In this document: positions 1 through 64,000 of the stretch, piece after piece | How the letters are laid out: each line of letters begins with the position of its first letter | Numbering within the stretch: position 1 is the stretch's first letter | NCBI GenBank assembly: GCA_918797485.1 | Contig: CAKKNE010000003.1 | Span: 3,162,001 to 3,226,000, forward strand | Length of the DNA stretch: 64,000 nucleotides | From: Pelagomonas calceolata | Lineage: Eukaryota > Sar > Pelagophyceae > Pelagomonadales > Pelagomonadaceae | Direction: 5' to 3' | Made by a program: the position numbers and the translations under genes | Notes under the pieces: model-generated | What the model was told of the DNA's origin: nothing | Database searches by the model: none | The model's input: only the letters and a program-made list of their open reading frames with translations

Positions 1-1
1 C

Positions 2-229
2 TTCTCGCTCGTGTTCAACGGGCTCGGCGTGCCGATCGCCGCCGGTGCGCTCTTCCCGGTCCTCCGCGTGCGGCTGCCGCCCGAGGTCGCCGCGCTGGCC
101 ATGGCGCTTAGCTCGTTCTGCGTCGTCGCGTCGTCCCTCTCCCTCAACACGTTCCGGCCCGCGCCCGGCGGCGGCGCCGCGGAGACCGGAGCGCCCGCGG
201 CCGAGCCGCGCGTCGTCGTCGGGGCCTGA
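2..229 (+). CDS. Heavy-metal (Cu+-type) P-type ATPase, C-terminal end
   Basis: The window opens inside this gene; only the last 75 codons are visible, ending at the TGA at 227-229. The peptide reads FSLVFNGLGVPIAAG, then LFPVLRVRLPPEVAALAMALSS and CVVASSLSLNTF. This is the last transmembrane helix pair of P1B copper-transporting ATPases, where a conserved N-x(2)-G-[VI]-P-[IL]-A-A-G segment is followed by the MALSS[VF] helix. The family pumps Cu+ (or related soft metals) across a membrane at the cost of ATP. The metal-binding CPC motif, phosphorylation site and ATP domain lie upstream of the window, so metal specificity cannot be judged. The tail after the last helix is short and Pro/Ala/Gly-rich. 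Confidence 0.75.
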   Translation, partial: FSLVFNGLGVPIAAGALFPVLRVRLPPEVAALAMALSSFCVVASSLSLNTFRPAPGGGAAETGAPAAEPRVVVGA

Positions 230-545
230 GGTCCTTGTGTACATAGTCATTTGTGTTTCTTTGGCACCACGTGAGATGGCGCGTTCTTCTTCTTCCTGGT
301 ACTAATATAGAAGTAATAACAACAACGATTCACTTATCCAACTTGAAAACGCACTTCTCGAACGCCCGCCGCGCGGCGGCCGCCACGACTAGCGACACGC
401 CCATGCCGACGATCTTCGCCCGGAGCACCTTTCCGTCGGTCGGAGCGCGGGCGGCGGCGGGTCGATCGCTTGCGAAGTCTCTCATCACGATACTAGTACT
501 ACTACTAGTAGTCTAGATAGTACGAGGCCTTACACAACGTTTTCG
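230..545. other. Intergenic, between convergent genes
   Basis: No gene is seen. The stretch is less GC-rich than its flanks and holds a palindromic CTAGTA/TACTAG run near 489-520, at the 3' side of two converging genes. It probably contains both polyadenylation regions. Confidence 0.5.
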
Positions 546-1778
546 TCAAGACTGAGCGCAGCCGAGGCAGCCGCCGGCGCAGGGCCGATGATGGGCCCGG
601 TCCGCGGAGCCGGCGGGCGGCGGCGGCGGCGGGGCGGCGGCGTCGATCGGCGGGCGCCGGACGGCCGGCGCGGCCTCGACGACGTTCGCGCGCCCCCCGA
701 CCGAAAACAGGGGCGGCGCGCCGCGTCTGACGTACTTGCCCTGGATCCAGCGCCGTTCCATCGTGACCTTTTGCTTGCGGTTCGTGATGTCGCGCTCGAC
801 GAAGCCGACGGCGAGCGCCTCGAAGTCCGCGTCGAACAGCGCGTCGAAGTCCGCCCGCGAGAAGTAGCGCGCGAGCGTGCCCTCGCCCCTCACGAAGCCG
901 TCCTCCTCCGCCGTCCTCCGGTTCGGCTTCGCCTCCAGGCGCTTCTGCGCGAGGTCGCCCGCCGCGTAGTCGCGCACGAAGAGCAGGCCGCCGGGCCGCA
1001 GCAGCCGCGCGCACCGCGCGACGCACCGCGCCGCCGGCGCCCTCTCGAGCGCCGACAGCGCGAAGATGAGCGTGATCGCGTGGAGCCCGCCGATGCCTGC
1101 GTGGAAATCATGGACCTTCGCGGACCTCCACGCCATTGAGCCGACGCAGTCACGGCGACGACGTCGCGTCCATGGTCTGAAAACTCACGCCATCGAGCGT
1201 GGGGCGCCCGAAATTAGATTTCCTCACAGGCCGAGACCGGACGCGAGCGCCTCGCACGCCGCCCAGGCCGCGTCGCCCTCCGCGGCGCCGGCGTCCGCCA
1301 CCCAGGCGTGGCAGCGGCGCGCCCGCGACCGGAGCTGCGCCGCGTACTCGGGCCTCTCCCTCAGGATGCCGATCGCCTCCGCGCTGAAGTCCGCGCACAG
1401 CAGGAACAGGTCCGGGTTCGCCCGCAGCAGCGGGAAGGCCGCCGCGCCGCAGCCGCAGCCCGCCTCGAGGCCCACGACGCCGCAGCCCGCGAGCTCGCGC
1501 GCGGCCGGGAACGCGTCGCTCCGGTCGACCGCCTCGCCGTCGCTCTCGAGCGGCGCCTGGTGGCGGAGCGGGTCCGCCCGCACGGCGGCCGGCATCAGCT
1601 CGGGCAGCTCGCGCCGCAGCCAGTGCCGGTCCTTGTAGAAGCGGCCACCCCGCCGCGCGTAGAAGTCGTCCCAGTGCACGTCGAGGGGCGCGTCGCGCGG
1701 GACCTTGGGCCGCTTCGGCTTGCGCGGCTGGCGGCCCCGCGCGGGCGGGTCGCCCGGGCGGCGCGGCGTGCGAGGCAT
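546..1778 (-). CDS. tRNA N3-methylcytidine methyltransferase (METTL2/6/8, Trm140 family), two exons
   Basis: Model: complement(546..1096, 1238..1778), 363 aa. The family transfers a methyl group from SAM to cytidine-32 of certain tRNAs. Visible motifs: WDDFYARR and FYKDRHWLRRELPEL (the family's N-terminal W-x2-FY ... [FY]KDRHWL..E[FL]PEL signature), then GLEAGCGCGAAAFPLL (SAM-binding motif I), LLCADFSAEAI, TLIFALSALE, LLRPGGLLFVRDYAAGDLAQ, FVRGEGTLARYFS, and the C-terminal ERRWIQGKY. All are collinear with METTL2/6/8. The start at 1778 is the ATG just before a basic, Pro-rich leader; the frame is open further upstream but nothing there resembles the family. Without splicing the protein stops just after SGLGL. 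Removing 1097-1237 (donor GTCTCGG, acceptor GCAG) joins ASG to IGGLHA and restores a continuous methyltransferase fold. The C-terminal tail is Pro/Ala-rich and unconserved. Confidence 0.9.
1097..1237 (-). mobile_element. Introner-like intron (141 bp) in the tRNA methyltransferase gene
   Basis: Read on the minus strand, the intron starts GTCTCGGC (first target copy), continues CTGTGAGGAAATC and ends GATTTCCACGCAG, followed by GCATCGGC (second target copy, 6 of 8 bases alike). The termini are inverted repeats: CTGTGAGGAAATC against CTGCGTGGAAATC, 11 of 13 alike. The GT donor lies in the target copy and the AG acceptor in the element. Interior text such as CTCGATGGCG and GACGCGACGTC recurs in the centrin and PP1 introns. 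Confidence 0.8.
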
Positions 1779-2128
1779 CAGTGGCAGTGCTTGGCTTGCA
1801 GTGGCCGCACCGAGCTTTTTTAGCAAGCTGACGCGGGCACACGAGCTGTGGTTTGGCGGAGGTTTTATAAGAGGGATCCTTGCGCTCGTGCGCGCTGCTT
1901 GATTGTTGCAGGGGCAGTGTTTACGCCAGTCGTACCGACTAGCTCCCCCGGACCCGGCACACCTATTAAATAAGCCGACAACCCGCGACCTGGGAGGCTC
2001 CCGGCCGGGGCTCAATCGCCAGTGATTTATCTTTAGCCTTAGTTTACCGCAGACGTGTGCACTACACACAAAACCCGCCAACGTCTCAGAATATGAAAGT
2101 GTACACAGGACCCCCACGAGCGAGTCCG
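1779..2128. other. Intergenic with part of a dispersed repeat
   Basis: Lies between the methyltransferase start and the sulfite reductase end. About 2005-2046 (GGGGCTCAATCGCCAGTGAT and following) recurs inverted at about 14840-14884. The segment next to the methyltransferase start presumably carries its promoter. Confidence 0.5.
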
Positions 2129-4135
2129 CTACTTCGCCACGGCCGACGTGCAGACGTAGTCCGCCGCGAAGGCCGCGAGCGCGGGCTGGCCCACGCGCGC
2201 GGCGAAGTCGCCGAAGGCCTCGCTCTCGTCGAGGCGCTCGTCGCGCCACATGGCGAAGAGCGGCTCGAGGGAGTGCTCGATCGTCTTGGTCTTGCAGCGC
2301 TCCTTGTACTCGAAGCCGACGCGCGTCAGCACGGGGCTGCCGCCGACGTAGAGCTGGTACGAGGCCTTGCCGTCGCCCACGAAGCCGAGCTCGGCCATGT
2401 AGGGCCGCCCGCAGCCGTTCGGGCAGCCCGTCATGCGCATCATGACCTCCTCGTCGAGGAGGCCGAGGTGGTCCATGACGGCGCGGACGCGCGTGATCAT
2501 CGTGGGCATGAGCCGCTCCGCCTCGGTCACGGCGAGGCCGCAGAGCGGCAGCGCGGGGCAGGCCATGGACAGCCGCGTCAGCGGGTCGACGGCCTCGATC
2601 GGCAGGATGCGGTGCTCGGCCATGAGCCGCTCCACCGTGGCGCGGTGGTCCGGCGCGACGTTCGTCACGACGATGGACTGCGTCGGGCTCAGGATGAAGT
2701 CGGCGCCGACCTCGGTCACGCAGGCCCGCAGGAAGGACCGCCACTGCGGCCCGCCGTCAGCGTAGTCGCGCACGCGGCCCTGCTCGCAGTTGATGCCCAC
2801 GAACAGCGTGCCGTCGCCGGCCGCGTGCCAGCCCATCCAGTCGCTGTAGCGCCACTCCTTGAGCTCGGCGACGGGCGCGATGGGTCTGCCGAGGTAGCTC
2901 TCGACGAGCGCGCGGAACGCGTCCTGGCCGAGCGTGTGCACGAGGTACTTGAGGCGCGCGTTCGCGCGCACCTCGCGGTTGCCGTGGTCGCGCTGGGCGG
3001 CCACGACGGCCTTGAGCGCGGGCACGAGCTCCTCGTCCGTGAAGAAGCCGAGCGGCGACGCCGCGCGCGCGAACGTCGTCTCCTTGCCGTGCGTCCGGCC
3101 GAGGCCGCCGCCGACGTAGACGTTCGCGCCGGAGAGGTCCTCCTTGACGACGACGCCGATGTCGTTGATGAAGACGTCGATGGAGTTGTCGCCCTCGACC
3201 GTCACGCCGATCTTGAACTTGCGCGGCAGGTAGATGTCCCCGTAGATGGGCTCCACCGGGTGGTCGAGCACGACGCCGCGCCCGTCCGGCGCGCGCATCC
3301 ACTCCTGCATCTTCGCGTCGACGCGCAGCTCGTCCGCCTTCGCGAAGTTCTCGACCGTCGGCGTGCCGCCGCCCGTCACCGCGTCGACGAGGTGCCGCTT
3401 CCAGTACTGCACCGACGCGAGCTTGTCGCCGTCGCACCAGATCTCGCTGAAGGCCTCCGTCTGCGGCACGAAGAGCTCCGCGCAGATCGCCGCGACGGCG
3501 CCCGCGCGGCGGTAGGCCGGCGGCGCGCCCTCGACCATGGGCACGGGCGGCGCCATGACGTTCCGGTTGATGTCGCCGCAGCCGCCGATCGTCGTCGAGC
3601 CCGCGTCCATGATCGTGCGGATCACGTGCTTCAGGTTCGCCTTGGAGATGCCGTGGATCTGGAAGGCCTGGCGCGTCGTCATGCGCAGGTCCCGCTGGCC
3701 GAAGCGCTCGCAGAGGTCGTCGAGCACGAGGTAGAGCGGGCCGGGGCACTCGCCCGAGGGCACCTTGAGGCGGAGCATGAACTGCCAGGCCTTCTCGGCG
3801 CCCTTCTTGCGCTTCTCGCGGTCGTCCTGCTGGTAGCTCCCGTGGAACTTGAGCAGGTTGTACGAGTCGTGGCTGATCGAGATCGTCTCCATGTCGGCCA
3901 GGTCCTCGACCAGCGGGTGCCGCAGGTAGTCGCTCTCGAGCTTCATCTGGTTCACGCCGTCGAGGCCCTGGACGCGCAGCCCCGGGAGGCCCACGAAGCC
4001 CGTCTTGTCGCTCACGTCGGGCCGCGCCCTCTCGAGGACCATGGTCAGGGGCCGCGGGCCGCGCCGCGGGCGCGCTGCGGGCGCGCGGTAGCCCGCGGCG
4101 CCCGCGTAGAAGAGGGCCACGAGGAACGCGCGCAT
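2129..4135 (-). CDS. Ferredoxin-dependent sulfite reductase, plastid-targeted
   Basis: 668 aa, intronless. It reduces sulfite to sulfide with six electrons from ferredoxin, using siroheme and a [4Fe-4S] cluster, the last reductive step before cysteine synthesis. The two Cys pairs that bind cluster and siroheme are visible as MACPALPLCGLAV and MTGCPNGCGRPYMAELG, collinear with plant Fd-SiR. Other matches are KFHGSYQQDDRE, RMTTRQAFQIHG, GGCGDINRNVMAP and YVGGGLGRTHG. The ferredoxin-type rather than NADPH-type enzyme is suggested by similarity to the plant and cyanobacterial form and by the absence of a flavoprotein neighbour. The leader MRAFLVALFYAGAAGYRAPA is a hydrophobic signal followed by an aromatic and a basic stretch, as expected for import into a secondary plastid. 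The start is the only ATG giving such a leader. Confidence 0.95.
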   Translation of the reverse strand: MRAFLVALFYAGAAGYRAPAARPRRGPRPLTMVLERARPDVSDKTGFVGLPGLRVQGLDGVNQMKLESDYLRHPLVEDLADMETISISHDSYNLLKFHGSYQQDDREKRKKGAEKAWQFMLRLKVPSGECPGPLYLVLDDLCERFGQRDLRMTTRQAFQIHGISKANLKHVIRTIMDAGSTTIGGCGDINRNVMAPPVPMVEGAPPAYRRAGAVAAICAELFVPQTEAFSEIWCDGDKLASVQYWKRHLVDAVTGGGTPTVENFAKADELRVDAKMQEWMRAPDGRGVVLDHPVEPIYGDIYLPRKFKIGVTVEGDNSIDVFINDIGVVVKEDLSGANVYVGGGLGRTHGKETTFARAASPLGFFTDEELVPALKAVVAAQRDHGNREVRANARLKYLVHTLGQDAFRALVESYLGRPIAPVAELKEWRYSDWMGWHAAGDGTLFVGINCEQGRVRDYADGGPQWRSFLRACVTEVGADFILSPTQSIVVTNVAPDHRATVERLMAEHRILPIEAVDPLTRLSMACPALPLCGLAVTEAERLMPTMITRVRAVMDHLGLLDEEVMMRMTGCPNGCGRPYMAELGFVGDGKASYQLYVGGSPVLTRVGFEYKERCKTKTIEHSLEPLFAMWRDERLDESEAFGDFAARVGQPALAAFAADYVCTSAVAK

Positions 4136-4460
4136 CGTCGTGGTGGTTACACGCCGGGCACACGCTGGCGGCGCGCGAAGGTTCGCGCGGGCTCTTCGCC
4201 CGCCCGCTGGGACGGAGGTGGTTCCGTGAGCACTGCGGCTCTTTTAGGTCGTGTGCAGCGCGCCTCGGGCGGAAGCAAGCGCCTCGCCGCCGGGCGCCGC
4301 CACTGCTACCTACCTAGCGTCTTCTACACTAGCGTAACGGAGAAAACCTCCCTGAAGAAGTTTCCGATCCCTCTGCGCGAAGTAAACCCCGTTCCTCTTT
4401 TTTTGCAAAATCGGTTACATAATCTGCACACAGCCGCAAGGAGGATGGTGAGGAACCGCC
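4136..4460. other. Intergenic; promoter side of sulfite reductase
   Basis: No gene is seen. A weak copy of the CTAGCG...ACACTAGC motif found near several gene starts lies at 4314-4334, about 180 bp upstream of the sulfite reductase ATG. Confidence 0.4.
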
Positions 4461-7376
4461 TCACCCCTGGAAGAACGTCCAGGCGAACTGCTGGGCCACG
4501 TCCGGGTCCACGTAGCGCCCGCCGCGGCCGAGGCGCGCGGGGTCGACCGCGACGCCGAGCGCGGCGTCGGCGGCCTCCTGGCGCGCCTCGCTCGAGAAGA
4601 CGACGGTCTTCTCGAGCTGCGCCGACTGCGCCGCGAGCTCGTTGTGGAGCGCGAGGTCGTTGTGGTCGTAAAATTCTGGTGCGTCGCCGGCAGGAGCGCG
4701 GTCGACCGAGAACGTGCACCGCGAGCCCTGGTGCGTCGCCTGCAGGGCCAGGCGCGTCCCTTGCTCGACGGAAACCTCCTCGAGCGGCTGGCAGGCCTGG
4801 AGCCAGCACGTCTCCGCGTCGTCGGGGCCCGTCGCGAGGTCGGCGCCGTCGCCGAGGTCCAGGACGTGCCAGAAGACCACGGCGTTCAGCCGGCCCGTCG
4901 CCGTGACCTCGACGTCCCCGCGCCAGGCGCCCTCGAGGTACCCGTCGGCGAGCGCGCTCGCCCGCGAGAAGTCGAAGTCGAAGACGTCGAACGGCGCCGA
5001 CAGCCGCCGGTGCGCCTCCTCCTCCAGCCGGAGGCCGTAGTAGTCCGGCTGGAAGCGCCGGGTCCCGAGGCAGCGCACGTCGAGGCCGTCGCCCGTCTCC
5101 GCCTCGCCGAGCTCGACGAGCACCGCCCGGAGCGCCGCGCCGCGCGGCACCATCCTCGCGTCCGCGCGGAGGCAGTGCGCCCACGCGTGGCGCGCGAAGT
5201 GGAGGCACCCCTCGCCCAGCAGCCCGTAGTCGAACAGCTCCATCACGAGCACGTCGGCCCGGTCCCCGAAGTCGCGGCCCGCCTCGAGGCGGCGGCAGTC
5301 CTTGTGCACGAACCGCACCGCGGCGGCGTGCGGCGTCGCGCGCGCGATCTCCCGCGCGCACGCGAGGACGTGCGCCGACGTGTCCACGCCGACGACGGCG
5401 GTCGCGCCCGCCTCGCAGGCGTACAGCGCGAGGAGCCCGCTGCCCGTGCCGAAGTCCAGGACGGCGCAGCCCGCGGCGGCGCCGGGCCGCTGCGGCCCCG
5501 TGCGCTTGCCCTCGAGGACCGACGCGACGGCCGCCCGGATCCCGGCGCGGAACGCCGCGTTCCGCCGCGCGTCCGCCACCATGTCGAGGTGCCACCGCCC
5601 GAGGCAGTGCCGGTGCACGACCGGCGCGACGCGCTGGGGGGCCGTGACCTCGAAGGCGACCCGCGTCTCCGTCACGCGCGCCGCCACGCGGATCGGGGCG
5701 CCCTTCGCGACGCGCACGGGGTCGACCCACTGGACGCGCTGCCGCCGCCCGCCGCCCGGCGCCGTCCCGAAGCGGAGCTCGTCCACCAAGTCCAGTTCGA
5801 ACCAGAACGCGACGCCGTTCAGGACGCCGTCCTCGCCGGCCTCGAACGCCAGGCGCGCCTCGCGCGCCGCGAGCGCCGCCTCGACGTCCGCGGCGCAGAA
5901 GTCGAGCTCGGCGCAGGGCACCGGCGGCGCCAGGAGCCGGTACGCGCCCGCCCGCGCCTGCATCGAGCCGTCCAGGTCCAGCTCCTCGGACCCCGGGCCC
6001 CACCGGTACCGGTCCAGCGCCGCGAGGGGCACGCCGTGCGACGCCGGCAACCGCGCCGCGAGCGGCGCGCAGAAGACGCGCGCGCGCGCGGGCACGACGA
6101 CGCACTCGGGGACGGCGAGGTGGCGCCGCGCGTGGCGCACGTAGGGGAGCGCCCGCCGGCCGAGGAGGCCCCCGTCGAAGAGGTCCGGGTCCACGACGAC
6201 GACGACGGCCGGCGGCGCCGCGTCGAAGACCTCCTCGACCGGCGCCTCCACCCACTCCACGGCGTCCGCCAGGCCGTTGGCCGCGAGCACGTCCCGCGCG
6301 CCGGCGGCCGGCCCGACCGCGAGCGCGCGCACGGGGCCCGCCGCCGCCCGCGCGCAGCGCGCGAGCGACCGCCCGCAGCCGGCGCCGACGTGGAGCCAGG
6401 CCGCGTCGCCGAGGTCCGCCTCGCCCAGCCGGCGCCGGACGCGCTCGATCGCGCCGCCCCACGCCTCCGCCGCGCGCCGCGCCGCGGCGCCCGCGCGCCG
6501 GAACCTGCGCGGGCGGCCGCCGCGTCGGCGCGACCATTCTCTCATTGGGGTTCGTGGGTTCCGCGCGGGCCGGCGCGGCGCCGCGAGGGCCGACGCGCGC
6601 TCGAGGTAGGCGACGACGGCCGCGAGGGCGGTCTGGCCCTCGAGCTCCGCGGGACGCGTCGCCTGCGGCAGGCGGAGCATGGTCTGGACGTAGTAGATGT
6701 CCGCCGGCGCCTGCTGGTCGATCTGGGCCTGCTGCTTCCGCTGCATGAGGTCGTGCATCTCCTCGACAGTCTCGACGACGGGCGCGCCGGACCGCGCCGG
6801 GCCGCGCCGGCCGCCGCCGCCGCCGTCGCCGTCGCCGTCGTTGACGAAGTCGAAGCGCGAGTAGTCCGTCTCGTGGCGCCGCGCGCGGCGCCGCTCGGCG
6901 GCCGCCGCCTCATCCCGCGCGCGGCAGCGCTCGCGCCAGCGCCCGAACTCCGCGTTGTCCGGCTCCAGCCGCGCGCCCTCGTCGAACGCCTGGGACGCGT
7001 CGCCGAACTTGTCCTGCGCGAAGAGGGCCCGCCCCAGCCGGTACCAGGCCTTGGGCCACGCCGGCTCGCGGCGCGCGCACTCCGCCGCGTCCCGCGCCGC
7101 GCCGGCCGCGTCGCCGCGCCCGAGCTTGCACGCCGAGCGGTTCGCGAGCGCGCGGACGGCGTCGCGCTCCGTCGCGTCGGCGCCCGTCCGCGCGAGGTAC
7201 TCGAGGCCCGTCACGGCCTGGTTGTAGTGGTCGTAGGCGCCCTGGTAGTCCTTCCGCTTGAACGCCGCCGCGCCGAGCTCCTGGGCGCGGGCCAGCGCGC
7301 GCGCGAGGTCCGGCCGCGGCACGCGCTCCAGCTGGCGCCAGGTCGCGTCCAGCTCGGCCGCCGAGATCGCCGCCAT
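4461..7376 (-). CDS. TPR-containing protein arginine methyltransferase (PRMT7/PRMT9-like)
   Basis: 971 aa, intronless as modelled. Residues about 30-165 form TPR-like helical pairs (ALAR...GAAAFKRKDYQGAYDHYNQA, AWYRLGRALFAQDKFGDASQAFDEGARLEPDN). Two methyltransferase-like modules follow. The first (about 300-500) looks degenerate: its motif I is VGAGCGRSLARC. The second (about 590-900) is intact, with VLDFGTGSGLLALYACEAGA (SAM motif I), VGVDTS, and VMELFDYGLLGEGCLHF where PRMT7/9 proteins have the double-E/ELFD loop. PRMT9 also combines TPRs with two PRMT modules, so a type II/III arginine methyltransferase is the best guess; the substrate is unknown. Around 6480-6560 (RNPRTPMREW...) the sequence is poorly conserved and a small unrecognised in-frame intron is possible. 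Confidence 0.8.
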   Translation of the reverse strand: MAAISAAELDATWRQLERVPRPDLARALARAQELGAAAFKRKDYQGAYDHYNQAVTGLEYLARTGADATERDAVRALANRSACKLGRGDAAGAARDAAECARREPAWPKAWYRLGRALFAQDKFGDASQAFDEGARLEPDNAEFGRWRERCRARDEAAAAERRRARRHETDYSRFDFVNDGDGDGGGGGRRGPARSGAPVVETVEEMHDLMQRKQQAQIDQQAPADIYYVQTMLRLPQATRPAELEGQTALAAVVAYLERASALAAPRRPARNPRTPMREWSRRRGGRPRRFRRAGAAARRAAEAWGGAIERVRRRLGEADLGDAAWLHVGAGCGRSLARCARAAAGPVRALAVGPAAGARDVLAANGLADAVEWVEAPVEEVFDAAPPAVVVVVDPDLFDGGLLGRRALPYVRHARRHLAVPECVVVPARARVFCAPLAARLPASHGVPLAALDRYRWGPGSEELDLDGSMQARAGAYRLLAPPVPCAELDFCAADVEAALAAREARLAFEAGEDGVLNGVAFWFELDLVDELRFGTAPGGGRRQRVQWVDPVRVAKGAPIRVAARVTETRVAFEVTAPQRVAPVVHRHCLGRWHLDMVADARRNAAFRAGIRAAVASVLEGKRTGPQRPGAAAGCAVLDFGTGSGLLALYACEAGATAVVGVDTSAHVLACAREIARATPHAAAVRFVHKDCRRLEAGRDFGDRADVLVMELFDYGLLGEGCLHFARHAWAHCLRADARMVPRGAALRAVLVELGEAETGDGLDVRCLGTRRFQPDYYGLRLEEEAHRRLSAPFDVFDFDFSRASALADGYLEGAWRGDVEVTATGRLNAVVFWHVLDLGDGADLATGPDDAETCWLQACQPLEEVSVEQGTRLALQATHQGSRCTFSVDRAPAGDAPEFYDHNDLALHNELAAQSAQLEKTVVFSSEARQEAADAALGVAVDPARLGRGGRYVDPDVAQQFAWTFFQG

Positions 7377-7424
7377 GTTTCTTTGCTATGCAGGCAACCT
7401 GAGCGCTCGTGAATCACCAAGATG

Positions 7425-7450
7425 TAATTGCATTATATTATATAATGCAC
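7425..7450 (-). promoter_or_regulatory. TATA-like palindrome upstream of the PRMT gene
   Basis: GCATTATA and TATAATGC form a perfect inverted repeat around TTA in otherwise GC-rich DNA, about 55-70 bp upstream of the ATG at 7376. It could be a TATA box or simply a hairpin. Confidence 0.35.
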
Positions 7451-7470
7451 CTCACGTGGGCAGGCGACTA

Positions 7471-7487
7471 CTAGCGGCTGTAAGACA
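7471..7487 (+). promoter_or_regulatory. Recurrent CTAGCGGCTGTAAGAC motif
   Basis: About 95 bp upstream of the PRMT ATG. The same core occurs at 16853-16872, 30951-30984, 33691-33720, 36754-36781 and 47034-47061, mostly just upstream of genes. The function is unknown. Confidence 0.4.
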
Positions 7488-8185
7488 GCTGCAGTACTTT
7501 TTTACCGCGCTCGTGTCGCCAGCTCTTCTTTTGTGCACGGTAGCGGTGTACTCTGAAGAGCCGGACGCAGGCCTGCCAACATGCGGCGGCAGAGCGGCCG
7601 CAAAGTGTGGGAGGCCACCAGCCTAGCCTCAATTTAACCGACGGGTTTTGCGGGAAACCGGTGCGCGGTCTTGCGGGACCCCTCCCCGCCCCAGGAGACT
7701 CGTCGCAGAGGTCGTGCAGCGATGTGCGGGAAAAAAAAAGGGAACCGCCGCCACGCAACCTTGATCTGCAGAACGCGGACGCGAAGGCGCTTTGCTTGAG
7801 ACCCGACCCAGAGCTAGTCAAGGTATCCAGGGTCCCGGCGCGCCGCCGCTCCGTGGAGTCTTGCCCGAGTGCCGCCGCCGACGAGGATCTCCGTAGCCCG
7901 CCGCCGGCCCGCCGCCGCGCCCGCGGGGGAGTCGCGAAAAACACCCGCGCGTTCGCAACATTGCGCCGACGGAAGACCCGAAGAGTTGTCATCGGAAGGA
8001 GCTTGAATTGCTGGGGTGAGTCAACATCGCCAATGAAGGCCCGTCGACCCGTTGAATTGCGAGGAAGCCGAGGATGAATCGCCTACTTGCCCAACACGTC
8101 GCGCCGCGTCGAACGCCCCCACGACGCCTTCGCGAGGCCCTCGCGCACGCCCGGCCGGACCACGAGATCAGAAATCGCGTCGAGA
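7488..8185. other. Intergenic, no recognised gene
   Basis: Several open frames exist on both strands but none has a recognisable protein. The segment 7620-7980 contains an A9 run and scattered low-complexity GC text. Confidence 0.4.
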
Positions 8186-8488
8186 TCAAGTGTCGTCCTC
8201 CTCCTCCCCATCAGAACCAGACTCGGAGTCAGACGCGGTCGTGCGATACATGCGAGGAACGACATGCTCGCGTTCCTTCGCCGCCCACGCACCCAACGTC
8301 TCCGTGAATATGAAAGGCAGCTCGCGGTCCAGGTCACGGTCTTTGCTATTGCCCCCATTTCCAAGACAGAGCGCCACAATCTCAATCGAGGGCGTCCACG
8401 AGAGCCAATCGACCGCTCCTCGCCGCGAGAGCGCGGCGCCGACGCGGTTCCGCCATTCGTCGCGCGCGTCGGCCGCCGCAGGGCACAA
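8186..8488 (-). CDS. Unknown protein, C-terminal part with acidic tail
   Basis: I do not recognise this protein. The frame reads ADARDEWRNRVGAALSRRG, then VDWLSWTPSIEIVALCLGNGG, ELPFIFTETLGAWAAKERE and an Asp/Glu/Ser tail SDSESGSDGEEEDDT before the stop. Its amino-acid texture is protein-like and the other frames are not. It has no convincing start: the 5' side runs straight into the DUF285 fragment in a different frame. It may be the last exon of a gene whose upstream part was replaced, or a gene joined by an unseen splice. Confidence 0.35.
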   Translation of the reverse strand: MCPAAADARDEWRNRVGAALSRRGAVDWLSWTPSIEIVALCLGNGGNSKDRDLDRELPFIFTETLGAWAAKEREHVVPRMYRTTASDSESGSDGEEEDDT

Positions 8489-8694
8489 TTGTCAAGCGGC
8501 TGGTTGAAGGACCTTGCGTCTTCAAACATATGATTCATATAATCCACATTTGACACGTCCCAATTGTTGAGCGGCTGGTTGAAGGACCTTGCGTCTTTAA
8601 ACATACGATTCATATTCCTCACATTGATCACGTTCCAATTGTTGAGGGACTGGTTGAAGCGGCGAAGAACAGCGTTTTGACGAGCGGACATCAT
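8487..8694 (-). pseudogene. DUF285 (BspA-like) repeat fragment
   Basis: Three copies of the 26-residue DUF285 repeat are visible: RRFNQSLNNWNVINVRNMNR, MFKDARSFNQPLNNWDVSNV and MFEDARSFNQPLDN, a 78-bp DNA period. Such repeats form solenoids in surface-type proteins and exist in very large families in some algae. Here the array breaks off in mid-repeat at about 8487 and there is no signal peptide or other domain, so it looks like a fragment. The DNA is less GC-rich than the flanking genes, in line with insertion or capture from elsewhere. Confidence 0.65.
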
Positions 8695-8793
8695 CGGGCG
8701 AGGCGCCCGCCGACGAGGAAGCCAAAACTCGAGCCAAGAACCGGGGCCTCAGCCGTCTCATCAGCAAAAGCGCAGAAAAAACAAACGCAAAGC

Positions 8794-11700
8794 TTAGTCG
8801 ACCTCCTCCGCCGCGCCGGCAGCGCTCCCGGGCCGGTCGTCGTCGCCGTCGCCGTGGTTGAGCGCGACGAGGATCACGGAGACGTTGTCCACGGAGCCGC
8901 GCCGGAGCGCCTCCTCCGTGACGGCCCGCGCCGCCCGCTGCAGGTCGCCGTGGTCGTTCAGCTCCCCGCGGATGAAGTTCGCCACGACCCGCGCCGAGAG
9001 CGCGTCCCAGAGCCCGTCGCAGCCGAGCACGACGAACTCGTCCTCCTCGGTGACGTTCTGGATGCGCACCTCGGGCGTCGCCGTGAGCACGGGCGGCTCG
9101 CCGCTCTTGTGCGCCACGTCCCCGAAAGACCGCGACACCGCGAGCGTCCCGTGGAGGCGGTGGTTCACGACGAGGCCGCCCGCGCCCCGGACGCGCGCGA
9201 GCTCGTCGGCCCGCGTCAGGCGGTGGTCCTGCGTCAGGCTCGCGCCGCGGGCCCCGCGCGCGCCCAGCACGCACCGCGAGTCGCCCGCGTGCGCCACGAC
9301 CAGTCGCCGCCCGGGCCCGTCGAAGAGGCAGACGACGGCCGTCGAGCCGCTCCCGTCGTCCTGGGCCCGGAGCCGCGCGCAGCACCGCTCGTCCGTCTCG
9401 CGGAAGGCCCGCGCCACGGCCTGCCGCGTGTCCTCGAAGAGCTGCGCGCCCCGCCGGCAGATGCCCGCGTGGAGCTCGCGCTGCAGGTACGTCGCGCACG
9501 CGTCGCCGCCGTGGCCGTCGAAGATGCCCATGTACGCGTACCCCGAGTACCGCGGGTCGTCGCAGCCCGGCAGCTCGGCCAGGTCCGGGATCACCGTGAC
9601 GCGGTCCTCCTGCGACGGCCGCTGGCCGCGCCGCGAGTGCCACGCGCAGGCGACGCGCGCGAGCGGGTTCGTCAGGCCCGCCGGCGCCGCGAAGCGCCGC
9701 CGCTCGAGCACGTGCGTCGCCGCGGCGGGCGGCACGGCCACGGCGAGGTCCAGCGCGCCGCCGTCGTCCTCGACGGCGCCCGCGAGGTCGTCGTCGTCGC
9801 TCGCGTCGTCGTCGTCGGCCGAGGCCGCGCGCCGCCGCAGCGACGGCTTCGAGTGCTTCTTCGCGAAGGCCCGGCGCTTGTCCTCGGCGTCGCGCGAGCT
9901 CAGGACGCGCGCCGGGGGCGCCGCCGTCTCCTCCGGCGCCTTCTCCGGCGTCGGGGCCCGCCTGCTCTTCCGCTTGGCGACGATGGCGCCGTCGAGGTCC
10001 GCCGCGGAGACGGTAATCTTCTCGAAACGGTGGGCCGCCTCGACGACGCCGTCGCGCCGCGGCTCGAGCGCCGCGAGCGCCGGCCGGTCGCGCGCCGGCC
10101 GCCGCGCCGGCGGCGGCGGCTGCCGGAGCCACGCGGCCCCGCGCACGGCCTCGAGCGAGCTGCGCGCCGCCGGGTCCTTGGCGAGCATGCCCAGCAGCAG
10201 CTCGCGCAGGCCGCGCGCGAGCGGCGCCTCGGTCGCGGGGAAGCGCAGCTCGTCGTGGATGATCCTGTGGTAGAGCCGGATCACCTTGTCCGCCACGAAG
10301 GGCGGCCGGCCGCAGCGCAGCATGAACATCGTGACGCCCAGCGCCCAGACGTCCGCCGACGGGCCGGCGTACGGCCGCCCGGCGCAGATCTCGGGGCACA
10401 TGAACGCCGGCGTGCCCGCCGTCTCGAGGAGCGCCTCCTCCTGGGCCAGCATCTTCGAGATGCCGAAGTCCGCGATCTTGAGCACGCCGTCCTCGCCCAG
10501 CAGCAGGTTCTGCGGCTTGATGTCGCCGTGCACGATGCTCTGCGCGTGCAGGTAGTCCAGGCCCGACGCGACCTGCCGGATGCAGGTCCAGAGCGGCCCC
10601 TCGCCCATGGCGTCGCAGCGGTACCGCTTGGCGTCGCCCCGCATGATCTGCATGAGGTCCCCGAGCTTCATGTACTCGAGCACGAGGTAGAGCTTGTTCA
10701 CCTTGGGGTCGTCCATGACCTCGAAGAGCCGGAGGACGTGGGGGTGGCTCAGCTTCTTCATGATGGCGATCTCCCGCTTGACGTCGTCGAGCATCGTCGA
10801 CCCGCCCGTGAGCTTCCGCCGCAGGACCTGCTTGTTGATCACCTTCACGGCGTAGAGCCGGTCGCTCGTCTTCTCCTTGGCGAGGCGCACGTCGGCGTAG
10901 GAGCCCGTGCCCACGGAGTCCAGGAGGATGTAGTTGTTGACCATGTACCGCTTCTTGAGGAAGTCGCCCGACGTCGGCATCGGGTGCGCCATCTCCGTCG
11001 GCAGCGACGCCTTGCGGCGCGACACGCGGCTCGTGTCGACGACGCCGCCGCCGCCCGCCGCCGGCGGCGGCGACGCCGCCGCGCGCCGCCGCGACGGCGT
11101 CGGCGTCCGCGCGGGCGCCGGCGTCGCGCGCGGCCGCGGCGTCGGCGGCGGCGTCCGCTCGCGCTTCTCGGGCGTCGGCGCCGTCGCGCCGGCCTTGTCC
11201 GAGATCAGGTCGAGGCCCTGCGCCGTGTCGAAGGCGCACCAGTCGTAGACCTCCTCGGCGCCGAGCGAGCCGTCGCTGTCCGACTCGTCGGCGGCCTCCG
11301 CCGGCGGCGCGGCCGCCGCCCGCTCGGCGCCGACGGCCGCTCGTTTCCGAGGGGACTCCGACCGCGGGGCGCGGCCCGCCGGCGAGTCGGCGCCGGCGGC
11401 CTCGGCGCGGCCGCCGCGCGCCGAGCGCGCCGTCGGCGGCGTCGCCGGCGGGGCCGGCTGCGCCGGCTGCGCCGGGCGGCCCGGCGGGCGCGCGGGCCGC
11501 GGGTCCCGCGGCGGGCGCGGCCGGTCGCCCCGCGGGGGCCCCCGCGGCGCCGGCGGCCGGTGGTGCCGCCCGCCCGCCGGCGAGTCGCGCGGCCCGCCCG
11601 ACGGCGTCCGCGAGCGCGGCGGCGGCGGCCGCCCGCGCGCGGGCGGCTGCGCCGGCGACGCCGCGGGCGCGCGGCGCTCGCGGCGCCGCTCCTCGTCGGG

Positions 11701-11943
11701 CGAGGCCTCGCCGTCGCTCGCGTCGTCGTAGCGGAGGCGCCGCCGCGCGCGCGGCGCGGACCGCGGCGGCTCGGGCGGCGGCGCCATGGTGGACGCGCGG
11801 CCCCGTCGCTCGCTGCCCGGGCGCGACCGCGGCGGCCGCCGGTCGCGCGGCGCGGACCCCCGCTGGTCGGCGGACCACCACTCCTCGCGGTCCTCGGCCA
11901 GCGGCGTCAGCGGCTCCGAGCGGCCCGTGGCGCCGTTCCCCAT
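8794..11943 (-). CDS. Protein kinase (CaMKK-like) fused to PP2C protein phosphatase
   Basis: 1049 aa, intronless. MGNGAT at the N-terminus fits an N-myristoylation signal. A Pro/Arg-rich disordered region (to about 310) precedes a Ser/Thr kinase: GTGSYADVRLAKE (Gly loop), YAVKVINKQ (VAIK Lys), VHGDIKPQNLLL (catalytic loop, HGD rather than HRD), IADFGISK (DFG) and ETAGTPAFMCPEI, the activation-segment wording of CaMKK/SNF1-activating kinases. After a linker with acidic and basic clusters comes a complete PP2C: SQEDRVTVIPD, GIFDGHGGDACATYL, GSTAVVCLF, VAHAGDSRCVLG, AVSRSFGD, VLGCDGLWDAL and SVDNVSVILVAL; the metal-binding Asp residues are all present. One chain could therefore add and remove phosphate, probably at a membrane. 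Substrates are unknown. Confidence 0.9.
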   Translation of the reverse strand: MGNGATGRSEPLTPLAEDREEWWSADQRGSAPRDRRPPRSRPGSERRGRASTMAPPPEPPRSAPRARRRLRYDDASDGEASPDEERRRERRAPAASPAQPPARGRPPPPRSRTPSGGPRDSPAGGRHHRPPAPRGPPRGDRPRPPRDPRPARPPGRPAQPAQPAPPATPPTARSARGGRAEAAGADSPAGRAPRSESPRKRAAVGAERAAAAPPAEAADESDSDGSLGAEEVYDWCAFDTAQGLDLISDKAGATAPTPEKRERTPPPTPRPRATPAPARTPTPSRRRAAASPPPAAGGGGVVDTSRVSRRKASLPTEMAHPMPTSGDFLKKRYMVNNYILLDSVGTGSYADVRLAKEKTSDRLYAVKVINKQVLRRKLTGGSTMLDDVKREIAIMKKLSHPHVLRLFEVMDDPKVNKLYLVLEYMKLGDLMQIMRGDAKRYRCDAMGEGPLWTCIRQVASGLDYLHAQSIVHGDIKPQNLLLGEDGVLKIADFGISKMLAQEEALLETAGTPAFMCPEICAGRPYAGPSADVWALGVTMFMLRCGRPPFVADKVIRLYHRIIHDELRFPATEAPLARGLRELLLGMLAKDPAARSSLEAVRGAAWLRQPPPPARRPARDRPALAALEPRRDGVVEAAHRFEKITVSAADLDGAIVAKRKSRRAPTPEKAPEETAAPPARVLSSRDAEDKRRAFAKKHSKPSLRRRAASADDDDASDDDDLAGAVEDDGGALDLAVAVPPAAATHVLERRRFAAPAGLTNPLARVACAWHSRRGQRPSQEDRVTVIPDLAELPGCDDPRYSGYAYMGIFDGHGGDACATYLQRELHAGICRRGAQLFEDTRQAVARAFRETDERCCARLRAQDDGSGSTAVVCLFDGPGRRLVVAHAGDSRCVLGARGARGASLTQDHRLTRADELARVRGAGGLVVNHRLHGTLAVSRSFGDVAHKSGEPPVLTATPEVRIQNVTEEDEFVVLGCDGLWDALSARVVANFIRGELNDHGDLQRAARAVTEEALRRGSVDNVSVILVALNHGDGDDDRPGSAAGAAEEVD

Positions 11944-12173
11944 CCTGCGGATCTATTGAGGGTGCGCTCCTAGCTCGGTTTTCTCCGAGGTGCCCCGCGC
12001 ATCCGCCGCAGCAGTATGCGGAGTTTACCGAGGCTCTGAAAGGCTGCGTGGAAGGGAAGCAGCCGACTCTGGAGCCATGACGGAAGCAGGACGACCGCCG
12101 GGCAAAATGGCGGCAGCAGGTGGGCTGAGGGCTGCCTGATCCGGCGGCAGCTAGCCGACGCTCTGAAACCAAG

Positions 12174-12234
12174 AAGTCAAGAGTGGTCTGGCGGCTCACG
12201 AGACCACTGGCTGGAGGCAGTGGCCTCCTGACTT
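12174..12234 (+). other. Potential three-way-junction RNA or cruciform
   Basis: Three perfect stems nest exactly: AAGTCA (12174-12179) with TGACTT (12229-12234), AGTGGTCT (12182-12189) with AGACCACT (12201-12208), and GGAGGC (12213-12218) with GCCTCC (12223-12228). It lies in the roughly 400-bp gap between two divergent genes. Nothing else is recognised in 11944-12349, apart from an A-rich run at 12250-12268. Confidence 0.4.
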
Positions 12235-12349
12235 GCCTGCCTCTGCACAAATAAAAAGAAAAAAAAAGGGTCTCCGAGCCAAGCGGGTTGGCTAGCTAAG
12301 CACTCAGCCGTCGTAGGAACTAGGCTCAGCCCGGCCGCGCGCAAAAAAG

Positions 12350-14687
12350 ATGCGCACGCTCGCGCTCCTCGCCCTCGTCGGCGGCGCCGCGGCCGACGAC
12401 GCGCCCCTCTCCGAGGCCGAGACGGAGCGCCTCCTGCGCGAGGCCGCGGGCTGGCGGTCGGGGCAGCGCAACGGCACGCGGTCGCTGCGGCGCGCGGTCG
12501 AGATGTACGCGCTCGCGGCCGACCGGGGCTCGGGCGCCGGCGCGCGCCACGGCGCGTTCGAGCTCGCGCGGCTCCTCGAGCGCGGCTGCGCGTGGCCGAG
12601 CCTCGGCGCGGCCGCCGGCGACGTGGGCAGCCTCTGCGCGCGCGACCTGCCCGAGGCCCTCCGGCGCTTCGGCGCGGCGGCCCAGCGGGGCCACCCCGCG
12701 GCCCAGTTCGGCGTCGCCGTCGCGCTCGGGAGCGACGCGTTCGTCGTCGGCGACGACGCCGAGCGCGCGGCGCTGCGGGCCTACGCGGCGGAGGTGGGCG
12801 GCGCCGCCGCCGCCGCCGCCGCGGCCGCGCGGGGCCGCGCGTCGCGCGAGGACGCGGCCGTGCTCCACCTCTACTTCGCGGCGGCGGGCGGCGACCCGCT
12901 GGCGAACATGGCGCTCGGCGCGCGCCACGTCCACGGCGACGGCGTGCCGAAGGACTGCGACGCGGCGCTGCGCTTCTACGAGCGGGCCGCGGACGAGGCC
13001 GTCCGGCGCGCCGCCGCCGAGGGCGTGCTCCGGCCGAACGCGCGCGAGCGGCTCTCGGCGGCGGGCGGGCGCGTGGCGGCGCTGGAGGCGCTCTGGGACG
13101 CGACGGCGGGCCGGCTCCTGGACCTGGGCGCGGGCCTCGTCGAGCACCGCGACCGGCTCGTCCGCGCGGGCCGCGCGCTCCTCGCCGCGCCGCGCGCGCG
13201 GGCCGCGCCGCCGCCGCCGCCGCCGCCGGCGGCCGCCGCGCCGGACGCGCCGTGGGTCGCGCCGCCGGGCGCGCCGCCCTGGGCGGCCGACGGCGACGAC
13301 CCGTTCTGGGGCGTCGGCGGCCGGCCCGGCCGCGGCGCCGACGTGCTCCACTACTACCGCCACGCGGCGTCGCAGGGCGACGGCGCGGCGCAGCTCGCGC
13401 TGGGCCACCTCCACTTCCACGGCGGGCGGGGCGTCGCGCAGGACCCGGCGCGCGCGGCGCGCCTCTTCGCCGCCGCCGCCGACGGCGCCGAGGTCGACGA
13501 CGCCGCGGCGTTCGGCTGGGCGGGCCTCTGCTACCTCGAGGGCTGGGGCGTGGCCCGGGACGAGGCCCGGGCCGAGGCCTGGCTGCGGCGGGGCGAGAAG
13601 CGCGGCGACGCCGCGGCGCTCGACGGGCTCGGCCTGCTCGAGCTGCGGCGCGCGGCGGGCCGGAAGGAGCGGGACGCGGCGGCGGGCTACTTCCGGCGGG
13701 CCTCGGAGAAGGGCTTCATGGACGCGCTCTACCACCTCGGGCTGTACCAGCTCGGCTGGGACGGCCGGCCGGAGGCGGAGCTCGCGCTCGTCGACGGCTT
13801 CGCGCGGCGGCTCGCGCGGCAGGAGCGCCGGTCGCGCAAGGACGCGCAGAAGGCGCTGCAGTTCTTCAGCCTGGCGGCGCAGAACGGCCACGTGCGCGCG
13901 CTCCACAAGGTCGGGCGGCTCTATGCGCGCGCGCTCGGCGTGCGGCGGAGCTGCGACGTGGCGGCGAACGCCTACAAGACGGTGGCCGAGCGGGGCCCCT
14001 GGGTCGCGCAGCTCGCCGAGGCCCACGCCGTGTACGCGCGGGGCGACGTCGACGGCGCGCGGCGCGCGTACGCGCGGCTGGCCGAGGCGGGCTACGAGGT
14101 CGCGCAGGCGAACGCCGCGGCTGCTCGACCGCGCGGCGCGCGCGGCGCGGCGCGGGGCCGCGGACTGCCTCGGGACGTCGGCGGGGGACTGCGAGGGCCG
14201 CGCGCGGCGCCTCTACGAGCTCGCGGCCAAGCAGGGCAACGCCGACGCCGCGCTGCGGCTGGGCGACATGACGCTGCGCGCGGGCGACGCCGCGCGGGCC
14301 GTGGGGCACTACCAGGCGGCGCACGAGCTGCGCCACGCCCAGGCGACCTTCGCGCTCGCGTGGTGCTACCAGCGCGGCCTCGGCGTGCGGCGCGACCTGC
14401 ACCTCGCGAAGCGGCACTTCGGGCTCGCGGCCGAGGCGGACGCGGACGCCGCCTGGCCCGTGCGCCTCGCGCTGGGCCTGCTCTACGCGGAGTGGGGGCT
14501 CCAGGAGGCCGCGCGGCGGCGGCCCGGCGCCGCGGCGCGGCTGGGGCGCCTCTACGACGCGCTCGGCGCCGCGGCCGCCGGCGGCCGCCGCTCGCCCCAC
14601 GACGCCGCCGCGGCGACGCTGGCGGCCGCGCTGGCGGGCCTCGTCGCGCTCCGGGTGGTCGCGGTCCGCCGCCGGCGCGCGGCCTGA
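12350..14687 (+). CDS. SEL1L/Hrd3-like Sel1-repeat protein, with an apparent frameshift
   Basis: A signal peptide (MRTLALLALVGGAAADD) is followed by many Sel1/TPR-like repeats, for example GDGAAQLALGHLHFHGGRGV, AAAFGWAGLCYLEGWGVARD, GFMDALYHLGLYQLG and NGHVRALHKVGRLYARALGV, then AGYEVAQANAA. The order matches SEL1L/Hrd3, the lumenal scaffold of the Hrd1 ERAD ubiquitin ligase. At about 14115-14122 the frame must change: frame 1 ends in AQANAA and frame 2 resumes with LLDRAARAARRGA, YELAAKQGNADAALRLGD and FALAWCYQRGLGVRRDLHLA, ending in a hydrophobic helix (ATLAAALAGLVALRVVAV) and basic tail. SEL1L proteins have an aromatic residue here (NAA[WF]-x-LD), so two bases appear to be missing. This may be an assembly error or a recent inactivating change; the rest of the gene is intact. 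Confidence 0.8.
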
Positions 14688-14732
14688 TTGTAATCATGAT
14701 GAGTACCTCCCCATCCTTCGATTCGTGCATCG

Positions 14733-14884
14733 CCCCGCCAAGCTGTTAGCGTGTCGCGCGTCGTGAGCTTAGTGGGGCGGCGAAACGCGCGACGAGGAGA
14801 CGCTGTTTGGGCTTACCTGACGAGCACATTTGGCTGCAGAGTAAAATAAGGTTAAAGATAAATCACTGGCGATTGAGCCCCGAA
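14733..14884. repeat. Dispersed repeat shared with the AT-rich end of the window
   Basis: 14733-14845 matches 56468-56574 in inverted orientation over about 110 bp with a few differences. 14840-14884 matches 2005-2046, also inverted. Part of the 400-bp gap 14688-15088, which otherwise holds a GGTACC-rich stretch near 14960-14995. Confidence 0.75.
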
Positions 14885-15088
14885 CCTCCAGAGCTCGCGG
14901 TTTTCTACGTAGCAGCATATCAAGAGGTACTATACTTGTATGTTATGGCTTTGGCACTTACCGTAGGTACCGTACCGCAGTAGGTAGTTCTATACCGCCG
15001 AACGAGCCGCGCAAGCGCCCGACGTACTATCGTCAGAAAGCTCCTGAAAACCGATACTCAGATTCTTGAAAAGGAGCGTATCAGCCCT

Positions 15089-15868
15089 ATGATTGTCCGC
15101 CTCTGGTGCTGCTGCGCGGTGGCCGGCGCCCTCGAGGTGCTGCCGCCCCCGGGCACGAAGCAACCGACGCCGGTCGCCGCCGCGCTGCCGACCATCGTGG
15201 CGCTGCCGCATGCGGGAGAGGACGACGCCGCGTACGTCGTGGAGGACACGCTGCTCGTCGGCGTGCCGGCGGACGCGGCGCTGGCGCCCGCCGGGACCGA
15301 GACGTGGGTCCTGCCGCACCGCGTCGCCGACGGCGGCGCGCAGGCCGCCGTGCGCGGGGCCGCGCCGCGCGCGACGCGCGTCGTCCACCGCCTCGACGCC
15401 GGCCGCGGCGACTACCGGCGCGACGACGCCGACACGCTCCTCTCGGCGGCCGGCGCGAACCTGCGGCCCGGCGCCAAGGCCACGGCGCGGAAGCTCGACG
15501 ACGGCCCCTGGCCGCTGCCGGGCGCCTTCGACCTCGTGGCGCGCTGGACGCCGGGCCCGACGCAGGGCCACTGCGTGCTGCGCGCGGACGTCGGCGGCGC
15601 GCGCGTCCTCTTCTCGGGCCGCCTCGCGGGCTACGACCCGCGCGCCGGCGCTGTGTCGGCGTTCGCGCTCGAGGCCGAGCACTCGGCCGCGCGCGCGAGC
15701 GAGGCGCTCTTCGCGCTCGCCGACGACGCCGACGGGGCCTGGGACTTCGAGTGGCTCCTCCCGGCGCGCGGCCGCGCCGTCCGCTTCGCGTCGCCGACGG
15801 ACGCGCGCGACGCGCTGCGCGGCGCCGCGCGGCGGGCGGCCTCCGTGGCGCGCGCCGGCAAGGGTTAA
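15089..15868 (+). CDS. Degenerate metallo-beta-lactamase-fold protein
   Basis: 259 aa. The C-terminal half reads VLFSGRLAGYDPR, then DGAWDFEWLLPARGRAVRFAS and a final helix, the same layout as chloroplast MBL-fold proteins (LFTGDHLA ... FEWVLPGHGRR). The upstream VVHRLDAGRGDYRRDD sits where those proteins have an HRDD motif. The His residues that would bind zinc are mostly missing (GHG has become ARG), so hydrolase activity is doubtful. A short hydrophobic leader (MIVRLWCCCAVAGALE) suggests entry into the secretory or plastid route. Its stop lies only 10 bp from the stop of the converging HAD gene, so the two transcripts must overlap at their 3' ends. Confidence 0.6.
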   Translation: MIVRLWCCCAVAGALEVLPPPGTKQPTPVAAALPTIVALPHAGEDDAAYVVEDTLLVGVPADAALAPAGTETWVLPHRVADGGAQAAVRGAAPRATRVVHRLDAGRGDYRRDDADTLLSAAGANLRPGAKATARKLDDGPWPLPGAFDLVARWTPGPTQGHCVLRADVGGARVLFSGRLAGYDPRAGAVSAFALEAEHSAARASEALFALADDADGAWDFEWLLPARGRAVRFASPTDARDALRGAARRAASVARAGKG

Positions 15869-15878
15869 AAACACTGCC

Positions 15879-16778
15879 TTACTTCGAGTCCCTCAGCCCC
15901 GCGAGGAGGTCCCCGCGCACCGCGCCGCCGTCGAAGAGCATGTCCGCGGTGACGCCCGCGGACAGGTCCAGCAGCGCGGCGTCGGCGCCCTCGCCGTAGA
16001 AGTCCGCGTCGGCCGTCGAGGACGTGTACGTGATCACGCACGCCATCTCCGCGGCCTTGGCCGCCCGCAGCCCCACGAGCGAGTCCTCCACCACGACGCA
16101 CCGGCTCTTGTCGACGCCGAGCCGCGCCGCCGCCAGGTTGTAGATCTCGGGGTCCGGCTTCTTGTGCGTCACGTCGTCGCCCGCGATGACCACGTCCAGC
16201 CGGGCCAGCCGCTCCTGGCCCACGATGGCGTCCACGACCTTCTCGAAGCCGCCGCGCGTCGAGGCGGAGCAGATGCCGACCGCGAGGCCCGGCGTCCTTA
16301 TCGCGTCGTCCATGAGCTCGAGCGCGCCGGGCCGCGCCGTCGCCGTCGTCGCCACGAGCCGCTTGTAGCACTCCGTCTTGTAGTCCTGCAGGTCGTCGAT
16401 GAGCGCCATGCCCTCCTCGAGGGTCGTGGCCGTCGCCCGGCCGCCCCGGCCGGACACGGTCGGCCACTCCTTCGCCGTCTCCGTGAAGTGGTACTTCATC
16501 TTGGGCTTGCCGCCGCCGACGGTGTTCTGGAGCTTGTCGTAGTACGCCACGCTCCACTCGACGGGCGCGCCCGCCGTCTCGAGGCCGAACGCCGCGAAGG
16601 CCTCGTTGTACGCGAGCCGGTGCAGCTCCTCGGTCTCGACGAGGACGCCGTCGCAGTCGAAGAGGAGCGCGGCGTCGAACGCGAGCCGCCGCGTGGCCCC
16701 CCGGCTACTCCTCCGTCGCGCCGGCGCCACGAGCCCGAGCGCCGGCGCGAGCAGCGCCGCCGCGAGTAGGGTCCGCAT
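15879..16778 (-). CDS. CbbY-like HAD phosphatase, plastid-targeted
   Basis: 299 aa, intronless. HAD motif I is FDAALLFDCDGVLVETEELH, motif II GICSAST, motif III THKKPDPEIY, motif IV VVVEDSLVGLRAA. The wording matches plant and algal CbbY-like proteins, some of which remove xylulose-1,5-bisphosphate, an inhibitor of Rubisco; that assignment here is by family only. The N-terminus (MRTLLAAALLAPALGLVAPA plus RRRSSRG) is a hydrophobic signal followed by a basic segment, consistent with plastid import. The start ATG is the only one giving this leader. It converges on the MBL-fold gene with a 10-bp gap and diverges from the next gene downstream of 16850. Confidence 0.85.
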   Translation of the reverse strand: MRTLLAAALLAPALGLVAPARRRSSRGATRRLAFDAALLFDCDGVLVETEELHRLAYNEAFAAFGLETAGAPVEWSVAYYDKLQNTVGGGKPKMKYHFTETAKEWPTVSGRGGRATATTLEEGMALIDDLQDYKTECYKRLVATTATARPGALELMDDAIRTPGLAVGICSASTRGGFEKVVDAIVGQERLARLDVVIAGDDVTHKKPDPEIYNLAAARLGVDKSRCVVVEDSLVGLRAAKAAEMACVITYTSSTADADFYGEGADAALLDLSAGVTADMLFDGGAVRGDLLAGLRDSK

Positions 16779-16852
16779 TATCGGCTCTCCGGAGACGCAA
16801 TTTGTTGAGCGACTCGTGTGATGTGGACTTTTGCAGGACTTTTGGATGCCTA

Positions 16853-16872
16853 GAGTCTTACAGCCGCTAGCT
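16853..16872 (-). promoter_or_regulatory. Recurrent AGCTAGCGGCTGTAAGAC motif
   Basis: On the minus strand this reads AGCTAGCGGCTGTAAGACTC. It sits in the 179-bp gap between two divergent genes (starts at 16778 and 16958), so it may serve either. Confidence 0.4.
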
Positions 16873-16957
16873 TTGGTGAGCAGCGAGGAAGTGCTTAGGA
16901 GGCATCTTAGGGATTATTTATTAGTAGTCGCCCTTGGGACGACAAAATCGCTGGGAC

Positions 16958-17755
16958 ATGTCGTCGTGGGTCGACCAGGCGAAACGGTACGTGCACGCGC
17001 ACGACGTCGCGACGGCGGCCGCCAGCGCCACGGACGCGGCGCCGCCGCCGCCCCCCGACTGGCTCCTCGCGGCGGCACGCCTGCGGAGCCACCGGATCCG
17101 CGAGCCCACGGGCGGGGACCTCGTGCGGGCGACGCGCGAGCGCGTGCGCAAGCGGCGCGCCGAGCGCAAGAAGGCGACCGCGGCGCGCAACAAGCGCAAG
17201 AAGGCGCGCGAGCGCGCGGCCGCGGCGGCCAAGGCGCGCAAGGCGAAGAAGCTCAAGGCGGCCACGGCCGTGACCGACGCGCTGCCCGAGAGGTACGCGT
17301 CGGCCGCGACGTCGCTGGCCCTCTGGCGCGCGCTCTCGTCCGTGCCGCCCGCGACGGCGCCCGCGCTCCGCGCGGCGCTGCGGCGCCTCTCCGAGCTCCT
17401 CGCGAACGAGGTCTCGGAGAACGCGCAGCCGCTCGTGGACGCGCTGGCCGCGGCCGCAGCGCGCGACCCGCTCGACGAGGCGGCGCTTGCGGCCGCGCGG
17501 GACGCGTGCCGGCCCGTGTTCGAGGACGCGCACGTCGGCCGGACCTACGTCAACGCGGCGGGCACGGCCGTCGTCGTGCTCTTCAAGGTGCCCGAGGAGG
17601 GCGACGACGAGGCGCTCTGGGTCATTGGCGCGCGCCAGGAGGGCGGCGTCTACGACGGGGTCCAGATCGTCCGCTTTCCGACCTGGGCCGTCGAGGAGTG
17701 GGACGCCGGGGATCTGGCCAGGGCGCGGCCGGCGCCCGGCGGCGGCGGCGTGTAA
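16958..17755 (+). CDS. Unknown protein with Lys/Arg/Ala coiled-coil segment
   Basis: 265 aa, starting at the ATG of MSSWVDQAKRYVHAHD. I do not recognise it. Residues about 55-105 are a strongly basic, Ala-rich helix (RERVRKRRAERKKATAARNK and on) that could be a coiled coil or nucleic-acid contact. The C-terminal part (VGRTYVNAAGTAVVVLFKVP, DDEALWVIGARQEGG, DGVQIVRFPTWAVEEWDAGD) looks like a compact beta-rich domain. Codon use is that of the GC-rich neighbours. Confidence 0.6.
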   Translation: MSSWVDQAKRYVHAHDVATAAASATDAAPPPPPDWLLAAARLRSHRIREPTGGDLVRATRERVRKRRAERKKATAARNKRKKARERAAAAAKARKAKKLKAATAVTDALPERYASAATSLALWRALSSVPPATAPALRAALRRLSELLANEVSENAQPLVDALAAAAARDPLDEAALAAARDACRPVFEDAHVGRTYVNAAGTAVVVLFKVPEEGDDEALWVIGARQEGGVYDGVQIVRFPTWAVEEWDAGDLARARPAPGGGGV

Positions 17756-18118
17756 ATATCTATATATGTGGTGCTGAGGTGCCCTTTGCGTCTGTGGAGT
17801 GTATGTCCTTTTCCTTTAGGATATTCCTTCCCTAATTATTTAGTTATTTATTTGCTTTGCTTAGAGCTAGGTAGCTAGGCACTGGCACCAGCCGGGCGCC
17901 GCGTATTTACTATGTGTTTATAGAAAGAGAGACTGGGGTAAACCCGGACGAATTTACCTAGACGCGTCCGCGGCTCGGGAGGCGTGGTCTAAACGCGACA
18001 GCTTTTGCGTCCGCCGCAAGCGGCTCCCGCGCAAGCGGCTCTGGACAGAAAACCAGCCTCCAGGGGTCAAAAGGCCCATCGTCTCATCCGACTGGCTCGG
18101 CGATGCATCCGAACATAT
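17756..18118. other. Convergent intergenic region with a dispersed repeat
   Basis: The segment 17961-17999 (GGGAGGCGTGGTCTAAACGC and flanks) recurs inverted at 29235-29273, also in a gap between two converging genes. No gene is recognised. Confidence 0.5.
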
Positions 18119-20074
18119 TTATTCCTCCGCGGCCGCGGGCGGCGCCGCGCCGAGCACCTCCCCCGTCCTCCGGAAGTGGTCGAACGCGGCGCGGTCCTCG
18201 TCCGTCGGCGGCGGGTCGGCGCGGAGCGCGTCCGCCACGAGCGCCTCGACGCGGCCTCGCGTCGGCGCGTCCAGGCGCGCGAGGACCGCCTCGCGCTTCC
18301 GCGAGAGCTCCAGCAGGCACGCGAAGGCGGCGGCGTTGGCGTCGTCGCCCGCGCGGAGCTCGGCCTCGAGGTGGTACGCCAGCGCGTCGACGGCGTCGGC
18401 GTCCTCGGCGGGCGCGCGCAGGTGCTCCGCGAGCCGCGCCTCGTGGGCCGCGGCCCACTCGGCCTGGCAGACGCGCGCGGCGTCGGGGGGCGCGCCGGGC
18501 GGCGGCGCGGCGCGCGCCGGGCCGCGCAGCGCGAAGCGGACCGCGCGCGCGTCCTCGTTCGACGCGCCGGCCTCGCGCGCACGCGCCTCGACCGCGGCCG
18601 CGTCGCCGTCCCGCAGCGCGGCGCGGCCGGCGGCCGTCTGGTAGAACGCCGCCGCGGCCCGGCCGAGGGCCAGCACGGGCAGCCCGGCGCGGACGCCGGC
18701 CGGCGCGGCCGCGAGCGCCGCCGGCGTCCAGGCGCGTAGCGCGTCCGTCGCGCGCCGCGCGAGGTCCGCCGACTCGCGCGGGACGCTCGCCCACAGGTCG
18801 CCGCACGCCGCGACGGCGTAGCGCGCCGCGGCCGCGTCCTCGACGCACGCCGCCGCCGCCGCCGCGTCGCCGGCGAGCGCGCGGCTCGCTGCGTCGAGCC
18901 ACGCGGACACCCAGGGCGCGAGCGCGTCGAGCGCCGCGACCTCGGCGGCGGCGCCCGGCGCGAGGCCCAGCGCGACGCCGCGCAGCGCGCAAACGGCGCC
19001 GCGCGCCGTCGCGGCGTGCCGCGCGGCCGCCGCGCGCGCCGCGGCCCCCAGGAATTCGTCCGCGAGCGGCGCGGGCCGCGCCCGCGTGCCGCGCGCCTGG
19101 AGCTCGCCCAGCGCGCCGACCGCCTCCGTGGCCAGGGCCCGCACGTCCGGCGGCGCCTCGCCGCACCACCGGACGACGTCGGCGCCGACGCGCTCGGCCC
19201 AGGGCGCGACCTCGGCCGGCAGGCGCGGGCAGGCGCGCGCGACGCAGTGCAGCGCGAGCGCGGGCACGGCGGCCCAGTCCCCCTCGGCGCCGATCGGCGG
19301 CAGGTCCGGCCGCGCGGCGAACTCGCGGCGCTGCGCGTCCACGAGGTCCGCCGCGCGGGGCCGGAGCGCGCGCGCGAGGCCCAGCAGCAGCGCGCGGCCC
19401 GCGGCCTCGCCGCCCCGCGCGAGCCACGCCCGGAGGCCCGCGTCGCCCGCGCGCAGGTAGAGACTCAGCGCGGCGAGCGCGTCGCGGGCGTCGCCGAACT
19501 CGCTCTGCGTCGAGCTCGCCTCGCCGGCGAGGCACCGCGCGTGCGCCCGCGCCTGCGCCTCCGGCAGGTCGGGCGCCGCGCCCGTCGCGTCGTCGAGCGC
19601 GCCGACGAGGCCGGACCAGCCGCCGTCCGCGCCGGCGCCGCCCGCGCCCGTGCCCAGGCTCGGGCCCGCGCCGCGCGCCGCGTCGGCGTCGACGACCGTC
19701 GCGACGAACTCCACGCGCACGCGGCTCCCCGCGACGGCCGTGGCGCAGAGCCGCCACGTCAGCGCCCACCGCCGCGCCGCGTCCGTGTGGGCGACCTTGG
19801 CGCACGCCGCCAGCTCGAAGTCGGGCCGGCCCGCGCCGTCGCCGCCCGCGAAGCGGACGCCGGCGCGCGCCAGCGCCGCGCCGCGCCAGCGCGCCCAGAC
19901 GCGCGCGGGTATTTCGTCGAGGTCCCTGGCGCCATTCCACGCGCGGACGGCCTCGCGCCGCGCCGCGCCCGCGGCATCCCGCGGCGCGCCGCCCGCTGGC
20001 GCGGGAGCCGCCGGGCTCGGGGGCACGCCCTTCCTTTGGCGGTGCGCTGCCGCCGGCTTGCGCGTCCCACGCAT
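18119..20074 (-). CDS. Unknown Ala-rich helical protein
   Basis: 651 aa, intronless. No domain was recognised. A basic N-terminus is followed by a segment with strand-like text (KVAHTDAARRWALTWRLCAT, SRVRVEFVATVVDADA), then a long run of amphipathic helices with repeated Ala/Leu/Trp, suggestive of a HEAT- or ARM-like solenoid. The other strand also has a long open frame, but its product is almost pure Arg/Pro/Ala, the usual shadow of GC-rich coding DNA. Codon use (third positions nearly all G or C in this frame) supports the minus strand. Confidence 0.6.
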   Translation of the reverse strand: MRGTRKPAAAHRQRKGVPPSPAAPAPAGGAPRDAAGAARREAVRAWNGARDLDEIPARVWARWRGAALARAGVRFAGGDGAGRPDFELAACAKVAHTDAARRWALTWRLCATAVAGSRVRVEFVATVVDADAARGAGPSLGTGAGGAGADGGWSGLVGALDDATGAAPDLPEAQARAHARCLAGEASSTQSEFGDARDALAALSLYLRAGDAGLRAWLARGGEAAGRALLLGLARALRPRAADLVDAQRREFAARPDLPPIGAEGDWAAVPALALHCVARACPRLPAEVAPWAERVGADVVRWCGEAPPDVRALATEAVGALGELQARGTRARPAPLADEFLGAAARAAAARHAATARGAVCALRGVALGLAPGAAAEVAALDALAPWVSAWLDAASRALAGDAAAAAACVEDAAAARYAVAACGDLWASVPRESADLARRATDALRAWTPAALAAAPAGVRAGLPVLALGRAAAAFYQTAAGRAALRDGDAAAVEARAREAGASNEDARAVRFALRGPARAAPPPGAPPDAARVCQAEWAAAHEARLAEHLRAPAEDADAVDALAYHLEAELRAGDDANAAAFACLLELSRKREAVLARLDAPTRGRVEALVADALRADPPPTDEDRAAFDHFRRTGEVLGAAPPAAAEE

Positions 20075-20158
20075 CGCCAGCCGGGGGCAGCCTATGCGCA
20101 GTGCGCGCTTAAATCATTAGGCATCCCTACCTAGGTACTTATAATAAATAGCTATAGT

Positions 20159-21075
20159 CAATTCGGGTTGCGGGGGCGCGCGCCTAGAGGGGTGACGGGG
20201 GAGCTATCCCCCGCGAGCGTGTACGTAAGCTTGCTGCCGGTCGTAGAAGCGTGCGTCGTCGTCGCCGTGCCCGGGCGCGTTGGTGAAGTCCGGGTTGCCG
20301 CCGACGAGCCGGAGGCCGTCGATCTTGATCCGGGCGTACTCGCGCGCCTAGGTAGGTACTTAAATGGCGTGATCAATTCGGGTTGCGGGGGCGCGCGCCT
20401 AGAGGGGTGACGGGGGAGCTATCCCCCGCGAGCGTGTACGTAAGCTTGCTGCCGGTCGTAGAAGCGTGCGTCGTCGTCGCCGTGCCCGGGCGCGTTGGTG
20501 AAGTCCGGGTTGCCGCCGACGAGCCGGAGGCCGTCGATCTTGATCCGGGCGTACTCGCGCCCGGCGCCTATAAATGCGCATAGTCAATTCGGGTTGGGGG
20601 CGCGCCTAGAGGGTGACGGGGGCATCCCCCCGCGAGCGTACGCGTTGCTGCCGGTCGTAGAAGCGTGCGTCGTCGTCGCCGTGCCCGGGCGCGTTGGTGA
20701 AGTCCGGGTTGCCGCCGACGAGCCGGAGGCCGTCGATCTTGATCCGGGCGTACTCGCGCGCCTAGGTACTTATAAATAGCTATAGTCAATTCGGGTTGCG
20801 GGGGCGCGCGCCTAGAGGGGTGACGGGGGAGCTATCCCCCGCGAGCGTGTACGTAAGCTTGCTGCCGGTCGTAGAAGCGTGCGTCGTCGTCGCCGTGCCC
20901 GGGCGCGTTGGTGAAGTCCGGGTTGCCGCCGACGAGCCGGAGGCCGTCGATCTTGATCCGGGCGTACTCGCGCGCCTAGGTACTTATAAATAGCTATAGT
21001 CAATTCGGGTTGCGGGGGCGCGCGCCTAGAGGGGTGACGGGGGAGCTAAATCATTCTTTATTTTGCTATACTAGT
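20159..21075. repeat. Tandem array of about 210-bp units carrying a coding-like segment
   Basis: Unit starts (CAATTCGGGTTG) lie at 20159, 20374, 20585, 20787 and 21001, with a diverged partial copy from 21076. Unit lengths are 202-215 bp, near-identical. Each full unit has TATAAATA-like text (or a variant) and, on the minus strand, an open segment translating as REYARIKIDGLRLVGGNPDF, TNAPGHGDDD and ARFYDRQQAYVHARGG, ending in TAG. Codons of that segment nearly all end in G or C like real genes here, so the array may have arisen from the terminal exon of a gene. Confidence 0.85.
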
Positions 21076-21287
21076 CAATTCGGGTTTTGGGGGCACGCCT
21101 GGCGAGATGCCTTGGGAGATGTGTGGTCTCGGGGGAGCTAAGCGCGCGTCCTCGTCCGGGTTGCCGCCGACCGTGCTGGAGGGGCTAGCTCAATAAGCGA
21201 CCCCCCCTCTCCGACACTAAGACTCTGACGTATCAGCGGGTTAAATAAATAAATAACTACATTGGCTTGCTTTGCCCACTTTACAAG

Positions 21288-23126
21288 TTACTTAATACTT
21301 CTTCTTGAGGATTTCTTCTTCTTCTCTGACGAGCGCGGCGCCGCTTCGAGGCTCGCGCCCATTGCCGCGGCGATCGCCGCAATTGCGGCTTCGCTCGTCG
21401 CCGGCCGAGCCTCGGCCTTGGCAGGGGCGACGACGCGGAGCTTCGCGCGGCGCCGGCGCCGCCCCGCTGGCGCCTCGGCGGCCGCCGCCGCAACGTCGTC
21501 GTCGTCGTCGTCAAAGAAGCGGCGCGGCGCCGGGGCGTCTGCCGACGAGTCGTCGTCGTCGAAGAAGGCGGACGGGGCCGCCGGCGGCGGCTCGTCGTCG
21601 GCGGACGGGGCGCGGCGCGGCGCCGGCGCGGTCTCCTCCGACGAGTCGTCGTCGTCGTCGTCGAAGAAGCCGTCCGCCGCAGCCGAGGCGGGGACGAACG
21701 CCGCCGCCTCCGCCTCGAGCATCTCGGCCGGCGCGGGCGCGGCCTCCGCGGCGGGCGCCGTCGGCGCGGCATCGGCTATGGGCGCGGGCGCGTCCGCCTC
21801 TGCTGCGGGGGTCGGCGCCCGTGCATCTGCCGCGGGCGCAGGTGGCTCCGCGGCGACCGCCGGCTCTGGGGGTGCAGGCGCGGGGGGCTCCGGGGGCTCC
21901 GCGGCGACCGCCGGAGGCTCCGCGGCTTCTTCCGAGGCGGACGCGGGTGCGGCTTCCGCGGCCGGCGCAGGCGGTTCCGCGTCCGCTGGCGCTGCTGGCG
22001 CTTCGTCGGCCGGTGGCTCGGCGTCGGCCTCGGGTCGCTCGACAGCGGGCGGTGCCGCCTCGGCGCCGCGCGCCGGTTGTTCTACCGCCGCGGGCGCGGG
22101 CGCTTTCGGCGCCACGGCCGCCGCGGCCGCCGCGGCCCGAGCGCCGGGGAGTGGCCCGTAAAAGTCGTCCGAGGAATCCGAGTCGGCCGCTGCCGCGGGC
22201 GTCGGGCGCGCGCCGCCGCCGTCGTCGTCCGAGTCGTCGTCGAGCCACGCGTCGAGCGCCGACTTTCGCGCCGCGGGCGGCGTCGGCGGCGCGGGCAGCT
22301 CCGCGTCGCGGTCCTCGGGCGCCGCCGGGGGCGCGGGGCGCGCGGCGGGCGCCGGGGAGGCCGCCGGGGGCGGCGCCGGCGCCGGCGCCGGCGCCGCGAC
22401 GGCGGCGGCCAGCCGCGCGTCCAGCGCCTCCTCGGCGGCGGCGAGCCGCTCCTCCGCGCGCGCGAGCGCCCGGCGGTGCTCGCCGGCGACGAGCCGCAGG
22501 AACGGCAGCGCGAGCCACGCGTGGAGGGTGTCGAGGCCCGCGCACGTCTTCGCCGAGGCGCTCAGCACGCGGATCCGCCTCCCGAGCGGCTCCAGCGCGG
22601 CGGCCACGTCGCTCTCAGTCAGCCCGCTCCCGTCGGCGGCGTCGGCGAAGCTCCGGAGGACGACCGCGTCGACGCCGCCGGGCAGCCCGCGCAGCTTGTC
22701 CACGACGTAGTCGAGCGTCGTCGCGTCGCGCGGGTCCACGAGGAACACCGCGGCGGCGGCGCCGTCGTAGACGTCGATCGACGCCGCGTCGACGGCCCCC
22801 TCGGCCTCCGCCTCGTCGCAGACGTCCCAGACGTCGACCTTGCACCGCTCCCGACCGTCGCGCGGCGCCCACGCGATGGTGGCGGCCCGGAGTTCCCGCG
22901 TCGCCTCGTACGCGTCGCTGAAGCCGCGGCCGGCCAGGCGCTCGAACAGCGCCGTCTTCCCCGCGCGCCGGCCGCCGCGCAGGACGACGCGCAGGTTGTA
23001 GCGGACGCCCTGCGTGCCGAGCCGCTCGCGCAGCCGCGCGTCGACGCGCGCGATGCCCCGCGCGCGCCGCGCGGCGGCCGCCTCGTCCGCGTCTGCCGCC
23101 CCCGGCGCGGACTCCGCCGCGCCCAT
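21288..23126 (-). CDS. RABL6-like GTPase with long acidic Pro/Ala tail
   Basis: 612 aa, starting at the ATG of MGAAES, which is also an N-myristoylation consensus; the frame is open further upstream but with unlikely text. Residues about 30-215 form a Ras-like domain: VRYNLRVVLRGGRRAGKTALF (P-loop GxxxxGKT), SDAYEATRELRAATIAW, VDVWDVCDEAE in place of DTAG, and VFLVDPRDATTLDYVVDKL. The YN[LM]RVV[LI]RG lead-in and WDV switch are those of RABL6. The canonical NKxD is not evident. The remaining 400 residues are Pro/Ala/Glu-rich with repeated FFDDDDD and FDDDDSS clusters and a basic end, as in the disordered tail of RABL6 proteins. Its function is likely membrane or ciliary trafficking, by family only. 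Confidence 0.75.
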   Translation of the reverse strand: MGAAESAPGAADADEAAAARRARGIARVDARLRERLGTQGVRYNLRVVLRGGRRAGKTALFERLAGRGFSDAYEATRELRAATIAWAPRDGRERCKVDVWDVCDEAEAEGAVDAASIDVYDGAAAAVFLVDPRDATTLDYVVDKLRGLPGGVDAVVLRSFADAADGSGLTESDVAAALEPLGRRIRVLSASAKTCAGLDTLHAWLALPFLRLVAGEHRRALARAEERLAAAEEALDARLAAAVAAPAPAPAPPPAASPAPAARPAPPAAPEDRDAELPAPPTPPAARKSALDAWLDDDSDDDGGGARPTPAAAADSDSSDDFYGPLPGARAAAAAAAVAPKAPAPAAVEQPARGAEAAPPAVERPEADAEPPADEAPAAPADAEPPAPAAEAAPASASEEAAEPPAVAAEPPEPPAPAPPEPAVAAEPPAPAADARAPTPAAEADAPAPIADAAPTAPAAEAAPAPAEMLEAEAAAFVPASAAADGFFDDDDDDSSEETAPAPRRAPSADDEPPPAAPSAFFDDDDSSADAPAPRRFFDDDDDDVAAAAAEAPAGRRRRRAKLRVVAPAKAEARPATSEAAIAAIAAAMGASLEAAPRSSEKKKKSSRRSIK

Positions 23127-23564
23127 TGATGAACTGGTCTGAATCTGCGCGAGTTGAGAGCTGGCCTTACTGCCGCGAGCGCGTACGTCGTTACTCGGTT
23201 TTTGGGGGCGCTGCCAATTAATGCGAAAAATGCGGCTACGATGTGCTTTCGGGCCCCTTTTTTTTTTCTCAATGCGCGACACGCGGGGGTTTAATTCCTA
23301 GTCCTTAGCAACCCCACCAAGGTACCCTATACGTGTAGTACCTCTGGCGGCCCGGCCCCTGGACTTACGGCGAAGTTACGCAACCCGCACGCGACCAAAA
23401 TAGATGGTGCAAAACTCGTTTTTCGTGCATCACGCGTGTGCACACAAGAGGCAGACTCTTCGGCACATAGAGAAGGAAGCACCTTGATTATAAATCAAAA
23501 ATTTATCACAGCTTGCGCAGCAGCTCACTAGAGCGAGCGCGTTCGCGGACGCCGCCGCCGCGCT
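23127..23564. other. Intergenic, no recognised gene
   Basis: Lies between the RABL6-like start and the end of centrin copy 1. It contains a T-run at about 23260-23269 and lower GC. The part nearest 23126 presumably holds the RABL6-like promoter. Confidence 0.4.
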
Positions 23565-24190
<626 letters not shown>

Positions 24191-24289
24191 CTTGCCTGTT
24201 GAGACAGGCAGCTATGGCGCTAGTTTTGTATAATGACAGCTTGCAAAACCCGGGAGAAAAAAAAAAAAAAAACAGTGAACGTTTATTTA

Positions 24290-26886
<2,597 letters not shown>

Positions 26887-27076
26887 GGGGGGTATTGTGT
26901 CTTGCCCGCGCGGGGCGTCACTCGAACGTACTCCTCGGAGTGGCCCCGAAGCCGACCCTCGGGCTGCTGTGCTCATGCTGAGGACCAGGGACTAGACCCC
27001 AGGCTGCCCAGGGAGGGTGTGTGTGCGCGCTACACTGCAGGAAGAAGGCTCTTTAGGATTTTTTCATTATACTTTT

Positions 27077-27125
27077 GGAGAAGGCTCCTAGGAGCTTGTT
27101 CCTTTTTTAGGTCTTCCTTATTTTA
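27077..27125 (+). repeat. Short dispersed repeat in 3' flanks
   Basis: GGAGAAGGCTCCTAGGAGCT and the following T-rich text recur at 29097-29145; a diverged copy lies at about 28866-28920. All three are downstream of genes and precede ATTTATTT runs. The rest of 26887-27329 shows no gene. Confidence 0.65.
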
Positions 27126-27329
27126 TTTATTTATATATATCTGCCCTTTCCTTCTGTAGCCACGGTCATGTGCCTCATGAGCCTTTTGGGCGCGCGTCGC
27201 AGCGGAGCCGCCACCCGTCTATAGAGATAGCTTGTGCAGCACACGGCCACTTGTGCAGCCGCGCAAGCGACCCAAAGTCGATTCGGTCGAGTGTCGAGTG
27301 TAACCAGCGGCGAGTCTGATCCTTCCGGA

Positions 27330-27800
27330 ATGCCCAATCCGCTGCGGCGGTGGCGCGACTGGCGCGCAAGAAGAATATTCCTTATGGCCCGGGCTGGGAC
27401 GCTGACGCTCCAGCCGCCCCCGCCCCACCCCGCCCCCGACGGGGCAAACACCACGTTCGACGCGCTCGTCGGATGCGCCGTCGCGATTGCCCGCTGGTAC
27501 CGGATCTGGGACTGGCGCGCAAACCTACCCGTGGAACCCTTGGCGCCGGCACTGGTGGCCATCAGGCGCGCCCCGCAGAACAATCCGGCCCTCCACTGCG
27601 AGGACGGACCGCCCCTCTTCGATGCGGACGGCGAGGACGGACCGCCCCTCTTCGATGCGGACGGCGAGGACGGACCGCCCCTCTTAACGCCTTCTCACGT
27701 AACGGAGGCGAATCTGGAGGCGACAACGGAACGTCTGGCTTCCGCGCTGGCTGAGGTCGATCAGTTGACGACGTCGCCGCCGGCGTGCTCGATCTCGTAG
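27330..27800 (+). CDS. Possible small protein with three 11-residue repeats
   Basis: 156 aa from the first ATG. I do not recognise it. A 33-bp unit is repeated about three times at 27599-27690, giving EDGPPLFDADG twice and a partial third. The flanking sequence has ordinary composition and the end (EATTERLASALAEVDQL) could form a helix. No homology-like motif supports it, so it may be a chance frame over a minisatellite. Confidence 0.3.
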   Translation: MPNPLRRWRDWRARRIFLMARAGTLTLQPPPPHPAPDGANTTFDALVGCAVAIARWYRIWDWRANLPVEPLAPALVAIRRAPQNNPALHCEDGPPLFDADGEDGPPLFDADGEDGPPLLTPSHVTEANLEATTERLASALAEVDQLTTSPPACSIS

Positions 27801-28124
27801 GGAGTGGTGAAGTTGTGCATATGACATCCTAGTAGAACCTATCCCGGCGTTAGTATCGTTACGGAACTCCCGCGCACCGACCGCGGATCATCTTGAGCCT
27901 TTCTCACCCTCGCCGACCTAACTTGTTATCACCTCCGCCTATTTATATGTTCCTTCCTATTGACCTACGCAACCGCAGGAACCTAGCCCGGGGCGGGTCC
28001 TCGTCGTGCCCGTGGTCTCTGTCGCAGCGCGGCTGTGCGCGCCTTCTTGCCGCTCGACAACTATTGCACTTGCGGGGTCGATGCGAAAGGACCGTGCTGC
28101 GCAGTTTTCCCCCAGCACCAGGGC

Positions 28125-28841
28125 ATGCGCCGCGCCGCGCTCGGCTGCTTCGCGGCGGCCGCGGCGCTCGCGCCGGCGAAGCGCGACTGGCGGTGCGCCT
28201 TCGATGCGGCGTTTGCCGGCGACTTCGACAACTACGCGCAGGTCGCGGCCGAGCGCGCCCGCGGCGTCGCGGCGGCGGACCGCGCCGGCCACGAGCACGT
28301 GCACTGCTGCCTCCGACCGCTGCGGGCCGCCGAGGCGGCGCCGCTCGCCGGCGCCGCGGCGCGGGTCGTCCTCGCGTGCTACTACCTCGACGGCGCCCCG
28401 GAGAACGTCTTCCGGCTGCGGTGCTACGCGTTCGACGACGAGCGGCGCATGGCGCTGCTGCGGCCGCCGCGGGCCGCGCTCGCCGCCGCGCACGCCGCCT
28501 GCGCGGACCTGCCGGCGCGCGGCGCCGCCGCGTGCGCCGCCGCGCTCGCGGCGACCGGCCGCTGGGAGCCGCTGGGCGGCTGCGACGTCGCGTGGCGGCC
28601 CGTGGACGGCGGCTTCGACGGCGCCATGGCCGACCCCGGTGGCTGCGTCGTGCTGAGCCAACGCGATGGTACGACCCGGGTCCGCGTCAAGGACGCGCTC
28701 GCGCTCCGCGACGACGTCCTCGAGGTCGACGACCGCGGCTACGCCCTCGACGGCACGCTCCTCTACGGCAGCCCCGACGGCGGGCCCTACCGCCTCGCCC
28801 GCGTCCAGGGGACCCGCGACCAGGGCGGCGGCGACCCGTAA
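28125..28841 (+). CDS. CpeT/CpcT-like protein (phycobilin lyase fold)
   Basis: 238 aa. After a short hydrophobic leader the pattern follows the CpeT family: AGDFDNYAQVAAE (the [SG]-x-[FY]DN-x-x-Q signature), HVHCCLRPL, VVLACYYLDGAPENVFRLRCYAF (the YR-QRV[YF]R-like strand), PLGGCDVAWRPVDGGFDGAM, GCVVLSQRDGTTRVRVKDAL, LEVDDRGYALDGTLLYGSPD and GGPYRLARV. CpeT/CpcT proteins attach bilins to phycobiliproteins in cyanobacteria, red algae and cryptophytes. Relatives in algae without phycobilisomes are of unknown role, and that may apply here. The ATG at 28125 is chosen because it begins the hydrophobic leader. Confidence 0.7.
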   Translation: MRRAALGCFAAAAALAPAKRDWRCAFDAAFAGDFDNYAQVAAERARGVAAADRAGHEHVHCCLRPLRAAEAAPLAGAAARVVLACYYLDGAPENVFRLRCYAFDDERRMALLRPPRAALAAAHAACADLPARGAAACAAALAATGRWEPLGGCDVAWRPVDGGFDGAMADPGGCVVLSQRDGTTRVRVKDALALRDDVLEVDDRGYALDGTLLYGSPDGGPYRLARVQGTRDQGGGDP

Positions 28842-29410
28842 CTGTCAAGTTCGAAAGTTGCACACCCTGACCGAGCGGCGAGAAGGCCCTGAGGAGAGCT
28901 CGTTCCTTCTTTCTAGTTCTTCGGGAGGCATTTCTTGCGAGATTATACTCAGTTTGCCCCCCCGCACGGCAATTGACCGATGAGGGCCGATGTCGCTTGG
29001 TCATGGGGGACGCGTTACCCCGGGAGATCGAAAATCCGTTGTATAGATACCTTACTGCTATTTCGAAGCTCCGGTTGGGCATCCTGACCGAGCAGGGAGA
29101 AGGCTCCTAGGAGCTTGTTCCTTTTTTAGGTCTTCCTTAATTTATTTATTTATTTATTTATTTATTTCCTGCTCCCTTATTTATTTATTTATTTAACTTG
29201 AGGTTTCCGAGTCAAGTGAGTTCTATCCCGCGAGGTCGCGTTTTTAGACCACGCCTCCCGGGCCGCTGACGCGCCTTAATTTCCCGGAGCGGACTCGGAG
29301 GAGTCGTGGTCTATACCCGACGGGGCGCGAGGGCAGGCACACGTCTCCACCACCACCACACCCCACCCGGCCGCCACCTACTACGATAAGTTACGCCTCC
29401 GCGCCGCCTA
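28842..29410. other. Convergent intergenic region rich in short repeats
   Basis: Contains two copies of the AGAAGGC...TTGTTCCTT repeat (28866-28920 and 29097-29145), ATTTATTT microsatellites (29140-29195), and at 29235-29273 an inverted copy of the motif at 17961-17999. No gene was recognised. Confidence 0.55.
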
Positions 29411-30796
29411 CTACTGCGCGGCCGCGGCGACCTCGACGCGCGCGCCGCGGCGGATCTGGCCCCAGCCGATGAGGCGCCAGTGCTTGTCGACGCGGCGGCT
29501 GAGCGCGATCTTCTCGCCCTCGGTCGTGCAGACGGGCTGCGTCAGCAGGATCTTGGCCAGGTCGGCCTTGACCGCGAGCACCTTGCCGCCCGTCGCCGTG
29601 CTGCCGATGTTCACCATGAGGATCTCCTGCTTCTGCAGCTTCTGGACCTTGGCCTGCTTCGCGCCCTCGCTCGTCTTCACGCCCAGCAGGCGCCGCAGCA
29701 GGTAGAAGCTGATCTCGACCTCGATGAACACGTCCGGCAGCCGGCCCTTGAGGCCGAGCACCTGGCCGACGAGCCGGTCCGCGCGCGTCAGCGTCGGGTC
29801 GATGTGCGTCCCCACGCCGATCAGCCCGCCGGGCACGGCGTACTCGAGCCGGTTCCGCTCCGCGAGCAGCGACGCGACGCGGCTGTAGATCGGCGTCGCC
29901 GTGACCGCGCCCGCCGCGTCCTTCGTGACGATGCCGGGGCGCACCTCGACCTCGTCCTCGAGGCGCAGCACGCCCTGGAGGATGGACCCGCCCGCGACGC
30001 CGCCCTTGAGGTTCGCGACGTCCTCGCCGGGCTTGTTCACGTCGAAGCTCCGGATGACGATGAGGCGCGGCGTGCTCGTGAAGTCGCGCACGGGCGTGGG
30101 GATGGCGTGGGCCACGTACTCGCAGACGGCGTCGATGTTGTACTTGAGCACGGCCGAGATGGGGATGACGGGCGCGTCGCCGGCGACGGTGCCCGCGACG
30201 AACTTGCGGATCTGCTCGTGCTGCGCGCGCGCCTGGTCCGGCTTCACGAGGTCCACCTTGTTCTGGAGGATCAGGATGTTCTCGAGGCGCATGATCTCGA
30301 CCGCCGCGAGGTGCTCCGACGTCTGCGGCTGCGGGCACGGCTCGTTGCCCGCGACGAGGAGCAGCGCCGCGTCCATGACGGCCGCGCCGTTGAGCATCGT
30401 CGCCATCAGGATGTCGTGGCCCGGGCAGTCCACGAAGCTCACGTGCCGCGCGAGCGCCCAGCGCGCGCCGTCGCCGTCCTCGAACGCGTCGGGCGTCGCC
30501 GAGCCGCGGCTGCAGAAGTTGCCGGGCCCGGGCCGCTCCGCGACGCGCTTGTAGATCTTCGCGTTCGCGTAGCCCAGCTTGATCGTGATGTTGCGCTCCA
30601 GCTCGTTCTTGAAGCGCACCGTCTGCACGCCGCTGATCGCCTTGACGACGGTGCTCTTGCCGTGCGCGACGTGGCCGATCGTCCCGATGTTCACGGTGGC
30701 CTGGCGCGAGATCACCTCGGGCGTGTCCGGCGTGAGCGCCGCGGGGTCCAGCGCGCGCCGGTCCTGCACCGCGAGGCCGTCGTCCGCCGTCGCCAT
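29411..30796 (-). CDS. Translation initiation factor eIF2 gamma subunit
   Basis: 461 aa from the ATG of MATADDG; the frame extends five codons further only by a GTG. It is the GTPase subunit of eIF2, which brings initiator Met-tRNA to the 40S subunit. G1 is [19 protein letters not shown], switch text [16 protein letters not shown]3 [15 protein letters not shown]4 [10 protein letters not shown]5 [11 protein letters not shown]. Domains II and III follow ([44 protein letters not shown]-like [14 protein letters not shown]). Length and order are those of the whole family. The short insert [20 protein letters not shown] occupies the zinc-knuckle position but keeps only one Cys, which is common outside animals and archaea. 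Confidence 0.95.
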
Positions 30797-30950
30797 CGTG
30801 GGCGGCAGCACGCTTATTGCGTCTTGCTCGCCACCGCTGGCGACGGAGCGCGCGGATGCGTGCTGCCGCGTCCGGAGGGCCTCGCTCCGTGCTACGTCTT
30901 AGACGCGGCTGTTAGAGGCCTATATGACGCGGTCGCTCAGCGAGAGACTT

Positions 30951-30984
30951 GGACTTGCTTGCTAGTGTCTACAGGCCGCTAGCC
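30951..30984 (-). promoter_or_regulatory. Recurrent GCTAGCGG...GACACTAGCAAGC motif
   Basis: About 160 bp upstream of the eIF2-gamma ATG. On the minus strand it reads GCTAGCGGCCTGTAGACACT followed by AGCAAGCA. Nearly the same string is at 33691, 36754 and 47034. Confidence 0.45.
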
Positions 30985-31387
30985 GCGACCGGGGACGGAT
31001 CTCCTCAAACTGGCTCATTGCCGAACTGACTCATCGCCAGGCACGCGGAAAAAAAAAAACTTCAATATAGAAGTTGACCGCGGGCCGGAACCCACGTCCC
31101 ATTGGGGCTTGGCGCTTTGGCGCCGTGGGGTGGCGGAACGACGCATGAGGTCTTGGCCCCACCGCCGAAAGACCAATCTTGGGGCCCCGACAGCATCGTC
31201 CTCAGACTTGGTCTTGGGGTTTCGCTCCCCATTGGAGGACGGGCAGAACGGACGATATGAGATCTTGGTCTCACCGCCCAAGGCTTTGCCCACCAGAAGC
31301 GACTCGAGGGGCAGACGGCTCGAGGCCGCCGACTTCAGCCACAATCGGAGGCCGTGATCTCAGGCCACGGGCGGCAACCCGCGGGAC

Positions 31388-31663
31388 CAGGGCCCTTGCA
31401 TACGCACGTATGTCCAAACTCGTACCCCTACATGCGTACTTCTGAGATCGCTCCCGCATGCGCGTCTGCATACGTGGGCCGTAGTAGGGGGGTAAATGGT
31501 TCAAGTTCAACATCGACCTTCAACTAGGGTATACCCCCCAGCAAAGAAAACGCCCCCAGACCCACAAAAAATACGATGGTAAGGGTCCTAGAAAAACACC
31601 AAATACGCGCCTGCATGCGGCGCATACGGAGGTATGCGAGCGTCTGTGTATGCAAGGGCCCTG
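31388..31663. mobile_element. hAT-type MITE, 276 bp, intact ends
   Basis: Perfect 16-bp terminal inverted repeats CAGGGCCCTTGCATAC, flanked on both sides by the 8-bp direct repeat CGCGGGAC (31380-31387 and 31664-31671). CAGGG ends plus 8-bp target duplication are the marks of hAT elements. Further GCATACG/CGTATGC pairs lie inside both ends. No open frame; non-autonomous. The perfect target copies suggest a young insertion. Confidence 0.85.
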
Positions 31664-31840
31664 CGCGGGACTACCTGTAACACACTAGAGAACAAGATTC
31701 CACACTCTGGTAATTTGATTGCCTACTATATAGTAGACCCGCCCCGCGCCGACGTGTGAGCCGTTCGAAGACACTCTCTAGAGACGCCTACTCTAGAGTA
31801 CAAGCTCGTATACTCTACGAGGTATAAGTGAGCCGTCGAG

Positions 31841-31985
31841 CTGGCGGGTAAAGACCCCGCACCCTTTTCGATAAAACCCGTTTTCTCTCAAGGGAGGAAA
31901 AAGGGGTAGCACCCCGAACGACGTAGGAGAGAGGGGTGGTACCCCTTTGACGACGTAAAAGAGGGGTGGGGTCTTTACGCACCAG
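31841..31985. mobile_element. Second short inverted-repeat element, 145 bp
   Basis: Ends CTGGCGGGTAAAGACCCC and the inverse of CTGGTGCGTAAAGACCCC (16 of 18 alike), flanked by GCCGTCGAG on both sides (31832-31840 and 31986-31994). This is a 9-bp, or 8-bp plus a chance base, target duplication. No coding capacity. It starts CTG and ends CAG like the introners. The rest of 30797-32094 holds no recognised gene. Confidence 0.8.
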
Positions 31986-32094
31986 GCCGTCGAGGTATGC
32001 TGGACCTGCGAGCTTAGCCTGAGTTGAAGGGAGATCAACAAGATTTCAAGAAGATAAGTGCCGTCAACAAAATCGCAGCGCGCGAGCTGCATAG

Positions 32095-33189
32095 ATGCGC
32101 CGCGTCGGCGCCGTGTTGCTCCTCAAACCCATCCTGTCCTTAGCTCTGACCATGCACCACATAGCGTCGCGCCGCGTGGTGCGCGCGGCGGCGCGGGCGG
32201 CCGGGCCTAGGAAGGCCGCGCGCGAGCCGTGCGTCGTCGAGGACGTCGAGGGCCTGTGCGGCGCGTACGACACCATCCTCCTGGACCAGTTCGGCGTGGT
32301 CCACGACGGCAAGGTGCCGTACGACGGCGCGCCGGAGCTCGTGCGGCGGCTGCAGCGGGCGGGCAAGCGCGTCGTCGTGCTGTCGAACTCGAGCAAGCGG
32401 CGCCGCGACACGATCGAGCGGCTCGAGGCCATGGGCTGCGGCGCGGGCACGCTGCGCGACCGCGCGGACACGCCCGACGGGCGCCCGGCGATCTCCGCCG
32501 TCACGTCGGGCGACCTCGTGCACGACGCGCTCGCGGCGCGGGCGCGCGGCGCGCCGGCACCGCTGCTGGACGGCGTCGCCGGGCCCGCCGGCCGGGGCCT
32601 GCGGGCCTTCGTCTTCGGCAACGGCGACGACGACGAGGCTTATCTTGTGTCCTGCGGCGTGGCGCCGGCGCGCGTCGAGGAGGCCGACTGCCTCCTCGCG
32701 CGCGGCCTCTTCGCGACGCTGCCCGGCGGGCCGCTGGCGTGGGACGCGGACGACGCGTGCGACGACGTCCTGGCGGCGGCCGCGGCGCGGGGCCTGCCGC
32801 TGGTGGTCGCGAACCCGGACCTCGTGCGGCCCGACGGCCGCGCGTCGCCGATGCCCGGCCGGCTCATGGCGCGCTACGTGACGCGGTTCGGCGGCGCCGC
32901 GCACCCCGTGGGCAAGCCGTACCCCTACATCTACGAGGAGGCGCTGCGGCGCTGCGCGCCCGCCGGCCGCGTGCTGGCCGTCGGCGACTCGATGGCGCAC
33001 GACGTCGCCGGCGCGAACCGCGCGGGCGTCGACTCGGCGCTCGTCTGCTGGGGCATCCACGCGGCGGACGTGGGCGTCGCGCCCGGCTCCGCCGCCGTGC
33101 CGCTCGACGCGGCGAGGCTCGCCGCCTTCCTGGCGGCGTTCGAGCCCCGCGACCGGCCGACGTTCGTCCTCCCGGCCTTTCGCGTGTAA
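32095..33189 (+). CDS. HAD superfamily IIA hydrolase
   Basis: 364 aa. TILLDQFGVVHDGKVPYDGA is motif I with the C2A cap start (D-Q-F-G-V form), VVVLSNSSKRRRDTIERLE motif II, PVGKPYPYIYEEAL motif III and VLAVGDSMAHDVAGANRAGV motif IV. This is the HAD-IIA group that includes a broadly distributed unnamed subfamily of NagD/PGP relatives; the substrate is unknown. The N-terminus carries a hydrophobic then basic segment (LLLKPILSLALTMHHIAS, RRVVRAAARAA) that could target an organelle; a second ATG within it would give a cytosolic form. It lies just downstream of the two inverted-repeat elements, within about 110 bp, so either may affect its promoter. Confidence 0.85.
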   Translation: MRRVGAVLLLKPILSLALTMHHIASRRVVRAAARAAGPRKAAREPCVVEDVEGLCGAYDTILLDQFGVVHDGKVPYDGAPELVRRLQRAGKRVVVLSNSSKRRRDTIERLEAMGCGAGTLRDRADTPDGRPAISAVTSGDLVHDALAARARGAPAPLLDGVAGPAGRGLRAFVFGNGDDDEAYLVSCGVAPARVEEADCLLARGLFATLPGGPLAWDADDACDDVLAAAAARGLPLVVANPDLVRPDGRASPMPGRLMARYVTRFGGAAHPVGKPYPYIYEEALRRCAPAGRVLAVGDSMAHDVAGANRAGVDSALVCWGIHAADVGVAPGSAAVPLDAARLAAFLAAFEPRDRPTFVLPAFRV

Positions 33190-34319
33190 GTCGTCCGTCG
33201 TAGAACTTCCGCGGCGCGGGGGGCGGGGCTCGACCGGCCGTCGCCAGGCTCTGATGGGAATTTCGGTCCCAGCCCGCGGGTGCCCTTTTCAACTTGAAGT
33301 TACTTCTAGTATGCAGCTGTGCGCTTTTTGGCAGACACCAACTTCTACGCTTTGCTTCGAGTCACGCAGACCCCGCGTCGGCCGGGTTGTCCGGCGCGCG
33401 AGCAAGCCTCGGAACGATCCCCGGGGGACAGGTCGACGCGTAAAATTGACAGAAAGGTACTTAGCCGCCTCATCCTGGCGCGGTCCCAAAAAAAGTAAAC
33501 GGCGCGTCGGGCCCGGGCGCTGATTCTGTTTGCCTGTGTTGCGCCTCGCCTCGGGCGTGTAGAAGGTAAACCACCACTGCAGAAGGGCAAGATGGCAGCC
33601 CAATCGAGTGCCAGCGGCTCCGGCAGCGATTCCGAGGCGCCAACAAAAAAAAAGAAGAAAGCGCAAAAAAACGCAAAAAAAAAATAAAGCGCTAGCGTCT
33701 GTTGAGACACTAGCAAGCAAAAGCCCAGGTTTGGCTGGTGGCCTAGTTGTGCCTTCCGCACAAGTTCGCCGACGAGCGACACGAGCGAGCCACGGACGCC
33801 GAGCACGCTGCGCAAGTGTCTGCTGCCCCAAAAAGCAGCAGGAAGTCCACTGAAGGGCAGCACCAAGCCCAAAAGGGCCACCGCCTCCGCGAGGCACGCG
33901 ACGGCCGACGATGGACCGTGGCGCTTCGCCACGCACGGGAGATGTCGGGAGCGGGCCCGGCGGGACCAAAGATGCGCACAAGAAGGCCTTGGGGCCCCAA
34001 GACGGCGGCGGCGGTCCGTCGACGGTAATTGAGGTGAAAACTCCCCTAGATATATATCCGCAACGCCATAGCCCCCTATCGCCGGATCTATGGCTACATT
34101 ACTCTCGCCTATCAGCACGCTATATCAGCCGGCATGTGCCCGGAGCTGATGTTTCCCTATATCCCGTATCTTCTTACTTATCCAAGCGGATCAAGCCCGG
34201 CGCTAAATAGGCGCCGTAAAAACACCGGGGTGAACCTAAAGTAAGTTCACTTCACTGGGGGGAACAGCGGGAAACGACCCTACAAAGCCCAAGTGAGGCT
34301 AACCCCATAAGTAACCGAC
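33190..34319. other. Gene-poor stretch with motif and repeats
   Basis: No convincing gene. 33592-33687 could encode a tiny basic peptide ending KKKKKAQKNAKKK. The CTAGCG...GACACTAGCAAGCA motif lies at 33691-33720 and a dispersed repeat at 34031-34255. Frames on both strands are open but have no recognisable text. Confidence 0.4.
34031..34255 (+). repeat. Dispersed repeat, about 225 bp
   Basis: Matches 61273-61525 in the same orientation. Shared anchors include CAACGCCATAGCCCCCTAT, TTTCCCTATATCCCGTATCT, GATCAAGCCCGGCGCTAA and CACCGGGGTGAACCTAAAG. The other copy has several short insertions. Confidence 0.85.
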
Positions 34320-34691
34320 ATGTCTAGCAACCTAGATAACCATAAGTCGAGCGTGAGGGACATAGCGAAGCTATTCGCGGAAGAAAAGCGGCTCGGCACG
34401 AAAGCAGCCGACTTGGTAAACGGAACAGCACTGACGAAATGCCTCGAAATCAACGAAGCGTTCGAAGTGCTCGGCACACCAGCAGAGCAAAGAGTTGCCA
34501 TGCTTGCGTCTACTGTGTTTTGCGCGGACACGCCCCATGGCACGGTGGTTAAGCAAGCGATTAGCACGCAAATTAGAAAGCACAAGGAGAGGGTACCACT
34601 GCCAGAGATCCCGCCGCCAAACATACCACCACGTGAACCGACACCATGGCGGCCTCGTCGACGCGACGGCGCGCGAGATCCAAGCATCTAA
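34320..34691 (+). CDS. Possible small unknown protein
   Basis: 123 aa from ATG to stop. I do not recognise it. The composition is balanced and protein-like (SVRDIAKLFAEEKRLGTKAA, EINEAFEVLGTPAEQRVAML, VVKQAISTQIRKHKERVPLP), unlike the GC-rich shadows nearby, and codon use is much less GC-biased than the neighbours. It lies directly after a dispersed repeat, so it may belong to a transferred or mobile segment. The downstream 34692-34989 is a pyrimidine-rich gap without a gene. Confidence 0.35.
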   Translation: MSSNLDNHKSSVRDIAKLFAEEKRLGTKAADLVNGTALTKCLEINEAFEVLGTPAEQRVAMLASTVFCADTPHGTVVKQAISTQIRKHKERVPLPEIPPPNIPPREPTPWRPRRRDGARDPSI

Positions 34692-34989
34692 TGGTGTGCA
34701 CACCTCGGCGTGCGCATTGACCGCGGTCTACGCGGAGCCACTCACGACAGTAGTCCTCGGCGGTAACCCTCCCCTCCTTTACCTCCTCCACCTCCACGTC
34801 CTCCTTCCTCTTCCCGATCAACACGTTCACTCCTATCCCCTTCTTCCTTCCTTCCTTCCCTCTCGTGATAAGCACGCTGTAGTATATGCCTGACTTGCGA
34901 ACGGCCATTAAAAGGGGGAGAAACGAGAAAACCCGAACTAGGAGTGACTCGGAAGTGCATAAGTAAGTGGCGAGGTCCCTAGAGAGTGG

Positions 34990-36597
34990 TTACGCCGACA
35001 GGGTCCCCTTGCTCGACGCCACGCCGCCGCGCCGGCGGGGGTCGACCTCCACGGCCTCGCCCAGCGCGGCGCCGAAGGCGCCGAACGCCGCCAGCGCCAG
35101 GTTCGCCGTGTGGCCCGGCAGGCCGTCGTCGGCGACGCAGGCCAGGTGCAGCGTGCACCGGGCCTCGAGCGCCAGCGACTCGAGGGCGTGCGCGGCCATC
35201 TCGCTCGTCAGCGCGCGGCCGACCTCGCCCGGGCCCGGCGCCGCGTCCCCGAGGAACTCCTCGTCGAAGCGCAGGTCCGACGTCACGTGCGGCCGGTTCG
35301 ACAGGTCGAGCACGGCGCGCACCTCGCACGCCCCCACGCGCCGCGTCGCGAACGCCATGCGCCGCAGGCCCGCCTTGTCGCCGACGGCCTCGTGCAGGCA
35401 CTGGCCCAGCGAGATGGCGACGTCCTCGGCCGAGTGGTGGTCGTCGATGTGCCGGTCGCCGCGGCAGTGGACCTTGACCTTGACGGCGGCCGCGGCCGCG
35501 AACGCGTCGAGGAGCCGGTCGAGGCCGTCGACGCCCGTCGCGACGCGCGGCAGCGCGCGGATCGTCGCCTCGAGCTGCGCCGGCGTCTTCGCCGCGCCGT
35601 CCCAGGCCGCCTCCGCGCCCGCCGCGTCGTCGGCGGCGGCGTAGGCCGCGTCCAGGTCGACCTCGACGTCGATGGACGTCTCCTTCGTGACGCGCCGCCG
35701 CGCGCCCGTGCGGGCCGCGCCCGGCGGCGCCGCGGGCGCCGCGGCGCCGAGCCGGTCCAGGCCCTTCCGGAAGCAGCGCGCGAAGGCCTTGAAGGCCGAC
35801 TCGAGGACGTGGTGCGCGTTGTCGCCCCGCCAGCGCGCGAGCGCGACGGAGGCGCCCATGCCGCGCGCGACCGCGCGCCAGAAGACGGGCGTGTGGCGCG
35901 TCCGGAAGGTCCCGACGAACTCGCGGCCGCGGGGGCCCGCGGCGTGCGTGCCGTACGGCTCCAGCGCCACGTCGGCGCCGACCGACGCGCGGACGGGCGG
36001 GAACAGGCAGAGGCAGCACTCCGCGTAGGCCTCGTCCAGGGGGCAGAAGAAGCGCACGATGTCCACGTCGGGCGGCCGCGTCCGCGCGCGCAGCGCCACG
36101 CGCCGCAGCGCCCTGCCGAGCGCCTCGCCGCACGCGCCGACGATGTGCACGGCCTCGTCGGCGGCCGCGCCGAGCGGCTCGTTCGGCCGGGCCCACGGCC
36201 CGTCCCCGACGCGGCAGCGCAGCGCGACGCCCAGCTGGCCGTGCGACTGCAGCTGGTCGATCATGTGGTCGAGGAAGCAGATGCCCGTCGCGATCTCGCC
36301 CCGCGCGCCGAGGTCCTCGACCGTGCACTCGGCCGTCGCGAGCCGCGCCTGGACGGCGTGGGTCCTCGGCCCCGCCGCCGCGGGCGGCGGCGGCACGGCG
36401 AACGTGCTCTCGTCGGGCGTCGGCGGGCGCGCGGCCTCCTCCCACCCCCCGCTCGAGTACTCGTTCGACTCCGCGTCCCAGCTCCCGGCGTCCTCCTCGC
36501 TGCTCGACTCCTCGTCGCTCGCCGGCCGCGGCCGCCGCGGCTGCCGCGGCGGCAGCCGCGGCGGCCGAGGGTCCTCGGCGGTGCACTGTATAGGCAT
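34990..36597 (-). CDS. Double-domain imidazoleglycerol-phosphate dehydratase (IGPD)
   Basis: 535 aa, starting at the ATG of MPIQCTAED. IGPD makes imidazole-acetol phosphate in histidine synthesis and is normally one domain of about 200 residues. Here an acidic leader is followed by two IGPD-like domains. Domain 1 (about 75-290) has GEIATGICFLDHMIDQLQSHG and GDNAHHVLESAFKAFARCFR, the second family signature, but where the DHH..E signature belongs it has AADEAVH. Domain 2 (about 300-520) starts RRRVTKETSIDVEVDLD, has RHIDDHHSAEDVAISLGQCL, the first signature, but LDRLL for LDHML and HTANLAL for the N-x-HH..E motif. The metal-binding motifs are thus split between halves. Because IGPD active sites form between subunits, the pair may still make complete sites. 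The start at an upstream GTG was not preferred. Confidence 0.9.
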   Translation of the reverse strand: MPIQCTAEDPRPPRLPPRQPRRPRPASDEESSSEEDAGSWDAESNEYSSGGWEEAARPPTPDESTFAVPPPPAAAGPRTHAVQARLATAECTVEDLGARGEIATGICFLDHMIDQLQSHGQLGVALRCRVGDGPWARPNEPLGAAADEAVHIVGACGEALGRALRRVALRARTRPPDVDIVRFFCPLDEAYAECCLCLFPPVRASVGADVALEPYGTHAAGPRGREFVGTFRTRHTPVFWRAVARGMGASVALARWRGDNAHHVLESAFKAFARCFRKGLDRLGAAAPAAPPGAARTGARRRVTKETSIDVEVDLDAAYAAADDAAGAEAAWDGAAKTPAQLEATIRALPRVATGVDGLDRLLDAFAAAAAVKVKVHCRGDRHIDDHHSAEDVAISLGQCLHEAVGDKAGLRRMAFATRRVGACEVRAVLDLSNRPHVTSDLRFDEEFLGDAAPGPGEVGRALTSEMAAHALESLALEARCTLHLACVADDGLPGHTANLALAAFGAFGAALGEAVEVDPRRRGGVASSKGTLSA

Positions 36598-36753
36598 GCG
36601 ACGGACCAACCAATGCGTCACTAGCCGACCGTCTCTGGTGCCAGGGAAAGGCCTCTCCGTCTATCTAGCTGTTTTTTGCCCAAATAGAGCTAGCTATTCA
36701 ATGCTGGGGGCAAAAATCGGGTTAGGCCGCGTGTAACCCTGCGCAGGTGTTTA

Positions 36754-36781
36754 TCTAGCGGTCTAAGACGCTAGCAAGCAA
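36754..36781 (+). promoter_or_regulatory. Recurrent CTAGCGGTCTAAGACGCTAGC motif
   Basis: Lies between the divergent starts of the IGPD gene (36597) and the unknown coiled-coil gene (36948), in a 350-bp gap. Ends in the same AGCAAGCA as the copies at 30951, 33691 and 47034. Confidence 0.45.
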
Positions 36782-36947
36782 GTTGTCTGTCAAGCAAAAG
36801 GCTTTGGCGGACAGCCCCGGCACCGCACGAAGGCGCGGGGCAGCGTCGAACGCCAGAAGCGATCGTCATGTCCTCGGACGCCAGCCAGAGCGGCCAGCCC
36901 AAGCGAACCGTAGGCTTGAGCCCACAGAGAGCAACACACACCACCAC

Positions 36948-38315
36948 ATGCTGAGTGCCAGCGAAACAGACCGCACGACGGTCGAAGCTCGTCCTCGAGC
37001 AGAGGCGGAGCAGCTCCTCGAGGACAACTTACAGCTCAAGCGCCACAAGCTCGAGGAGGCATCGACCTGCGACGGCGTCGTAAAGCTCATCAAAAGATAC
37101 GACCGTGACCGCCACGCGACACTCGACGAGCTTAACGCCGGCTTGGCGGGCATCATCTCGCGGCGAACAAAGCTGAGACGCGAACGCCGCATCCGGGATG
37201 AGTGGGAGGCTGAAGTCGTGGCCTTGCAGGCGCAGGTCCATGCGGATGGGCCCAGGTACAAGAGGCTCCGGAACATCAAGCAAAAGATTGCGGCCGATCT
37301 GGAGCGAGACAAGCAGCAAGTCAAGCAGCGGCAGGCGTCGGTCGACGAGACGACGGCCGCGCGGCCGCCGCACAGCGTCAGTGTCACCCCCTTGGAACTA
37401 GAATTTTGGGTCAATGGAAAAGTAGATGCCAACGACACATCACTTGCCGATTTAAAAGCCCTCGAGCTGGGGGACCACCCCAAAGAAGCCATCACGCATT
37501 TACGCGGGCTGAAAAAGGGGCGCCGCGAGCTCCAAACAAAGTTTAAACGAGAAGCAAACTATTGGAGTCGCGCATATCGAGAAATTGCCAGACGGGGCCA
37601 CAAGGTTCTCTTTTTCCTTTGCGAAAGACTAAACATCCACGTGATCGACCCGCCCTTGGAAGATGCGGCAGCAGAGGACACCAAAGTTCGCCCCCTTGAC
37701 TTCGTCACGACGGTTCCTTCCCACGACGCAAAGCACGGAGACGTCGTGTTCGAGAGCGAATGCAAGGCTGCCTTCCGTTATTTCCCTAGGGTGGGTGCGA
37801 CCTGGAAAGCCACCGAGCCGCCGGTGGCCAAGGCGCTACGGGAAAGCGAAATAAACGAGGACGTGCACGCGACACGCCCCGGACTCGCCAAAATACTGCG
37901 CATGTGTACTTACTTATCAGCCTTCAATCTGAACAAGGTGAAAAACGACGAGAAATGCGTCATGCGCTACGTGGACGAGAAGGAGGTCAGTTTGTGCCCC
38001 AGAAACGACGAGAACGTCTGCGTTTGCGACCGCGACGGGAATGCCGTGCTGCGGCTCTTACGGTGGAAAGGCGAGGCTGAAGAAGTCAATCAGGTGGCGA
38101 CGCAGCTTGCAAAGTTCGAAGACGCCGACGATCTGGGAATTGATAAGTATGTCGGTGACCGGGCAAGGAGAGCGGCGTCCTACTCTACGTCGACAAGGCC
38201 TTCATGTGACAGTCTCGTCACGTGCCCTTCGTTCGACGGCCGTCGTCGTGAGAGCTCGAAGCCTTTGTTCTACCGCAGGCCTCGGCGTACGACACGTATT
38301 ACAAGGCGTCGGTAA
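36948..38315 (+). CDS. Unknown coiled-coil protein
   Basis: 455 aa from the first ATG; an open frame reaches further upstream without a better start. I do not recognise it. Residues about 20-150 are charged helices that could coil (EARPRAEAEQLLEDNLQLKR, LRNIKQKIAADLERDKQQVK), then KREANYWSRAYREIARRGHK and a folded-looking region with FLCERLNIHVIDPPLED, KAAFRYFPRVGATWKATEPP and VMRYVDEKEVSLCPRNDENV. The last 50 residues are basic and poorly structured. Codon use is clearly less GC-biased than that of neighbours such as SF3B3, which fits a recent acquisition or a mobile-element cargo, but no transposase motif was seen. Confidence 0.55.
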   Translation: MLSASETDRTTVEARPRAEAEQLLEDNLQLKRHKLEEASTCDGVVKLIKRYDRDRHATLDELNAGLAGIISRRTKLRRERRIRDEWEAEVVALQAQVHADGPRYKRLRNIKQKIAADLERDKQQVKQRQASVDETTAARPPHSVSVTPLELEFWVNGKVDANDTSLADLKALELGDHPKEAITHLRGLKKGRRELQTKFKREANYWSRAYREIARRGHKVLFFLCERLNIHVIDPPLEDAAAEDTKVRPLDFVTTVPSHDAKHGDVVFESECKAAFRYFPRVGATWKATEPPVAKALRESEINEDVHATRPGLAKILRMCTYLSAFNLNKVKNDEKCVMRYVDEKEVSLCPRNDENVCVCDRDGNAVLRLLRWKGEAEEVNQVATQLAKFEDADDLGIDKYVGDRARRAASYSTSTRPSCDSLVTCPSFDGRRRESSKPLFYRRPRRTTRITRRR

Positions 38316-38786
38316 CCCCTTATACTTACCAAGAGGGTTCCAGGAAGAGTATGGACGCATATGTTCATAGATCTTCTAGAAATAAACCATGGCGGGCGGA
38401 TCGCGGCGCCCTGCTGCGCCGCATGCTCGCGGAGGGCCTCGAGATCGTCTTCTCGTGCGTCAAGGCGCCGTGGTTCGACGCGTCCGAGCCCACAAAACCA
38501 AGAAACTGAGCGGACCGCTCTCCCGAGAGAAACAGAGCCGAGCAAATCTTCACAAGCGAGTACGACGACTAGTTACTCGGTTTTGGGGACGCTAGCCTAG
38601 TCCCGGGGGGATGGACGCCTAGACCCTGGCCTCTACAGGTCCGGATCCACAAGCGAGTAAAACCCGTAAAACCCGCTAGGCCCAGAGGGGGGGATTCAAG
38701 CCTCGCCCTCTGTCCTGGCCTGCCCCTGTCCTGAACCGTGACCGCTGCGAGCATCGCGGAGCCCGGGAGCACGCAAGCTGCGCACG
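38316..38786. other. Intergenic, no recognised gene
   Basis: Includes a GTTACTCGGTTTTGGGGACGC string at 38571-38591, similar to text at 23190-23210 (GTTACTCGGTTTTTGGGGGC), so another small repeat may be shared. Confidence 0.4.
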
Positions 38787-41700
38787 ATGCATTTCGTGCA
38801 GTTCACCTTGAACCCCCCGGCGGCAGTCGTCGCCGCGGCCTTCGGCTCGTTCTCGGCCGGGCGCGCGCAGGAGGTGGTCGTCGCGCGGCAGGGCGGCGCG
38901 CTCGAGCTGCTCCGGCCCGACGAGGCCACGGGCCGCCTCGCGACCGTGGCCAGCACGGCGACGTTCAGCTGCGTGCGCGCGCTCTGCGCCGTGCGGCCGA
39001 CGGGCGCGGCCACGGACGACGTCGCCGTTGCGTCGGACGCCGGCACGCTGACGGTGCTGCGCTTCGACGCCGCCAGGGGGGCCTGGACGCGCATCCACTG
39101 CGAGACGTTCGGCAAGACGGGCTGCCGGCGCGCGGTGCCCGGCCAGTACCTCGCGGCCGACCCGCGCGGCCGCGCGGTCATGGTCGCCGCGGTCGAGCGC
39201 ACGAAGCTCGTGTACACGCTGAACCGCGACGCCGCCGGCGCGCCCACCATCAGCTCGCCGCTCGAGGCGCACAAGGCGCGCTGCGTCGTCTTCGACGTCG
39301 TCGCGCTCGACGTCGGCTTCGACAACCCGTGCTTCGCGGCGCTCGAGCTCGACTACGGCGACGCCGACGCCGACGCGAGCGGCGAGGCGGCGCGCGACGC
39401 CGAGAAGGTGCTCACCTACTACGAGCTCGACCTCGGCCTCAACCACGTGACGCGCCGCTGGAGCGAGCCCGTCGCGCGCACGGCCAACGTGCTCGCGGCG
39501 GCGCCCGGCGGCGGCGACGGCCCGAGCGGCGTGCTGGTCTGCGGCGAGAACTGGGTCGCCTTCAAGCACGAGGGCCACGCCGAGGTCCGCGCGCCGCTGC
39601 CGCGGCGCGCGGGCTTCCCGGCGGCGCGCGGGCTGCTGGCGACGCGCGTGGCGGCGCACCGCCAGCGCGACCTCTTCTTCTTCCTCGTGCAGAGCGAGCT
39701 GGGGGACCTCTACAAGGTGACGCTCGCGTGGGGCGCCGCCGGCGTGACCGACGTGCGCGTGTCCGTCTTCGACACGCTCTTCCCGGCGAGCGCGCTGTGC
39801 ATCACGCGCAACGGGCTGCTCTACGCGGCCGCGGAGGCGGGCGACCACGCCCTGTTCCAGTTCCGGGGCGTCGGCGACGGCGCCGACGACGCGGCCGCGG
39901 GCGCGGTCTTCGACCCGAGCCTCGGCGACGACGGCCCGGGCGCGGCCAAGGTCGCGCCCGCCTTCCGGCCCGCGCCCCTGCGGAACCTGGCGCCGCTGGA
40001 CCGGCCCGAGTCGCTCGGCGGCGCGACGGCGCTCGAGGTCCTCGCGGCGGCGGGCGGCGCCCAGGACGACGCGCGGCTGGCCGTCGCGTGCGGCCGCGGC
40101 GCCCGGTCCTCGCTCCGCCTGCTCCGCCGCGGCGTCGGCGTGGCCGAGGTCGCCGCCTCGCCCCTGCCCGGCCGGCCCGCGGCCGTGTGGACGCTGCGGG
40201 GCGGCGCGCAGGACGCGTACGACCGGCACATCGTCGTGAGCTTCACGAACGCGACGCTGGTGCTGCGCGTGGGCGACGCCGTGGAGGAGGTCGGCGACTC
40301 GGGGTTCCTCGCGTCGGAGGCGACGCTCGCGGCGGCGCTGCTCGCGGACGGCGCGCTCGTCCAGGCGCACGCGGCGGGCGTGCGGCGGGTCGGCCCGGCG
40401 GGCGCCGCGGGCGCCGCGGCGCCGAGCGAGTGGCGGCCGCCGGGCGGCGAGCGCGTCGTGGCGGCCGCCGCGAACGAGCGCCAGGTGGCCGTGGCCCTGG
40501 GCGGCGGCGACGTCGTCTACTTCGAGCTCGACGCGAGCGGCGCGCTCGCGGAGCTCGGGGCCAAGGGCCTTGGCGGCGCCGCCGCGGCGCTGGACCTGGG
40601 GCCGGTGCCCCCGGGGCGGGCGCGGTTCCCCTTCCTGGCCGCGGGCGGCGCCGACGGGCGGCTCCGGCTCCTCTCGCTCGCGCCCGACGACCTCCTCGCC
40701 CAGGTCGCGCTCGTGGACCTGGGCGCGCCGTGCGCGGGCCTCGCGTTCGTGGCCCTCGGCGACGACGACCTGGAGCTCTGCGCGGGCCTGGGCAACGGCG
40801 TGCTGCGGCGCGTGCGCGTCGACGCGCGGACGGGCGCGCTCGGCGACGCGCGCGCGCGCTTCCTGGGCGGCCGCGCGGTGCGGCTCGCGCGCGTGACGCA
40901 CGGCGGCCGGGCCGCGTGCGTCGCGCTCGCCGGCCGCGCGTGGCTGGGGGCCCCGCGCGGCGGCGCCGCCGCCGCCGCCGGCGACGGCGCCGCCGCCGCC
41001 GGCGCGGCGCTCGCGTGGGCGCCGCTCGCCTACGACGCGCTGGAGCACGCCGCGCCCTTCGCGTCGCCGCGCTGCGCCGAGGGCGTGGTGGCCGTCGCGG
41101 GCGCGTCGCTGCGCATCTTCGTGTGCGACGCCGCGACCCAGGGCGAGTTCACGCAAGCCGTCGTGCCGCTGCGCTACACGCCGCGGCGGCTCTGCGCGCT
41201 GCCGCCGGCCGGCGCCGCGCCGCGCGTGCTCGTGGTGGAGGCCGACCAGCACCGGTACAACGAGGCCGAGCGGCGCGCGCTGGCCGCCGCGCGGCGCGTC
41301 GCGCGCGACGGCGACATGGACACGGGGGACGACGACGACGACGCCGCCGACGACGCCGGCCCCGTGCCGCCCGCGCCGGGCAAGTGGGCCTCGTGCGTGC
41401 GCGTCGTCGACGCCGCGAGCGGCGCCACGCTCGAGCTCCTGGAGCTGGGCGAGTCGGAGGCGGCCCTCTCGTGCTGCTGCGTGCGCTTCGCGGGCCGCGG
41501 CAACGAGGCCTTCGTCGCGGTGGGCACGGCGCGCGCGCTGACGTTCCACCCGCGCACGTTCACGGAGTGCGCCGTGCACGTCTACCGGCTCCTCGACGCG
41601 CGGCTCGTCCTCCTGCACCGGACGCCCGTCGAGGCGCCGCCGCTGGCCCTCGCGGCGTTCCGGGGCCGGCTGCTCGTCGCCGTCGGCGCGAGCGCGCGGC

Positions 41701-42446
41701 TGTACGACCTGGGGAAGCGCAAGCTGCTGCGCAAGGCCGAGACGCGCGTGGCGCCGGCGCTCGTCGTCCGCGTGGCCGTCGTCGGCGACCGCGCGTTCTG
41801 CGGCGACGCGCTGCACGGCGTGTCGCTCGTGCGCTACGCGCGCGAGCGCAACGCGCTCGTCGTGGTGGCGGAGGACGCGGCGCCGCGCGGCGTCACGGCC
41901 CTCGCCGCGCTCGACTACGACACCGTCGCGGTGGCCGACAAGTGCGGCGGCGTCACCGTGCTCCGCGCGCCGGCCGACGCCGACGCCGCCGGCGACGCCG
42001 CCGCCGGGGGCGCGGCGCGCGCGCTCCTCGGCGAGGCGGCCGGCGGCGGCGCGGCGGCGCTCGCGCCCGTCGCGCGCTACCACGTCGGCGACGTGGTCAC
42101 GGCGCTGCGGCGCGCGGCGCTCGGCGCCGGCGGCGCCGAGGTCGTCGCGTACGCGACGGTGTCGGGCGCCGTCGGCGCGCTCGCGCCCTCGCCGTCGCGC
42201 GACGACCGCGACTTCTTCGCGCACCTCGAGATGCACGTGCGCCAGGAGCGGCTGGCGCCGACGGGCCGCGACCACGCCTCCTACCGCAGCTCCTACGCGC
42301 CCGCCAAGGACGTCGCCGACGGAGACCTTTGCGCGGAGTTCCTCGCGCTGCCCGCGGACGCGCGCCGCCGCGTCGCCGCCGACCTCGACCGCACGCCGGC
42401 GGACGTCGCCAAGAAGCTGGAGGACGCGCGGAACCGAGTCCTCTAG
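38787..42446 (+). CDS. Splicing factor 3B subunit 3 (SF3b130/SAP130/Rse1)
   Basis: 1219 aa, intronless, full family length. It is the triple beta-propeller subunit of the U2 snRNP SF3b complex. The start MHFVQFTLNPPAAV and the segments ETFGKTGCRRAVPGQYLAAD, TKLVYTLNRDAAGAPTISSP, LEAHKARCVVFDVVALDVGF, EKVLTYYELDLGLNHVTRRW and PGGGDGPSGVLVCGENWVAF follow SF3B3 without gaps. The C-terminal propeller has FVAVGTARALTFHPRTF and ARYHVGDVVTALRR, and the end PADVAKKLEDARNRVL is the usual C-terminal helix. An acidic insert (DMDTGDDDDDAADDAG) lies near residue 850. The neighbouring introner-bearing genes depend on this machinery, though the proximity is likely chance. Confidence 0.95.
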   Translation: MHFVQFTLNPPAAVVAAAFGSFSAGRAQEVVVARQGGALELLRPDEATGRLATVASTATFSCVRALCAVRPTGAATDDVAVASDAGTLTVLRFDAARGAWTRIHCETFGKTGCRRAVPGQYLAADPRGRAVMVAAVERTKLVYTLNRDAAGAPTISSPLEAHKARCVVFDVVALDVGFDNPCFAALELDYGDADADASGEAARDAEKVLTYYELDLGLNHVTRRWSEPVARTANVLAAAPGGGDGPSGVLVCGENWVAFKHEGHAEVRAPLPRRAGFPAARGLLATRVAAHRQRDLFFFLVQSELGDLYKVTLAWGAAGVTDVRVSVFDTLFPASALCITRNGLLYAAAEAGDHALFQFRGVGDGADDAAAGAVFDPSLGDDGPGAAKVAPAFRPAPLRNLAPLDRPESLGGATALEVLAAAGGAQDDARLAVACGRGARSSLRLLRRGVGVAEVAASPLPGRPAAVWTLRGGAQDAYDRHIVVSFTNATLVLRVGDAVEEVGDSGFLASEATLAAALLADGALVQAHAAGVRRVGPAGAAGAAAPSEWRPPGGERVVAAAANERQVAVALGGGDVVYFELDASGALAELGAKGLGGAAAALDLGPVPPGRARFPFLAAGGADGRLRLLSLAPDDLLAQVALVDLGAPCAGLAFVALGDDDLELCAGLGNGVLRRVRVDARTGALGDARARFLGGRAVRLARVTHGGRAACVALAGRAWLGAPRGGAAAAAGDGAAAAGAALAWAPLAYDALEHAAPFASPRCAEGVVAVAGASLRIFVCDAATQGEFTQAVVPLRYTPRRLCALPPAGAAPRVLVVEADQHRYNEAERRALAAARRVARDGDMDTGDDDDDAADDAGPVPPAPGKWASCVRVVDAASGATLELLELGESEAALSCCCVRFAGRGNEAFVAVGTARALTFHPRTFTECAVHVYRLLDARLVLLHRTPVEAPPLALAAFRGRLLVAVGASARLYDLGKRKLLRKAETRVAPALVVRVAVVGDRAFCGDALHGVSLVRYARERNALVVVAEDAAPRGVTALAALDYDTVAVADKCGGVTVLRAPADADAAGDAAAGGAARALLGEAAGGGAAALAPVARYHVGDVVTALRRAALGAGGAEVVAYATVSGAVGALAPSPSRDDRDFFAHLEMHVRQERLAPTGRDHASYRSSYAPAKDVADGDLCAEFLALPADARRRVAADLDRTPADVAKKLEDARNRVL

Positions 42447-42626
42447 GTCATTCCCTCCCCCTCCTCCTCTCGATCCCGCCGGAACTAACGTCTCTGGCGA
42501 ACCCAAGGGATGGACAGGAAGTATATAAACTTGAACTTCAAGTTGAAACCCCTACTACTGGGGGACCCACCCGCCGACTCGGACCGAAAAGTTATACAGG
42601 CGCGCGCCGCCGCGGCGAGGGCGAGC

Positions 42627-44057
42627 TCAGAGCGCGTCGAGCGCGATCTTGAGGGCGCGGACGAGGTCCCCGGCGTCCTCGACGCCGCACGACAGCCGGA
42701 TGAAGCCGTCGGTGATGCCGACCTTGAGCCTGTCTTCGGGGAGCATGTTCGCGTGCGTCATCACGGAGGGGCACGTGATGATCGACTCCACCGCGCCCAG
42801 GTTCTCGCAGAGCGACCAGGGCCGCTGGCAGGTGTCCATGAGCCGGCGGCCGGCGGCGCTGCCGCCCTTGACCTCGCACCAGAGCATGCCGCCGTGGAAG
42901 CCCCCGGCGTGCTGCCGCGCGGCCAGCTCGGCCTGCGGGAACGACGCGAGGCCCGGGTAGACGACGCGCGCGACCTTGGGGTGCGTCTCGAGGAAGGTCG
43001 CGACCTTGAGCGCGTTCGCGGCCTGCGCGCGGCAGCGGACGCCCATCGTCTTCGACGACTGGAGCGTGAGGAAGGCGGTGTGCGGCGCCATGATGTTGCC
43101 GTGCACGTTGCGCCAGAAGTGGAGCCGCTCGGCCAGCGCCGCGGTCTTCGCGGAGACGACGCCGCCGACCGTCATGTTGTGCCCGTCGAAGTACTTGGTC
43201 GTGGAGTGCAGGCTGAGGTCGCAGCCGAGCGCGAGCGGCCGGAGCATGAGCGGCGTCGCGAACGTCGCGTCGCAGCAGTGCAGCGCGCCGCGGGCCCTGG
43301 CGACCGCGGAGACCGCCGCCAGGTCGGTCAGCGTCAGCGTCGGGTTCGCCGGCGTCTCGCTGAAGACGAGCTTGGTGTTGGGGCGGCACGCCGCCGCCAC
43401 CGCGTCGGCGTCGCGGAAGTCGACGAAGCTGAACTCGACGCCGAACTTGCCGAAGAGCTCGCGCGCCGCGCGGTTCGTGCCGCCGTAGGAGCAGTCCGTG
43501 AGCACGCAGTGGTCGCCCTGCGAGAGGAACGCCGACATGACGGTCACCTGCGCGCACATCGACCGGCGGGTCGGGCGCGCCCGACGGCTCCCCGCGAACT
43601 CGTTGCTCCGCGGCGGCGCGGCCCCGCGGGCCGGGCCGGGCGGCGCGGGCGCCGCCACGCCGTCGAGCGGACGACGGCGCCGCGGCCCTTGGTTCGCGCG
43701 CGCCGGCGGTCGCGGTGGCCGCCATGCCCGTCGCGAAGCAGCAGCTGCCGGCGGCGCCCTCGAGCTCGGCGACCTTGGCCTCGAGCACGGCGACGGTCGG
43801 GTTCGTCGTGCGGCTGTAGCTGTAGCCCTTGGCCATGTACGCGTCGATCGACTCCTGCACGAAGGTCGTCGACTGGTGGATCGGCGTCAGGATGCCGCCC
43901 GTCGCGGCGTCTGGAGCCACTCCCGCATGCACGAGAGCCGTGTCCTGCGTAAATCGACCGGGCGTCAGGCTACCCTGATGGTGGTGCCAGGGACAACTTG
44001 ATTTCCCGCACGGCGTGTCGCCTGCGCCCTCTCGCCTTCAATCCACGTGCCACTCAT
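42627..44057 (-). CDS. Cystathionine gamma-synthase/lyase family PLP enzyme, three exons
   Basis: Model: complement(42627..43547, 43714..43944, 44022..44057), 395 aa. The family joins O-acyl-homoserine and cysteine (synthase) or cleaves cystathionine; which one is not certain. Exon 1 is short: MSGTWIEGERAQ. Exon 2 gives DTALVHAGVAPDAATGGILT, PIHQSTTFVQE, YSYSRTTNPTVAVLEAKVAE and GSCCFATGMAAT. Exon 3 begins VTVMSAFLSQGDHCVLTDCS and has YGGTNRAARELF, VFSETPANPTLTLTDL, CDLSLHSTTKYFDGHN (the PLP Lys is in STTK) and FIRLSCGVEDAGDLV. Both introns have GC donors; the protein is unbroken only if they are removed. The total length is typical of the family. No leader for plastids is seen, although exon 1 could be preceded by an unseen one. 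Confidence 0.85.
43548..43713 (-). mobile_element. Introner-like GC-AG intron (166 bp), second intron of the PLP enzyme gene
   Basis: The 5' target copy GCGACCGC carries a GC donor; the second copy after GCGCAG is GTGACCGT, 6 of 8 alike. The ends CGGCGCGCGCGAACC and GTCGATGTGCGCGCAG are loosely inverted. Splicing gives MAAT-VTVMSAFL, as in the family. Confidence 0.75.
43945..44021 (-). mobile_element. Introner-like GC-AG intron (77 bp), first intron of the PLP enzyme gene
   Basis: Donor GCGACACG, then CCGTGCGGGAAATCAAG; the end is CGGTCGATTTACGCAG followed by GACACGGC. GACACG is repeated at both ends. The GGAAATCAA/GATTT termini are those of the family. Confidence 0.75.
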
Positions 44058-45006
44058 CGTTGTTGGATGCCTTTGAAAGCCTGCACCTCTCCGTGGCACT
44101 GCAAGCGTATTGCTTTGGCACGGCTTCGCAGCGCTTGTGGATTTGCTACAGCGTGAGCGCTGAGCGAGATTGCCGTAGCTAAGAGAGACGCACCTCGCAC
44201 CTAGCGACAGAGACGGCCGGGCCGCGCGCGCGCGGGGGGGTACGCGCGGCGCAAACTCCTGAAGGGATCGGGGTACCCATCATGATGTTAGTAGTACCAG
44301 TAGTTTCAGCATCGAGTAAAACTTATTGCCTAAAGGCTCGGTGTTCGTTCGTCCTTTTTTTTATTATGGATTGGGAAGGTATCAAATTGTGTTAGGTCTG
44401 TTCCCAGAGGTATATACTGCAGTGGATAGACAAGCATCTGAGACAGCTTACCAAATTGTGCGAAAAGAATGAACATTTTCTCCACAGTGGGTGTAAAATC
44501 TGTCCACAGTGGGTGTAAAATCTGAATCTTGCTCGCTTTGTGAGATAATCTCCATGATTTCCGAGCTTTTGTCTCTAATTTCAGGTACAAGAGGTTGGTT
44601 GTCCCAGGCATGTACCAGTTTGAGGAGTCTGCATTGCAAGGGGCCACAGGAATTGACCAGTGATTTGCTTGTGCGGGAGACACCACATAGTAAGCTTGAT
44701 AAATACAGTGTGACACAAATCATAGCTGATACAAAATCTTCAGAGTTGAGCAAAACTTGTGATTGTGTTAAGACTTGTATATCATCGGAGCCAAAATTCG
44801 GTTGAAGAGTGACATGGTGTGCCGGAAAACAGGCACACCGTTATTATAACGTGGCCAAGTGACGATGCGAAGCCTCATGATGCAACTGGACGGCTGAAAC
44901 AATTCCTCATAAACGGGAAGATAAAGAGAGATTTTGATCACAATCATACAGAGAAGCTGAAGCGGAGACCTTTCCTTCAGCAATTACACGTGGTTCTACC
45001 GAGGTA
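44058..45006. other. AT-richer stretch without a recognised gene
   Basis: Contains a 22-bp tandem duplication (44481-44502 and 44503-44524, TCCACAGTGGGTGTAAAATC plus TG). Part of it may be 5' exons or leader of the AP2-domain gene, since its frame is open upstream of 45007. Confidence 0.4.
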
Positions 45007-45992
45007 TTGACAGGGCTGGCACATGATCCCGATCCTGGGATAGCTAATGCGGCGAAGCGAGCACTCGTTAAGAAAAGGTTTGGCTACAATGGTATGCGCC
45101 TCAAGGGCGCATTGGTAGGTGATTCCGAGGATGACAACGTCAAGGCCAAGGTGAAGGTTGCAGTCGACGAGTTTCTGTTAGGCTATGACTACGAACTGAA
45201 ACGCGGCTTGGGCTTGATAAGGGCACTCAAACAGTTTGCTACGGGCGAAGACGAGGAACTGGCCCGGATGGCGAACAAGGCGCTGCATGGCGACGAAACG
45301 GTGGCCGCCGCCTCGAAGAAGGCCGCCGCCGCCGAGAAGAAGAAGGCCGCCGTCGTCGCGCCGGACCCGGCGCGCGCGCCGACGGAGACGACCTCCAAGT
45401 TCTGGGGCGTGAATTGGGATCGGAGAGACAAGAAGTGGCGGGCGCAGTATCAAGACGCGGACGGCAAGCGGCACACGATCGGCTACTTCGACGACGAGGA
45501 GGAGGCAGCGCGCGCGTACAATAAAGCGATCAACGAAGCGGGCCTCGAAGGGCGACGCAAGACGAACGCGGTCGATGCGACGGGAGCGCTGGTGCCCCGC
45601 GAGCACACGATAAGGCGCGACCGCGCCTCCCGCCGTCGGCGACGACGTCCAAGTTCTGGGGCGTGAGTTGGCACAAGCAGAACCGACGGTGGCTTGCGCA
45701 ATACACCGACGCGAACGGCAAGCGGCGCTGCATCGGCTACTTCGACACCCAGGAGGCAGCCGCGCACGCCGTCAACGCGGCGATCCGCCGCTCGGGCCTC
45801 GAAGGCCGCCGCCACACGAACCCGGTCGTCGACGGGCAGCTGGTGCCGCCCGAGAAGTACAATGCACCCGGCCAAGGGCGCAAGAAGCACCGCCGCGACG
45901 AGCCCTCCGCCGCCGCGCCGTCGCCGCGCGCCCGCCGCGCGCGCCGCGCCATCGACTACGCTGCCATGGAGGACCCGGACTTCGAGGCCTGA
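45007..45992 (+). CDS. AP2/ERF-type double-domain DNA-binding protein, with a one-base frameshift
   Basis: Two AP2 domains are visible. The first is SKFWGVNWDRRDKKWRAQYQ, ADGKRHTIGYFDDEEEAARA, YNKAINEAGLEGRRKTNAV. The second is SKFWGVSWHKQNRRWLAQYT, ANGKRRCIGYFDTQEAAAHA, VNAAIRRSGLEGRRHTNPV. AP2 domains bind DNA in plant factors and in many protist regulators and mobile endonucleases. The frame changes between them: the first ends LVPREHTIRR... and the second is read from about 45615 one base out of phase; a single missing base after LVPREH would join them. It may be an error or true damage. No ATG starts the frame at 45007; the first in-frame ATG is at 45094, and upstream exons are possible. 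The N-terminal part is low in GC, the domains high. Confidence 0.7.
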
Positions 45993-46127
45993 CTCCGACT
46001 CGCGCGGCTAGGCACTTGCTAAGACTGTACATTACACCACACGACCTCTACACACGACCCCAAAATAGATAGAACTCAGACGTACTTCTTCGCCTCGTCG
46101 TACAACACGAGCACGAGCGCCGACGCA

Positions 46128-46856
46128 CTAGGAATCGGAACAACAACGAACGAACCCACCGGGACATCTGCACAGGCCTGCCCAAGAGCGCAAGACGTGG
46201 AGCGCGAGGTTCCGACAGGCCCGACGCCGGGCGACCACCATCATCTCGCGTCTCGCCCACCGTGCGCGCGCGTCAGTCTCCCAAGCGCGGAGTGCGACGG
46301 GGACGAGTTTCCAGGAACGCGTCGCGCATTGGTGCCGCGCAAAGGCGTCCGCTCGCGCGGTTTTGCATCGCGCCGCGCGCCGGCAGCGCGCGGCGCCGGC
46401 CCAGCGCTCTAGGTGCCGCGTGTGCGCCAGGAACGCAGCCGCCGCCGCCGCCATCGCCATCGCTTCGCCTACCCCGGAGCGCGCGACGGCCCGGGCGCGC
46501 CACGCCCCGATCGCGCGCGCGCTCAGGCGGCGGGCGCGGGCGGCGTCCGCGCGCGACGCCGCCCCCGCGCTTGCGCGGCGCGCGACGGCCCGGGCGCGCC
46601 ACGCCCCGATCGCGCGCGCGCTCAGGCGGCGGGCGCGGGCGGCGTCCGCGCGCGACGCCGCCCCCGCGCTTGCGCGGCGCGCGAGTCCGGGCAGGAGTCG
46701 GCTCCGCGCGCCCCAGACGACCAGCGCCTGTCGCGCGCCCTGGGCCGCCGCGTGAGCCGCCGCCCGCGCAACCGTGGCCGTTTCGTGCCGGCGGGCTGCC
46801 CGCTTGTAGCACGCGAACGCCGCCCAGGCGTGAAGGTGGCGACGACAAAAAGACAT
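46128..46856 (-). CDS. Sfi1-like centrin-binding repeat protein
   Basis: 242 aa. Seven Trp-centred helical repeats are seen: LHAWAAFACYKRAARR, LVVWGARSRL, IGAWRARAVARR (twice), LERWAGAARCRRAAR, LRAWETDARARWARR and LRSWAGLCR, spaced about 33-37 residues. This is the Sfi1 pattern, in which each W-containing helix binds one centrin in spindle-pole or basal-body filaments. Two centrin genes lie 21 kb away and a kinesin-9 gene is the next gene on this strand. Two repeats are exact at DNA level (99-bp unit). The start ATG is the first in frame; whether it is complete is uncertain because Sfi1 proteins are usually longer. Confidence 0.55.
   Translation of the reverse strand: MSFCRRHLHAWAAFACYKRAARRHETATVARAAAHAAAQGARQALVVWGARSRLLPGLARRASAGAASRADAARARRLSARAIGAWRARAVARRASAGAASRADAARARRLSARAIGAWRARAVARSGVGEAMAMAAAAAAFLAHTRHLERWAGAARCRRAARCKTARADAFARHQCATRSWKLVPVALRAWETDARARWARREMMVVARRRACRNLALHVLRSWAGLCRCPGGFVRCCSDS
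46481..46678 (+). repeat. Two exact 99-bp tandem units inside the Sfi1-like gene
   Basis: Copies at 46481-46579 and 46580-46678 look identical. Each encodes 33 residues, one centrin-binding repeat, on the minus strand. Confidence 0.9.
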
Positions 46857-47033
46857 TGCGTAGGGAGGTGGCTGCTACTGTCCGAGTTTTTCTCTCTTCA
46901 ATCACCACCTCTCGTGCTGATAGGTTGTTGGGAAGCAACCTCCTTCACGACAGCCGCTCAATGTGCAACGCCTTCAACGGGGATAGCTATAGCACACGTT
47001 TTTATATAATGGCGGCGGTGTATTTTTTGCGCG

Positions 47034-47061
47034 GCTAGCGGCGTAAGACACTAGCAAGCAT
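47034..47061 (+). promoter_or_regulatory. Recurrent GCTAGCGGCGTAAGACACTAG motif
   Basis: About 180 bp upstream of the Sfi1-like ATG (minus strand gene), preceded by TATATAAT at about 47004. The rest of 46857-47370 has a G-rich run at 47217-47230 and no gene. Confidence 0.45.
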
Positions 47062-47370
47062 ACCATAATAACCATACAAAGCCGCACTTTATTAAGCGGT
47101 ACAACAAGCTGGGGTACCAAAGTTTATTAGTAGCGCGTTGCAAGACCAATGTACAGATCATAGCTACCTGGGTTTTGAAGGGGGGCTACCGCAGTAGAGG
47201 TAGGGTAAGAGCTTGGAGGGGGGGGGGTGGGGGATGCGCCTTTGCCAGTTAAATATTATAGATCAACTAAAATAAAATTGAATCTAAATTGCATTGTTGA
47301 AAAATAGGCACAATGCGCCTAGGGAGGGGTGTAAGGGACTCGGAACTGCGAGACTCGGAGCTGCGCCGAC

Positions 47371-47842
47371 GTGAACGAGTTCGTCGCCACGGTCATCGGC
47401 GAAGTGAACGCGGCGCTGAAGAAGAAGGGATGGAAGAAGCGCGGCCGCGCCCCCTCGATTGAAGCAATCGTCGAGAAGACGACGGAACTGCTGCGCGTGG
47501 CGACCGACAAGGAGCTCGCGGCGGCCTACGGCGACGACGGCAAAAAGTACAAGAGGGGGGAGGGGGCTGGACCACACTGGCGATTTTTCGCGTACTGACC
47601 GGCGTTCAAGAGCATTGTGTCTTGATCGCGCATTTCCAAGATCCATGACGCGTCAACCACCATCTTACGTGGATCTGGGACACCTTCCCAGACGCGCGGG
47701 AGGTCCTGAAGGACGCCGTCCTGACCAGTGTGGAAATCAACCATTGAGGGAACCTCGCGGTCACGGCTTGATTTCACACAGGTCAAGCGGGCCTACATCT
47801 CTCTGGCGGAGATGAACTCGGTGGCGGCGGTGGCGGCGTGCT
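47371..47842 (+). CDS. Unresolved small multi-exon gene
   Basis: I do not recognise this protein and the model is incomplete. An open segment from 47371 reads NEFVATVIGEVNAALKKKGW, KKRGRAPSIEAIVEKTTELL and ATDKELAAAYGDDGKKYK, clearly protein-like but without an ATG, so an upstream exon is likely. A second segment reads WIWDTFPDAREVLKDA and, after removal of 47718-47781, VKRAYISLAEMNSVAAVAAC then stop at 47842. How the two segments join (somewhere between about 47560 and 47695) was not resolved. Confidence 0.4.
47718..47781 (+). mobile_element. Minimal introner (64 bp) with near-perfect inverted ends
   Basis: After the donor/target copy GTCCTGAC the element is CAGTGTGGAAATCAA, about 26 bases, then TTGATTTCACACAG, followed by GTCAAGCG. 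The two ends are inverted copies apart from one missing base and one terminal mismatch. The shortest member seen and the clearest view of the ends. Confidence 0.8.
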
Positions 47843-48198
47843 GATTGCTCGGCCGTCGTCGGGGCAGATGGGATTGATAAAACAGTAGACTTATCTTCTC
47901 ACACTGCGCGGTGCTCGGACCATACTGTAAACTTGCTTGTTAACATAAAACACATAGCACCACTGGGCGAGCGTCCCTTTCGGCGCATCTCGTCCAGCAG
48001 GCGAAGATGCTTTTCGGCGGACGCGATCGCGCGACGGCCATCCCAGACCCGCACACAGCCGGGATACCTATGCCATGCTGCCGATCGTGCACTGGGGCGC
48101 GGACCAGGGGCGGCGTATTCGAATTTAAAGACGAGCTCTTCGCCGACCCACGACTGCGTCGGTTGGTCGCGCAACCTGGTGGTCTTCTGTTTACCGGC

Positions 48199-50214
48199 TC
48201 AGAAGGATCGGATGTCCGTTGTCTCCGTTGCTCTGGTCGATTTCAAAACGTAGTACTCCTCGCTCATTTTTCGTTTTTGCGCCGCCCGCCGGCGGCGATC
48301 CCGCGCATCGCGCTCCTCCTCACGCATACGGGCTCTGCGTGCCGCCTCTTCTTCGGCCAAAGCCGCCGCCTCTTCTTCGCGCCGTCTGCGGAGGAGCCAG
48401 TCCCGCATCTGCTCGTGCTTTCGCATCCGCGACCGCGCGGCCTCGAGCTGACGCCGGAGGCGGTTCTCGCGCGTGCCCGTTGAGTCCGGTGAGACCGCCG
48501 GTGGTTCGCAGACGCGCTCACTGCTGCGGTCACTGACCAGCCGGGCCTCGACCTCCCGTCCGTCGCCGCGCGCGGCGCCACGCTCGCCGCCATTGACGCC
48601 GCCGCCGCCGCGCGGCTCCCGTCCGGGGCGCCCGCCGTCGCGGCGCGTGGCGCCGCGCTCGCCGGCGCCGACGCCGACACCGCCGCCGCCGACGACGTTG
48701 TATTGTCGCTGCGCTGGATCCTCGTCAAGTCCTGTCATAGCGAGCGGCTCCGCACGGATTATGGGCTCCAGCGCGGCCGCCATGCGCGCGCGCATTTCCT
48801 CCTCCTCGATTTCAAACCCAAAGAATCGCGACGTCGTTGCGCGGACGTCCGCGAGAGCCGCCTCCTGTAATCGAATCCGACCTAGCGCCGCCGCGAGGCG
48901 GTGGTCCGGGTCCCGGCCATCGGCCAGCTCGTCGCCCCTGCCCTGCCCCTCGAGTCGCGCTCTCAGAGAAGCGACTTCAGCCTTGAGTCGGGCAATCGTG
49001 ACAGACGGATCTGTTTCTTCATTAAGAACAGCATCGTTCTTGACCAGCGCGACGCGCTGCGCGAAGCGACATGTGCTGATCGATTCTTCCGTTTGGGCCT
49101 TCTCGGCGGAGCAGGTCGCGACCATGACGGTGCGGCAATTACCTCCCAGAGAGTCGCGGAGCACGGATGTCATCATCGAGTTTCTATAAGGAATGTGGTC
49201 CCGCGCATTCTCATTTCTTTCGTTCAAGGCAACAATCACCATCTCCAAATAAAACAATGAGGTGTTTATATATTTTGCTTCGTTTAGGGTGATCCCATCG
49301 CTTTTAGTTTTATGTACTCGCTCGGATCCCGCTAGGTCCACCAAGTGCAATTTTGATCTACGGACTTTGTCGGAACCGCCGGCCCCTCTGCATTCCAGGA
49401 AGACCGTGAATAAACAATGGGAGCGAGAAGACGCTTGGTTCATCGCCGTTTCGCTGATGGCCCGGTTCGTGTCTCCTAGAAACAGCAAGTTGAGGGCCTC
49501 CTCCTCGGAGGTGGCGCGGTGCATGGACAGGTTCCTCAAATGAAAATTGCCGTGCCTGCGCGCATCACGCGGTCGCGTCTCGCTGTCACAACGACGAAAT
49601 CACTCTCTCGCTGTCGTGTCGACGGCGTCACGGTGGCCTCGTCGTCCCGTCGACGCCCTCGACGCGTCTTAGAGTTCGGAAACGGAAAGAAACCGCGCCG
49701 CATCGCGCTCGTCCTCCATCATGCGAACTCGAGGGAGGTCCTGGAGCGCCTTCACTCCTGAAGATTCGTTCAATAAGTCAAAACCCTGCTCGTTGTAGAT
49801 CTCCATGTAGCTGATGTGCGCGGACCAGGAGCAGTCCGACCTTGATCGGAACTCCTGGAAGATCATACTGAGAGCTCGGGGAATGATCCCGCGATCTTCA
49901 TACCTCTCCGAACCACCAGTAATCGTGAATGTTTTTCCACTTCCAGTTTGGCCGTAGGCAAAGACGGTGCTATTATAGCCGTCTAAAGCATTTTGTACCA
50001 CGCGCTTGCCCACGCGCTCGAACACTTGGGCTTGCGTGATGTCCATCGGTAATACTTGATCGAACTTGAAAGCCCGCTGGGAGTCCCTACCGGCAGCCTT
50101 GGCTGCGACGTCCCGAATCATCAACGACCGGCCGTCCGCGCCGACGTCATAGTCTTCACTAGGTTGTGTTGTGGGGCGCATGCGCAGGTAGACCGTGATC
50201 CCTTCGGTCATCAT
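48199..50214 (-). CDS. Kinesin-9 (KIF6-type) motor protein, two exons
   Basis: Model: complement(48199..49555, 49709..50214), 620 aa from the ATG of MMTEGITVYLRMRP. Motor motifs: VFAYGQTGSGKTFTITGGSE (P-loop), YEDRGIIPRALSMIF, NQASSRSHCLFTVF (switch I), LHLVDLAGSERV (switch II), HIPYRNSMMTSVLRDSLGGN and STCRFAQRVALVKNDAVLNE. The GGSERYEDRG, EEEALNLLFLGDTNR and neck sequence are those of KIF6/KIF9, motors of cilia and flagella. Removing 49556-49708 gives MMEDEHGNFHLRNLSMH, which lines up with KIF6 residue for residue; its donor is GC. The tail is an Arg/Glu-rich coiled coil with a Gly-rich spacer. A short open frame further downstream on the same strand (47899-48174) may be unrelated. Confidence 0.9.
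49556..49708 (-). mobile_element. Introner-like GC-AG intron (153 bp) in the kinesin gene
   Basis: Donor GCGCGATG, end GATGCGCGCAG, then GCACGGCA (4 of 8 alike to the donor side). Loose inverted ends CGGCGCGG and CTGCGCGC. Placed by the exact fit of the joined protein to KIF6. Confidence 0.6.
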
Positions 50215-50295
50215 CTTCTTTGCGGGGGGTGCTGCAGGCGCGTGCTTTTGTTTTTGCGCTCCCGTGCGGTTCCTTCGGTTCCGTTGGTTCAAGCT

Positions 50296-50660
50296 GGTAC
50301 TGGTACCATGGTACCTACTGCGGTACCTACGGTACCGTAGGTACCGTAGGTACTTAAGTACCTACGTACCGTAGCAGAGAGAGAGAAACCTACTAGCCCA
50401 TCCTACCCTAGATATGTATCTCCCACTCTCTAAATTTGAGTCTATCATATGATGATACATCGAGTGTCTATTGCACTACGGTGTAACAACAATTTGCTAT
50501 AAAACACTCAGGCTCTCGCCGAGTCGTAGTTAGGTTGGCCCAGCCTTGGCTGGTGAGCTAGGACCCTGCTACCTTACATAACGCTGCGACATACTCTTGC
50601 TACGTAGGTACCGTAGGTACGGTACCGTAGGTACCTGGCGGTACCGGCGTACCTACGGTA
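50296..50660. repeat. GGTACC/CGTAGGTAC palindromic low-complexity repeats
   Basis: Dense runs of GGTACCGTAGGTAC-type palindromes at 50296-50372 and 50603-50660, with smaller ones at 52708-52740 and 14960-14990. They sit in the 838-bp gap upstream of the kinesin gene and downstream of PP1, which holds no recognised gene. Confidence 0.7.
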
Positions 50661-51052
50661 TTCACTAAACCTACTTTATCCGGGTATTCAAGATATAGTT
50701 CCGGGGATAACCCCACACCTTCAGGGGAATTACCAAACGCCCCTTTGGCAGTGCCTGAACAAACTCAGGAACAATTTATCCCGACCGACCGCGGGTTCAA
50801 GTTGACATGTGGCGATGGACAACTGGTGGACTTCTGGGGGTGCGTCGCGGTGCGCGTGGGTCAGGCGCTTCTCTACCGGCGATTTGGAGATCTATTCGCG
50901 GTCGCGCGCCGATTTAGAGCCTCGCGCAGAGCAGCAGCTTGTGGGCGCTTGCAGACCGCCGAGACGGGTGCTATTTACAAGTTCACGAAAGGAATACAAG
51001 TTCATGGGGCTATTTACCTCAGTGTTTATTTGTCCTAGGTCTTGTCAACTTC

Positions 51053-52590
51053 TCAGCCGGGCCGCACGAGTGTTTGCGTGCGATCGGCCTCGACCGCTTC
51101 CTCGTGAGTCTTTTTGGTGTTCATGGGGCGCAGGACTTTGAAGGAGCAGCACAGACCTGTGTCGACGCACATCATCCCACCGGCATTGTCGAACTCGCCG
51201 CAGTAGTTCGGCGCCGAGAATATGGTTACAAGTCCACGGGCTGCCTGGAACTCGTACCCGTCCTCGACCACCTGATGCGCTCGGCAGACGATGTCCAGGT
51301 CATGCTGTTTCAGGAAGTCACGGATGACCTCGTGCCCGAACGTATAACTAACTCCCCGCGTGTTGTAGCCTGTAAGGAAATCAAAGTTCAGGTGGCTTCG
51401 AATCAGATGAACACCCACCCCATCAACCCGACGCCTTATCTGAGAACTCCACTACCCTCCCGGTCGCCGGCAAGGTTACCTCAGTCGCGCTACGACACAA
51501 TTCTCGGGACCTAGTTTACTGGTTGATTTCCCACACAGGTTGTAGCCCCATCCCATGATCGCGGGGTCCGGATCCGACCAGAGGAGGTCGCAGAGCAGCC
51601 CGTCCTCAGGGACCTCGGTCGGCCGCTCTATTTTGGCGATCTGGTCGAGCGACGCGAGTTCGGGGCTGAGGCCACCGTGCATGGCCAGGATCTTGTCGGC
51701 GACTATGGCTGCCACCTGCGTAAACGAAGCTGTCGCGGCGCTCTCCCCACCGTGAATCTCCGACGAACACGCCGCGTCGACGGCGGAGGTTGACGCCCTC
51801 GGTGCGACGCACGGCCCCAAGGTGAAGACACACGAACTTCAGGTGCTCAGAGTCACCGACCGGCATGCAATTAAAACAGTCACCAAAGACGCGCCAGAGT
51901 TTGATCGAGTAGCGGCGCTTGCACTCATCGTAGAACCCGTAGATCCTGTTCAGGGCCGAGCACTCGTGGTTGCCGCGCAGAAGGAAAAAGGTTTCCGGGT
52001 ACTTGATCTTGTAGCACAGCAGAAGCGCAATTGTTTCGATCGACTGTTTTGCCCGGTCCACGTAGTCACCCAGAAAAACGTAGTTCGCCGCTGGGGGGAA
52101 GCCACCAACCTGTGTGCAAATTAACCAGTGAGCCGTGTGCTCGGCGACGATCGTACTGGCTTAGTCGAGCGGTGGGGGGGCCTGGCGTTGACCGCCGCGC
52201 CATCGAGCAGACTCGCGTTTGCGTGGAGATCGACGCGATGAGTGAGCACGCCGTGGACCGATGTACGGCAGTAGAGACACTCTCGACAAGCGCATATACC
52301 GTCGACGAAGGCACCGTTTCAATTCGCGCACCGTTCCCAACCTCGAAGAGCCGCAGCAGGTCGTGGTACTGGCCGTGGGTATCGCCGCATATGTTCAGCG
52401 GCGCATGTAGCTCGAGCAGCATCGGTTGCTCGAGGAAAACTCCACGGCTCGTTCGTGCAAGCCATAGGACGTCCTCCTCTGCGAGGTGCACCTCGGTCCC
52501 CGGACGGTCATCTTTGACGGCCACGAGCTGCCGAATGCATGCGTCGAGCCGCTTTAGAGTATTATCGTCTCGTAGGCCAGGTGTGCACAT
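51053..52590 (-). CDS. PP1-type Ser/Thr protein phosphatase catalytic subunit, four exons
   Basis: Model: complement(51053..51369, 51547..51715, 51861..52109, 52342..52590), 327 aa, the normal PP1 length, from the ATG of [15 protein letters not shown]. Metallophosphatase motifs: [20 protein letters not shown] (PP1 has GDIHGQ), [20 protein letters not shown] (usually GDYVDRGKQ), [80 protein letters not shown] and [20 protein letters not shown]. Metal ligands are all present; Thr for Ile and Ala for Gly are unusual changes beside them. All three introns are of the introner type, and each splice restores the PP1 sequence with no extra or missing residue. The C-terminus is short and charged. Confidence 0.9.
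51370..51546 (-). mobile_element. Introner (177 bp, GC-AG), third intron of the PP1 gene; best-preserved member
   Basis: Perfect 8-bp duplication GCTACAAC on both sides. The first copy supplies a GC donor. Ends CTGTGTGGGAAATCAA and TTTGATTTCCTTACAG are inverted repeats. Splicing gives [14 protein letters not shown], the same length as PP1. Confidence 0.85.
51716..51860 (-). mobile_element. Introner-like intron (145 bp), second intron of the PP1 gene
   Basis: Donor GTCGGTGA, end TTCGTTTACGCAG, then GTGGCAGC. Target copies and inverted ends are only weakly alike, so this is likely an older member. The joined protein is [16 protein letters not shown]. Confidence 0.55.
52110..52341 (-). mobile_element. 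Introner-like intron (232 bp), first intron of the PP1 gene
   Basis: Donor/target GTTGGGAA, then CGGTGCGCGAATTGAA; the end is GGTTAATTTGCACACAG, followed by GTTGGTGG (first five bases alike). The interior shares CCACGGCG and CTCGATGGCGCGGC with the centrin intron. Other in-frame donors exist further in, but only this one gives [12 protein letters not shown]. Confidence 0.75.
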
Positions 52591-53562
52591 TAGGCGCGAA
52601 ATCGTCTCCGCTTGTTCGCCCCCCTCAGGGTCTTGCCTTGCCACAGCGTGCGGCAGCGCAGTGTCTGTACCACCCGGATCTGCGATGCAGCCCTTAGGCC
52701 GTGCCTATACGTACCAGGCCGTAGGTACCGTAGGTATCCTGAGATACATGTTATCGTCTCTCCGTTTACAGCGATTGTGTTATGATCCTGTAGTTACCTT
52801 TATCTAGAGCGAGCTCCTCTCGGGTTCTAGTAGGTATCAAAGGCTAGTGGCCTGTATCCTAGGATACTTCCTTCTCCCTCAGGCTCAGGCTCTTCAAGTT
52901 ACTAATCTCCCGGGCCTTTATTCCAACTCTGCCACAGTGTCTTATCCGAGTCCGACTCGGAGTCGGGGTTGAGGGGGTTCCCACACTCTCACGTTTCAGT
53001 GAGAGTCCTTCCTGTTGGTATCTCCGTGTCCGAGTCACATTGACACCCGAGAGACCTAGCTACAACAGCTGCATTGTGCACTTGCTGCCAGTGCACCCAG
53101 CTCATCAGTGAATTTCGCCCGGGCCGGGCGCAAAGTGACTCCCCGTGTAATACTAGCACTATGAGTGAATGGGGTGTAAACCTTCATCATCATGATTACG
53201 TCAAGGTGGGACTATGTAGGAGAGTAAGAGGGGCCTAGTGTAGCACCAGGGGGTATATTCTTCGCAGTCCATGTTGATGGTCACGGTCGATTAGTAGTAA
53301 TATTTCGAGATCCACTTCAAGTTTTGGGACTCGGATAGGTCACTGGCTCATGAAGCTTATCATATGTCATTTGAAGCTTCACAATTTTGAGCTGCGGTGC
53401 AGGCCCTGTCTCTGACTGGAGAGCTAGGACCCTGCTACTTTACATACAAGCTCGTAACGCTGCGACATACCAGTACTCTTGCTATATACACGGTATCATA
53501 TGTCAATAGCCAGCGAGCGGAGCAGCTGTGCCTTGTAACAGAGTCGAATTACACACCTAAAT
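52591..53562. other. Compositional boundary, no recognised gene
   Basis: GC falls clearly across this stretch. It contains GGTACC-type repeats (52708-52740), a hairpin CTCTCAC...GTGAGAG near 52987-53006, and text resembling 50520-50590 (GAGCTAGGACCCTGCTAC at about 53420), another small repeat. Confidence 0.45.
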
Positions 53563-55694
53563 ATGTATGGCGATGCATCGCGATTAGCGCGCGCGCAGCA
53601 GAGGCGAAAGGCGGGGGTCAAGCATGTGCCTGCTGAGGTCAAGTGGGAACGTGTACCACGCCGTAGCTTCTCTGGCACATTTGATAACTTAATGTTGACT
53701 TTGAAAGTAGTACCTGGAGCTGATGGCCTCAATGCTGTCGTTGTGGGCTGGAAAACACCAATAGATGACCATGACGCGGCCGCTGGATCTTGTGAGAAGC
53801 AGATGCTCGAAGTTGATTGCCTTAGAAAGGAATTTGTTGCAAAGAATCGGACATTCAAGAACTGGGAGACTGCGTGGCTACTGATGAATGACAGACCAGA
53901 AGAGTTGGAAGAATATCTAGAGCTGCGACCCAAAATTGCAAACTTTCGGGAACGCGTCGCATTGATGAAAAAAACCGAAGAGAAAGTTGAAGCAGAGCAG
54001 CAGTGGCGAAGATATCATGAGCTCAAGCTGCGCTGCGAGCGTCTTCTCGAGGCCCGCGAAGTGCTGAGAGATGTAAAAAGAATCAAAGATTGTTCATTTC
54101 AAGACATGAAGCAAGCTGATCAGCACTTAGAAAAGTTGTTCGAGCTAGAACGTGAAACAGCAGAAAGAATCAGTGAGGACCACGTCCTTGCAGATCAGCA
54201 AGGCTGTAGCATATCAGAATTGTTTCCTGCTGTGCAAGCCGGTATGATTATTACAGAAGTTAATGGTATCATGACTGAGAATCTACCATGGGTTGAGGTT
54301 CATCAGCTTATCCAAGATGCTCACCATCCACATATGCTTCAATTTCGACGTTATGACTTCAGACTTAACTCGGTCTCCAGTAAATGGGAAACGCTCCAGG
54401 CAGTCAGAGAACGTGCGCAGTACATCGGAGATCCAAGGGTTGGTCGTGAACTGTTCTTACAAGCCTGCCGTGCAGGGACAGAGGATGTAGTTGCCCAATA
54501 CCTCAGAGAAGGTCAGGAAGTAGATGCCCGGGACACAACACAGTGTACTGGATTACATTACTCTGCTTCAAATAGTCATCTTGGTGTTATCAAGATCCTC
54601 ATTGAAGCCAAAGCCACACTCGAAGTGCGTGATGCCAACTGGGAAACACCCCTAGTCACTACTTGTCGTCGTGGGGAATGTGAGGGTGCAACCATGCTTA
54701 TTGCGAATGGTGCTAGGTGTGATGTTCGAGATAGAGCTGGTCGTTCAGCTTTTATCCATGGCATCCTTAGTGGGTCAGTTGCTATGGTCGTTCTACTGTT
54801 ACAATTAATTGATGAAGACACCATGCGATGGCAGCCGGATAAAATCTGGAAGTGGACGCCATTGCACTATGCTGTCTCAGCTAAACTTCCGTCTATTGTT
54901 GATGTTCTTCTCAAACATCATGCATCACCCTATGCCCTGAGCGCCGACGGGAAGACTCCTATTGTTCTTGCACAGGGCGAGCTGCACGAGGTACAGACTT
55001 TGATTCAACAATTCATTTCAAACGAACCAGCACAGTGTGTTTTACCCGGTGGGCTTGATCGCGGTGCGTTGTGGCTTGGCTCAAGAGAAGCCGCATATCC
55101 GCAATTTGCAACAGACCGAGGCTTTACATCTGTTCTATCTATTTTTGATCGAGGTTTGGTTCTCCGTCTGTTGGAACAAAATCATCCTTTAAACTACAGG
55201 TCAAAAGGACCCAAAGATTCGCTGGCTATCGGACCCTGGGGAGAACAAAGCCATTGTACAATGTGAGATCATGATAAACATGCCAGAGACTACGGAGGAT
55301 GCAGCAGCATGGTACACTCTTACTGGATTACTAAAAACGTGTACAGAATTTATTCACAAAGCTATCGAGTCAAGTCCCATCATTATCTCATCCCCAGCCT
55401 CAATACAGTCCACCTTAACATCACCTCACTCGTAGGCGCAAGGAGACTTTATTAGTGCACTGTGACCTTGGAATTCACACATCGTTCTGCATTGTCCTTG
55501 CTTATATGATGACCAAGCGACGACTGAGACTACGAGAATCAGTTCTGCATCTACAAAAAATCAGACGACAGCTTAAGCTAGGCCGACACACAAGACTTGG
55601 CCTGGAAGCCATGGAACGCTCCTTGGATTCGCGCAAGCTTCGTCGCCTTGACGGTCGGCTGCGAAAAGCTCCCATCTTGGCCATAAAAATTTGA
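53563..55694 (+). CDS. PDZ-ankyrin protein ending in an inactive dual-specificity phosphatase domain
   Basis: Suggested model: join(53563..55153, 55200..55407, 55436..55694), 685 aa. Coiled-coil text near 110-210 is followed by a PDZ-like segment (SISELFPAVQAGMIITEVNG), ankyrin repeats (TGLHYSASNSHLGVIKILIE, WTPLHYAVSAKLPSIVDVLL) and GALWLGSREAAYPQFATDRG, the start of a DSP fold. The 46-bp intron at 55154 is well supported: it leads to RWLSDPGENKAIVQCEIMIN, TLTGLLKTCTEFIHKAIES. The second join uses only 28 bp and is doubtful, but the following ETLLVHCDLGIHTSFCIVLA is plainly the phosphatase loop. There the catalytic Arg of HC-x2-G-x2-R is replaced by Thr, so the domain should not hydrolyse phosphate. 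Codon use is far less GC-biased than in 0-50 kb. Confidence 0.7.
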
Positions 55695-56103
55695 TATGAC
55701 GAGAATCATTCACCAGCTCGTCACTACAGCGCCAGCACGGCATAATACCAGGGACAACAGAGGGTGACGACCCAGGATCGATGCTTTGCGGGCTGTGTAG
55801 CTCTAGTACTCTGCTCACCACGAATATGATGTTTTGTCGTGTGGCCCACGCCGGGCCTACTTTAGTTGTACTAGTTCCCCCTAGGCCTCCTTGGCCGCTA
55901 AGTTCGGGCGAACTCTCTGCGCGTGGGGCAGCCGCGCAGCGATCGCCATAATTGCAATGGAAATACACGTCTAGTAGGATCCCAAGGTTCAACTGAGACG
56001 TATCCAAGCACAACCCGTACTTGTATTACCCGTCTAGGCTACTTCCCATCCTAGGGTGCTCCGATATCCCCTTAGTAGGGGGAAGTCGCCTCTCACTCCT
56101 AAC

Positions 56104-56250
56104 TATTATCATCCTGAGTCACTTTTATTGACGGACGCAATTCCCCGTCACAAACCCCATCAAACATGGGAGAAACTATTTCGTTAGACGACTACACTAC
56201 GCTGCCGGGGAAGTCCGGAGCTACACACTCTATTTCCCTATGCATCGCAG
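56104..56250 (+). repeat. Dispersed repeat present three times
   Basis: CCCCATCAAACATGGGAGAA through GCATCGCA recurs at 61105-61202 and, with short insertions, at 61635-61782; the upstream AACTATTATCATCCT part recurs at 61591. Contains the small palindrome CCATCAAACATGG. Confidence 0.85.
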
Positions 56251-56467
56251 GTTATGGGCCCACGCTCTGCGTGGTGTCTAACGGAACTGTCCAGAGGCAT
56301 TGAACAACCCTCCGGACGTTTTAAAACCTAACCTAAATCATTATAAAACATCACTAAACGTTATTCAATTAACAAACTCCACAAATTAATATATTAAACA
56401 CGAAACTCAGAAGGCTCGCAATCTCGAAACTAACATAAGATGGCGGACCCTCCCGGGCGGCCTTAGT

Positions 56468-56574
56468 CTACTCTGCAGCCAAATGTGCTCGTCAGGTAAG
56501 CCCAAACAGCGTCTCCTCGTCGCGTGTTTCGCGCACTAAGCTCACGACACGCGACACGCAGAAGCTTGGCGGGG
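56468..56574 (+). repeat. Dispersed repeat, inverted copy of 14733-14845
   Basis: Anchors: CAAATGTGCTCGTCAGGTAA, GCCCAAACAGCGTCTCCTCG. It ties this AT-richer region to the GC-rich one. Confidence 0.85.
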
Positions 56575-57127
56575 TAAATAATTCAAGTTTAGCAAAACCC
56601 GTCACTTGGTGGTCCAAAAACCGGGCCGAAACAGGCAAATCTTGGTAGAATATGGTCCCGCGAGACCCCAAACTGTGTCCTTGGTGGCCTGGGGGGTTCA
56701 AGTTCATGAGGCGAATGTTCCCTCCGCACGGTTACCACTGGCAGTACTAATTCCCGGCCTCAGCCTTGACCCAAAACCAAAGGTAGTCTGACCCAAAACC
56801 AAAACTTACTTTTTGGACACTTGAATATTCAAATAAGTAAGATGCTACTCAACTCCCACCCCAAGTATCGGTCTGCCAAAACGTCAAATCCCGACGGCCC
56901 CACCCCCACTTTTGTTGGGGGGCGGGAATCGACTTGTTTAACCTTCGTTTGTAAGGACCTTTTGGCTGCATTTATATTTGCTGTGGGCGGCAATCCGGGT
57001 CTTTCCGAGTCCTCGAAATCTGGCTTCCTCGCCCCTTCATTGGGGTGGTCTTTATTAGCCAATGACGACCGAATATCGTGAGCGACAGATAATTGCGAGT
57101 GCTTAAATCTTGTCAAAACGATCAAAA

Positions 57128-60100
57128 TCACGATGCTTTGGCTGGCAAGCGATGCGCGATTAATGATTTTGATGTTTCGAAGTGTTCAAGAGCAGCATCT
57201 AGCTCTGGTGTTCGCAAATATTTTTTGTTACTATGCGCAGTGTCCGGGGTAACTTGCTTGTGGCCCGCTAGCTTCTGCGCTGACCTATCCCTCTCTTCCG
57301 TCAGCGATTCCAGGACACTTTCAACTTGGTGTATAATCTCGTTTATGGGCGTATCTTTATCGGGAGGGGGGATGCCAAGCATAATGCACACATGCTTGAT
57401 ACCCCCAAAAGCTGCTCGATGCAGACTCTCCGCCATTCGGGCTGTCTCCTGGGCATGCTTGTGACGCATTAATTGATTGGCAAGGCGGAGCTGCATATCA
57501 CGAGCCTCGCGGGAACTCGAACCAACAATTGATTGTGAATCATAACGTACTTGCTCCAGCTCCAATTCAGATTGGCTCAGCATATATTTTACTTTTCGTT
57601 GTCGAAGTTCAGCAGCATCATGCAATGCGCACATTTGTGTCTGGAGCGACTGGGCCAGATAAAATTTGCAGAAGAACTCTCTCAGGTTGGGCAACAATGT
57701 TCGCTTCTGAATAAGCTTTAAACGGGCCTCCCATTCAAGCTCCAGGTATGATGCCAGCTCTTGGGGTCGGCTGCCAACAAGGGCAGTATCTTTGGCTAGA
57801 ACTCCTTGGGTGTGGTTGTGACGCTCTTTTGTACTGTCTCGCCTAGACTTGACACCGGAATTTGAATCATCTGAGCTTAGCAAGCCGTCAGTGGGACGAT
57901 TGAGATGTTTTCGTCGTGCTGTGCGTTGGAGATGCTCGCGCTGACGTATCCGTTGAATTAGCATGTCATTCTGCAATCCAGTCAAATCCTGGGCTGCACG
58001 ATGTAGAATTTTATTGTTCGCAGCAAAGTCATGTGAGTCAAATATATTGCTTCTCAACTGCTGTTGGACTTCTTTTATGAATAGGTCATCTTGAGTCAGC
58101 TTTGCCTCGAGCTCGTCTATCAGTGCTTGGCTATGAGCTGGATGGCGTTCGCACATAAGCTTGACACACTCATAGTTCCTATACAGAAGCTTTGCCATTC
58201 TATGACCACGTTCGGTCCTTTCTAGTCGTTCCACTAATCTAGTGAGCTCAGTCTCCAAGCCGCTTGTCGACAAGTGCATTTTGCTTAGCTCATTTGCTTC
58301 ATCACGAATGCCATCATATCTCCGATTAACAGCAATTCGCTCTTGCCTTAATTGATCTAACTCATTGCGGTATGAACTAATGATTTCGCGAAGTTGGTTC
58401 AATTTGTTAGCAAAATGATCCACAAAACCACGCTGTTGATTTTGTGGTGACATTTTTTTTCGCGCAAATTTATGTCGTGATTTACTGGTGGGCTTCTTAG
58501 TTTCGGCAGTTGGCTTTGCTAATGCATCTGCCATATTGTCAATTTTGACAGAGGATATTTGAGGTAACTTGCGATCTACAACAGCTGCCTTCATTGTACT
58601 TGCCAGAGCAGTCGAATCGTTGCTTATCTTCGGTGCCGCATTTGCGGGAGTCATACAAAGAAATTGATTTAGCTTGAGTAGTTTGGTTGAGGGTGTGGTA
58701 GCAGTTTTGTCCTGATGATTGGATCGTTGTGCGACTCCCTTCAAAAATCGCTCCCCACAGTTTGCCAGAGACACCCATGGAAATTGAATCCACACCCACC
58801 TGTGATAAAAGTAGGTGGAACACAGGGGGACTTTTTCATTCACTTTCATTGGCACGTCCACGACACCCAGTTTGCCGCTGATGTTACCCTTTTCACTGAT
58901 TAACTCAACAACTGGGGTGTTCAGAATGGAGTTACCATCCTTGTCTATTGAAAGAAATGGTACACCAAGACTTGCCAAGTCGTCGTTCGGAATTGGTGGA
59001 TGAATGAATTTGGGCACATCTGCCGCTTCTTCCAACGACAGCGTGGCAAATTCAAGCATGAAATCACCAATTTGCAGGATCACGGCAGCAAGTTCATCAT
59101 CAGATGGTGTGTGTGCAAGTTTAAACTCGTCAACTGATCGCACATACTCTTCTACAAGGTCAAGACATGGACGAGATGGTTGTGCGCATCGCATGGTGTC
59201 ATCAAACTCTCCTGTAACCAGTTTGCGTATGGGTGTGTGTGAATTGGAGGAAGCAGTCAAGCTTGCCCACAAATTTAAAAACTCCCGCTTGTGTGCATGT
59301 GTCCACCAAAGGCAGAACATTCTCACTTCAACGAGCACAGCGCGTAGCCTATGCCAATTCCCACTCACTTCCAAATGATAAGGAAGCGCATCGAGTTTGC
59401 GATCGCACGGTGAAAGCCTGCCAAAATAACGGGCCATCAAATGATGAGCACGAATATGCGCTTCTGGGCTACGGATATAGTCACTGTAAATCACTGCAGC
59501 ATATTCTACATGGGAGAGGCTTCGCAGTCCATTCACTGAAAATGTGAAATCACGCAGAATCCTGCGAATACACGCACACTGTTCACGTGGTAGAGGGTTG
59601 CCTGTAGCGAGTTGAGCAATCCCCCACATTTCTATCTCGGTCAATCCATGTCTGGACGAATAAAGTGCCGTAAGTACCCGCCTAAGATTATTTGCGGCTT
59701 CTGTGTATGTAGAATCTACGTAACCGCTACACATTTCAAGTACGCGAGCAATCAGCACTGGTGTTACCTCGGCTGCAAGGTAGACCTCAACCTGCTGATC
59801 AATAGTCGCATTCGACATTTCAGCGCCAAGGCGCAAGGCATAGAGAACGGTACGAAGGAAAAGCGGCTGCGAGGAAGCTTTGGCAGTTACTATTCTGAAT
59901 TGTTGAGCTTGCTTTAGCAATTGTAGAGACTGCTGGTTGGCTGCAAGAAAACTGTTTATGATAAGATGGCGAACCTCAACAGACAGTGGCTGCAAATGAA
60001 TCGTTGGACACTTTCTCCGACGGAGCTCTGTATATGTTCTGTGCATCCTAGACTCGTCAAATAGCCCGTCAGGGCTTGACCCGAATTGCTCTAGTTCAAC

Positions 60101-60643
60101 TGTGGACACGATTATTCTCACTCCCTGAGGTAGCTGAGACGGGAGCCAGTGCAATGTATTTGCTGTGCTAGATTCTCCAAGGAGACAATTGACAGCGTCA
60201 AGGACTATCACAATGCGAGCAGGGAATTGTTTTTTCCCCGCAGCTGCCAGGAATCGACTTAGCGACCACCTGAGACGTTCCTCGGACGTTGGAATTTCCA
60301 TTTCCCTTAGCTGAAAGTGCTCCTTTAAAGCGGACTCAAGTCGGTGAAGGAGATGAGCAAGCTGCTTTGACTGCGGCGAGCATCCAACAAAATGTTGAAA
60401 CAGAAATTCATCTCTGTGTTTTGTCTTTCTGCGTAGGCTCACCCAATTCGCTAACAAAGCGCTCTTGCCGCACCCGGCGGCACCGGTGATCACAAATGGT
60501 AGTTTGACATCTCCCTCAATAGTCTCCGCATGACTGTCAAGAGCATGGAATACAGCTCTGTTCCCCGTTTCGTAAACGTAATCCGTGCTACGGCTGGCGG
60601 CAAAGGCTTGATGCTCATCCGCGTAGTCATTTTCCATGTTCAT
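57128..60643 (-). CDS. NACHT-like P-loop NTPase with long C-terminal coiled coils
   Basis: 1171 aa, one exon, from the ATG of MNMENDYADEHQ. Residues about 45-210 form a NACHT/STAND-like NTPase: LPFVITGAAGCGKSALLANW (Walker A) and RIVIVLDAVNCLLGE (Walker B), then LPQGVRIIVSTVELEQFG. The ALLANW wording and the following helical region (HGLTEIEMWGIAQLATGN, HHLMARYFGRLSPCDRKLDA, LPYHLEVSGNWHRLRAVLVE) are like nephrocystin-3 and related NACHT-TPR proteins, which act at cilia; that link is by resemblance only. A middle part reads FYHRWVWIQFPWVSLANCGE. From about 720 on, several hundred residues are coiled coil (NQLREIISSYRNELDQLRQE, LETELTRLVERLERTERGHR). Codon use is AT-tolerant like its neighbours. 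Confidence 0.65.
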   Translation of the reverse strand: MNMENDYADEHQAFAASRSTDYVYETGNRAVFHALDSHAETIEGDVKLPFVITGAAGCGKSALLANWVSLRRKTKHRDEFLFQHFVGCSPQSKQLAHLLHRLESALKEHFQLREMEIPTSEERLRWSLSRFLAAAGKKQFPARIVIVLDAVNCLLGESSTANTLHWLPSQLPQGVRIIVSTVELEQFGSSPDGLFDESRMHRTYTELRRRKCPTIHLQPLSVEVRHLIINSFLAANQQSLQLLKQAQQFRIVTAKASSQPLFLRTVLYALRLGAEMSNATIDQQVEVYLAAEVTPVLIARVLEMCSGYVDSTYTEAANNLRRVLTALYSSRHGLTEIEMWGIAQLATGNPLPREQCACIRRILRDFTFSVNGLRSLSHVEYAAVIYSDYIRSPEAHIRAHHLMARYFGRLSPCDRKLDALPYHLEVSGNWHRLRAVLVEVRMFCLWWTHAHKREFLNLWASLTASSNSHTPIRKLVTGEFDDTMRCAQPSRPCLDLVEEYVRSVDEFKLAHTPSDDELAAVILQIGDFMLEFATLSLEEAADVPKFIHPPIPNDDLASLGVPFLSIDKDGNSILNTPVVELISEKGNISGKLGVVDVPMKVNEKVPLCSTYFYHRWVWIQFPWVSLANCGERFLKGVAQRSNHQDKTATTPSTKLLKLNQFLCMTPANAAPKISNDSTALASTMKAAVVDRKLPQISSVKIDNMADALAKPTAETKKPTSKSRHKFARKKMSPQNQQRGFVDHFANKLNQLREIISSYRNELDQLRQERIAVNRRYDGIRDEANELSKMHLSTSGLETELTRLVERLERTERGHRMAKLLYRNYECVKLMCERHPAHSQALIDELEAKLTQDDLFIKEVQQQLRSNIFDSHDFAANNKILHRAAQDLTGLQNDMLIQRIRQREHLQRTARRKHLNRPTDGLLSSDDSNSGVKSRRDSTKERHNHTQGVLAKDTALVGSRPQELASYLELEWEARLKLIQKRTLLPNLREFFCKFYLAQSLQTQMCALHDAAELRQRKVKYMLSQSELELEQVRYDSQSIVGSSSREARDMQLRLANQLMRHKHAQETARMAESLHRAAFGGIKHVCIMLGIPPPDKDTPINEIIHQVESVLESLTEERDRSAQKLAGHKQVTPDTAHSNKKYLRTPELDAALEHFETSKSLIAHRLPAKAS

Positions 60644-62130
60644 CTAAAAAGACGCGCGTTATGCGAAAGATACTCTAGATATCTCTGGCCCGTGCCGCGG
60701 CGATGCATATTTGACTATTGCGTGCACATAATTCACCAGCTGCAATACATACAGGTAAAGTACGAATTAAGGGTTGTCGATGTGAGTGGGTGCTAAAAAA
60801 TACTAGGCTGTGATGTCACCGTGACGGTGCCAGCCTGAGCCTGAGTGCCTAGCCTGAAGCACTGGCACCCGGCGATCCTTCTCCACCGATTGATACTCTT
60901 GGTATCACTTCCACTGAAGAGGAAAGGAAGAGCAGGCTAAGGCTAACAAGAGAGTAAGCTTCAGCACTCCGTCAAGACCGTGACCCCGGGCCATTGAGCC
61001 CGGGCCTGGACCGACGGCGTGACTCGGGCTATGTGAACTTGAAAACTTGAAAGAGTTGGGTGATTTGTTCTCTGACCGAAAGAAACTTTAAGCGACCCCC
61101 CCCTAACCCCATCAAACATGGGAGAAACTATTTCGTTAGACGACTACACTACGCTGCCGGGGAAGTCCGGAGCTACACACTCTATTTCCCTATGCATCGC
61201 AACAACCCGCACTTGTATTACCCGGCGCCCGGGCCAACTTGCCAGTGAACTTGAAGGCTACTAGTACTTCCTGAGGTGAAAACTCCGAGTCCCCTAGATA
61301 TATATCTTCAACGCCATAGCCCCCTATTGCCGGAACTATGACTACGTTACTCTCGCCTCTCAGCCGCACCTATACCAGCGGCCGGCACGTGCCAGTCACG
61401 GTGCCCAGCGGAGCCGGTATTTCCCTATATCCCGTATCTTCTTGCTTATCCAAGTGGATCAAGCCCGGCGCTAAGTAGCCGTAAAACACCGGGGTGAACC
61501 TAAAGTAAGCGTGAGTTCACTTTATTCGCACCATAGGCCTGGGGTACTCCATGATCAAACCGTTCAAGTTGAACAGGCCTCAGGCCCGGGCTAACTATTA
61601 TCATCCTAACTATTGACGGACAATTTTCCTGTCCCAAACCCCATCAAACATGGGAGAAACTATTTCGTTAGATGACTACACTACGCTGCCAGTGCCGACG
61701 GGGAACTTGAAGTCCGAAGCTCAGGCTACTAGTACACTCACTGGCACTGGCAGGCTCTATTTCCCCCTGCATCGCAGATGCCATTATGTCTAGGGGGAAT
61801 AGGGACTAGTGAGGTAGGGCCCGGGGGCCGGGTACGCATGCGACCGGCGTCGGACGGAGGCTTCAAGTTGTAGCCCGAGGTCTTACTCAGGCTAGTAGGC
61901 CCGGCCCGGGCCCGGGCCGCCCGGGGCGGCTCCGAGTCTCAGGCTCAGGTCACCGGCACTTAAAACCCGCGAGCTGCGGCCATTTCCCGCCCCGATATCG
62001 ATTATTGTGCCCTGCAGCGTTCGGCAAGGTAATAGCAATAGAAAAAAAAATACAAGATACGTTAAACTTCCGGTTGCGGTACGTAGATATATATACGATA
62101 TATATACTACCTACTTGCAAAGCATCGCCG
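60644..62130. other. Repeat-rich intergenic region
   Basis: No gene. Contains copies of two dispersed repeats (61105-61202 and 61635-61782 of one family, 61273-61525 of another) and many short direct repeats built from CTGGCACTGG, GGCCCGGGC and CCTGAG. The TATATATACGATATATATA palindrome near 62087-62106, just before the IleRS start, could be its promoter. Confidence 0.55.
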
Positions 62131-64000
62131 ATGACCACTTCGGTCCGATAATCAAGCTTCTCCTTATTTACATTGTCCATAGGTTTTGGACTCCTGCTTA
62201 AACTTTCCAGAGGAAGAGGAAGTGATTTTAAGGTACTGGAAAGAAATAGATGCTTTCCGTACAAGTATCAGTCTCAGTGCAGGAAAGCCAGAGTACACTT
62301 TCTACGACGGGCCGCCCTTTGCGACCGGTTTGCCCCATTATGGGCACATCCTGGCTGGAACAATTAAAGATACCGTGACTCGGTATGCCCACCAGACTGG
62401 CCACAAGGTTTCACGTCGTTTTGGGTGGGACTGCCATGGTCTGCCAGTTGAATATGAGATTGATAAGGCTCTGGGCCTCAATTCACGAGAAGAAGTATTA
62501 GCAATGGGTATTGGGGTGTATAATTCGCACTGTCGGAGTATTGTTCAACGATACACACGTGAGTGGGAGACCGTTGTTACCCGTTTGGGGCGATGGATCG
62601 ACTTCGAGAATGACTACCGCACAATGGATTTGAGCTTTATGGAATCGGTCTGGTGGGTATTTAAAACTCTCTTTGATAAAGGACTTGTATACCGCGGGTA
62701 CAAGGTCATGCCATATTCAACAACTTGCGCCACGCCTTTGTCAAATTTTGAAGCTGGTCTAAATTACAAAGATGTGACCGATATTGCAGTTGTTGTGTCC
62801 TTCCCGCTACGGGATGAGCCAAACGTGAGCCTAGTAGCATGGACAACAACACCGTGGACTCTTCCATCAAATCTAGCGTTATGTGTCAATGCACATTTGA
62901 ACTACGTCCAGGTCCGTTCGGTCGCGGACAAGAAAATCTATATCGTCGCGGAGATGCGACTCACGCAACTATTTCCGGCGCTTCGGTCGAAGAAGTTTCA
63001 GCAAGGTGATGAAGCAAGGATATATGAGGTTCTTAAGTCCTTTAAGGGTGCTGAACTCGTTGGTCGAATGTATGAGCCCCTTTTTCACTTCTATGATAGC
63101 GCAGAGCGGCGCTCCTGTGCATTCAAAGTCATAGCAGATGAGTATGTAACAAGTGAGGCGGGCACCGGCATTGTGCACCAGGCTCCTGCTTTTGGCGAAG
63201 ATGATTATAGGGTCTGCGTAAGAAACAAGATCGTTGACGTCATAATGAACGGCGAGAGGAGCCTCCCTTGTCCCGTTGACGCCAATGGTCGCTTTGTCTC
63301 GCCAGTGTCTGGGGATTTACAGGGCATGCCGGTAAAGCTAGCTGACGCAGCAATTTGTTCATTGCTTCACAAGATGGGCCGACTCGTGCTCAAAGAGTCA
63401 CATGAACATAGTTACCCATTCTGCTGGCGCTCAGATACTCCACTGATTTACAAGGCGGTCCCCTCGTGGTTTGTCGCTGTAGAGACGATAAGAGAGAACC
63501 TCATACAGAATAATAAACAGACATACTGGGTCCCTGCATCCGTGCGAACTGTCAGAGTCCACAAAGCGCTTGGCCATTTGCCATAAATCCACTGGTGAAA
63601 CTCCGCACTAGGTGAAAGAGAAGCGGTTCCACAATTGGCTGGTTGACGCTAAAGATTGGGCTATTTCCAGAAATCGTTTCTGGGGCACTCCTATCCCTCT
63701 TTGGGTATCTGAAGACCACAAGGAGATGGTGGCTATAGGCTGCGTCGCAGAATTACGCGCAAAATGTGAGCTGGCAGATGGGTCTCAGATCCCGATGGAC
63801 TTGAGTGATTTGCATCGTGAAAGTGTGGACAGCCTGGTAGTGGCGTCGCCATCACGGTCAGGCGTATTTCTCCATCGTGTTGACGAGGTCTTTGACTGTT
63901 GGTTTGAATCAGGCTCCATGCCTTACGCACAGTTGCACTATCCATTTGAGTGCAGTGAAAAGGAGTTTTTGAAGAAGTTTCCAGCTGATTTCATTGCAGA
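62131..64000 (+). CDS. Isoleucyl-tRNA synthetase, N-terminal part (runs off the window)
   Basis: Model: join(62131..62142, 62183..63541, 63612..>64000). It charges tRNA-Ile with isoleucine. Exon 1 gives only MTTS; a 40-bp intron then leads to VLDSCLNFPEEEEVILRYWK. Class I motifs: YTFYDGPPFATGLPHYGHIL (HIGH-type motif as HYGH), RRFGWDCHGLPVEYEIDKAL, YRGYKVMPYSTTCATPLSNF and the editing domain with VAWTTTPWTLPSNLALCVN and GTGIVHQAPAFGEDDYRVC. The 70-bp intron at 63542-63611 joins TYWVPAS to VKEKRFHNWLVDAKDWAISR, NRFWGTPIPLWV, as in eukaryotic cytosolic IleRS. The KMSKS loop lies beyond the window. Wording matches the eukaryotic cytosolic form rather than a bacterial or plastid one. Introns here lack obvious introner ends. 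Confidence 0.9.

Follow-up and report, generated by a model that had tools for sequence, protein, structure and literature searches.

Genes and introns of the window

The window, by which the whole analysed stretch of 64,000 nucleotides is meant, has a GC content of 65.7% (without N) and carries eukaryotic genes, several of which are long single ORFs. Among the products identified are a protein of RSE1/DDB1/CPSF1 type, eIF2 gamma, imidazoleglycerol-phosphate dehydratase and a protein that combines a kinase and a PP2C domain. Furthermore, a CpeT/CpcT-like ORF at 28107-28835 matches Pfam PF06206, a bilin-lyase family, and may be of use in placing the host. Per 2-kb bin, the GC content ranges from 63 to 82% up to 44 kb and from 46 to 63% beyond. 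Within 44000-64000 it falls from about 70% to about 48%, and the ORFs of this low-GC part include ankyrin-repeat, NACHT/AAA-like and class I tRNA synthetase ORFs. A 106-base segment occurs at 56144-56249, 61096-61201 and 61628-61733, with repeats that are 96% and 68% identical and that possibly represent a shared gene start, read by eye as MGETISLDDY. Near-tandem units of about 214 bases occupy 20144-21048, and 211 bases are identical between two of the units.

The sequence-only reading had listed ten introns built to one plan. These ten are found at the positions given below, in genes that run on the minus strand in eight cases and on the plus strand in the two others (25909 and 47718), and each is named by its first position:

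1097..1237, minus: introner with a GT donor in a gene with a methyltransferase domain, duplication 6/8
24427..24575, minus: introner with a GC donor in centrin copy c2, missing from the tandem copy c1, duplication not detectable (2/8)
25909..26015, plus: introner with a GT donor in the gene of an SRPK-like kinase, duplication 7/8
43548..43713, minus: probable introner in the same cystathionine lyase-like gene as 43945, GC donor, 6/8 duplication
43945..44021, minus: introner with a GC donor in the cystathionine lyase-like gene, in-register duplication 3/8
47718..47781, plus: introner-like element of 64 bp, ends very well kept, 4/8 duplication, host protein unrecognised
49556..49708, minus: protein-supported intron in a KIF9-like kinesin gene, GC donor, family membership unsupported (p=0.115)
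51370..51546, minus: introner with a GC donor in the gene of a PP1-type phosphatase, element at 51370-51538, opposite orientation to most scored copies
51539-51546 and 51362-51369, minus: 8/8 duplication of the 51370 introner, GCTACAAC on the minus strand
51716..51860, minus: protein-supported intron in the PP1 gene, GT donor, doubtful family member (p=0.003), no profile match
52110..52341, minus: introner with a GT donor in the PP1 gene, duplication 5/8, at 224 bp the longest element
23586..24006, minus: 421-base block of centrin c1, identical to c2 24575-24995, ending at most 1 base from private introns
24006..24151, minus: 146-base intron near the 5' end of centrin c1, lacking in c2 and without introner ends (p=0.87)

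Ends and membership of the family

The ends of the family are described by a 15-base inverted consensus, CTGTGTGGAAATCAA / TTGATTTCCACACAG. End pairs with at most seven mismatches in total occur seven times in the window (several being pairings of three elements) against none in 60 simulated sequences, and with at most eight mismatches 13 times against 0.05 per simulated sequence. Solo ends with at most four mismatches number 15 against 4.8 expected, the five outside the listed introns being about the chance number. Each intron was also scored for its terminal inverted repeats (TIR) against a null of 20,000 random GY...CAG intervals drawn from the window. Seven of the ten reach p<=2.5e-4 (1097, 24427, 25909, 43945, 47718, 51370 and 52110), these p values leaning somewhat low because the consensus was derived from the members themselves. 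For 43548 the TIR p value is 0.015, or 0.0006 jointly with the duplication; for 51716 it is 0.003, or 0.006 jointly; and for 49556 it is 0.115. By these values, the single plan proposed for all ten stands for seven firm members and, probably, for 43548, whereas 51716 is doubtful and 49556, though an intron, is not supported as a member of the family.

Terminal inverted repeats, as well as similar sequence within introns of unrelated genes (firm for seven of the ten listed), are thus both found here, as expected of DNA-type introners. The elements range from 56 to 224 bp in length and their ends have decayed to differing degrees. The common interior noted earlier for 24427 and 52110 is borne out, with 15/15 and 31/37 bases alike. 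Over 13 elements, the better preservation of the acceptor end is without significance: the summed edit distance is 48 for the donor end against 37, and seven elements stand against two, with four ties (sign test p=0.18). A profile built on ten elements, which necessarily recovers its own members, found no convincing extra copy in the window (best new match 34641-34681, E=5) and no match in reversed sequence. No transposase is present among 23 window ORFs scanned with Pfam.

Related elements in a public metagenome-assembled genome

A scan of genome contigs for CTGTGTGSAAATCAACCA returned three matches, one of which lies in NZGT01000054.1, 'MAG: Spirochaeta sp. isolate MED672', a contig (in part L004) that contains one entire element as well as another right end; the partner ends of the other two matches are no better than 6 mismatches. 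Across the MED672 MAG, the end motif was located 15 times with at most two mismatches and the reversed pattern 0 times, and every place with 0 or 1 mismatch belongs to contig C146 or C182 (L020 and L021 in the element names). An interior motif, again with at most two mismatches, is found at 26 places against 0, across more contigs. End pairs with duplications were found in two of 23 MAG contig stretches, namely C146 and C182. Their elements measure 82, 57 and 108 bp, and every one of the three has an 8/8 duplication starting with GT. Profile matches outside the training set are present in L021 at 2331-2397 (E=4e-9) and 2203-2304 (E=7e-5). A weak match lies in another contig of the same MAG (L082 3259-3349, E=0.005).

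Removal of three introns from C146 yields a 557-residue ORF matching CNNM4. Junctions 1 and 2 of this CNNM protein are ungapped against CNNM4, while the third is located beyond the aligned part. Introns 1 and 3 have introner ends and intron 2 (L020:6834-6913) does not; two of the three 8/8 duplications thus belong to this CNNM gene. Interior sequence is also shared between the two assemblies: 1097 and L021:1432 are 88% identical over 33 bases in opposite orientation, and 24427 and the L020:6834 intron are 94% identical over 31 bases. An RNA hairpin was considered as the device for splicing: folding of nine introns, six of the window's ten and three of the MAG, gave z values from +0.5 to -4.1, two of them below -2. 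As a separate observation, a public MAG labelled Spirochaeta sp. MED672 holds eukaryotic contigs with introns; since C146 and C182 are eukaryotic, this MAG is mixed. When 26 window ORFs were compared with the 23 stretches of the MAG, no protein match was better than E=0.059. In L021, inverted stretches at about 2090-2250 and 2400-2550 encode, as read by eye, peptides that resemble each other (VIAVGYRLLTAPFCEGFAGIEAF / VIAVGWRLLTVPFCRGFAGIEAF), which may reflect an inverted duplication adjoining an introner.

Spread by viruses was considered and rejected. The partner ends of the single end-motif match in viral contigs (L001) all have 6 mismatches, with 0-3 of 8 bases duplicated, and none of the 29 interior-motif matches in viral contigs has a qualifying end pair. 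Paired-end patterns 20-112 bases apart gave 0 matches in viral contigs, these being exact patterns that would miss decayed copies.

Target duplications and orientation of insertion

In window order, the duplications match at 6, 2, 7, 6, 3, 4, 4, 8, 4 and 5 of 8 positions. The values claimed before for four introns (8/8 at 51370, 7/8 at 25909 and 6/8 at 1097 and 43548) are hereby confirmed in the same register, and the remaining six introns show 5, 4, 4, 4, 3 and 2 of 8. At duplication positions 3-8, 33 of 60 bases match within introns, compared to a mean of 18.2 with shuffled partners (permutation p=0.0006). A target site duplication, as expected of a DNA-type introner, is therefore present, perfect (8/8) at 51370 and in the three MAG elements and weak or absent at 24427 and 43945. 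The exon-side copies of these latter two (GAAGAAGA at 24427 and GACACGGC at 43945) start with GA; if insertion took place at these sequences, the duplicated copy would have been unable to act at once as a donor. At 43945, the six bases GACACG still match at an offset of two. The proposal that a target copy starting with G[TC] serves as the donor is thus supported in general, but the simple GY rule does not cover 24427 and 43945, for which either a later shift of the donor or a disturbance of the duplication is needed.

Orientation was called by leave-one-out scoring, in which each of ten elements was scored by a model built without it. Five elements are sense (1097, 24427, 52110, L020:6254 and L020:7303), three are antisense (51370, 47718 and L021:1432, the last by 25.7 vs 17.4 bits) and two gave no call (25909 and 43945); the scores of three elements are only 8-9 bits. 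This scoring of the sequences indicates that the introners inserted in both orientations. As 51370 is antisense and has a clean junction in PP1, the repeat apparently works as an acceptor either way.

Two alternatives bear on this evidence. Introns of the ordinary kind that have a strong acceptor consensus in common, with inverted ends and repeats that arose by chance, may account for 49556 and perhaps for 51716, but chance is already unlikely for seven members, and the paired ends, the common interiors, the presence of both orientations and the 8/8 duplications at independent loci render it very improbable for the family. Spread of copies via reverse splicing of RNA, proposed for fungal introner-like elements in excerpts of PMC9860276, would agree with the finding of related introns in unrelated genes. 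However, transposition of DNA is indicated by the inverted ends, the duplications of 8 bp and the insertions in antisense orientation, and reverse splicing is regarded as very improbable.

Splicing read from the host proteins

Splicing was read by cutting at the start of the duplication (G[TC]) and at the terminal CAG, followed by translation of the host frames. A continuous protein results for nine of the ten introns: PP1 (three introns), centrin, KIF9, the cystathionine lyase-like protein (two), SRPK and the methyltransferase. The earlier claim that splicing restores the protein in every case thus holds with the exception of 47718, for which the frames tried gave no recognisable host protein and whose neighbouring ORFs are without Pfam match. 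As far as can be read from the proteins, the edges of these nine introns would coincide with the duplication and the element end, as expected of DNA-type introners. Among the nine, the donor is GC in five (24427, 43548, 43945, 49556 and 51370) and GT in four (1097, 25909, 51716 and 52110).

The junctions were checked by alignment to solved structures. They are ungapped in PP1 (all three), centrin, SRPK and the lyase at 43548. The KIF9 junction is ungapped as well, with a two-residue gap about 10 residues before it and a one-residue gap about 5 residues after it, and so is the lyase junction at 43945, with a one-residue gap two residues before it. For the methyltransferase (1097), the support consists of an open frame and a domain match across the junction. 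With the donor in the duplication and the acceptor CAG at the far end of the element, removal would leave a single target copy and an unchanged protein, as these alignments suggest.

The donor could instead lie inside the element (CTGT^GTG), each insertion adding 12 nt (four residues), which is the arrangement described for a family of Aureococcus sp. in excerpts of PMC9860276 and, by translation, is also in frame at 51370. This is very unlikely for the family described here: no four-residue insertion is seen at the eight junctions tested (PP1, centrin, SRPK, KIF9 and lyase), and intron positions 13-14 are GA in 1097 and 51716.

The centrin pair

Two tandem centrin genes are located on the minus strand, c1 at about 23.55-24.2 kb and c2 at about 24.4-25.06 kb. 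The c1 gene reads through RIMKKTSLY without the 24427 intron, while c2 is without the 146-base c1 intron located after FELT. Presence and absence at homologous sites, a further expectation for DNA-type introners, is therefore found in one case, in which the duplication is invisible; the difference at 24427 may also be due to loss of the intron from c1.

The two copies are identical over 421 bases (23586-24006 = 24575-24995), a block with one edge within 1 base of the c1 intron and the other within 1 base of the c2 intron. Outside the block, the 3' side differs at synonymous sites and in the stop codon, and the 5' side differs in residues too. The simplest account of this single case is gene conversion that was halted at the unshared introns, although it is possible that the identical block is an assembly artefact.

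Proposed mechanism of intron formation

The introns of the family were very probably made by a short non-autonomous DNA transposon, an introner, with the ends CTGTGTGGAAATCAA / TTGATTTCCACACAG and an 8-bp target duplication, which derives the donor from the duplication and the CAG acceptor from the far end of the element. A transposase supplied in trans would insert the element, thereby duplicating 8 bp of the target; the duplicated copy starting with GT or GC would become the 5' splice site and the CAG at the far end of the element the 3' splice site. With the acceptor located within the inverted repeat, an intron could arise from both orientations of insertion. Branch points could be provided by the TTGAT motifs and by the CTCAC motifs present at one of the ends, and the intronic duplication and the interior would decay later.

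This interpretation, already put forward in the sequence-only reading, is supported by inverted ends, shared interiors, 8-bp duplications, a donor from the duplication, an acceptor in the repeat, protein-neutral splicing with ungapped junctions and the intron-free centrin copy, and is further backed by the copies with perfect duplications in the second assembly. The formation of introns by introners is already known as a process, and it is unusually traceable in this window, where intron birth by transposon is seen at the resolution of single genes, in copies whose duplications are perfect and in others that have decayed, in either orientation, and beside a paralogue that is free of the intron.

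More tentatively, and with doubt slightly outweighing confidence, the inverted end may be viewed as a two-way portable acceptor, the sole demand on the target being a duplication starting with GY, which would explain the abundance of GC-AG introns in such algae. Introners taking GY donors would offer a simple cause for the GC-AG excess that is termed an enigma in the excerpts of PMC3033335. As part of the same proposal, introns in place would bound gene conversion, so that tandem paralogues such as the centrin pair are homogenised only between introns. The end sequence allows the family to be traced across algal genomes and mis-binned MAG contigs.

Comparison with known introners

Huff et al. 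are said to have described in 2016 that the introners of Aureococcus anophagefferens carry one splice site and take the other from the duplication. As far as the excerpts of the cited papers show, the architecture of the window family, in which the acceptor is carried and the donor comes from the duplication, is that described for DNA-type introners (PMC9860276). The introners of A. anophagefferens are DNA-type elements with inverted ends and direct repeats, canonical splicing motifs and repeats of constant length (PMC7789003). The window family resembles them in its inverted ends and direct repeats, a likeness of description and not of sequence, but differs in that five of nine donors are GC, the ends are unevenly decayed and the elements vary from 56 to 224 bp. 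In addition, A. anophagefferens resembles the host described here in its high GC content and its many GC-AG introns, which make up 39.6% (PMC3033335). The host is probably a marine alga and, judging by its GC content, its GC donors and the type of introner, probably a pelagophyte.

Family 4 of Aureococcus sp. (TARA_AOS_82_MAG_00129) has an 8-bp duplication, as here, but its internal donor adds 12 nt (PMC9860276), whereas the eight junctions tested in this study are neutral. The introners of Symbiodinium microadriaticum are like the window family in carrying the 3' splice site, taking the 5' splice site from the duplication and having inverted ends; their duplication is 4 bp compared to 8 bp in the window (PMC9860276). 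In the passages of the literature that were covered, no printed end sequence for pelagophyte introners was found. Pelagomonas calceolata is a high-GC pelagophyte with a peak of intron length at about 210 bp that has been likened to introner elements, and its large low-GC regions may be compared, by description and not by intron sequence, with the right part of the window (PMC9481584). Taken together, the family is best read as introners that derive from a non-autonomous DNA transposon, a kind already known from pelagophytes.
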